Source: an uncultured Pseudomonadota bacterium
GTDB lineage: Bacteria; Pseudomonadota; Gammaproteobacteria; Steroidobacterales; Steroidobacteraceae
DNA: 38,738 nt
Direction: 5' to 3'
Assembly (NCBI GenBank): GCA_903927005.1
Contig: CAIYLH010000110.1
Span: 1 to 38,738, forward strand
A program made the translations under genes and the position numbers. Below the pieces are notes generated by a model. That model was not told the DNA's origin, did not search any database, and saw only the letters and a program-made list of their open reading frames with translations. This document shows positions 1 through 38,738 of this stretch, in pieces. Within the stretch, counting starts at the first letter, position 1. Each line of letters begins with the position of its first letter.

Positions 1-215
1 CGCGACCGGGGCCATGGGTTCAGGCCTCTCATCCGGCTCGATGGGCTCTGGCCGCACAACCACCTCTCATGCCACTGGCTCCATGGGCTCAGGTCTCGCG
101 ACCGGTTCCATGGGTTCAGGCCTCTCAACTGGCTCGATGGGCTCTGGCCGTACAACCACCTCTCATGCCACTGGCTCCATGGGCTCAGGTCTCGCGACCG
201 GTTCCATGGGTTCCT
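1..215 (+). repeat. 96-bp coding tandem repeat, two full copies plus part
   Basis: The segment beginning CGCGACC at base 1 recurs at 97 and 193, a period of exactly 96 bp (32 codons). Copies at 1-96 and 97-192 differ at only a few positions. Each unit itself contains the shorter motifs ATGGGCTC and ATGGGTTC. The array continues to the left of the window. Confidence 0.85.
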
Positions 216-226
216 ATAAGCAGTAA
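2..226 (+). CDS. C-terminal end of a Gly/Ser/Met/Thr repeat protein (5' truncated by window edge)
   Basis: The frame is open from the first base of the window and ends with TAA at 224-226, so this is the tail of a longer gene. The encoded sequence is built from short motifs such as GSMGSGLATGSMGSG and GRTTTSHATGS. It is arranged as a 32-residue unit, with two nearly identical copies plus part of a third, and ends in SYKQ. There are no Cys, almost no charged residues and no predicted membrane segment. Such low-complexity tails usually belong to surface or intrinsically disordered proteins, but I do not recognise the family and the function is unknown. A good intrinsic terminator lies about 75 bases downstream, which supports this being the true end of a transcribed gene. 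Confidence 0.6.
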   Translation, partial: ATGAMGSGLSSGSMGSGRTTTSHATGSMGSGLATGSMGSGLSTGSMGSGRTTTSHATGSMGSGLATGSMGSYKQ

Positions 227-301
227 ATTCCGAACATGTAGTCGCCGCCGTTTGGATCCCCGCCGGATCACAAATTTCTGGGTGAGCGCCAGAGGTCGAT
301 T

Positions 302-334
302 AGAAAGCCCCTCCCTAGGGGCTTTCTCGTTTTT
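302..334 (+). terminator. Rho-independent terminator
   Basis: An 11-bp stem, AGAAAGCCCCT (302-312) pairing with AGGGGCTTTCT (317-327), has a 4-base loop and is followed by CG and a run of five T (330-334). It lies between the repeat-protein gene and the DUF6502-like genes and would end transcription of the former. Confidence 0.85.
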
Positions 335-381
335 CGAGGAGCAACCCGCTCCAGCACACTATTTGGTCCTTTCCACAAGAT

Positions 382-1332
382 ATGGGGCTGGCGTCGGACC
401 CCATTTTCTGGCGAAGTCGGGACTTACAAGCCTGGGTGCCTGAAATGGAACATCTGCAATCGATGCGGTCGCCGATAAACGCCGATTCGCACCAAATTGA
501 AGCGCTAGGAGCGGCAATGCTAGCTCTCCAACCCATCGCAGCGCTCTTGCTCGAGATCGGCGTCAGTTACCATGAATTCGCCCGCCTAACACGGCGCGCA
601 TATGTCGATGAGGCCGCGGCAAAGCAACAGGCAATCGGCGCCCGCGTATCCATTTCCCGAATCGCCGCGGCCACGGGCATGTCTCGACCTGAGGTGAGCC
701 AAGTCTTGTCCGGCGATCCGATACCAATCGGCACCTCCGATCTAACCCCCCGACCCACAGATCGCGTACTCGCTGCGTGGACCAACGACCCGGACTATCT
801 AGAACGCGACGGCAAACCAAAGACGCTCAGCTACGGCGACTCAAGCCCTAACTTTTCGGACCTTGTGAAAAAACATGGCCCAGACATTCCGCCGCGCGCC
901 ATGCTCAATGAACTGCTTGCATCAAAGCTCGTATCAGAGATTTCCATTGATCGATTCACTCCGAGCAGCCCAAGCTCCGCGCCTCGCCCACCTCAAAAGG
1001 AGGCGATTCGGAACTTTGGAGCGAAAATTAATACGCTCGGATATACGCTTCTAAGAAACCTTAGTTCGCTTGATAAAAAGCCTCTCTTCGAAACAATGAC
1101 GCTCACAAGCACCCTAGCTGCCAGCGTGAACGCAAGAGTCGCGCGTGAGCTTGAACGGAGATGCCGGACGTTCTCTCACGCCATAGAACGCTTCCTCCTC
1201 GACCAAGGCTCGGCTGAGACGCCGAACGAGAAAACTTCTGATCGCTGCGAGCTAGGCGTAATGATCGCCGTCGTAGAGAAAAATTCCTCGAATCGACCGA
1301 AACGCTTCCCAAGAGCGCCCAAGAGTGAATAA
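382..1332 (+). CDS. DUF6502-like protein with HTH (first of a tandem pair)
   Basis: The product is 316 aa from ATG 382. In-frame ATGs at 445 and 463 are equally possible because no clear ribosome site precedes any of them. The pattern (an N-terminal ALQPIAALLLEIGVSYHEFARLTRRAYVDEA segment, then SRIAAATGMSRPEVSQVL, then a middle VLAAWTNDPDYLERDGKPKTL block) matches what I remember of the DUF6502 family. The second block has the spacing of a helix-turn-helix, so DNA binding is likely. No catalytic motif is visible. The stop overlaps the start of the next gene, which encodes a related protein, so the two are probably translated together. Codon and base usage are visibly less GC-rich than in ligA and smc, which suggests separate ancestry. 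The biological role of the family is unknown to me. Confidence 0.7.
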   Translation: MGLASDPIFWRSRDLQAWVPEMEHLQSMRSPINADSHQIEALGAAMLALQPIAALLLEIGVSYHEFARLTRRAYVDEAAAKQQAIGARVSISRIAAATGMSRPEVSQVLSGDPIPIGTSDLTPRPTDRVLAAWTNDPDYLERDGKPKTLSYGDSSPNFSDLVKKHGPDIPPRAMLNELLASKLVSEISIDRFTPSSPSSAPRPPQKEAIRNFGAKINTLGYTLLRNLSSLDKKPLFETMTLTSTLAASVNARVARELERRCRTFSHAIERFLLDQGSAETPNEKTSDRCELGVMIAVVEKNSSNRPKRFPRAPKSE

Positions 1333-2035
1333 CAAACCAACTGCGGCACTCCCAACAGCGATGTCTTCATCATCGTCACTGGAGTCACTGCTACATCAGG
1401 TAGCCAAGCTATGTGCGGTTGGACACCTGCCTGAAGCAACTGCCTTCCGTATTTTTCGTGACGCGTACAACCGCGCTAACAGCGATATTTCAAGCCCTGA
1501 CAGTGAGGAATCTGACGCCTTCATTGCGGCACAGGTTCTTACAGAATGGCACCAAAATCCTGCCTTTCTCGACACTGAAGGGAAGCCGCGCGAACTGTCG
1601 ATAACAGCCAACGAATTCTCAACACTCTGCAACTCCGCGTCAGATGCAGCCGACGCTAGTCGAATTCTAGAATTGCTACTCCACGCAGGAGCTATGGAGC
1701 TTCGAGGAAAAAGCGCCTTAGCCACTCGGCGAGAACTAATAATCGGCGACACGCATCCAGCAGCTGTTTCACGCGCAGTGAGATTGTCATCGGAATTTAT
1801 TTCGACACTAACTCACAATCTAACCCGACCGATGAGCGAACCGAGCCGATTTGAAAGAACAGTGGTTACGTCGAAATTGACCGCAAGAAATGTCCCGTCG
1901 CTGCTCGCATACCTTAGCCTCCACGGCCAGGCATTTTTGGAGGATCTGGACTCTTGGATGTCCGCGAGAGAAACCGCGGACTCTGGCACCGAAGTCGGCG
2001 TCGGCGTGTACCTATATGTTCGAAAGGACGTCTAG
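1325..2035 (+). CDS. DUF6502-like protein without HTH (second of a tandem pair)
   Basis: The product is 236 aa from GTG 1325, overlapping the previous stop by 8 bases (GTGAATAA). ATG 1361 is an alternative. It shares with its neighbour the block VLTEWHQNPAFLDTEGKPREL, a following helical region (FSTLCNSA..., LLLHAGAMELRG), a segment around FERTVVTSKLTA and a C-terminal LDSWMSARE region, so the pair are paralogues. Unlike the upstream protein it has no recognisable helix-turn-helix between the N-terminal helices and the EWHQNP block. The overlap suggests a fixed ratio and perhaps a heteromer in which only one partner binds DNA; that is inference. It ends 28 bases from the convergent ligA stop. 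Confidence 0.65.
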   Translation: MNNKPTAALPTAMSSSSSLESLLHQVAKLCAVGHLPEATAFRIFRDAYNRANSDISSPDSEESDAFIAAQVLTEWHQNPAFLDTEGKPRELSITANEFSTLCNSASDAADASRILELLLHAGAMELRGKSALATRRELIIGDTHPAAVSRAVRLSSEFISTLTHNLTRPMSEPSRFERTVVTSKLTARNVPSLLAYLSLHGQAFLEDLDSWMSARETADSGTEVGVGVYLYVRKDV

Positions 2036-2063
2036 CGAAGAGACAAAGGGCACGCGAATGACG

Positions 2064-5109
<3,046 letters not shown>

Positions 5110-5112
5110 CGA

Positions 5113-8100
5113 TCAGCCCGCCGCAGCCATCCGCAACGCCTCGTCGATATCCACGGTCACGAGCCTGGAAACGCCCGGCTCGTTCATGGTTACGCCCACG
5201 AGCTGGCTGGCCAGCTCCATCGTGTTCTTGTTGTGGGTGATGAACACGAACTGCACCCGCTCGCTCATCTCGCGGACGATGTCGCAGAAGCGACCGACGT
5301 TGTATTCATCGAGCGGCGCATCGACCTCGTCCAGCAGGCAGAACGGCGCCGGGTTCAGCTCGAAGATCGAGAACACGAGCGCCACCGCGGTGAGCGCCTT
5401 CTCGCCGCCCGACAGCTGGTGGATGGTGGAGTTGCGCTTGCCCGGGGGGCGCGCCATGACCGCGACCCCTGACTCGAGCACGTCGTCGCCGGTGAGCTCG
5501 AGGTAGGCATTGCCGCCGCCGAACAGCTTCGGAAACTTCTCCTTGAGGCCCGCGTTGACCTTGTCGAAGGTCTCCTGGAAGCGCTGGCGCGTCTCGCGAT
5601 CGATCTTGCGGATCGCAGACTCGAGCGAGTTGAGCGCTTCGGTGAGATCGGCGAACTGCTTGTCGAGGTATTCCTTGCGCTCCGACTGTTCCTTGAACTC
5701 GTCGATCGCAGCGAGGTTGACCTGGCCCAGGCGCTCGATCTTGCCCTCGACCTCGGCGAGGTTCGCCTCCCACGCCCCCGCGGTCGCCTCGGGCACGAGC
5801 CCCGCCACCACCGCCGCAAGCTCGAAGTGGGTCGCGGCAAACTGCTCCTGCAGCGACTCGCGGCGCACGCGCGTCTCCTGCGCGGCGAGCGCGGCACTGT
5901 TGGCGGCCGCGCGCACCGACTCGACGTTCGCTTCGGCCGCCAGACGCGCCGCGTCCAGCTGGCGGAACTGCGACTCGGCCGACTCCACCGCAGTACGCGC
6001 GGCGGCCAGCTGCCGCTCGCCGTCTAGCCGCGCAGCGAGCAGCGTCTCGAGCTCCTTCTGCTGCTCGGCCAGCGGCCCCTCACCCGCGGCCAGCTGCCCG
6101 GACAGCTCCTCGCGGCGAGCCTGCACCTGCTCGCGCTGCGCACGCAGGCGCTGCAGCGATGTCTGCAGCGAATTAAGCGTCGAGCGACGCGACTCGACCG
6201 CAATCGCCGCCTGCTGGGCCGCGTTACGAGCCGCCTCCGACGAGGCGCGAGCGACGCTGAGCGCAGCGCGCAACTCATCGCGTTCGGTCTCAAATCCCGG
6301 CCGGCGCGTCTCGAACGAGTGCATCGCGTCGATCGCGACCTGCAGGCGCTCGCGCGCGGTGCGGCTGTCGCCCTCGGCGGCGGTGATCTCATTGGCCAGC
6401 TCGCCCGCTTCGCGCTCGAGCCGCGCCAGGCGCTCGGCATTTTGCGCCGTGCGGGCCTTGAGCGAGTCCAGCTGCCCGCGCAGGTCGACGTGCAACCGGT
6501 GCATGCGGTTCGCGCCTTCCTGGGCATCGTCGCGCGTGCCGTCCAGCGCCTTGATGCGCTCACGACCCGCGGCGAGCTCCTGCTCGTGGGTCATAAGCGT
6601 GCCTTCGGCCGCCTTGACCTGATCCTTGAGGCCGCGCAATTCCTGCTCGCGCTCCAGCACGCCTGCGTGGGCGTCCTGATCGCGGCTGACGCGCAGCCAG
6701 TCACGGCCAATCCACACGCCGTCGCGGGTGATGATCGACTCGCCCGGCGCGAGCGTCGCGCGCCGCGCCAGCGCATCGGCGAGGTGCTCCACTGCGTAGA
6801 CGCCGGCCATCAGCTGGCCGAGCGCCGCGGGACCCTTGACCTTGGCCAGCAGCCGGTCGACCGGACCGCGATGATCGCTGAGCGCGGCTTCGCCGCCGAT
6901 GAAGGTGACCTGTCCTACCTTGAGGTCGCCCACCAGCGCGGCCACCGCGTCGATCCCATCGACGCAGACGGCCTCGAGGTAGCTGCCAAGCACGGTCTCG
7001 ACGGCCTTCGACCAGCCGCCGTCGACGGTGAGTTCCTGCGCCAGTCGCGGCCGGTCACCAAGCGCGTGGCCCTTCAGCCAGTCAACGACCCGACCCTTGA
7101 CCTGACCGAGCGCCGCCTGCTGCAGCGCCTCGAGCGACACCACCTGGCCGCGGGCACGACTGAGGTCGGAGCGGGCGCGATCCAGCGCGCCTTGCAGCTT
7201 GCGCTCCGCATCGCGCGCCGCCTGCAGATCGTCCAGCAGCGTGCCCAGGCGCGCCTGCGCGATCTGGTCGTCCTCGGCGGCGGCGGACTTCTTCGCCTCG
7301 AGCTCCGCGATCGCCGCGGCCGCATCGGTACCAACGAGCGTGTCGCGTTCGGTGTGCACCCGCTCCTGCTGCTGCAGGCTACGGCGCAGGCGGCCATCGA
7401 GCTGCTCGATGCGGGCGCGCTCGACCATGGCCTTCTGGCTGGCCTCGTTGCCCTCGCGCGTGAACCCCTCCCAGCGCTGCTGCCAGGCCTGCATCGCCTG
7501 CTCGGCGGCGGACTGCGTCTCGGCGCAGGTCGTCTGACGCGCACGCGCCTCGACCAGCGACGGCTCAAGCGCCGCCAGTGCCTCGGTCAGCGTGGTGAAC
7601 TCAGCCTCGTCGCGGCCGAGCAGCGTCGACGCCTGTGCATGGCCGGACTCGGCCTGCTCGAGATCGGCGCGCTGACGGGCACGCAGCTCACGGGCGTGTT
7701 GTATCGCCTGCTCGCAGCGCGCAGCTTCCGCACCGGCCTGGTAGTAGCGGCCCTGGACGGCGGCCAGCAGCTCGGTCTCGCGCGCATGGGTCTCGCGGCC
7801 CTTCTCGATCGCCGCCTCCGCGGCGCGCAGCTCGGCAATACCCGCCTGCAGGGCAAGCTCGCTCGCGCTCGCGGCGGCCACGCGCGTGTCGGCCTCTGAG
7901 TCGAGCTCACGCAGCCGCAGCGCCAGCAGCTCGGCCTTCAGCTTGCGCTCCTCTTCCTTCAGACCCTGGTAGCGGCGGGCCGTCACGGCCTGGCGCTGCA
8001 GGTGGCGGATCTGCTTTTCGAGCTCCTCACGCAGGTCGTTCAGGCGATCGAGGTTCTCGCGGGTATGCGCGATGCGGTTCTCGGTCTCGCGGCGACGCTC

Positions 8101-8622
8101 CTTGTACTTGGAGATGCCAGCGGCCTCCTCGAGGAAGGCGCGCAGGTCGTCGGGCTTGGCCTCGATCAGGCGCGAGATCATTCCTTGCTCAATGATCGCG
8201 TAGCTGCGGCTGCCCAGGCCCGTGCCGAGGAACAGCTGCGTGATGTCCTTACGACGGCAGCGGGCGCTGTTGATGAAGTAGGTGGACTGGCCGTCGCGCG
8301 ACACCTGGCGCTTGAGCGAGACCTCGGCGTAGGCGGCGTAGGGACCGGCCAGGGTGCCGTCGGAATTGTCGAAGACCAGCTCGACCGAGGCGGCACCGAC
8401 CGGTTTGCGGCCGCCCGAGCCGTTGAAGATCACGTCCGTCATGTCGGTGCCGCGCAGGTGCTTGGCGGAAATCTCGCCCATGACCCAGCGCACCGCGTCG
8501 ATGATGTTGGACTTGCCGCAGCCGTTGGGGCCGACCACGCCGGTCAGGTTGACCGGCAGGTGCACCGTGGTCGGATCGACGAACGACTTGAAACCGGCAA
8601 GCTTGAGCTTCGATAGACGCAT
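5113..8622 (-). CDS. smc: Chromosome segregation protein SMC
   Basis: The product is about 1169 aa, an ATPase that organises and separates chromosomes. The N-terminus has FKSFVDPTTV and the Walker A motif GPNGCGKSN. Two very long Gln/Ala/Glu/Arg-rich coiled coils flank a hinge domain (around ELTVDGGWSKAVETVLGSYL to GVWIGRDWL). The C-terminus has the ABC signature LSGGEKALTAVAL and Walker B CLLDEVDAPLD. I place the start at ATG 8622 because MRLSKLKLAGFKSF is the family's usual beginning. An upstream GTG at 8652 would add ten residues with no family support, and no strong ribosome site precedes either. It is the first gene of the operon with zipA and ligA and diverges from queF across about 135 bp. 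Confidence 0.96.
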   Translation of the reverse strand: MRLSKLKLAGFKSFVDPTTVHLPVNLTGVVGPNGCGKSNIIDAVRWVMGEISAKHLRGTDMTDVIFNGSGGRKPVGAASVELVFDNSDGTLAGPYAAYAEVSLKRQVSRDGQSTYFINSARCRRKDITQLFLGTGLGSRSYAIIEQGMISRLIEAKPDDLRAFLEEAAGISKYKERRRETENRIAHTRENLDRLNDLREELEKQIRHLQRQAVTARRYQGLKEEERKLKAELLALRLRELDSEADTRVAAASASELALQAGIAELRAAEAAIEKGRETHARETELLAAVQGRYYQAGAEAARCEQAIQHARELRARQRADLEQAESGHAQASTLLGRDEAEFTTLTEALAALEPSLVEARARQTTCAETQSAAEQAMQAWQQRWEGFTREGNEASQKAMVERARIEQLDGRLRRSLQQQERVHTERDTLVGTDAAAAIAELEAKKSAAAEDDQIAQARLGTLLDDLQAARDAERKLQGALDRARSDLSRARGQVVSLEALQQAALGQVKGRVVDWLKGHALGDRPRLAQELTVDGGWSKAVETVLGSYLEAVCVDGIDAVAALVGDLKVGQVTFIGGEAALSDHRGPVDRLLAKVKGPAALGQLMAGVYAVEHLADALARRATLAPGESIITRDGVWIGRDWLRVSRDQDAHAGVLEREQELRGLKDQVKAAEGTLMTHEQELAAGRERIKALDGTRDDAQEGANRMHRLHVDLRGQLDSLKARTAQNAERLARLEREAGELANEITAAEGDSRTARERLQVAIDAMHSFETRRPGFETERDELRAALSVARASSEAARNAAQQAAIAVESRRSTLNSLQTSLQRLRAQREQVQARREELSGQLAAGEGPLAEQQKELETLLAARLDGERQLAAARTAVESAESQFRQLDAARLAAEANVESVRAAANSAALAAQETRVRRESLQEQFAATHFELAAVVAGLVPEATAGAWEANLAEVEGKIERLGQVNLAAIDEFKEQSERKEYLDKQFADLTEALNSLESAIRKIDRETRQRFQETFDKVNAGLKEKFPKLFGGGNAYLELTGDDVLESGVAVMARPPGKRNSTIHQLSGGEKALTAVALVFSIFELNPAPFCLLDEVDAPLDEYNVGRFCDIVREMSERVQFVFITHNKNTMELASQLVGVTMNEPGVSRLVTVDIDEALRMAAAG

Positions 8623-8757
8623 TGGAAAACCTGGAAATTTTGGCCGCGGCACGCGAAAAATCGAACCCCGGAGGCAGGCCCGTCGCGCGTAGTGAGTCGA
8701 GGATTACTAGTGTAGAGTACGCCGCCCTCGATGACGACCCGCTTGACAGGACGCCGC

Positions 8758-9165
8758 ATGGTTGATCGCAACAAGACCGCCCCGCAGACGCACGTGGAGA
8801 CCTTCCCGAACCCCGCCCCGGAACGCGACTTCGTGATCCGGATCCGGGTGCCGGAGTTCACCTGCCTGTGCCCGGTCACCGGCCAGCCGGACTTCGCCGA
8901 GCTGTACCTGGAGTACATCCCCGAGGCGCTGTGCGTCGAGCTGAAGTCCCTCAAACTGTACGTCTGGTCATTCCGTGAGCGTGGCGCGTTCCACGAAGCG
9001 GTGACCAACGAGATCCTCGGCGTGCTCGCTGGCGCCACGCAACCGCGCTTTATGCGGCTTACCGGTACTTTCAACGTCCGCGGCGGGATATATACCTCTG
9101 TCGTGGCCGAACATCGCGCCCCGGGTTGGGTACCTGCCCCACCGGTCGCATTACCCGGCGCTTAA
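8758..9165 (+). CDS. queF: NADPH-dependent 7-cyano-7-deazaguanine reductase QueF (short type)
   Basis: The product is 135 aa. QueF reduces preQ0 to preQ1 in the cytoplasmic synthesis of the tRNA base queuosine. The active-site segment [15 protein letters not shown] contains the expected nucleophilic Cys38 (LCP) and Asp45. The signature [20 protein letters not shown] is the NADPH-binding/substrate loop. The length fits the single-domain Bacillus-type QueF, not the tandem E. coli type. The ATG at 8758 is preferred because AGGA lies 8-9 bases upstream (CAGGACGCCGC); ATG 8731 in the same frame would add nine residues. Queuosine genes are not otherwise clustered here, though gluQ downstream also acts on queuosine tRNA. 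Confidence 0.95.
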
Positions 9166-9170
9166 AAGCG

Positions 9171-9197
9171 TTCTGGACTGTCCGGAAACGCTATAAT
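9171..9197 (+). promoter_or_regulatory. Candidate sigma70 promoter for dksA
   Basis: A perfect TATAAT -10 box lies at 9192-9197 in the short gap between queF and dksA. A weak -35 candidate (TTCTGG, 9171-9176) is 15 bases upstream, so the -35 is poor. The start of transcription would be near 9204, about 25 bases before the dksA ATG at 9230. Confidence 0.5.
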
Positions 9198-9229
9198 TTG
9201 AAGGGTTGACCTTCGATATGGAGTTCACG

Positions 9230-10132
9230 ATGGCAGCGAAGAAGCCCGCGAAGGCGAAAAAGCCGGTCCCCAAGAAGGCCGCGCACAAAAAGCCAACTGC
9301 GAAGACCGCCCCCAAGACCAAGGCAGCCGTGACGAAGCCGAAATCCGTTCCTAAGAAAGCCCCTGCCGCCGCGAAGCCCGCGGCCAAGCCGGTCGCCAAG
9401 CCCGCCGCAAAGCCAGTCGTCGCCAAGGCGCCCGCGAAGCCTGCTGCAAAGCCTGCCGCGAAGCCCGTAGCCAAGCCCGTAGCCAAGCCGGTAGCCAAGC
9501 CGGTAGCCAAGCCCGCGGCCAAGCCGGTCGTCGCCAAGGCGCCCGCCAAGGTCGTCGCTATCGTCGCCCCGAAGCCCGCCAAGGCGCCGCCGGCGCCGAA
9601 GCCGATCCGGGCAGCCGACATGCCGCTCAAGCCCGCGCCGCGCCTGCCGATCCAGCCGGAGCCGGAGGACGACGGTAGCGATCGCTCGCTCGCCCTGCTG
9701 TCCGGCCCGCGCAACGTGAAGCCCTACCTCGCCCGCAAGGGCGAGCAGTACATGGGCAAGCAGCAGCTCGGGCACTTCGGCAAGATTCTGTCGACCTGGA
9801 AGAACGACCTGATGGTCGAGGTTGACCGGACCGTGACGCACATGAAGGACGAGGCGGCCAACCCGCCCGACCCGAATGACCGCGCCACGCTCGAGTCCGA
9901 GTTCAGCCTCGAACTCCGTACCCGTGACCGCGAGCGCAAGCTGATCCGCAAGATCGACGAGGCCCTCTCCCGCATCGAAGACGGCAGCTACGGCTACTGC
10001 CTCGAGACGGGTGAGGAAATCGGCGTCAAGCGGCTCGAGGCGCGCCCCGTCGCGACCTTGTCGATCGAGGCGCAGGAGCGCCGCGAGCGACGCGAGAAGC
10101 AGTACGGCGACCGGGACGATCGCTACCGCTGA
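9230..10132 (+). CDS. dksA: DksA-family RNA polymerase-binding factor with Lys/Ala/Pro-rich N-terminal tail and degenerate zinc site
   Basis: The product is 300 aa, twice the usual size. Residues about 1-145 are a basic tail of AKPAAKPV-type repeats, like a histone H1 tail. Residues about 150-300 are a normal DksA core with the coiled-coil tip motif DPNDRA (Asp214, Asp217, Ala219), then EFSLELRTRDRERKLIRKI and the helix after the zinc region (GVKRLEARPVATLS). DksA enters the secondary channel of RNA polymerase and, with ppGpp, mediates the stringent response. Of the four zinc Cys only Cys257 remains; the others are Thr260, Ser278 and Ala281. DksA proteins that lack the zinc site and still fold are known, for example Pseudomonas DksA2. 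ATG 9230 has GGAG 8 bases upstream. gluQ follows, an arrangement conserved in gammaproteobacteria. Confidence 0.92.
   Translation: MAAKKPAKAKKPVPKKAAHKKPTAKTAPKTKAAVTKPKSVPKKAPAAAKPAAKPVAKPAAKPVVAKAPAKPAAKPAAKPVAKPVAKPVAKPVAKPAAKPVVAKAPAKVVAIVAPKPAKAPPAPKPIRAADMPLKPAPRLPIQPEPEDDGSDRSLALLSGPRNVKPYLARKGEQYMGKQQLGHFGKILSTWKNDLMVEVDRTVTHMKDEAANPPDPNDRATLESEFSLELRTRDRERKLIRKIDEALSRIEDGSYGYCLETGEEIGVKRLEARPVATLSIEAQERRERREKQYGDRDDRYR
9359..9549 (+). repeat. In-frame AKPV/AKPA coding repeat tract in dksA
   Basis: The DNA between about 9359 and 9549 is made of 12-15 base units of the type GCCAAGCCGGTA or GCGAAGCCCGCA, encoding AKPV and AKPA. A longer block encoding AKPVVAKAPAK occurs twice. Such tracts readily change length by slippage, so tail length may differ among relatives. 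Confidence 0.7.
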
Positions 10133-11027
10133 GCCCGGGGCGGCGCGGATCCGGCGTGGCCGGTTCGCGCCCTCGCCCACCGGCCGGCTGCACCAGGGCT
10201 CACTGCTCACCGCCGTGGGTAGCTACCTCGACGCCCGCGCGCAGGGCGGCCAGTGGCTGGTGCGGATCGAAGACGTGGATCTGGGCCGGGTCGTGCCCGG
10301 CGCGGCCGACGACATCCTGCGAGCCCTCGAGGCCCACGGCCTGCTCTGGGATGGCCCGGTGCTCGCCCAGAGCCAGCGCGGCTACCTCTACGAACACTAT
10401 CTGTCCCGTCTCGTGGCCGCGGGACGCGCCTATCCCTGCTCGTGCTCGCGCGCCGACTACGCCGCGCTTGCGGCCCGCGACGGCCACTATCCCGGCACCT
10501 GCAGACTGGGGCCCCAGGACCCGAATGCGCCGCTGGCAATGCGGCTGCGCACCGACGGCTACCCGCTGATCTGCATCGAAGACCGCCTGCAGGGCCGCTA
10601 TTGCCAGTCGGTCGAGGCGATGGTCGGTGACTTCGTGCTGCGCAGGCGCGACGGCTACTGGTCGTACCAGCTCGCAGTCGTCGTCGACGACGCCGAGCAG
10701 GGCATCACTGATGTGGTACGCGGCCGCGATCTGCTCGACAACACGCCACGCCAGGCGCTGCTGCAGGCGATCCTCGGACTGCCGATGCCCACTTGGCTGC
10801 ACCTGCCCCTGCTGCTCGACGACGACGGCGTCAAGCTGTCCAAGTCCCGGCAGGCGTTGCCGATAGAAGCTGCCGCAGCGCCAGCGACGCTGAGCGAGGT
10901 GCTGCAACAGCTGCGGCACCCGCCGCCGGCTGAACTGGTGGGCGCACCGGTCGCTGAGCAACTGGCCTGGGCCGTGGGCGCCTGGCAGCCGGCGCGATTG
11001 GCCGAGGGCCGCGCGCTGACTCGCTGA
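10011..11027 (+). CDS. gluQ: Glutamyl-Q tRNA(Asp) synthetase GluQ
   Basis: GluQ attaches glutamate to the queuosine base of tRNA(Asp). It is a truncated GluRS-like catalytic core without an anticodon domain. The family region begins GRFAPSPTGRLHQGSLLTAVGSYL (HIGH-like HQGS) and continues with LVRIEDVD. The zinc-type ligands CSC ... YPGTC, VVDDAEQGITDVVRG and the KMSKS-like KLSKS are all present. The conserved part starts only about 48 codons into the open frame. The sole conventional in-frame start codon is GTG 10011, which lies inside dksA and gives a 122-base overlap. Otherwise translation must begin at a non-standard codon near the dksA stop, for example ATC 10119. Position after dksA matches E. 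coli, where gluQ is read from dksA transcripts. The start is uncertain; the identity is not. Confidence 0.9.
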   Translation: MRKSASSGSRRAPSRPCRSRRRSAASDARSSTATGTIATAEPGAARIRRGRFAPSPTGRLHQGSLLTAVGSYLDARAQGGQWLVRIEDVDLGRVVPGAADDILRALEAHGLLWDGPVLAQSQRGYLYEHYLSRLVAAGRAYPCSCSRADYAALAARDGHYPGTCRLGPQDPNAPLAMRLRTDGYPLICIEDRLQGRYCQSVEAMVGDFVLRRRDGYWSYQLAVVVDDAEQGITDVVRGRDLLDNTPRQALLQAILGLPMPTWLHLPLLLDDDGVKLSKSRQALPIEAAAAPATLSEVLQQLRHPPPAELVGAPVAEQLAWAVGAWQPARLAEGRALTR

Positions 11028-11034
11028 GGGGCCT

Positions 11035-12549
11035 TCAGGCCGCGTCGGCCTTGCCCACCGGCAGGGGCGTCTCGGCCAGCGGCAGCAACACCGTAAAGGT
11101 CGTGCCCTTACCCACGCTGGAGTCCACGCTGATCCGGCCGTGAAAGCCGGCGACGATGCCGTGCACCACGGACAATCCCAGTCCGGTGCCCTTGCCGACC
11201 TCACGGGTGGTGAAGAAGGGTTCGAAGATGCGCGCCATGACCGCAGCATCCATGCCATCCCCGGTGTCGCTGACCGCGAGCTGCACAGCGGGCAACGATG
11301 CGCCGCCACCGGCGTCCTCCGCCTCGATCCTGCAGCCCTCCAGGCTAACGGTAATCAGGCCACCCGTGCGACCGGCCGTGACCACGGCCGAGACGGCGTT
11401 GCTGAGCAGGTTCATCAGCAACTGGCCGGCCTGACTGGGATCGCCCAGCACCGGCCAGCGGGCTGAGGCGATCGCAAGCACGAGCTCGACGTTCGCCGGC
11501 TTGATGGCGCGGAACAGACGCACTGACTCGCGCAGCGAATCGCCCAGCTCGAACACCACCGGCTCGCCGCCGCCGGCGCTGCGACTGAACACCAGCACGC
11601 TGCGCACCACCTCGCGCGCACGCCGCGCGCAGGTGAGCGCCACCTTCATGTCCTCCTGACTCAGATCCGTCGACGGCAGCGCGTCGCGCGCCAGCTCCAG
11701 ATGCAGGATGATCGGCAGCAGCAGGTTGTTGATCTCGTGCGCGATGCCACCGGCGAGGTTGCCGACCGTCTCGAGCCGCTCCCACGCGACCAGCCGCTGC
11801 TGCAGCGCGTGGCGCGTCCGCTCCACGTCCCGGCCACGGGCAATTTCCTCGACCAGCTGCGCACCAACACCGAGCAGATCCTTGCGCATCTGCTCGAAGT
11901 CGACGGCCAGCTCTGCGATCTCGCGCACGGACGAGTCGACGGTGATCGGATGGCCGTGGTCGCCACGCGAAATGCGCCTTGCGCTGCTCTGCAGCCCGCG
12001 CAGCGCGGTCAGCACCGGCCGCAGCGCTGCGATCCACAGCAGCGTGCACAGCGCACCGAAGATCGCCAGCTTCGACCACAGCGAGCGCTTCAGCGCCGCC
12101 AGCTGGTCGATCGACGGCCCCTCGTCGAAGGCCAGGATCAGCTGCGCGTTGCGATCGAGCCGGTTGATCGGCAGGGAGATGAAGTAAAGCCGGTCCGACT
12201 GCGGACCAAACACCAGATCCTGCCTGCCGGTGTAGTGCACGCCCGGGCGATTGAAGCTGCCCAGCACCGTGCCACGCGGGCCGCGGAACTCGGCGTAGGC
12301 ACTGGCACCGTTCAACAGCGCCGAATCGAGCTGCGCACGGATTTCCTCGGGGTCTTCGCTGCCGACACGACTTTCCAGATCATCTGCGAGCAGTCGCGAC
12401 AGCCGCCGGATGTGGTCGAGGAACTGGTCCTCGACCGAGGCCTCGGCCACGCGCAGTACCGCAGTGCCCAGTGCGCCGAACAACATCAGCTGGGTCACCA
12501 CCGCGAGCAGCACGACCCGCTGGGTGAGTGTACTGGTCAGTCGCGCCAT
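11035..12549 (-). CDS. Membrane-bound sensor histidine kinase (HAMP, HisKA, HATPase_c)
   Basis: The product is about 504 aa. TM1 is at about 8-33, a periplasmic region follows to about 157, and TM2 is at 158-178. A HAMP-like linker leads to the H-box LAGGIAHEINN with phospho-acceptor His271. The catalytic domain shows N-box LLMNLLSNAVSAV, G1 VSDTGDGMD, F-box IFEPFFTTREVG and G2 KGTGLGLSVV. The HEINN form is typical of NtrB-like kinases. It would autophosphorylate on a periplasmic cue and pass phosphate to a receiver; the stand-alone receiver at 14194 is the obvious nearby candidate. The ATG at 12549 (MARLTSTL) is chosen because it gives a normal signal-anchor. It overlaps the end of the periplasmic binding-protein gene by 13 bases, suggesting translational coupling and that this protein supplies the ligand signal. 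Confidence 0.9.
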   Translation of the reverse strand: MARLTSTLTQRVVLLAVVTQLMLFGALGTAVLRVAEASVEDQFLDHIRRLSRLLADDLESRVGSEDPEEIRAQLDSALLNGASAYAEFRGPRGTVLGSFNRPGVHYTGRQDLVFGPQSDRLYFISLPINRLDRNAQLILAFDEGPSIDQLAALKRSLWSKLAIFGALCTLLWIAALRPVLTALRGLQSSARRISRGDHGHPITVDSSVREIAELAVDFEQMRKDLLGVGAQLVEEIARGRDVERTRHALQQRLVAWERLETVGNLAGGIAHEINNLLLPIILHLELARDALPSTDLSQEDMKVALTCARRAREVVRSVLVFSRSAGGGEPVVFELGDSLRESVRLFRAIKPANVELVLAIASARWPVLGDPSQAGQLLMNLLSNAVSAVVTAGRTGGLITVSLEGCRIEAEDAGGGASLPAVQLAVSDTGDGMDAAVMARIFEPFFTTREVGKGTGLGLSVVHGIVAGFHGRISVDSSVGKGTTFTVLLPLAETPLPVGKADAA

Positions 12550-12977
12550 AGCACCCGCACCACACGCAGGCGGCGATCCGCCGCAAGCCCTGACACCCAG
12601 CCCACGCCCACCGCGGCAGGGTCCGCCGCGACCGACGCGCGCAGCGCCTCTGCATTGGCAAATTCCGCGGGCCGCCCGGTGCCGTCGCGCAGCGTGGCGG
12701 TCAGCCACCAGCGCTCATAGGTCGCCTCGCTCATCGCCAGCGCGTTCTGCAGGAAGATCTGCGTCGCGTGCGGATCGGACAGCTCGCGCAACGGCCGCAG
12801 TCGCACGCCGGCACGGGCCACCGGCACGCCCAGATACAGCTTGCGCAATTCCAGCGACGACAGCGCCTGCACGGGACTATCGCCGCGCACGAACAACGCC
12901 AGTTCGTCGGCCACCGCGGCGCCTAGCGCGCAGCAGCACAGTGCCAACGCCGCCAGCAGTGTGGCGAACGCCTTCAA
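12537..12977 (-). CDS. Small periplasmic PstS-like substrate-binding protein
   Basis: The product is about 146 aa with an N-terminal signal peptide (MKAFATLLAALALCCCALGAAVA, cut before DELALF). The mature part has the order seen in short phosphate-binding-like proteins: a beta strand, a SSLELRKLYLG motif, a basic/Pro loop, a helix with FLQNALAMSEATYERWW, and an AAVGVGWVSG segment. It lacks the second lobe of full PstS. I favour TTG 12977, whose last two bases and next A form the TGA stop of the upstream gene (TTGA overlap) and which gives a proper signal peptide. GTG 12995 is an alternative. Lying between a beta-barrel gene and a histidine kinase and overlapping both, it more likely feeds the sensor than an ABC transporter, since no permease or ATPase gene is near. 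Confidence 0.75.
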   Translation of the reverse strand: MKAFATLLAALALCCCALGAAVADELALFVRGDSPVQALSSLELRKLYLGVPVARAGVRLRPLRELSDPHATQIFLQNALAMSEATYERWWLTATLRDGTGRPAEFANAEALRASVAADPAAVGVGWVSGLAADRRLRVVRVLWRD

Positions 12978-14083
12978 CGGAACACGCCGCTCCACTGCAG
13001 GCGGAACTCACCATAGACATCGCGCAGCGTCTGCTGGCGGGACAGCTCGATCGACACAGCATTCGTCCGACCCAGCTCGCGGCGCAGGCCCACGGCGCCA
13101 CGGCGCAGCGCGAAGGAGTCCGGATGCAGCTGCACCAGCGGTGAGGCGGCGGCGTGCGCGGACGTCTCGATGCGACCAAAGGCCGTCATGGCCGGCGACA
13201 GATTGAACTCGCCCTGCGCGTAGGCGGCGAGGAAGGAGTGAGTGGCCGCTGCCAGCTCCGTGTCCGTCTGCGAGCGTATACCGTAGCTGACCGCGATCAG
13301 CCGCCAGCGCTCGCCGTACAGGTCGGCGTAAGCGCCGAGCACGCGCACATCCAGTATGTCCGTGCCCGCCACAGCCTGCATCGCCGGCAGCACCGCCACT
13401 TCATTGTGCGCCAGCACAAGACCGGCGCTGGAGCGACCGGCGATGTCCGGCAGGTAGGCGATGCGGGCGCTGTAGGAGGCCTTGTGGCCGCCGTGCGGGT
13501 TGCCGATGATGCGCACCGCCTCCAGCCCCTCCTCGCTCAGGACCGCACCTGCGCCGATGCCCGCCGCGAGCAGCAGGCCGCGGCCGTGCTCACCGACCTC
13601 ATGCCGACTCTCGAGCAGCGTTCCCAGCAGATGCTGCGGCAAGAGCCCGTTCTCGTCTTCCCAGTGTTCGATGCCCGGACGGGTGATCGCGGTCTGCAGG
13701 AACGCGCCGTGATGGTGATCGGTGTTCCAGGCACTGGCCGGCTGGTGGAAGCGCCCCAGCCAGAGCAACGTCGAATCCGACACGCTCCAACCCAGCTGCA
13801 GCCGCTCGATTTCGGAACCGCCGCGACTGCTGAGCAGGGCCTCGGCGAGGAAGCGCAGCCGGCCCTGCTGTTCGCTGACCAGCACGTCGGCAGTGACGCC
13901 GTAGTCGCTGCCCTTGAGCGCACTGTCGGCGGCGAGATCGGAGCGCGCGGCCAGATCCGCCGCCGTGAACAACAGCACGCCGCTGTCATGCACATGCGCC
14001 GCTACCGCCGGACTTTCCCCGGCGAAGGCCACACCGCCAGCCAGCAGCGCCGCCATCATCGTCAACCACAGCCGCACGCGCAC
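12974..14083 (-). CDS. Outer-membrane beta-barrel (porin-like) protein
   Basis: The product is about 369 aa. GTG 14083 is preceded by a strong AAGGAG at 14091-14096 with 7-base spacing. It gives a signal peptide VRVRLWLTMMAALLAGGVAFA. The mature protein shows many alternating-polarity strands and the order of residues of an outer-membrane barrel (for example RLQLGWSVSDSTLLWLGRFH and SYSARIAYLPDI). A local HHH (WNTDHHHGAF) and an N-terminal HVHDSG could bind metal. The end RDVYGEFRLQWSGVFR does not finish exactly in Phe. I do not recognise a named family. It heads a three-gene unit with the binding protein and kinase, so it may admit or carry the ligand they sense. The role is inferred from position and character only. 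Confidence 0.6.
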   Translation of the reverse strand: MRVRLWLTMMAALLAGGVAFAGESPAVAAHVHDSGVLLFTAADLAARSDLAADSALKGSDYGVTADVLVSEQQGRLRFLAEALLSSRGGSEIERLQLGWSVSDSTLLWLGRFHQPASAWNTDHHHGAFLQTAITRPGIEHWEDENGLLPQHLLGTLLESRHEVGEHGRGLLLAAGIGAGAVLSEEGLEAVRIIGNPHGGHKASYSARIAYLPDIAGRSSAGLVLAHNEVAVLPAMQAVAGTDILDVRVLGAYADLYGERWRLIAVSYGIRSQTDTELAAATHSFLAAYAQGEFNLSPAMTAFGRIETSAHAAASPLVQLHPDSFALRRGAVGLRRELGRTNAVSIELSRQQTLRDVYGEFRLQWSGVFR

Positions 14084-14193
14084 AGGCAGGCTCCTTTTCG
14101 AATTCGCTAAATCGTGACCGGCGGCGGCGCGCTCGCCGCGCCGTGGCCGAGCCGAGCGATCACGCACGAGCGGCGGACAGCGACGCCCCGACG

Positions 14194-14595
14194 CTAGGCG
14201 GTGGCCAGCACGCCGTTGAGCAGATCGATCAGCTCGCGCGTCTCGAACGGCTTGGCAAGCACCGTGTCCGCACCGGCCAGCTTTGCGGCGGCCAGATACG
14301 CCGAGGTGTCGAGCGAGTTCGGGCGGTAGTTGTCGATGCCAATGCTGCCGCCACCGGAAATCGCAATGATGCGCACGGCCGGAAAGTGGCTCTTGATGGT
14401 CTTGATCGCGTCGACGCCGCTGGTCTTGGGCATGATCACGTCGGTGATGACCACCTGCGGCTCACGCTTGAGCATCATGAACAGCGCCTCCTCGGGACCC
14501 GGCGCGGTCTGCACCTCGAAGCCGGCGCGCTCCAGCACCTTCTTGAGCGCACCGCACACGTACGGCTCGTCATCAATCACCATGACCAGCGGCAC
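14194..14595 (-). CDS. Stand-alone CheY-like receiver protein
   Basis: The product is 133 aa, one receiver domain with no output domain. All key residues are present: Asp8-Asp9 (VIDDEP), phospho-acceptor Asp52 (VITDVIMPKTSG), Ser80 (IAISGG) and Lys115 (LAKPF). GTG 14595 is preferred because it begins one base after the TGA of the upstream LuxR-type gene and keeps the receiver intact. ATG 14583 is an alternative but would remove part of the first strand. It probably relays phosphate from the histidine kinase encoded 2 kb downstream on the same strand. About 110 bp separate it from the beta-barrel gene and no terminator is evident there. Confidence 0.85.
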   Translation of the reverse strand: MPLVMVIDDEPYVCGALKKVLERAGFEVQTAPGPEEALFMMLKREPQVVITDVIMPKTSGVDAIKTIKSHFPAVRIIAISGGGSIGIDNYRPNSLDTSAYLAAAKLAGADTVLAKPFETRELIDLLNGVLATA

Positions 14596-14596
14596 G

Positions 14597-15448
14597 TCAG
14601 CCGTCCCAGCCGGCAGCGCGCACAGGTGACTGGCGGGCCAAGGCCGCGTCCGGCAGATGGGAGGCCGTCGCATCACTGATCAGGCCGCGGTGCAGTGCAA
14701 AGCTCACCAGCATGTCGAGGTTGGTCAGACCCAGCCGCTGCATGCAGGCGGTGCGTCGTTCCTCGACCACCTGTGCCGGGCAGTTGAGTTCGCGGGTGAT
14801 GCGTCGCTTGGATGCGCCTTGCGCGACTAACGTCAACAGCTGACGCTCCTGCTCGCTCAGCTCGAGCGTGCCGGATTTCAACGGCGGCTGACTGCGCCGC
14901 ACCGACGCATCGACGATGGAGCGGATGAGGCTAGGATCGATGAACTGTCGCCCCGCGTGCGTCGCGCGTACCGCCTCCAGCAGCAGTTCGGGGCTGGCGT
15001 TCTTGGTGAGGTAACTGGTGGCGCCATTGGCCAGCGCGGACGTCAGCGGGCTGTCAGCAACCTGCCCGGTCAGCACGAGTATCCGCGCCGTGGGGCACAA
15101 ACTACGCAACACCGCCAGGCTCTCGATGCCGCCGTCCTGCGCCTCGGGCAACTCGGTGATGATCAGATCGACCGTCTCGGTGGCGAGCACGCGGCGCGCC
15201 TCGGCATTGCCTGCGGCGTGGCCGACGATCTGCAGATCCGCCTGCTGCGACAGCAGCGCGGCGATGCCGGCGCGCACCACCGGATGCGGGTCGAGCAGCA
15301 GGAGGCGGCAATGGCCGGGGAGAGGCGCGACCACAGCGGCGCGCGGCCAGATTTCCTCGACGGCGTCATCGTGCGCGGGCGCCTGCGGCGACGCCGAGGA
15401 CCGGCCACGGCTACCCGCAGCGGGCTTGCGCGCGATTGTCTTCACCAT
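14597..15448 (-). CDS. NarL/FixJ-type response regulator with Glu at the phosphoacceptor site
   Basis: The product is 283 aa. A 45-residue Pro/Ala/Arg-rich N-terminal extension precedes a receiver domain (about 47-165) and a C-terminal LuxR-type helix-turn-helix (about 196-258, ELSEQERQLLTLVAQGASKRRITRELN). In the receiver the usual acidic pair is Asp53-Pro54 and the phosphorylated Asp is replaced by Glu99 (LIITELPEAQDGG). Thr127 and Lys149 remain. Glu at this site often mimics phosphorylation, so the protein may be active without a kinase. The HTH is also divergent (VVEERRTACMQRLGL in place of the usual TVKxHR). The start at ATG 15448 follows a G-rich stretch. It is directly upstream of the stand-alone receiver gene, one base apart. 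Confidence 0.85.
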   Translation of the reverse strand: MVKTIARKPAAGSRGRSSASPQAPAHDDAVEEIWPRAAVVAPLPGHCRLLLLDPHPVVRAGIAALLSQQADLQIVGHAAGNAEARRVLATETVDLIITELPEAQDGGIESLAVLRSLCPTARILVLTGQVADSPLTSALANGATSYLTKNASPELLLEAVRATHAGRQFIDPSLIRSIVDASVRRSQPPLKSGTLELSEQERQLLTLVAQGASKRRITRELNCPAQVVEERRTACMQRLGLTNLDMLVSFALHRGLISDATASHLPDAALARQSPVRAAGWDG

Positions 15449-16019
15449 CTTCCGGACCCCGACTAAGCAATGCGCAGGCTACCGGCGTGCGACGGGCCCA
15501 GCTGTCCTAATAGGAATGGCAATCATTAGCGACAAATAGGCAAAAGCACTATGTCATCTAACCGCGGTTTTTTCCTAGAGGTAGGTACGGTATTTTTCTT
15601 GAGGGGCACCCGGTAGAAAGCCGCCATTCAGCGCGCGACCGCACGGCGCGTGCCAACTTAGGAACCCAACAACTCACTGTTTTAAAAGATTTTTTTAAAT
15701 CCCCTCGGCACTGCTCCGGCCGCGCCGCACGACCGGAGCGGCACCCGCAGCGCTGCCATCGAGCGCACCAAAACAGTGCATTTGCAGAATATGTGAACTG
15801 ATTCACCTCCGCGCGCTTCAGCCCAAAGCTCGTGGTCGAGGATCATTCCCCGAGCTGCCGCAACGCCATCGCGGCACTTAAAGCCCGGACACGAAAAAGC
15901 CGGGCAACCCTTGCGGCTTGCCCGGCCTTAAAACTCCGTCCTGCCGCAGGCGCGTGTCCCCTGACGGCGCGCCTGAGGCCGGGTCGGTCGGACCTGAAGG
16001 TCCGCCCGACCCGCCTGGC
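15449..16019. other. Intergenic region between LuxR-type regulator and giant gene
   Basis: These 571 bases hold no convincing gene. They contain the terminator of the giant gene near 15.9 kb, an AT-rich stretch (15680-15700, TTTTAAAAGATTTTTTTAAAT), and, at 15583-15605, the bases AGGTACGGT and TTGAGGG that recur upstream of the multicopper oxidase operon. The promoter of the regulator gene (reading left) must lie here, but I could not assign -35 and -10 boxes with confidence. Confidence 0.6.
15894..15926 (-). terminator. Rho-independent terminator of the cupredoxin operon
   Basis: Read on the minus strand, GCCGGGCAA pairs perfectly with TTGCCCGGC across a 10-base loop and is followed at once by TTTTT. 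It lies about 95 bases after the giant gene's stop codon, in the right orientation to end the three-gene transcript. Confidence 0.9.
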
Positions 16020-19000
16020 TCAGGTTCCGGTCAGGTTAAGCCTCGCCGCGTAGGTCGTGCCGCCCGCTGTACCCGAGATGCTCAGCACCGCCGGCGATGA
16101 ACTCGTCGGCGAAGACGGCGTGAACGTGACGCGGATGCTGCACGTGCCACCGACCGCGACCGCCGACGCCGGGTTGCAAGTACCCACCGTGGCGCCACTT
16201 GTCACAACCGCCCAAGTGCCGTTGCCACTGGTCTTGGCAACGCTACCGAAGTCGCTCGGCGTCCAGGCTGCGGCCGTGTTGTTGGTGAGGTCCACCAACC
16301 GCGACCGGATCGTGCTGAAGCTCAGGTTGCCCGTTCCCAGGCTGACCGCCGCCGCCGTGCCCGTGCCGGTGATGCCGCTGTTACCCAGCGTGCTCGCATC
16401 CCCAGCCGCCGAAGTCACCGTTACCGTGCCGGTGCGGGTAGCCGCCGCGGTCGGCGTGAACGTCACCACGAACGTGCAACTCGCGCTGGCCGCCAGCACC
16501 GTGCCCGCCGGGCAGCTGTTTCTGCTAACGGCGTAGTCGGTGCCCGTCAACACCACGCCCGGGTTACCGACCGTCAACGAGCCGTTGCCCGCATTGGTGT
16601 AGGTAAACGTCGCGCTGGTGGCGACCCCGATCGCGTGACTGCCGAAGCTCAGCGCGTTGTAGCCGCTGATGGCACAGCCCAGCACACCGCAGGTCTCCGC
16701 CGGCGAACTGGTCAGCACGCCCGGCGCCTTGCCAGTACCGGTCAGGTTGCCGTTGGCTCCCGAGCCGATGCCCATCGGCAGGGTCACCGTACCGACACCG
16801 GGCACGTCGATCGAGACGTTACCGTTGCGCGTCCCGCTCGCGGTCGGCACGAAGTTGACGACGAACGTGCAGGACGCACCCGCCGCCACCGACAAGCCGT
16901 TGGTGCAGTTATTGCTGGCAAGCTGGTAATCGCCCAGCAGCGTGATCACACCCACCGTGACCGGGCCGCCCGAGCCTGCCGGGTTGGTCAGTGTGAACGT
17001 CGCGCCCGTGCTCATGCCGATCACCGTCGTGGCGTAGCTGTACGGCAGGTAGTAACCGAAGGCCGTCGGCTGACCAGGTACCGACAGCACCGGCGGCGTG
17101 GAGATAACGTTCAGCGAGACCGCATTGGACTCGCCCGACGGCGTCGTGATCGTCACGTTATGCGCGCCGCCCGTCGCGGTGCTCCATGCCGTGCAGTGCG
17201 CGGTCGCCGAGGTCGGCGAGACGACCACCAGGGTGTCGCAGTACACCGCAGCTTCAGTCGCACCGGACGATGCCACCTTGACTGTGATGCCCGTCGCACC
17301 GGTCAGCCAGGTACCGGTCAGCGTCGCCGCTACCGTGTTCGGCGACGCCAACGTCGCGCCCTTGATCAAGCCCACCGGGTTGATCGCGGTCAGCGTCGGC
17401 GGCGGCACCACCACGTTCACCGTGGCGCTGGCCGTGTTCGACAGGCTGTTGCCGTAACCGGCCGGCATCAGCACGGTCACGGTGTTGACCCTGTTGCCGT
17501 TGGTGGCCGCGTTAGTCACGGTCGCGTTGATCACGAACGTCACCGAGCCGCCCACCGGCAGACCGACCGCACCACCGCTCGCAGCGGTGATGTTGCCCGT
17601 GCCGCTGGCGGAGGCGCAGCTCGCCCCGCCGCTGGCCGCACAGGTCCAGGTGCCCGTGATGCCGGCCGGCAGGGTGTCGATGATCTTGCCGCCAACCAGG
17701 TTGATGGCGCCGCTGTTGGTCGCGGAGATCGTGTACGTGAACACGTTGCCCGGGTTCGCGCTCGACACGCTCGCAGTCTTAGTCAGCGCGATCGTCACCG
17801 GGATCGGCGGCAGCTCCATCGCACCGATGTCGAAGCTCGAGCCCTGCGGACGCGCCAGACCGAAGAAGTCATGGCTGGTGACGCTGCCGGCGTTGGCACC
17901 GGCGTCGATGGCCTCGGAGCCGAGCATGATCGTGTAGGCACCGCCGGCCGCCGCGACCGCCGCACTGGCGACCGTCGGCTCCGCTGACACCGCGCCATTA
18001 CCCGCCACCGGACGACTCAGGCTCAACGGACCGTAGGTCATGTTGATCCAGTTGTTGCCCTCGTCGACCGTCGCGCTGGCCTTGATGCCGTTGAACACGA
18101 ACACCGGGGCGACGCCGAAGGTCTCCGACTGACCGGCCGGGGTGAAGTAGCCCAGGCACATGCCCTGGTTGTTCGCACCCTGGTTGGTCGAGCACTGCTC
18201 CGGCGGAATACGCGCGCCGTTGCAGTACTGGCCCTGGACCGGCGTCGAAGCCGGCACCAGGCTTGGCGAACCGGACACCGCCGTCGTGTTCAACAGGTTG
18301 ACGTTGTCGCTGAAGATCGAGTTCTTCGCGGTCAGCGCGATACCGGCCGAACTGCTGGTGTCAGTGGAATTCGGCGTGAGCCCGCCACCGCTGAACACCA
18401 CATCCGGCGCGGTCGTATAGCCGCTACCGGCGTTGGTCACCGTCACGCCGGTCACGAGGCCCGCATTGCTGCGGATTGCGGTCGCGGTCGCACCGCTGCC
18501 GCCGCCGCCGACGAGGGTCACGGTCGGCGTCGCGATATAGCCTGCGCCCGGGTTCCAGACCGAGATCGACCTCACCGTGCCGGCGCCGGCAACGCTGAAC
18601 GACACCGTCGGCGCACTGGTGTAGTTGGTGCCGCGGCCGCTACCGCTGCCGAGCGTCACGGCCGTCACCACGCCGTTGACCAGCGTCGCGGTCGCAGTGG
18701 CGCCAGTGCCACCGCCGCCCGAGATGGTCACGGTCGGCACCGCGGTGTAACCCGCGCCGCCGTTGAGGACCGTGATCGAGCTCAGCCGATGCGGGATGGT
18801 GGGGCTGACAGTCGCAGCCGCCGTCGCCGCCTGTGTGAACGTGCCACCCAGCACCGCGGTAGCCGCCGCCTCCAGCGCGTAGCCGCCCGCCACGGTCGGG
18901 ATGTCGAAGTACAGGTTGTGACCATTGGCGTTGGGCAGGCCGTCCATGCGCACGCCCACGTCCCAGTACAACTGCTGCGCAGCGCCATTCACCTGCGGCA

Positions 19001-22000
19001 GCGAGGCCTGGTCGACGCACTGACCGGTAAAGGTCTGCTTCACCAGCGGCAGCAGCGCCACGATGTTCTGGTGCGAGTACAGGCCCTGGCCGTTCGGCGT
19101 CGGCGTGCCAGTCACCGCATTGCCGTTGCTGTCGACAATCTCGACATGGAACGCGCGGTTCTGCCAGAACAGGTCATTGACCACGCTCGGCAGGCCGATC
19201 AGCAGGCAGCGCCCATTGGTGCGCGAGGCGAGCGTGTCGGCCGCGTTGCCGTAGCCGTAGCCGGCCGGGCAGACGATGCTGGTGTTGTTCGCCCAGCCAC
19301 CCGTCTCGTTGTCGAAGTACCGGCCCATCCCCGCCATCATGTTCGGCGTGTTCTGCATGGTCACAAGACCGGCAGGCTGCGGGATGTGCGGCCCATTGGT
19401 CAGCATGCAGTTGGGGTTCTGCGGCTGCGTCGGATCCGCAGTCGGCAGGCATCCCGGCGGCGGTGAGGACGCCATGATCGCGCCGAGGGTCTTGAACAGC
19501 ACGCCGGCCGAGGCCGTCGTGTCGTTCGAGGCCACGGTGTTGTTCACGAACTGTATCTTGAACGCGTCCTGCAAGGACACGCCACCGCCGTCCCAGCCGG
19601 CGACGTTGTTGACGATGATGTTGTTCGTGACCGTGACGCCGTACCACTGGTCCGGAGTGCGCGGGAACACCGACACTTCCTCGCCGTTGATCTGGCGCAG
19701 GCGCAGGCCGCCGCCGCTACCGTCCTCGGCACTGTTGCCGAGGATCAGGTTGGCATCGATCACCAGGTTAGGACCTGTGCCCTCGCCCATGCCAGGCGGG
19801 CAATCGATGTCGGAGGTGGTACCGCACTCCACGCCGCTGGCCAGCGTGCGATCGTGCTGCGCGCCCATGATCATGATGCCGCCGCCGTCGACCGGCAGGG
19901 TCGGGTTGTTGGCCTGGTTGAACAGCACGTAGTTGTTGTTGATCTTGGAGTTGAAGCTGACGCCAATGTGCGCCACGCCACCACCATCGCTCGAGGTCAG
20001 GTTGGCCGCGATCCAGTTGTGGTCCAGCTGGTAGAAGTCCGACCCTGCGCTGATCGTGACGCCACCGGCACCGGCGGGCGAGCCGGAGAACAGCGCATCG
20101 CCGATCGAGGCGTTGTCGATGATCTGGTTGTGGTGGATGTGCACGTAGGTGTTCAGCTGCAACGGAATCGCGCCGTTCTCCTGCACCGTGATCCCAGCCG
20201 GGATCGGCGGGCAAAACGGCAGCGGGCTCGGCCGGTTGGGGTCGTTCGCGGCGAAGCAAGTCGCGCCATCGAGCATGAACCCGGGCGGCGCCTCGCCGCT
20301 GCCGAGGTTGATGCCGCCGCCGAGCGTGCCGGCGTTGGCCGAGATGCGCGTGTTGGCGATCTGCAGGTAGTGGTTCCAGCCATGCAGGTAGATGCCACCA
20401 CCACCCTGCGAGCTGTTCATGACGCTCACGCCATCAATGCTCGACGGGTTGCACAGGAAGTTGCCGGTGCCGTAGTCAGCCGTGGTCGCGCTCTTGCTGG
20501 CCGTGCTGCAGTCGGACGTCCCGTTCACGTAACGGCTGCCGTCTGCAAAGCCACCTGCACCTGCGATCTGGCCCCACAGGTCGGCGCTGCCGCGCGGCAC
20601 GCCGGCCTGGTTGACGCCGCGGCCGACGACCGTGACGCCTGCGCCTTCGTAGGCGCCCATCAGCGAGGGCTCCTGCAGCACCTGCGCGAGGTTGCCGTTG
20701 CTCGACGCATCCCAGCCGATGAAGCCCTCGAACGGAATGCGGTCGGCACGGAAGTACATCTCGGCCGGGCAGCTGTACTCACCGGAGGTGTCGTACTGCG
20801 CCACGTTGGTCATCGGCGCGCCCTGGATGGTCAGGCCGAACAGACAGCTGATCCGGCGACGCCAGGCGTCCATCTTGCCGGCCGGCTGGGCATCGGCGTT
20901 GATCGTGACCGCACCGGCACCGACGCCCTGCAGGCGCACCGGCTTCCACATGATCACGTTCTCGCGATAGGCACCCGCCTCAAGAATGAGCAGGTCGCCA
21001 GGGGTCGCGTTGTCGATCGCCGTCTGCAGCGGGTTGGGATAGAACTCACCCCACTTGTTGCTGCTCGGGCTTGCGGTGGTGACGATCGTCGGCGCCTTGC
21101 CGCCGATCGTGACGGTGATGCCGTCGATCGACTGCTTGCCGTTGCCCGCGGTGACGACCACTTCGCCGCAGACAGCGGGCGTTGTGACGTTGCGCTGCGC
21201 GATCGGGCAGGCCGCCATGCCGGACGGCATGCTGACGTTGATCGTGCCGTCATCCCAGCTGTTGATGGTCGCGGCCAGGCCGCCGACCGTGACGCCGGAG
21301 ACCGCCGCACAACCCGTACCGACGCTGCTGCAGCGAGCACCGAAGCCGTAGTGACGGGTGACCGTCTTCTGGTTGTAGGGCGCCGCACTTGCCGAGGGGC
21401 CAGCGAACTGCGGGTTCTGCACGACGCGGTCACCGAACGACTTGAGCACCAGCGGCGCAGTCGCCGTCAGCGCACCCAGCGTCGCCGAGGCCACAGTGCC
21501 CGAGCCGCCGCCGCCGTTGAACGTCACCGACGGCGCAGAGGTGTACCCACTGCCGCTGCTGGTCAGGGTCAGCGCGCTGACGCCCAGCGAGGCGGTTGCG
21601 GTTGCCGCGACCGTGCCGCCACTGAAGCCGACGGTCGGGGCACTGGTGTAGCCCGCGCCTGCGTTGCCGACCGAGACCGACGCGACGCCGAGCGTCGCGC
21701 TGGCCACAGCGACGGTCGTGCGGTTACCGCCAAAGGTGATGGCCGGCGCGCTGGTGTAGCCACAACCCCGGTTGGTCATGTTGACCGCCGTGATCCTGCC
21801 CGAGGTCAGCGTGACCGTGCCGGTGGCGCGCGTGCCGCCATTAGGGGGACTGGCGAAGCTGACGGTGGCGCAGCCGTTGCCGTTTTGGACGTAGCCGGCG
21901 CCCTGGTTGGAGATCGCAACCGAGCTCACGCCCAGGCAGGCCGTGGCCGTCGCAAGGGTGCTGTAGCCGCCGCCGCTGAGCGTGACGGTCGGGACAGTCG

Positions 22001-25000
22001 TATAGGTGCCGCCGCTGCCGACCGCGATCGCCGCGACCTTCATCGTGGCGCTCGCCACCGCGCCGCTACCGCCGCCGCCACTGAAGCCCACCGACGGCGT
22101 GCTGCTGTAACCCGAGCCGCTCGTGGTCACTGTCACCGCGCTAAGGCCAGCCGAGGCCGAAGACCAGGGACCGATGTTGCCCTGGAAGTCGGCACGCTTG
22201 ATGACCGGCGTCGCATCCGGGTACTCGGCGTCCGGCAGGTTGTAGTGATCCGCGAACGCCTGCACCGGCGTGACGGGCGTGTCCATGTAGGCGGTGAAGC
22301 CCGGCATGAACGGCGTTTCGTAGCAGAAGTTGCTGTACGCCGGGCTATAGGCCGGGTCCGTGATCATCTGCCCATGGGTCGGCGAGTCCGGATCGAGGTC
22401 CTTGATCGGGCCTGGATCGTTCATGCACGCCACCGACATCTGCGGCGCGTAGCCGGTCGGGTTCGGCGGGTTCACTTCCCAGCTGGAGAAGTACATGCCG
22501 TTGTAGGCACCCCACTGGTCAGCGTACACGCGGGTGACTTCGTCACCGACGAAGTTACGCATGCGGATCGGCAGGTTCGGCACGCCGAACTTCTCACCGA
22601 ACTGCGGCGAGAACGGATCGAACTCCGAGGCCATGTCGTTGGTCATGCCGCCGACGAAGTGGCCGGCGACGTGGTTCTTGGTGAACATGTAGAACTTGGC
22701 GTTGAGCGACTCCTGGTCGTGCAACGTCACTTCCTTGCGATCGCACAGCGGCCGGCTCGCGCCTGCGAACGGCGCGGTCTGCCCGGCGCTCGGGAACAGG
22801 CTCATCGTGTCCGGCACGATGCGCGTCTGGCCGACGCACGGCCACAACTGGTCGGTGCTGGCGAAGTCCTGACGCGTGTGTTGCACACCCAGGTTGGTGG
22901 TCGCGTTGACCGCATTGTTGGCGTTGTAGAAGGCGTTCATCGCCGCCTGGTCGGGCATGATGAAGATGTTGCCCAGACCCGCGAACTGCTGCGTGACCGG
23001 GGCCACGTAGATGTCGCCGACGAGGATGTTCTTGTCCTCTTCCTTGACCACTTCATAGCCCTGCGGGGTCACCACCTCGACCACGTACTTGCCTGGCGGC
23101 AGCACCGGGATCGGATCGCTAGGATCGACCGCGTTCGCCGTGCAGATCGAGCAGTTGGTGCCAGCTACCGGCGTATTCACGCCATTGAGCTTGCCCTGGC
23201 CCGACGGACGGCCCGAGGCCGGGTTGCGGTCGACGATGCTGGGGAACTGGTAGCGGCCGTCATACGGGGCCGGTTCAATCTGGTTCAACATCGACCAGCC
23301 GTCAAAGCACTTGAACTGCGCGTTGTAGGCGAGCTTGTGCTTGGCGCCGCCGATCGTGCCGTCGCCGTTGTAGGTCGTCGTGGCGTTGCCGGCCGCGTCG
23401 TAGTCCAGCCACATCTTGCTACCGGCGAGGGTCGCGAAGAAGCCGCTGGTCGGGTCCTGGCCCGGGCAGTTCATGTTCGGGATGTAGCTGCCGTCACCCA
23501 TCTGCAGCAGCGTGCCGGTGCCCGTGCCGTCGGTGCGGAAGCCCTGTGACCACTTGTCGAAGCTGCTGGTGACGGTCGTGTCGACCAGCGTCAGGGTCTT
23601 CGAGCCGTCGGCGGCCAGATCTTCCTTGTACAGGTTGACCTGGACGTTGGCGACGCCCGGCTCCCAGTTCAGCTGCACCAGCAGCGTCGGGTCGTCGAAC
23701 GGACGGGTGGAGGCGTACACCACCATGCCCTGGATGCCGCCGGTCTCGCCGGCCTTGAACGGCTTCATGCCGAAGTCGATGAAGCTGTGCTGGCCCAACA
23801 GACCCTGCCAGCCTTCGGTGTGCCACGGCGGGTCGATGCGACCGCTGGACAGGCCCGTGGTCGGCGCAGGCGCGGCCGTGCCGCCGAGGTAGGCGCTGCC
23901 GGTGAACGCGTCGCCCGCATCGGTGCAGTCGGCGCCGAGGCAGTAGACCGCGCCCGGGACGCGCAGCGCGACGGGCAGCGAGTTGCTCTCGTTGGTCGCC
24001 GCGAGGTGCGCGGCGGTGTTGGAGCACTTGGCCGCGTCGGCCGTGCAGTCGTCCGCACCACCGGCGTCATAGACCACGTGCTGGCTGGTCTGCTTGTAGC
24101 GGGTCGTGTCCGGCTCGACGATCAGCCAGTTCATGAACGGGAACACTTCGTTGTAGGTGGCGTAGCCACTCAGGTCGGTGCCGTTCCGGAAGCCAATGCT
24201 GCCGTCGCGGTAGCGGACCGTGATCGGCAGCAGCGGAATGCCCTGCTCCAGATCCTTGCCATCCCCATCGCGGTTCGGGATGCCGTCGTTGTTCAGGTCG
24301 ATGTAGGTGCGCGTGTACAGGTTCGTGCGCCACTGGGTGGCGGTCACGGTGACCGGGGTGACGCCATTGATGTTCACGGCCGTGACCAGGCCGTCGAGCA
24401 TGATGTCGTTCCACTGGTCGAACACGGCGAGCTTGAAGACGCCGTCCGGCAGGCCAGTGAAGCTGAACTTGCCGTCAGAGTCGCACTTGGTGAACGCGAA
24501 GTCCTGCTCGTCCGGAACGCCCAGCGCGACGTAGCAGTTGGAGAACGCGAACGCGTCGTAGGAGCCCGTGTCGAAGGTGCGCTCGTCCGGCGTACGGCTC
24601 ATGTGGTTGCCGTGCACCTGACCGGTGATCGAGGAGTGGCAGTTCAAGCCGCCACCCTTCGGCGCCGGATCGCACAGACCCGTGCCTGCGCTGTTCACGC
24701 GCCGGTCGTTGATGATCTTCGGATTGGCGAAGCCCATCTGGATGTGGAAGCCGCCAGGACCGAACTCCTGGAAGTACGACGGCTCACCTGGGCGCACGAA
24801 CGCCTCGTGCGGCTTGCCGCCGTCGAGGGTATTGGTCTGCAGCCATTCCTCACCACGCGCGATGCGATCGGCGGAGGGGGTGGCGGTGACCTCGTACAGG
24901 CCCGGATACAGGTTCTCGATCACGGCTTGGCCGGCCAGCGGCGAGCGTGTCTTGCCGTCCGACTCGTAAGTCGGGCAGGTCACGACCTTGGCCGCGTTGT

Positions 25001-28000
25001 TGTCGGCGTTGGAGCCGATCGGGCAGGCATTGAGCCCGGTCATCGGGTCCAGGGTGCCAGCCAACGAGTTGGTCACCGGCATGTTGAACATGTCGTAGGT
25101 GATCTGGCCGGTGTTGTCACCCAGCCCGCCCGCCTGATCGAGCAGCTCGATCTGGAAGCCACCCAGGCCCGCCTCGTTCGGCGCGACGATGTCTACACCG
25201 CCGCCGGCGTCGTTCTCACCGTTGAGCGGGTAGTCGTCCTCGTACACCAGCACCGCGATGCGCGCGGTCGGCAGCGGCGTCTCGGCCAGCGAGATCGTGA
25301 TCGCAGGCGCGATCGGGTTGTGGCGCGGATCGAACGCAGGGGCGATCTGGCCGCCACCCATGTTGTGACCACAGCTGCCGCTACCGGGCGCGAAGTCGGC
25401 CTCGGTCGGGCAGTCGAGCGCCGGATCGAACTTGCGCGTCCTGCCGTTGGAGTCGGTCACCGGGCCGCCGACGCCGGCCACGCTCGGGTTGATGCCATCG
25501 CCAGGCAGCACGGAGATGAAGTAGTGCTTGTTCGGGTCGAGCGCGACATCGGCCGGGCTGAGCTCCTGGCGCTGGGTCGCAGTGGTGCGGCAGACGCCGT
25601 TGCCGACGTCACAGACCGCCGCCTCGCCGAGCAGCGTCTGGCCGCTCTCGCAGGAGACCGAGCCCATGCAGCCGGTGGCCACGACCGGCATGCCGGCCGA
25701 ATGGAAGTTGTAGCCGAGCGCCTCGACCGGCACGGCCGGGCAGTCGCGACCGTAGGAGTCCTTCGGACGCACCGCGCCGCCGGTGTTGACCTGGCACTTC
25801 GGGTCGATCCAGAACGTGCGGTCTTCCTCGATGATCCAGCGGTAGTCGTTGGCCAGTGTCCAGCCGTGCTTCTGGTCCACCAGCGTGACCGCAAGACCCG
25901 AGCCCGTCGGGAACGTCAGCGATACCGTCGCAGGCGCGAGCGCGGGCGTGCCCTGCGAGTTCTTGACGTTGTAGGTGAACGAGTAGCTGCCTGCAGCCGG
26001 CGCGTACGCGACGAACGAGCCGTCGGCGTTGACCGTGACGGTGAGGCCTCCGATCGCATTGATAGTGCTTGGGTCAACGCTCAGCGTCCGGCCGGCCGGA
26101 TCGACGTCGTTGAGCAGCACGCCTGGCGGGCTGATCAGCAGCTGCTTGGCGTTGTTGGCAGCGAAGCTGTCGTCATGCAGCACCGGCGGGCCGCCGAGCG
26201 TGCAGCCCGGGTTGGCGCTGCTGGAAGCATCGCACTGGGTGATGGTCGCCGCCGGGGCCGGCAGGTTGTTGACGGTGTAGCTGAACGTGCCACCGCAAGC
26301 GGCAGGCGCCGGCGGCGGGGTGTAGCTGAACGTGCCGTTGGTCTGCAGCGACAGCGTGCCGGCCAGCGTGGCGGCGGTCAGGCTGACGCCGTTTGCGCCA
26401 CTGGTACCGCCGAGCAGGCCGCGCTGCGGGTCGGCGATGTCAAGCGGACGGCCGCTGACGCAGTAGTAGGTCTTGGCGACCACACCGCTGAGCTGGGTGT
26501 CGGAGCCACCGGCACCGGCGACGCCAACGCCTGCGGTCGCGCCACCGGCCACAGCGATATACGCCTGCATGCCGCCGTCGCGCTGGTTGTTGGTCGACAG
26601 GCTCAGCTGGCGATCGAAGATCGGGTAGGTCGCACGCGCGTAGCTGCCGGCGGCCTGAGTGGGCTTGACGATCACGTCATAGCTCTTGCCGGCGGCGAGG
26701 AACACCTCGTTCTGCAGGCGCGGCACGCCCGGCAGCGGATTGCCATCCTCGGCGATCAGCGTCATCGGCAGGCCGACAACCGACGGGATGTGCATGCGCA
26801 GGCCGGCGTTGACCAGTCGCAGCGCGACGTTGCCGCTGGTGGCCGTGGCCGACGCCAGGATCTGCGCGGTCGACGCGCCGATGCTGGTGCGATCGAACGA
26901 CACGCCGTTGACCAGGTAGTAGCGCGGGCTGAAGTTAACCGCCGGCGGGTAGCAGTTGTGCACTGACGGGTTGCCGCAGGCGCCGACCTGGCCGCTCCAC
27001 ACGGCGGTTTCGCTGAAGCCTGCGGTGGCAACCGCAGTGGCGACCGCGGCGTTCTGCACCGGGTCGATTTCGCTGAGCACGACCGGCACGCTCGCGTCGA
27101 ACGCCGAGGCGGCCGTGGTCGGCGTTTTGACGTCGGTCGGGAAGGTCTGCGCGGAGCCCGTCACGACCAGCACGCCGTACAGGCCCATCGGACCTTGAAT
27201 GGAAGGATGCGTACCCGACTCGATCAGGTAGGTGCCCGGACGCAGATTGCTCCAGGTCAGCGCGGTGGGCGTGGCCGCCCCTGCCAGCACTTCGGTGCCG
27301 AAGGACTGCACGCGCGGGCCCTGCGCCGGCGCGATCGCCGTCGGGCTGCCGGCGGTCTGGTATGCCGCCCAGCTCAGGGACGCCGCAGCACCGCTGCCGC
27401 CGCCGCCACTGAAGCTGACCGTCGGTGCCTCGGTGTAGCCACTGCCCAAGCTGGTCAGCGTGATGCCGGTCACAACGCCGCCGCTGACCGTCGCCTTGGC
27501 CGTGGCGCCAGAGCCACCGCCGACCCCCGGGGTCAGGATGACAGTCGGTGCTGAGGTGTAGCCCGAGCCGCCGGCGTCCACCTTGATCGAGCTTGCGCTG
27601 GAATCGATGCCGCCGATGCCAGGCCAGGTCGTGCCCTGCGGCGCGTGGGTGGGGCTCAGCGTGGTGGTGTGATGGCCAATGCCACCGACCAGTTCCAGAC
27701 CGCCGCCCAGCTGGCCGACGATCGTCAGCGAGGTCGGCACCAGGGTGGTGCCGGCCGCGAACGACAGGCTGTTGGTCAGGTTGATCGTCAGGCTCGTCCC
27801 GACGCCGCTGTACGGCACGGTGATGACGACCGGCGACCAGTTGCCACCGGCGTTCGGGTTGGCCGCGGCGCAGGTCGCGACCGTGTCGCCACCCAGGCAC
27901 TGGTAGCCCCACATCGGCACGCTCTGCCCGTCGGGCAGGGTCGTGCTGGTGGGAGCGGCGTTGAGGTTGACTGTAGCGCCCAGGACACCCTGGCTGGCTA

Positions 28001-28064
28001 GCAGGAGAGCAGCAGCCGCGAGGCGCGCGAAGCGCTTGACGGGCTGGGAGGTGTAACGATGCAT
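16020..28064 (-). CDS. Giant secreted protein: two cupredoxin domains, repeats, beta-helix and Ig-like modules
   Basis: The product is about 4014 aa. ATG 28064 has AGGAG 7 bases upstream, and residues 1-30 are a signal peptide. Residues about 31-305 and 325-505 are multicopper-oxidase-type cupredoxin domains (WGYQCLGG, GPMGLYGVLVV, LVNAGLRMHIPS) with the usual His/Cys motifs missing; a GSGYTSAPTV repeat tract (156-232) sits inside the first. Then come cadherin/VCBS-like segments (565-720), SdrD or Cna-B-like segments (935-1070 and later), a second repeat tract (1969-2209), an IPT-like region, a right-handed beta-helix (about 2335-2860) and a third repeat tract (3092-3229). The C-terminus has a choice-of-anchor Q ending (EAIDAGANA ... 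DIGAMEL), a DUF11 domain, an IPT-like domain and three choice-of-anchor D/HYDIN-like domains. No sorting tail is evident. It follows the two oxidase genes by 17 bases, so it may scaffold them at the cell surface. Confidence 0.85.
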   Translation of the reverse strand: MHRYTSQPVKRFARLAAAALLLASQGVLGATVNLNAAPTSTTLPDGQSVPMWGYQCLGGDTVATCAAANPNAGGNWSPVVITVPYSGVGTSLTINLTNSLSFAAGTTLVPTSLTIVGQLGGGLELVGGIGHHTTTLSPTHAPQGTTWPGIGGIDSSASSIKVDAGGSGYTSAPTVILTPGVGGGSGATAKATVSGGVVTGITLTSLGSGYTEAPTVSFSGGGGSGAAASLSWAAYQTAGSPTAIAPAQGPRVQSFGTEVLAGAATPTALTWSNLRPGTYLIESGTHPSIQGPMGLYGVLVVTGSAQTFPTDVKTPTTAASAFDASVPVVLSEIDPVQNAAVATAVATAGFSETAVWSGQVGACGNPSVHNCYPPAVNFSPRYYLVNGVSFDRTSIGASTAQILASATATSGNVALRLVNAGLRMHIPSVVGLPMTLIAEDGNPLPGVPRLQNEVFLAAGKSYDVIVKPTQAAGSYARATYPIFDRQLSLSTNNQRDGGMQAYIAVAGGATAGVGVAGAGGSDTQLSGVVAKTYYCVSGRPLDIADPQRGLLGGTSGANGVSLTAATLAGTLSLQTNGTFSYTPPPAPAACGGTFSYTVNNLPAPAATITQCDASSSANPGCTLGGPPVLHDDSFAANNAKQLLISPPGVLLNDVDPAGRTLSVDPSTINAIGGLTVTVNADGSFVAYAPAAGSYSFTYNVKNSQGTPALAPATVSLTFPTGSGLAVTLVDQKHGWTLANDYRWIIEEDRTFWIDPKCQVNTGGAVRPKDSYGRDCPAVPVEALGYNFHSAGMPVVATGCMGSVSCESGQTLLGEAAVCDVGNGVCRTTATQRQELSPADVALDPNKHYFISVLPGDGINPSVAGVGGPVTDSNGRTRKFDPALDCPTEADFAPGSGSCGHNMGGGQIAPAFDPRHNPIAPAITISLAETPLPTARIAVLVYEDDYPLNGENDAGGGVDIVAPNEAGLGGFQIELLDQAGGLGDNTGQITYDMFNMPVTNSLAGTLDPMTGLNACPIGSNADNNAAKVVTCPTYESDGKTRSPLAGQAVIENLYPGLYEVTATPSADRIARGEEWLQTNTLDGGKPHEAFVRPGEPSYFQEFGPGGFHIQMGFANPKIINDRRVNSAGTGLCDPAPKGGGLNCHSSITGQVHGNHMSRTPDERTFDTGSYDAFAFSNCYVALGVPDEQDFAFTKCDSDGKFSFTGLPDGVFKLAVFDQWNDIMLDGLVTAVNINGVTPVTVTATQWRTNLYTRTYIDLNNDGIPNRDGDGKDLEQGIPLLPITVRYRDGSIGFRNGTDLSGYATYNEVFPFMNWLIVEPDTTRYKQTSQHVVYDAGGADDCTADAAKCSNTAAHLAATNESNSLPVALRVPGAVYCLGADCTDAGDAFTGSAYLGGTAAPAPTTGLSSGRIDPPWHTEGWQGLLGQHSFIDFGMKPFKAGETGGIQGMVVYASTRPFDDPTLLVQLNWEPGVANVQVNLYKEDLAADGSKTLTLVDTTVTSSFDKWSQGFRTDGTGTGTLLQMGDGSYIPNMNCPGQDPTSGFFATLAGSKMWLDYDAAGNATTTYNGDGTIGGAKHKLAYNAQFKCFDGWSMLNQIEPAPYDGRYQFPSIVDRNPASGRPSGQGKLNGVNTPVAGTNCSICTANAVDPSDPIPVLPPGKYVVEVVTPQGYEVVKEEDKNILVGDIYVAPVTQQFAGLGNIFIMPDQAAMNAFYNANNAVNATTNLGVQHTRQDFASTDQLWPCVGQTRIVPDTMSLFPSAGQTAPFAGASRPLCDRKEVTLHDQESLNAKFYMFTKNHVAGHFVGGMTNDMASEFDPFSPQFGEKFGVPNLPIRMRNFVGDEVTRVYADQWGAYNGMYFSSWEVNPPNPTGYAPQMSVACMNDPGPIKDLDPDSPTHGQMITDPAYSPAYSNFCYETPFMPGFTAYMDTPVTPVQAFADHYNLPDAEYPDATPVIKRADFQGNIGPWSSASAGLSAVTVTTSGSGYSSTPSVGFSGGGGSGAVASATMKVAAIAVGSGGTYTTVPTVTLSGGGYSTLATATACLGVSSVAISNQGAGYVQNGNGCATVSFASPPNGGTRATGTVTLTSGRITAVNMTNRGCGYTSAPAITFGGNRTTVAVASATLGVASVSVGNAGAGYTSAPTVGFSGGTVAATATASLGVSALTLTSSGSGYTSAPSVTFNGGGGSGTVASATLGALTATAPLVLKSFGDRVVQNPQFAGPSASAAPYNQKTVTRHYGFGARCSSVGTGCAAVSGVTVGGLAATINSWDDGTINVSMPSGMAACPIAQRNVTTPAVCGEVVVTAGNGKQSIDGITVTIGGKAPTIVTTASPSSNKWGEFYPNPLQTAIDNATPGDLLILEAGAYRENVIMWKPVRLQGVGAGAVTINADAQPAGKMDAWRRRISCLFGLTIQGAPMTNVAQYDTSGEYSCPAEMYFRADRIPFEGFIGWDASSNGNLAQVLQEPSLMGAYEGAGVTVVGRGVNQAGVPRGSADLWGQIAGAGGFADGSRYVNGTSDCSTASKSATTADYGTGNFLCNPSSIDGVSVMNSSQGGGGIYLHGWNHYLQIANTRISANAGTLGGGINLGSGEAPPGFMLDGATCFAANDPNRPSPLPFCPPIPAGITVQENGAIPLQLNTYVHIHHNQIIDNASIGDALFSGSPAGAGGVTISAGSDFYQLDHNWIAANLTSSDGGGVAHIGVSFNSKINNNYVLFNQANNPTLPVDGGGIMIMGAQHDRTLASGVECGTTSDIDCPPGMGEGTGPNLVIDANLILGNSAEDGSGGGLRLRQINGEEVSVFPRTPDQWYGVTVTNNIIVNNVAGWDGGGVSLQDAFKIQFVNNTVASNDTTASAGVLFKTLGAIMASSPPPGCLPTADPTQPQNPNCMLTNGPHIPQPAGLVTMQNTPNMMAGMGRYFDNETGGWANNTSIVCPAGYGYGNAADTLASRTNGRCLLIGLPSVVNDLFWQNRAFHVEIVDSNGNAVTGTPTPNGQGLYSHQNIVALLPLVKQTFTGQCVDQASLPQVNGAAQQLYWDVGVRMDGLPNANGHNLYFDIPTVAGGYALEAAATAVLGGTFTQAATAAATVSPTIPHRLSSITVLNGGAGYTAVPTVTISGGGGTGATATATLVNGVVTAVTLGSGSGRGTNYTSAPTVSFSVAGAGTVRSISVWNPGAGYIATPTVTLVGGGGSGATATAIRSNAGLVTGVTVTNAGSGYTTAPDVVFSGGGLTPNSTDTSSSAGIALTAKNSIFSDNVNLLNTTAVSGSPSLVPASTPVQGQYCNGARIPPEQCSTNQGANNQGMCLGYFTPAGQSETFGVAPVFVFNGIKASATVDEGNNWINMTYGPLSLSRPVAGNGAVSAEPTVASAAVAAAGGAYTIMLGSEAIDAGANAGSVTSHDFFGLARPQGSSFDIGAMELPPIPVTIALTKTASVSSANPGNVFTYTISATNSGAINLVGGKIIDTLPAGITGTWTCAASGGASCASASGTGNITAASGGAVGLPVGGSVTFVINATVTNAATNGNRVNTVTVLMPAGYGNSLSNTASATVNVVVPPPTLTAINPVGLIKGATLASPNTVAATLTGTWLTGATGITVKVASSGATEAAVYCDTLVVVSPTSATAHCTAWSTATGGAHNVTITTPSGESNAVSLNVISTPPVLSVPGQPTAFGYYLPYSYATTVIGMSTGATFTLTNPAGSGGPVTVGVITLLGDYQLASNNCTNGLSVAAGASCTFVVNFVPTASGTRNGNVSIDVPGVGTVTLPMGIGSGANGNLTGTGKAPGVLTSSPAETCGVLGCAISGYNALSFGSHAIGVATSATFTYTNAGNGSLTVGNPGVVLTGTDYAVSRNSCPAGTVLAASASCTFVVTFTPTAAATRTGTVTVTSAAGDASTLGNSGITGTGTAAAVSLGTGNLSFSTIRSRLVDLTNNTAAAWTPSDFGSVAKTSGNGTWAVVTSGATVGTCNPASAVAVGGTCSIRVTFTPSSPTSSSPAVLSISGTAGGTTYAARLNLTGT
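18380..18790 (-). repeat. GxGYTxxPTV repeat tract C in the giant protein
   Basis: Four or so copies of a 25-40 residue motif, for example NGGAGYTAVPTVTISGGGG and NAGSGYTTAPDVVFSGGG. Each has Gly-Tyr-Thr, a Pro and a Gly-rich turn. The tract lies after the beta-helix. Confidence 0.75.
21440..22160 (-). repeat. GxGYTxxPTV repeat tract B in the giant protein
   Basis: About seven copies of the same motif (such as SGSGYSSTPSVGFSGGGG, NAGAGYTSAPTVGFSGG and SSGSGYTSAPSVTFNGGGG), linked by Ala/Thr-rich strands such as VASATLGV. The regular strand-turn pattern suggests a beta-solenoid or stacked beta-hairpins. Confidence 0.8.
27372..27598 (-). repeat. GxGYTxxPTV repeat tract A, inserted in a cupredoxin domain
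   Basis: Two copies (AGGSGYTSAPTVILTPGVGG and LGSGYTEAPTVSFSGGGGSG) lie between the early strands and the final GTYLIESGTHPS strand of the first cupredoxin domain of the giant protein. They therefore interrupt that fold. Confidence 0.75.
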
Positions 28065-28081
28065 CTCTATTCTCCTGAAGA

Positions 28082-29692
28082 TCAATTCGTTTCGTCGATC
28101 GCGGAATCGCGCGGGTCGACGAGCATCATCATCATCATGCCGCCGGGGAAAACGTTGTCCGTGGTGATCTCGCGCTCATTGTGCGAGTGCCACATGTAGG
28201 CGTAGCCACCGGCGGAGTTCGCGACGGTACCGGCCGGCGAGATCGGCGTGACGCCGACCGAACGCGCGGTCGCATCGCCACCGAGATAGGGACTGCCGCC
28301 ATACCAGGCGCCCTGCATCAGGATGTTCGGATCCGGCAGCGTCATCGGACCGCCGGCGGCCACCTGGCCGGTCGGGTTCTTCTCGAGCGCCTTGTTGTGA
28401 TCGCCGCACCACTCGTAGAAGTTGGCGGCGCTCGGGTCGGCTGTGTAATAGCCGTTCGCGTCCGGGATGCAGACGCTCGTGTCACCGGCATAGCCGTGAC
28501 CGAACACGTCCCAGTTCAGGCCCTTGCCGGTCCAGTAGAAGATGCCGTCCATCGTCATGCCGGGCGTGGTGGTGGTGGTGAACAGCAACGGGCCCGCAGG
28601 CACGCTGACGCCGGCGACGGCCGGGCTCAGCAGCAGGTTGCCGTCACGCGCCAGCACGCGCACGTGGTTGGCGTGTTCGTGGAACGGATGCTGCCAGCGG
28701 CCGTGGCCGACGATGCGCACCAGCGTCAACTCGCCCGGGTGCATGTGCGGGTTGCCGTTGTACGGCTGGCTCGGATACTGCGGCGCGTAGTTGGGATCCA
28801 TGTCATCGGGCATCGAGCGGCCGTTGACCAGGAAGTAACCGGGCGTGTACGGCTCGGTCGCAACCACCAGGCAACCGCCCGGGTTGGTGCAGCCGGTGCC
28901 GACCGGCTTCGCCAGATCGGCCAGCACCTGATCCTCGGCCTGCAGATGCACGTCGTCGTCCATCTCCGAGAACTGGAACAGGTACTCGCGGTCGTAGCAG
29001 CTGGCCGGGTGATCGTAGGCGGCGTGCGCGAGGCGGAAGTCGCCCTCGCCCGACTGCGCCCTGGCGAGCACGTTCTGCGCAGCAAGACCTGCGTTGCAGG
29101 CCGCAGGCACAGCGTTCGGCAGCACGATCAGTGCGCCGTACAGGCCCATCTCGATCTGCAGGTCGGCCTGCGTGCCGCTGTAATAGGAGTGCGTGCCGGG
29201 CGTGCTCGCGATGAAGGTGTAGCTGACCGTGTTGCAGCCGGCGTTCAACGCGAGGTTGCAGGCAGCGGCATTGCGCGCCTCCTGCGTCAGCACGCCGGGC
29301 GCGCCGCCCACCACCGCAGTGGTGACAAAGCCCGGAAACAGCATCGAGGTGCTACCCGCCGCGGCCGGCAGGTTGTTGGTCAGGTTGATCGTGACCGTAT
29401 CGCCCTCGGTGACGATCAGCGTCGGACCGGGCAGCTGCGCCGCAGGACAGAAACCATTGGAGATGGCCGCTGGCGCGAAGCCCGTCGGCGCCCCCAGGCA
29501 GCCGTAGCCCCAGGTGTAGACCGACTTGCCGTTGGGCTGCGAGGCGCGCGTCGCCGCGGCCTGCAGGTTGAACACAGGTCCGGTGATGCCGGGCGCCGCG
29601 GCGAGCGCCGGCAGCGCGAGCAGCGAGCCGAGCGCAATAACTACGCAGCGCAAGCGCTGGACGAGCAGAGACTGAGTATTGATTGGGTGCAT
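28082..29692 (-). CDS. Multicopper oxidase-type protein with two His-X-His pairs but no type 1 Cys
   Basis: The product is 536 aa. ATG 29692 has AGGAG 7 bases upstream, overlapping the previous gene's stop. The signal peptide ends near ALAAA (about residue 33). The first cupredoxin domain (about 35-195) starts like the giant protein (NGKSVYTWGYGCLG against DGQSVPMWGYQCLG) and ends EMGLYGALIVLP with GTHSYYSG in place of a copper motif. The second has HPFHEHANH (His335, 338, 340, 343) and, near the C-terminus, MWHSHNERE (His502, 504) followed by GGMMMMM. The Cys that normally lies between the two final His (HCH) is Ser503, so there should be no type 1 copper here. The missing elements are found in the upstream partner. 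Likely periplasmic or secreted; substrate unknown. Confidence 0.88.
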   Translation of the reverse strand: MHPINTQSLLVQRLRCVVIALGSLLALPALAAAPGITGPVFNLQAAATRASQPNGKSVYTWGYGCLGAPTGFAPAAISNGFCPAAQLPGPTLIVTEGDTVTINLTNNLPAAAGSTSMLFPGFVTTAVVGGAPGVLTQEARNAAACNLALNAGCNTVSYTFIASTPGTHSYYSGTQADLQIEMGLYGALIVLPNAVPAACNAGLAAQNVLARAQSGEGDFRLAHAAYDHPASCYDREYLFQFSEMDDDVHLQAEDQVLADLAKPVGTGCTNPGGCLVVATEPYTPGYFLVNGRSMPDDMDPNYAPQYPSQPYNGNPHMHPGELTLVRIVGHGRWQHPFHEHANHVRVLARDGNLLLSPAVAGVSVPAGPLLFTTTTTPGMTMDGIFYWTGKGLNWDVFGHGYAGDTSVCIPDANGYYTADPSAANFYEWCGDHNKALEKNPTGQVAAGGPMTLPDPNILMQGAWYGGSPYLGGDATARSVGVTPISPAGTVANSAGGYAYMWHSHNEREITTDNVFPGGMMMMMLVDPRDSAIDETN

Positions 29693-29702
29693 CGCTGCTC
29701 TC

Positions 29703-31484
29703 CTAGATTCCGCTGCAGATCTTGGTCGACGGATGGACCGAGCCACAGATATTGACCTCGGTCATCTCGCCGCCGAAGTTCTCGGCGTCGTTCGACAAGT
29801 GATCGAGGTTGGGCGTGTACAAGTAGAACTTCTGGCCAGCGGTGAGGCCGGTGGCATCGAGGATCACGTCGATCGACTCGCCGCCGGCGATCGTGATCGA
29901 GTTGGTGAGGTAGGTCAGATCGTTGCCGGCCATGTCGCGCAGCAGGCGCGCGTTGGTACCAACCACCCGCATCGGCACGCCGAGCGAGGCGAGCGTGTGG
30001 TACTCGGTGACGCTGAGGTTCGACAGCCGCAGCAGCGCCTTGCCATTGGCCGGGATGTTGATCACCGACGGCATCGGCTGTGAGGTGTGATTGGTGCCAT
30101 CGGTCGACTGGGTCTGCATCGGACCTGCGACGACCGCACCGACCGCCTTGTGGTTGCACGCCGGCAGCGTGTCACCGTCCACGCAGCTATGACCGCCGAC
30201 GGTGTCGGGGTAGCTGCGGCCATTGAGCAGGAAGTACTTGTCCTTCATGTCGATGAACGACTCGGCATTGAAGGTCATGCCGACGAAGTGGAAGTTCGGG
30301 TCGAAGCCCATCATCTGGATGGGATACTCGACGTCGTAGTAGGTCGAGCCGTCGCCGTCGTTGTAGGCATAGCCGCCGCCCGCCGCGCGCAGCGCGGCGT
30401 TGGCCGCCGGGATCGGCGTGGTGCACAGGATGTCGTTACCGCAACGCTTGCGCAGCGGCTCGAACGCCGTCCAGTCCGCGGAAGTGACAGTGCGCTGCTC
30501 GGTGATCGCCGCGGGCGTGCCGGCTTCCCACTGCACCAGCGCATCGCGCAGCGAGGTGTTGACCGCCACCTTGTTCTGGCGCGGGCGCACATACAGCTGA
30601 CCGACCATGCCCATCTGCAGATGCTCGGGCGGTGCGATGTGGCAATGCCAGAAGTAGGTACCCGCGTCCGGGGCCAGGTAGTAGTAGCTGAAGCTGCCAC
30701 CGACGTTGATCGCGACCGAGGCGTCCGGCACGCCGTCATAGAACGCCGAGGCGTTCGGGTAGCCGTGGAAATGGATCGTATGCTGCTCGAACAGGTCGGG
30801 CCGCATGATCATGCCGACGTTGCTCAGCGTCAGGAACAGCTCGTCGTCCTCGTCGATCGCGATCAGCGGTGCCGGCTGGTTGGCGTTCATCACGCCCACG
30901 TCCATCAACTGGCGCGCGTCGAGGTGGCCATCGAGCAGCGAGCCTTCGTAGCTCCAGCGGACCCGGCCATCATTGAAGTTGTTGGTCGTGCCGGTCGGCT
31001 CGGTGGCGCCGGCGTTGCCGGCGGTCTTCGCCTTGTAGATGCCGGTGGCGGTGCGTACCAGATCGCCAATGGCGTAGGTCGCGCCGGAGGTCCAGGGGTC
31101 GAGGCTGGTGTCTTCCGCCAGGCCGATCGCACCGTTGAAAGCGAAGCTCGCGTCAGGCATGCCGACCAGCGTGCTCGGCGAGCCGGAGACCGGCGGCATG
31201 GGCAGGTTGAACGCCTGGTTGGTCTGGGTGCCGGCCTGGCCGTTGTAAATGTCGGTCAGGCCCGACAGCGGGCCGAAGCCGAACAGGTAGGTGATCGAGC
31301 CGTCACCCATGGTCGCGAAGCCGTCGCCGCCGCTGACCTGCTGGCACTTAATGTGCGCACCGCCGGGATGCATCGTGGTGCCGTCCGGGCACTGCACGCG
31401 AAAGCTCTGCGCCTGGGCGGCTGATGCCACCAGCAGCAATGCCAGTGCCGGCAATAGGCGAACGAGGGGCGATGTGCTCTTCAT
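29703..31484 (-). CDS. Multicopper oxidase-type protein with type 1 copper site and two His-X-His pairs
   Basis: The product is 593 aa. ATG 31484 has GGAGG 7 bases upstream, and the signal peptide is cut after SAAQA (residue 25). Copper motifs are all in the first cupredoxin domain: HTIHFHG (His235, 238, 240) and WHCHIAPPEHLQMGM (His280, Cys281, His282, His288, Met291/293). This is a full type 1 site plus two His pairs of a trinuclear cluster. The second domain (about 440-590) lacks copper ligands (YLYTPNLDH). Residues about 131-181 (WTSGATYAIGDLVRTATGIY ... VRWSYEG) look like a carbohydrate-binding module of the CBM5/12 kind set into the first domain. It is the first gene of an operon with the second oxidase-type gene (10-base gap) and the giant gene. 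It probably oxidises an extracytoplasmic substrate with O2; which one cannot be read from sequence. Confidence 0.9.
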   Translation of the reverse strand: MKSTSPLVRLLPALALLLVASAAQAQSFRVQCPDGTTMHPGGAHIKCQQVSGGDGFATMGDGSITYLFGFGPLSGLTDIYNGQAGTQTNQAFNLPMPPVSGSPSTLVGMPDASFAFNGAIGLAEDTSLDPWTSGATYAIGDLVRTATGIYKAKTAGNAGATEPTGTTNNFNDGRVRWSYEGSLLDGHLDARQLMDVGVMNANQPAPLIAIDEDDELFLTLSNVGMIMRPDLFEQHTIHFHGYPNASAFYDGVPDASVAINVGGSFSYYYLAPDAGTYFWHCHIAPPEHLQMGMVGQLYVRPRQNKVAVNTSLRDALVQWEAGTPAAITEQRTVTSADWTAFEPLRKRCGNDILCTTPIPAANAALRAAGGGYAYNDGDGSTYYDVEYPIQMMGFDPNFHFVGMTFNAESFIDMKDKYFLLNGRSYPDTVGGHSCVDGDTLPACNHKAVGAVVAGPMQTQSTDGTNHTSQPMPSVINIPANGKALLRLSNLSVTEYHTLASLGVPMRVVGTNARLLRDMAGNDLTYLTNSITIAGGESIDVILDATGLTAGQKFYLYTPNLDHLSNDAENFGGEMTEVNICGSVHPSTKICSGI

Positions 31485-31504
31485 GTCGAATCCTCCGTCG
31501 CAAC

Positions 31505-31522
31505 GGCGGACATCGTTCCGCC
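31505..31522. promoter_or_regulatory. Inverted repeat GGCGGA-N6-TCCGCC upstream of the first oxidase gene
   Basis: A perfect 6-bp inverted repeat with a 6-base spacer ends about 9 bases before the GGAGG ribosome site of the gene starting at 31484. It could be an operator or an RNA hairpin affecting translation. No known regulator was matched. Confidence 0.35.
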
Positions 31523-31942
31523 AAAATGTGAAGCGCTGCATGCTGTGACTCTCAGTGGATCGGCTATTGGGCATAAACGGCTCCGGCGTCACTGCGCCGC
31601 GTGCAGCTGAGCTCAGGCGCTGGGCTGCTGTGGTGAATTCGGCGAGCGGCGCTGACAGGACGTGGCGGGCAGGCAGCGGGGCGAGCGCACACGACGGCCG
31701 GCCGACGATGCCCAGCACCGCCCTCCTCGCCCGTCCAATGGCCCAAGCCGCGTTCCTCATGCCCAGCGCTCCCTTCTCTTTGTTCGTTGTCCGCAGCACG
31801 CCCCCCCGTCAAAAACGGAAGGTACGGTCTCAAGGTGGAGATTGAGGGCTGCCGACGCACGGGCCGATGGGGTTGATGCCTCCGGCCGGGAACTTGGCGG
31901 GCCAAAACCAAAAGGTAGGGGTTTCCCGTAGTGCGAGCGAAG

Positions 31943-32017
31943 GGCGGCTGCCAGCGCGTCGGCCGACAGCCGCCACGGGGCGGTTTGGGCGGCCCTGTAA
32001 GGAGCCGCTCACCCGCC
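31943..32017. other. Pair of GC-rich hairpins in the divergent region
   Basis: GGCGGCTG (31943-31950) pairs with CAGCCGCC (31967-31974), and GGGCGG (31987-31992) pairs with CCGCCC (32012-32017). Neither is followed by a T run, so these are not ordinary terminators. The function is unknown. Confidence 0.4.
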
Positions 32018-32057
32018 CTGACGGAGCGCGTCCAAAGCCGCCAAAAGCGCGGATTTC

Positions 32058-32080
32058 TTGCTGCACGCTGTGCTGCAGCA
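32058..32080. promoter_or_regulatory. Possible PhaR operator (TTGCTGCA ... TGCTGCAGCA)
   Basis: TTGCTGCA at 32058-32065 is followed five bases later by the palindrome TGCTGCAGCA at 32071-32080, about 200 bases before phaR. PhaR proteins are known to bind TGC/GCA-type inverted repeats and to repress their own genes. A further GCAACATGCAGG lies just before the phaR start. Assignment is by motif resemblance only. Confidence 0.35.
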
Positions 32081-32281
32081 TGGCGGCGGCCCTACCGTGA
32101 CGGGCTCTGGCGGCGGCCCGGTGCTGCCACCCGACGAACTTGAATAACCTTCAGAATTCAGTCGATTACGCTTGTTGCGGAGATCCCGCTCGGGGCCGCC
32201 GGCTATGTTGCCCTGCAGCGCGGCGCGGGTATGATGGGGTCCGTTCGAAGGACCGTCGCGGTGCAACATGCAGGGAAGAAC

Positions 32282-32767
32282 ATGAGCGATCCTCGCGTCA
32301 TCAAGAAGTACCCGAACCGCCGCCTCTACGACACGGTAGAGAGCCGCTACATCACCCTCGCCGACATCCGCCGGCTGGTGACTGACAAGATCGAGTTTGT
32401 GGTCATCGACAAGAAGAGCCAGGAGGACATCACCCGCAGCATCCTGTTGCAGGTGATCGCCGAGCAGGAGCATCAGGGCGACCCGCTGATGAGCCAGGAC
32501 TTCCTGGCGCAGGTGATCCGCGCCTACGGCGGCACGATGCCGGCGATGGTCGGCGACTACCTTGAGCAGAGCCTGAAGCTATTCACCGCCCAGCAGTCGC
32601 GGATCCGCGATCGGGTGCGCTCGATGGTGGGCATGGACCCGATGGCGGCGATGTCGAACCTCGCGCAGGAGAACTTCCAGCGCTGGCGGCAGATGCAGGA
32701 GACGTTCTTCAGCTCGATGGCCGGCGCCCCCGGCACGCGGCCAGCGGGCGACGACAAGAACGACTAG
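32282..32767 (+). CDS. phaR: Polyhydroxyalkanoate synthesis regulator PhaR
   Basis: The product is 161 aa. The N-terminal DNA-binding domain is unmistakable (RVIKKYPNRRLYDTVESRYITLADIRRLV ... FVVIDKKSQEDITRSILLQVI). It is followed by the second PHB accumulation domain (PLMSQDFLAQVIRAYGG to AQQSRIRDRVRSM) and a short tail. PhaR senses PHA polymer or granules and represses phasin and its own gene. ATG 32282 is chosen because the conserved domain starts at once and AGGGAAG lies just upstream; in-frame ATGs at 32231 and 32234 would add an unsupported leader. No phaC, phaB or phasin gene is in the window. It converges with the TonB-dependent receptor gene. Confidence 0.95.
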   Translation: MSDPRVIKKYPNRRLYDTVESRYITLADIRRLVTDKIEFVVIDKKSQEDITRSILLQVIAEQEHQGDPLMSQDFLAQVIRAYGGTMPAMVGDYLEQSLKLFTAQQSRIRDRVRSMVGMDPMAAMSNLAQENFQRWRQMQETFFSSMAGAPGTRPAGDDKND

Positions 32768-32775
32768 ACACGGCC

Positions 32776-32808
32776 AGCCGCTACCGGTTGAGCCTGCCGG
32801 CAGCGGCT
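32776..32808. terminator. Hairpin between convergent phaR and TonB-receptor genes (first)
   Basis: AGCCGCTACCGG (32776-32787) pairs with CCGGCAGCGGCT (32797-32808) with one mismatch and a 9-base loop, 9 bases after the phaR stop. No T run follows on either strand, so its efficiency as a terminator is uncertain. Confidence 0.5.
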
Positions 32809-32809
32809 A

Positions 32810-32832
32810 GCCGTTAGCGCAACGCTGACGGC
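32810..32832. terminator. Hairpin between convergent phaR and TonB-receptor genes (second)
   Basis: GCCGTTAGCG (32810-32819) pairs with CGCTGACGGC (32823-32832), a 10-bp stem with one wobble and a 3-base loop. It begins one base after the first hairpin and ends 14 bases from the receptor gene's stop. It lacks a T run. Confidence 0.5.
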
Positions 32833-32846
32833 CAGCCTCGCGCCGA

Positions 32847-35645
32847 CTATTTACCGAACTTCATCTTCGCCTCCACCCGGAAGCTGCGGCCGTACGGGTT
32901 GAAGTTGAAGACGTTGTACGGCTGACTGCTCAGGCCGTTGTAGCTATTGTCGGTAGGCGGCTGCTTGTCGAACAGATTGTTGACGGAGGCCGACAGCTGC
33001 AGCCCGGACCTTATGGTGTAACGCACATTCAGGTTGGTCAGCGTCCACGGTGACAGCGTCCCGGCGCCCTCGGTTGCGTAGCCTTCCGGATAGAGCGTGG
33101 CCAGATGGTTCGGCGACCGGCCGGTACGACTCACGTAGACCGTCGCGCTCCACTGGTTCTTGTCCCAGGTGACCGAGCCGTTGAGCCTGGACTTGAAGTC
33201 CGTGCTCCAGTACGGATCGCCCAGCAGATCGATCATCGAATCGCCGGCGTACTGCTGATAGCGATGCTTGATCATGTCCGTCCAGGCGCCCTCGAACTGG
33301 AAGCCGCCCCAGCGGCCCGCCTGCAGCGCGTAGTTGGCCGTCACGGTCAGCGCATCGACCGCCTCCTGCGAGACGTTGACCTTCGGGGTGTAGACCGCCA
33401 GCAGCTGGTCGGTACCCGGATCCCGGCTGACCTGCGCCAGCGCCGCCACGCAGGTGGGCGAGCTGACATCGAGCTCGCCCAGTCGGCAGGCCGACTCGGT
33501 GCGCAGCAACTGATCGGTGCTCTCCATGGAGACCTCGTTGCTGATCTGCCAGTGCAGGTAGTCGACGTTGATCGTCGCGGCGTGGGTCGGCGCCCACACC
33601 AGCCCGACATTCCAGACCTTGGCGCTGATCGGCTGCAGGTGGGTGTTGCCGGAGGTCTGGCCGAACACGCTGCCGCCCGGATACGGGCAATCCGCCAAGT
33701 TAGCGCCGCTATAGCCGTGCACCGAGCACTGCCAGTAGTCGGTTGCCGAGGTGTAGAAGCCGCTCATGCCCTGGAACTCGTCGGACAGCGTCGGCGCCTT
33801 GAAGGCGGTGCCATAGCGGCCGCGCAACAGCAGCGCCTCCCACGGGCGGAACTCCAGTCCGAGCGTGTAGGTCGCCTTGTTGACGCTGCCGCCTTGCACT
33901 TTGTAGGCGTCGTATCGACCCGAGGCATTGACGGTCAGCATCGGCGCCACCGGCAAGCGCAGCTCGGTGGTCAGCGCCGAGCGGGTGCGCGCGCCGAACG
34001 AGTCGCCGGAGGTGGTATAGCCGAAGAAATTGCCGGTTGTGAAACCCGGATCGGGCAGGTACTCCCAGCTCTGCCGACCGCCCTCGAGCACCACGGCGAT
34101 GCCGGCGTTGCCGCCGGGCAGGTGGAACAGCGCGGCGTTGGTCAGCTGTGCGCGGAACAGCGAGCTGGCCGTCTGCGAGTGGTTGTTAAAGAAGCCGCTG
34201 AAGGACGCGTACTGCGCCGGGGTGATCGGCTGGTAGAACGCCGCGTAGTCGGGCGCGAAGGTCGAGACCCCAAAGCCGTAGGGGTCGGCACCGAGGTTTT
34301 CGCCAAAGACCGGCGCGTAGAAATCGAGCAGCGGCTGGGTCAGCTGCGCGAAGGTGTGTTCCTTCAGCCGCTGCTGGTTGTAGGTGGCGCTGAGGTCATA
34401 GGTCCACGATCCCCACAGCCCGCCGCGGCCGCCCAGCGTGGCCCGAAACAGGTTGGTCGTGTTCTTGCTGAGCGTCGAGTCCAGGCTGCCTGCCTCCTCG
34501 GGCGCGAAGATGTGCTGCAAGGTGACCAGGTCATCGAGATTGGGATCGTAAAAATAGTTGTAGGCGCTGTTCACAAAGGTGGTGTTGAAGACGCCGGCAC
34601 CATTGCTGAACGAGGTGACTTCGTTGCTGAACAGCGCATCCGAATACAGCTCGACGCGATCGTTCATGGCGTAGGTCGCCCGCAGGTATGCCTGCGCGCT
34701 CTCGTCGCCGTTGTTGAGGGTGTAGTAGCCCGCCCGGGTCGTGCCGCAGAAACTGCCGCGATTGGCGCGCGAGGCCTCTTGCACCGAGCCGCCGAACTGG
34801 CTGGCGACGTTGGCGCAGTGGGCCGGATCTTGGAAGTAGTAGGCGTTGGTGCCGTCGCCGGACGGGCCAAAATAGCCGTAGACCAGATAGTCGCGCTCGG
34901 CGGTCTGGGCGGACGTGCCGGAGGCGAAGTACTGCGAGGTCAGCGCACGCTGCGTGCCCCAGATCGGCGTGGTCTTGTCGTACTGCACCCCTGCCAGCAC
35001 GCGCAGCTTGCCGATCTCAAAGCCGTCCGCCAGTGCGATCGTCTTGTCGATGCCGCCGCCGTCCTGGGTGAAGCCGTAACGGACATCCGCCTCCAGCCCG
35101 TCGAGCTTTTTCTTGAGGATCACGTTGACGACGCCAGCGATCGCGTCGGAGCCATACAGCGAGGACTGGCCACCCGGCAGGATGTCGATACGCTCGACCA
35201 GCGCCATCGGAATACCGCCGATGCTGGTGAAGGTGTCGGTGCCGTTGTAGAGCGCCGGGTAGTCCGACATCGGCAGCCCGTCGACGAGGTATTTGACGTA
35301 GCTCGGCGACAGCCCAAACATGCTTAAGGTCTTCGCGCCCTGCGTAAAGCCGTTGGAGAACTGCGGCCCCTGCACCGAGCCGGTCGAGAACACACTCTGC
35401 TGCAGGGCATCCGCGACCGTGGCGAAGCCACGCACCTGCAGATCCTCGGCAGTGATCACGATCACCGGCGTGGCGGTCTCGACCTTGGCCTGCGGGATCA
35501 GCGTGCCGGTGACGATGATATCGGCGAGCACATCCTCGGCGCGGGGCTTGTCCTGCGCCACCGCGCTCAGCGCAAAGGTACTCAGCAGCGATAGCGCCAA
35601 CAGCACGGCCAACGGAGTCTTGCAATGCGGCATTGTTTCATTCAT
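32847..35645 (-). CDS. TonB-dependent outer-membrane receptor
   Basis: The product is about 932 aa. A signal peptide is cut after SAVA (residue 30). Next come a TonB-box-like DIIVTGT and the plug domain (about 52-180, with VIVITAEDL, VERIDILPGGQSSLYGSDAIAGVVNVILKK). A long beta-barrel follows, with the typical end PWTLTNLNVRYTIRSGLQLSASVNNLFDKQPP and a C-terminal SFRVEAKMKFGK. TonB receptors import siderophores, cobalamin, metals or sugars; the ligand is not evident. The IVTGTLIPQA type and lack of an N-terminal signalling domain fit the carbohydrate/unknown-substrate class of Xanthomonas-like bacteria. The start is uncertain: ATG 35645 is chosen, but ATG 35633 (MPHCKTP) is nearly as good, and neither has a strong ribosome site. 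Direct repeats lie upstream. Confidence 0.95.
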   Translation of the reverse strand: MNETMPHCKTPLAVLLALSLLSTFALSAVAQDKPRAEDVLADIIVTGTLIPQAKVETATPVIVITAEDLQVRGFATVADALQQSVFSTGSVQGPQFSNGFTQGAKTLSMFGLSPSYVKYLVDGLPMSDYPALYNGTDTFTSIGGIPMALVERIDILPGGQSSLYGSDAIAGVVNVILKKKLDGLEADVRYGFTQDGGGIDKTIALADGFEIGKLRVLAGVQYDKTTPIWGTQRALTSQYFASGTSAQTAERDYLVYGYFGPSGDGTNAYYFQDPAHCANVASQFGGSVQEASRANRGSFCGTTRAGYYTLNNGDESAQAYLRATYAMNDRVELYSDALFSNEVTSFSNGAGVFNTTFVNSAYNYFYDPNLDDLVTLQHIFAPEEAGSLDSTLSKNTTNLFRATLGGRGGLWGSWTYDLSATYNQQRLKEHTFAQLTQPLLDFYAPVFGENLGADPYGFGVSTFAPDYAAFYQPITPAQYASFSGFFNNHSQTASSLFRAQLTNAALFHLPGGNAGIAVVLEGGRQSWEYLPDPGFTTGNFFGYTTSGDSFGARTRSALTTELRLPVAPMLTVNASGRYDAYKVQGGSVNKATYTLGLEFRPWEALLLRGRYGTAFKAPTLSDEFQGMSGFYTSATDYWQCSVHGYSGANLADCPYPGGSVFGQTSGNTHLQPISAKVWNVGLVWAPTHAATINVDYLHWQISNEVSMESTDQLLRTESACRLGELDVSSPTCVAALAQVSRDPGTDQLLAVYTPKVNVSQEAVDALTVTANYALQAGRWGGFQFEGAWTDMIKHRYQQYAGDSMIDLLGDPYWSTDFKSRLNGSVTWDKNQWSATVYVSRTGRSPNHLATLYPEGYATEGAGTLSPWTLTNLNVRYTIRSGLQLSASVNNLFDKQPPTDNSYNGLSSQPYNVFNFNPYGRSFRVEAKMKFGK

Positions 35646-35791
35646 TTTTTTGATCGCACCCATTGAAGTGATTTGGATCAGGATCGCCAACCGCGCCAAC
35701 CACCGTCATCGACGGCCGGGACCGGTCAGCCGCCAGCGCGGCACTTTGGCAATCGTCTGCTTGTCAGCCTCTACCTGCGGCGCAACATAAA

Positions 35792-35830
35792 GTGCGCTAG
35801 CCGCACTAGCATTGCACTATTTGCACTAGC
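35792..35830 (-). promoter_or_regulatory. Four phased direct repeats (TAGTGC type) upstream of the TonB-receptor gene
   Basis: Read on the minus strand, TAGTGC-like units recur four times (the last is TAGCGC), with 9, 11 and 9 bases between starts. On the plus strand they are GCACTA at 35803, 35814 and 35823 and GCGCTA at 35794. Spacing close to one helical turn places all copies on one DNA face, as for binding sites of an oligomeric regulator. They lie about 150 bases upstream of the receptor start. Confidence 0.45.
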
Positions 35831-35984
35831 CGAAAAGAAGGAAAACACCTAACCGCTCACGCCGCGCAGCGGCAGCCGAGCCGGCGTGGGCGCGTTGCAG
35901 CGCAACATCGCCACAGCGGCACGGCGGGCTTGACGCGCTGTGCCCGCCGACGGCCTTTTACGGCCTGCGCATGCGTTCCCGAGC

Positions 35985-36201
35985 AGGCCGCTGATGACAG
36001 CGGCAGCAGCGCTCCAGTCCTCGATCAGTCCGAGCGGACGCAGCTCGCGCAGATAAGGGCCTGAGGTCAGCTAGGCGTCCCGCCTCGATCCGCTGCAGCG
36101 TGCGCTTGGCCACGCTCGCCGCCTCAGTCAGCGCCGGCTAGCGCCACTGCCGGTCGAGCGTGCAGCGAGCGATGCGTACCGATGTTCTGGGCGACGTTCA
36201 C
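35985..36201 (-). pseudogene. Decayed XRE-type helix-turn-helix regulator
   Basis: Pieces of a small DNA-binding protein can be read on the minus strand in changing frames. VNVAQNIGT starts at GTG 36201, then PALTEAASVAKRTLQRIEAGRLADL (an XRE helix-turn-helix) follows after an in-frame stop, and YLRELRPLGLIEDWS lies in a third frame. The order matches short XRE regulators such as antitoxin-like proteins. At least two frameshifts and a stop make it non-functional as written. The rest of 35646-36288, apart from the repeats near 35.8 kb, shows nothing I can assign. Confidence 0.4.
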
Positions 36202-36288
36202 GACGAGTACTGATGCTCATGCCGCCATGGCCATGATCATTGTCATTGCCGCTTGATCTATACCTGCCCGCTCCAACGTTAGCCGGCT

Positions 36289-36552
36289 TTGCTCAGTTCT
36301 TCGCGCAGGCAGTGGATGTGTAGTGAGTGCCGGTGTGCTCGCGACCGCGACGTCAACGCCGCGAAAAACATCCTTAACCGCGAGCGGGTGTCCTCGTCCG
36401 TGTACGGGAACGAGTCATTGCCAGGGCACGCGCGGGCAAGCCGGACACCTCGTCCGCGCAAGGCTAAGGATAGCGCGTGTTGGGGCGGCGGCATGAGCAC
36501 CAGTTGGCACCGACGTCAATCTGCGCTCCATCCCCCTCCCTCGCCGCTGTAG
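36289..36552 (+). pseudogene. C-terminal remnant of a TnpB / IS200-IS605 OrfB nuclease
   Basis: The frame encodes QWMCSECRCARDRDVNAAKNILNRERV, which matches the end of TnpB proteins: the second half of the zinc finger (CxxC) and the last RuvC block DRDVNAAKNI with its catalytic Asp. Everything N-terminal to this is missing and the tail beyond it is unrelated Pro/Arg-rich sequence. It is a fragment of an RNA-guided transposon nuclease, without function. It lies on the opposite strand to the TnpB N-terminal remnant at 36754-36867, so the two are not pieces of one collinear gene. Confidence 0.75.
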
Positions 36553-36753
36553 CGCCGCTTTGGCCGGCGCATCCGCCGGTCGGCATCGAGCAAGGCCTTG
36601 CGGACTTACTCGCCCTAACTCCCGGCCGGGCACTCGTCGCCCATGACTATCGACGGGCTGGTGTTCATTCAGTTCTGACTGAACTGCTAGCGCACCTTGG
36701 TTCTGCGCCTTGACGCATCGCGCTGCAGCCGCTTGGCCTGAAACTTGGGTTCA

Positions 36754-36867
36754 TCAGCTGCAGGCGTGCCTGGATTGAGCCGCAGCGGGCTCGAGCCGCG
36801 AACAATCCTCGCCGCGCAACTTGAAGCGCAGCGTGCGAGTCACTGTCGGGATTGGAGTCTCGCGCAT
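36754..36867 (-). pseudogene. N-terminal remnant of a TnpB protein
   Basis: ATG 36867 opens a 37-codon frame beginning MRETPIPTVTRTLRFKLRGE, nearly the same as the start of the TnpB gene at 38640 (MPKTPVPTVIRTLRFKLRRE). After about 24 residues the sequence diverges and soon meets a stop, so the rest of the gene is lost. It belongs to the left copy of the inverted leader repeat. Confidence 0.7.
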
Positions 36868-37049
36868 TGGCGCGATTTTACTGGCGCCACCTGCTGCGGC
36901 GGACGCGAGAAATTGCCCAGCTCGTACAGATATCGAGCGATCCACTGAAGCTCGGCAATGCGCGCGGCATGAGCTAAAAACTGGGCCGCAGCTCCTTGTG
37001 CTAGCGCAACTGTCGCAGCGGGGTCAGCGCGTCCCTGCGCTTGCGTGGA
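36808..37049 (-). mobile_element. Left copy of an inverted TnpB leader repeat (IS end)
   Basis: About 240 bases that, on the minus strand, match 38458-38699 at roughly 85-90% identity with a 2-base indel. It contains the TnpB start and about 175 bases upstream of it, including the identical stretches CGCAGGGACGCGCTGACCCC and GGGCAATTTCTCGCGT. The outer boundary of similarity is near 37049. Confidence 0.8.
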
Positions 37050-37067
37050 CAGAACGCAGGGCGCGAC

Positions 37068-37096
37068 GCTCTGCCCCCAAAGCGGGGGCAGAGCGG
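37068..37096 (-). terminator. Strong hairpin after the sapC-like gene
   Basis: CGCTCTGCCCCC (37068-37079) pairs perfectly with GGGGGCAGAGCG (37085-37096) across a 5-base loop, starting 7 bases after the sapC-like stop codon. There is no T run after it on the minus strand, but position and strength suggest a transcription end or mRNA-stabilising stem. Confidence 0.55.
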
Positions 37097-37103
37097 CCCG
37101 GCG

Positions 37104-37832
37104 TCAGACGGCGGCGGGCGCCGCGGGCGGCGCCGAGCGGCGCGCCATGTCGACCATGTGGCCCAGCGACAGGCGGTGGGCGTAGACGCAAGCGAGATCG
37201 CCCGCGTCGAACCAGGCCTTCAGCGTCGCCTCCGGAATGGCCTTGAGCTTCGCCTCCTCGACCACCAGCACACCGCTGATGTTCGAGGTGCGACCGTCCT
37301 CCAGACGAATCTCGGCATTGATCTCCGACAGCACCCCCGCCTCTTCGAGGCGCTTGGTGAACTGCTGGGTCAACTGCACCTGGCGCTGGAACTCACCCAG
37401 CAGGTTCATCGCGTTCTTCAGGAACGGCGTCGGCTCGCCGTTCTCAAACAGCGCCTCGCCTTCCTCGTCGTTGAAGCCGGCGAAGTCGCGGTCGAAGCAG
37501 ACGGTCATCTGATCACCGTTCTCCGAGAACACGAACGGGTAGCGTCGGATGAACGCCGGCATGTACGGCGCACTCCAGCGCTCGTCGGCGTCGAGGTAGG
37601 CGTTACGGCCACCGGGCAGGCCGAGCAGCGCCACCGGGATCAGGCCGCCGTCGCCCAGCTTCAGAAACGCGATCGGCCCCTGCCGGGCAAGTTCATTGAA
37701 CTCGCCTACCACCACCGGCACCGCGGTGACCTCGGCGGCGAAGCCGATGTTGTTGACCGGCCGGAGCTTGAGGGTCTTGTGCTGGTCGCGGTCGAGCGGG
37801 ATCACATTCTTGTAGAACAGCAGGGTCGTCAT
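37104..37832 (-). CDS. SapC-family protein
   Basis: The product is 242 aa. The family pattern is clear: an N-terminal FYKNVIPLDRDQHKTLKLRP, GFAAEVTAVPVVVGEFNELARQGPIAFLK, ALLGLPGGRNAYLDADERW, YMPAFIRRYPFVFSENGDQMTVCFDRD and FDEEGEALFENGEPTPFLKN-type blocks. SapC was named in Campylobacter S-layer work, but in proteobacteria these proteins are often found with TonB-dependent receptors and glycan-use genes, and their biochemical role is not known. There is no signal peptide. ATG 37832 has a GGAG about 11 bases upstream. It is the only intact gene between the two inverted TnpB leader copies, next to the tail of a broken TonB receptor, which may have been its partner. Confidence 0.88.
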   Translation of the reverse strand: MTTLLFYKNVIPLDRDQHKTLKLRPVNNIGFAAEVTAVPVVVGEFNELARQGPIAFLKLGDGGLIPVALLGLPGGRNAYLDADERWSAPYMPAFIRRYPFVFSENGDQMTVCFDRDFAGFNDEEGEALFENGEPTPFLKNAMNLLGEFQRQVQLTQQFTKRLEEAGVLSEINAEIRLEDGRTSNISGVLVVEEAKLKAIPEATLKAWFDAGDLACVYAHRLSLGHMVDMARRSAPPAAPAAV

Positions 37833-38096
37833 CTTGGACTCGGCTCCGGGCGATGGGTAAGGATCGGATCAGGGGCGCAAGTGTATTCGTTCCGCCACCC
37901 CCGGCGCGAGCGGCTCGGAGCACGACCTGCGGCCAGCCCGGCGACCGTCTGGAGTGCCGCTAGCGCGTGCCGCACGCAGGCCTGAGGCGACGCCCCCCGC
38001 CTTCCGTAGCTCGGCTTTAGAGCCTTTCGGCTGGTGAGTGCGGTACGCCCGAGCATCGCATCAGGACCCCGTACCGAGGGGGCCGCCCGGCCCGCT

Positions 38097-38300
38097 TCAG
38101 GTCTCGATCGCGAACGTGAGCTGCACCTGCCGCGACTGCTCCGGCAGCACCAGACCTACCGGCGAGATATGCAGGCCCTGCGCCTGAGGCAGGTTCGTCC
38201 CGTCGAGCCGGATGCTCCACGGGTGTCCGCGGTGCGTCGACTCGAAGCGGACGCCGGCCGCGAGCGTCGAGAGCGCCGGCAACCGGAAGCGGTCATTGCC
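38097..38300 (-). pseudogene. C-terminal fragment of a TonB-dependent receptor
   Basis: The minus-strand frame ending at TGA 38097-38099 encodes RFRLPALSTLAAGVRFES ... WSIRLDGTNLPQAQGLHIS ... SRQVQLTFAIET. This is the pattern of the last two or three barrel strands of a TonB-dependent receptor. Upstream of about 38300 the frame no longer resembles a receptor and within about 160 bases it meets the inverted TnpB leader repeat. The rest of the gene therefore seems to have been lost when the mobile element or a rearrangement arrived. Confidence 0.55.
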
Positions 38301-38457
38301 TGGGCCGCCGGGGCGCTGGCCCTGTGTGCGCTGCTGGCGTACCGGCCTGCACGGCTGCTGGACTCGGCGTCGGGGGTATCGACGGCGTAGCGCAGCTTGC
38401 GCGCCCATAGCGCCGGTCGAGCGCTTGTCCGATAACTGACCTGATCGTGCGTAGACC

Positions 38458-38699
38458 CACGGAAGCGCAGGGACGCGCTGACCCCGCTGCGACAGTTGCG
38501 CCAGCACAAGGAGCTGCGGCCAAGTGTTTAGGGCTCATGCCGCGCTCGTTGCCGGGCTGCAGTGGGTCGTTCGATATCTGTACGAACTGGGCAATTTCTC
38601 GCGTACGCCGCAGCAGGTGGCGCAAGTTAAATCGCGCCAATGCCCAAGACTCCAGTCCCGACAGTGATCCGCACGCTGCGCTTCAAGTTGCGCCGCGAG
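38458..38699 (+). mobile_element. Right copy of the inverted TnpB leader repeat (IS end)
   Basis: Mirror copy of 36808-37049, pointing to the right. It includes the leader and the first codons of the TnpB gene starting at 38640. Together the two copies enclose about 1.4 kb with the sapC-like gene. No tnpA (Y1 transposase) is visible, as in TnpB-only (IS1341-like) elements. Confidence 0.8.
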
Positions 38700-38738
38700 T
38701 CCTATCCGTGGCTTGAGGCTTCGAAATTCGTGAATACG
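38640..38738 (+). CDS. TnpB / IS200-IS605 OrfB family protein, N-terminal part (cut by window edge)
   Basis: ATG 38640 begins MPKTPVPTVIRTLRFKLRRE followed by SYPWLEASKFVNT and runs off the window after 33 codons with no stop. This matches the N-terminus of TnpB-like RNA-guided nucleases of proteobacterial IS200/IS605 elements as I remember them. Unlike the copy at 36754-36867 it is undamaged as far as seen. Whether the whole gene is intact cannot be judged here. Confidence 0.7.
   Translation, partial: MPKTPVPTVIRTLRFKLRRESYPWLEASKFVNT

Follow-up and report, generated by a model that had tools for sequence, protein, structure and literature searches.

Three co-occurring cupredoxin proteins that may together form one multicopper oxidase site

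Described multicopper oxidases and the P1/P2/P3 locus

Multicopper oxidases (MCOs) are assigned to classes according to the number of domains, two, three or six, on one chain. Two-domain MCOs with the type-1 copper in domain 1 are known as type C, and in the homotrimeric two-domain MCOs the trinuclear site lies at the subunit interface. Homotrimers such as the blue copper oxidase of Nitrosomonas europaea (3g5w) and a metagenome laccase (2zwn) have two cupredoxin domains per chain, as do the proteins described here. Known two-domain MCOs carry all four HxH pairs on each chain, resulting in three identical sites per trimer, whereas the locus analysed here encodes three diverged chains, P1, P2 and P3, which would have one site between them.

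According to the available text of PMC3600357, six-domain MCOs have one trinuclear site and most of their domains emptied; in the bacterial members, this site is located between domains 2 and 3, with the type-1 copper in domain 2. The six-domain group, which includes ceruloplasmin and the bacterial MnxG/MofA/OmpB type, therefore shares with our proposal six cupredoxin domains and a single trinuclear site. However, these MCOs are single chains, as far as the available descriptions go, whereas P1, P2 and P3, which are set beside MofA and MnxG by description only, are separate frames. The Mnx complex, MnxE3F3G, is like the trio in that an MCO requires partner chains of one operon, but in the available part of PMC5622069 MnxG is the sole MCO, and MnxE and MnxF are described as having no known homologues. 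A 2017 paper on Sideroxydans reports, in its accessible part, three tandem MCO genes with predicted extracellular products and a mofC-like gene. By analogy, this cluster is possibly of the same kind as ours; in that part of the paper the genes are treated as three MCOs and a shared active site is not discussed.

The first-pass annotation of this DNA, which knew of no enzyme divided in this way, agrees with our search of openly available papers, in which no description of a split MCO active site was found. Copper-oxidase terms are absent from the text of PMC7074687, and copper oxidase, multicopper, cupredoxin, Mn oxidation and laccase are absent from the available part of PMC7315648.

The window, by which we mean the whole stretch of 38,738 nucleotides from an uncultured member of the Steroidobacteraceae, carries P1 (29703..31484; 593 aa), P2 (28082..29692; 536 aa) and P3 (16020..28064; 4014 aa) on the minus strand, and these coordinates confirm the gaps of 10 and 17 bases reported by the first-pass annotation. 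The shared terminator that it also reported was not recovered: the terminator call downstream of P3 was negative, and the inverted repeat located there (15976..16012, minus strand) is GC-rich but lacks the T run of a consensus terminator. By eye, P1 and P2 both start with a hydrophobic leader, which in P1 ends in AQA. P3 residues 1-509 (26538..28064, minus strand) comprise a leader followed by two cupredoxin domains, which are copper-free and paralogous to P2, and residues 510-4014 (16020..26537, minus strand) form a surface-type scaffold with Big_9/cadherin-like, SdrD_B-like, beta-helix, DUF11, and choice-of-anchor D and Q content. Together with the N-terminal part of P3, P1 and P2 make up a set of exported two-domain MCO paralogues.

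Copper ligands and fold of the three chains

The two copper motifs of P1 are HTIHFHG (30762..30782, minus strand; residues 235-241), with the type-1 ligand His235 and the trinuclear ligands His238 and His240, and WHCHIAPPEHLQMGM (30606..30650, minus strand; residues 279-293), with trinuclear His280 and His282 and type-1 Cys281, His288 and Met293. These residues bear out the earlier reading of a type-1 copper plus two HxH pairs, with the correction that the motifs fit domain 1 of a two-domain MCO, the domain with the type-1 copper. The two further pairs reported for P2, with no cysteine, were likewise confirmed: HPFHEH (28673..28690, minus strand; residues 335-340) supplies trinuclear His338 and His340, with His335 at the former type-1 position, and WHSH (28181..28192, minus strand; residues 501-504) supplies His502 and His504, with Ser503 replacing the type-1 cysteine.

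Conservation of these ligands was assessed in 98 P1, 101 P2 and 83 P3 homologue rows, from which listed duplicate loci, exact duplicates and all matches scoring below a cut-off (400 bits in the case of P1 and P2, 120 bits in that of the P3 N-terminus) had been removed beforehand. Among the rows covering each motif, the ligands are invariant in HTIHFHG (97/97), WHCHIAPPEHLQMGM (98/98), HPFHEH (100/100) and WHSH (89/89, 12 rows ending short of the motif). The result is unchanged when near-copies (>=98%) are removed, leaving 96 P1 and 92 P2 rows.

The remaining domain halves are almost devoid of such pairs. HxH is found in none of the 98 rows in P1 domain 2 (residue 330 on), and in one of 101 in P2 domain 1 (up to residue 250). 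Within the P3 cupredoxin part, a single HxH occurs at residues 423-425 in 4/83 rows, and two occur in none of the 83; nine other P3 rows have HxH solely past residue 520, in the scaffold. The type-1 ligands (H235, C281, H288, M293) are confined to domain 1 of P1 and are absent from P2 and P3. P1 and P2 have two pairs each and P3 has none, so that the four pairs are never on one chain, and a complete trinuclear ligand set is absent from every P1 and P2 row examined. The ligands are conserved and reciprocally lost between the P1 and P2 halves.

The earlier description of two cupredoxin domains without copper motifs at the start of P3 agrees with these row counts, with a Pfam Cu-oxidase match at residues 380-504 and with a profile match to P2 (E 1.9e-34). 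In profile-profile comparisons, P1, P2 and the P3 N-terminus align domain by domain, the weakest similarity being that of P1 and P3 (96%, E 1.7e-9). P1 domain 1 aligns with domain 1 of 3g5w and P2 domain 2 with domain 2 of 3g5w, so that the copper motifs of the two 3g5w domains correspond to those of P1 and P2, respectively. HPFHEH is aligned with HAIHTHG of 3g5w domain 2, and WHSH with IHDH of the same domain, in a stretch scoring only 1.8 bits; the alignment of P1 domain 2 with 3g5w domain 2 likewise depends on a stretch scoring only 5.2 bits.

The AF2 models of P1 and P2 have a two-domain MCO-type fold, and their best or near-best Foldseek matches are the two-domain MCOs 3g5w, 2zwn, 3gdc and 7rab. 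The alignments are 357-480 columns long, the matched chains having 285-318 aa, with TM-scores by target length of 0.58-0.65 and rmsd of 4-15 A. P1 and P2 carry additional stretches besides their two cupredoxin domains, and in the P2 model pLDDT is below 50 at model residues 405-418, 421-458 and 471-477, which cover half of WHSH. Since copper nitrite reductases, which are likewise two-domain trimers, score close behind the MCOs and for P2 come first (5zl1), the fold by itself cannot show an MCO.

This ranking would suit an explanation in which P1 is a type-1 electron-transfer protein, or a nitrite reductase-like protein with one interface copper, and P2 a separate metal-binding protein, with no trinuclear centre. 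The location of the full site on neither chain is also compatible with it, the P1:P2 heteromer being a prediction. We nevertheless regard this explanation as very improbable, as all eight trinuclear histidines are kept, where covered, on exactly the domains that would meet in a trimer, the other domain halves are without HxH pairs, and the P1 and P2 genes always go together in the genomes searched. Moreover, not all of the eight histidines would be required in a nitrite reductase.

Co-occurrence, the proposed ring and its ancestry

Strong matches, defined as E 1.9e-75 or better for P1 and E 1.4e-105 or better for P2, coincide: both proteins are found in one set of 12 among 60 related genomes and in one set of 7 among 274 genomes of the class, the window's own genome being counted in both. 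At the named-genome loci, P1 adjoins P2 as a separate frame in 76/80 cases, and in the remaining 4/80 a contig end lies within 0.4 kb of P1; P3 accompanies the pair as a separate frame in 72/80. Eight plasmid records each hold full-length matches to P1, P2 and a cytochrome discussed below. The survey of co-occurrence suggested by the first-pass annotation did not find P1 and P2 apart in the genomes searched. The gene set is common to many soil bacteria, being present in many Burkholderiales and Acidobacteriota and in Cupriavidus metallidurans CH34, a model of metal resistance.

Homology, conservation and co-occurrence support the central idea of the first-pass annotation, one trinuclear site common to P1 and P2 with P3 contributing a copper-free domain pair. 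Its six-domain-like assembly is best recast as a heterotrimer derived from a two-domain MCO homotrimer, and not as a ceruloplasmin or MnxG chain divided into pieces. From these data we infer the complex, its stoichiometry and its order: P1, P2 and the P3 N-terminus would assemble 1:1:1 into a ring like that of the homotrimeric two-domain MCOs, with domain 1 of each subunit against domain 2 of the next and the surface scaffold fused onto P3. After gene duplication, copper ligands would have been lost from both halves of all interfaces but one. The P1 domain 1/P2 domain 2 interface would retain the type-1 copper and the eight trinuclear histidines, and the P2 domain 1/P3 domain 2 and P3 domain 1/P1 domain 2 interfaces would be dead, leaving one active site per ring, built by two polypeptides. 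Electrons would enter at the type-1 copper in P1 and travel by way of Cys281 to the trinuclear cluster between P1 and P2, where O2 would be reduced. We assign this reading a probability of about 80%.

Alternatively, P1 and P2 may share the site without a 1:1:1 ring, the core being, for example, P1:P2:P2 or a larger oligomer and P3 serving just as an anchor or scaffold. P3 and P2 are sisters in the tree described below, so a B-type subunit can fill the third place, and the cupredoxin part of P3 is without paired copper ligands in 79/83 rows, the remaining four having no more than a single HxH. A role as mere anchor is disfavoured by the presence of the trio in 72/80 loci and by five distant loci in which the scaffold is its own gene, upstream, and a short P3 with both cupredoxin domains comes after P2, as a frame of 572-707 aa or, in one of the five, of 388 aa cut by the contig end. 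Since this short P3 is kept beside P2 where the scaffold is separate, the cupredoxin part of P3 appears to matter in itself. We consider a unit other than the 1:1:1 ring to be unlikely. The same loci qualify the earlier idea of the giant P3 as a scaffold: a surface-type scaffold is indeed present on P3, but it is separable from the trio.

A compact two-gene pair, A/B, shows the same reciprocal ligand loss as P1/P2, with a Tat-hitchhiker pattern. It was found in 11 of 23 loci, which were hand-picked rather than random from the short-frame matches listed for the P2 profile search of the 274 class genomes. The other loci hold a complete two-domain MCO with a second, weakly similar frame without ligand pairs (L240, L241, L243, L244, L245 and L249, an isolated HxH being present in the second frame of L243 and L245), a complete two-domain MCO alone (L242), two A-type frames (L235), A alone on the stretch examined (L247) or other patterns (L237, L246 and L248). 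B has a Tat-like leader in 10/11 pairs, and A has no leader in 10/11. If, as these leaders suggest, the Tat signal is on B and A has no export signal of its own, A would exit the cell solely bound to B. No third such frame was found by the A and B search at the 11 loci, which also fits a P1:P2:P2-type core, and the same composition may hold for these pairs.

In a tree built from 13/99 P1, 14/102 P2 and 10/84 P3 N-terminus aligned rows, P1 groups with A, and P2 and P3 group with B. The key splits have moderate support (96/81 and 97/85), with long branches and ten rows deviating in composition, and could be helped by ligand losses common to their members. A branch of obligately heteromeric MCOs with a two-chain site, descending from an A:B ancestor, is a scenario whose chances we judge to be evenly balanced. 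In the ancestral pair, probably an A:B:B ring, A would have contributed the type-1 copper with one half of the trinuclear site, and B the other half together with the Tat signal. P1:P2:P3 would then have arisen when B was duplicated and one of its copies lost the ligands that had become idle. Afterwards, the third subunit would have been fused to a scaffold of surface type and become associated with a type II secretion system of its own and with a cytochrome.

Neighbouring genes and significance

Type II secretion genes and genes for a MofC-like cytochrome lie near the trios of many relatives, and cytochrome homologues are also near the trio of C. metallidurans. In the window's own genome, these accessory genes are on a different contig. 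Full-length GspE was found at only 12/80 named loci, with at most 10 kb upstream covered. In gene clusters of the MofA/OmpB type, the MCO is accompanied by a MofC-like cytochrome c that includes a periplasmic-binding-like part. The likeness of the present cytochrome to MofC follows a paper's description and is suggested by analogy; its Pfam match to Cytochrom_C is borderline, and in one record it is annotated as 'ABC transporter substrate-binding protein'. Among 398 genomes of the phylum, the cytochrome was found in three. In one of these, G682, the 33 kb examined contain no P1, P2 or P3 match; nearby there is only a frame of 588 aa that bears an HCH-type motif.

Fused six-domain relatives were absent from the listed matches to the P1 profile (398 phylum genomes) and the P2 profile (274 class genomes), none of the P1-profile matches in the list being in an open frame longer than 1,025 aa, and no such relatives were seen near the cytochrome homologues in the 398 genomes and the plasmids.

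The neighbouring genes suggest a surface oxidase of metals or other substrates. The P1:P2:P3 ring would probably assemble in the periplasm and then move outward; a dedicated type II secretion system as the route has about even odds. The MofC-like cytochrome would serve the enzyme, and oxidation of an extracellular metal such as Mn(II) or Fe(II) is suggested more tentatively.

Because their copper motifs are divided over separate proteins, the trio genes go unrecognised: screens demanding four motifs per protein would miss P1, P2 and P3, and one annotated Paraburkholderia record lists all three as 'hypothetical protein'. As CH34 carries the trio, surface oxidation of Mn, Fe or other substrates can be tested in C. 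metallidurans. If the split site is real, MCO-class enzymes need not be one chain, a point of some breadth given the many soil bacteria that carry the gene set. A natural split site would show a route from a three-site homotrimer to a one-site heterotrimer without gene fusion, and such a heterotrimer would represent a step from the two-domain laccases towards ceruloplasmin-like proteins.

Gene layout and ligand distribution of the trio

The division of multicopper oxidase (MCO) copper ligands over separate polypeptides is real and well conserved. In the window, the three exported-type proteins are encoded on the minus strand as P1 (593 aa, 31484-29703), P2 (536 aa, 29692-28082) and P3 (4014 aa, 28064-16020). 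The gaps of 10 (P1-P2) and 17 bases (P2-P3) reported by the first-pass annotation were reproduced from these coordinates; the shared terminator that it also claimed was found to be only a GC-rich inverted repeat. By eye, each protein starts with a hydrophobic leader. Pfam places Cu-oxidase_3 at residues 195-303 of P1 and 86-193 of P2, the second domains giving weak matches below or near the cut-off. In P3, Cu-oxidase (380-504) is followed by Big_9, SdrD_B-like, DUF11 and ASH domains and by weak beta-helix matches in the scaffold, to which NCBIfam adds choice-of-anchor D and Q. P3 measures 4014 aa here versus about 2700-2830 in many relatives, and a YTSAPTVSFSGGGGSGA-like repeat occurs in many copies, some of them within the first cupredoxin domain (e.g. 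residues 160-240, by eye). An insert in P1 (residues about 125-185), present in L002, L004, L005 and L031 and missing from Cupriavidus and Paraburkholderia P1 in an 18-row alignment, had no search match; we take it to be reminiscent of a carbohydrate-binding module.

Copper ligands were counted in 98 homologues of P1, 101 of P2 and 83 of P3N, the N-terminal cupredoxin part of P3. In P1, H235, H238 and H240 are invariant (97/97 rows), as are H280, C281, H282, H288 and M293 (98/98). In P2, the same holds for H335, H338 and H340 (100/100) and for H502, S503 and H504 (89/89, with 12 further rows ending short of them). Removal of rows at least 98% alike, leaving 96, 92 and 82 rows, respectively, did not change the picture. 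HxH pairs are found in none of 98 emptied P1 domains, in one of 101 emptied P2 domains (one pair, L050) and in 4 of 83 P3 cupredoxin parts (one pair each, residues 423-425); nine further P3 rows have them only in the scaffold. P3N conserves single histidines, H140, H286 and H425. Also conserved, outside the classic motifs, are His316/His318, Cys408, Cys429 and His432 of P2 and His399 of P1 (98/98); these could possibly form a substrate or additional metal site.

Profile alignments (E 1.9e-34 for P2-P3N, 2.9e-17 for P1-P2, 1.7e-9 for P1-P3N) identify the three as paralogues, P2 and P3 having SGT at the position of the P1 HCH, and P3 having HIPSVV at that of the P2 HPFHEH. Given this ligand pattern, one of the three domain 1/domain 2 interfaces of a ring would keep both halves of the site and the other two would have lost both. 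The earlier proposal of a trinuclear copper site formed between P1 and P2, with P3 as scaffold, is upheld in refined form, with homology, ligand conservation and co-occurrence in its favor: a predicted heterotrimeric two-domain MCO with a single active site contributed by two chains.

Fold and nearest solved structures

In sequence-profile searches, two-domain MCOs are the best solved relatives of P1 and P2, with 3g5w and 2zwn first; with single sequences as queries, P1 led to 3g5w and P2 to 3gdc. With 72.5 bits, HTIHFHG and HCH..H..M of P1 align with the motifs in domain 1 of 3g5w; in its domain 2, HAIHTHGH is the counterpart of HPFHEHxN of P2 (18.5 bits). WHSHxER of P2 stands opposite IHDHVDTH of 3g5w at only 1.8 bits. 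The same stretch faces lYTTNLDH of the second P1 domain at only 5.2 bits, an alignment that gives this domain YxT in place of the HxH pair and P1 H562 as the counterpart of the last histidine. AlphaFold2 models of mature P1 (mean pLDDT 79.8, pTM 0.82, 61 rows) and mature P2 (82.3, 0.86, 63 rows), the latter of low confidence over half of WHSH and the preceding loop, are closest to two-domain MCOs and copper nitrite reductases; because the rmsd is large (4-15 A) and the aligned ranges are not given, these matches speak for the fold and not for the site.

Co-occurrence and a compact split pair

The genes of the trio were not found independently of each other in the searched genomes. Strong P1 and strong P2 matches occur in the same 12 of 60 related genomes, and both genes in the same 7 of 274 class genomes (cut-offs 1e-20 and 1e-10), the genome of the window being included each time; weaker matches in further related genomes are other MCOs. 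Contig scans gave at least 524 stretches encoding a relative. Among the best 80, some from one genome, 72 carry P1-P2-P3, four more P1-P2, and four P1 alone (L052, L053, L097, L122), with a contig end at most 0.4 kb from P1. Wherever both are present (76 of these loci), P1 and P2 occupy separate frames, P2 being spread over two frames in L103 and L124. Hosts among the best 80 are Burkholderia, Paraburkholderia, Cupriavidus, Collimonas, Pandoraea, Trinickia and Granulicella, along with MAGs of Acidobacteriota and Proteobacteria and one Gallionella MAG. A different order is seen in five distant loci (L190-L194): a scaffold gene (1683-1972 aa, one clipped by a contig end, matching only the P3 C-terminal profile) is followed by P1 (frames of 411-466 aa), P2 and a short P3 frame (572-707 aa, or 388 aa in L193, where the contig ends) with the cupredoxin pair. 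As the scaffold is encoded separately there, the conserved core consists of three two-domain proteins.

The P2 profile also matched pairs of adjoining frames, each of 318-400 aa. This A/B pair was present in 11 of 23 loci picked for short frames (L196:6775-8840, L197, L198, L230-L234, L236, L238, L239). Domain 1 of A carries HxH plus HCH with the type-1 motif and domain 2 has no HxH; domain 2 of B carries two HxH (the second being HCH in L230, L233 and L234) and domain 1 none, extra HxH occurring elsewhere in a few A and B. An RR-type, Tat-like leader precedes B in 10 of 11 loci (exception L232). A crude hydropathy cut of 1.4, scanned up to about 140 residues as a rough control, was passed by 11/11 B, by 33/33 complete two-domain MCOs (control) and by 2/11 A, namely L232 (a real leader) and L239 (a stretch at residue 59, inside the first domain). 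This is a Tat-hitchhiking pattern, in which A would be expected to leave the cell in complex with B.

In a 92-row tree of P1, P2, P3N, A, B and complete two-domain MCOs, each of these groups is set off by a single branch. A is placed with P1 (96/81) and B with P2 and P3N (97/85), and P2 and P3N are sisters (100/98). With the complete MCOs as the outgroup, the tree reads as one split and a later duplication of B. Shared ligand loss, long branches and the unusual composition of P3N could mislead. Six loci (L240, L241, L243, L244, L245, L249) encode a complete two-domain MCO and, no more than about 1-2 kb away, a weakly similar frame of 320-350 aa with no ligand pairs; this arrangement could possibly be an early step towards a heteromer.

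Genomic neighbourhood and possible function

In C. metallidurans CH34, the trio is preceded by GspF, GspE and secretin genes and followed by two LolA-like genes (one matching Pfam below threshold, the other resembling the first), a gene for a 541-aa protein that has a single CxxCH and matches Cytochrom_C at a borderline level, and a PpiC isomerase gene. In 110 sources checked at E 1e-5, some of them overlapping parts of the same genome, matches were found for secretin in 22, some of which (28-29%, opposite strand) surely belong to other systems, GspE in 20, cytochrome in 18 and LolA-like in 16; PpiC was found in L048 only. GspE matches of at least 500 aa occur in 12 of the best 80 named loci. 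The cytochrome lies beyond P3 in all nine related genomes with a long enough stretch (G001, G006, G008, G009, G010, G011, G016, G270, G296; G003 and G012 were left out as too short), and the eight plasmid records that it matches over its full length are also those matched by P1 and P2. In the distant G563, cytochrome and T2SS genes adjoin the trio.

In the genome of the window, T2SS genes, two LolA-like genes and two cytochromes lie apart from the trio on another contig (C70:160693-178481; L222, L223); unlike in G008 of the same genus, no MCO trio stands between them. In the window, the trio is surrounded by genes for a TonB receptor, a PHB regulator and two-component systems. Downstream of the trio on the minus strand, 11035-15448 holds a histidine kinase and two response-regulator frames, possible regulators.

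No description of an MCO active site shared between chains was found in the accessible parts of the literature searched. Three tandem MCO genes of Sideroxydans lithotrophicus ES-1 may represent this cluster or one related to it; the available text describes them as predicted to be extracellular, with no homology to known metal oxidoreductases (PMC5566968, 2017). MofA/OmpB clusters, as far as the accessible text goes, include mofB, which encodes an isomerase, and a mofC-like gene whose product has cytochrome c and periplasmic-binding domains (PMC5566968, PMC8218464). From this parallel in gene content, which suggests a function and is not proof of one, we propose that the trio may oxidise metal.
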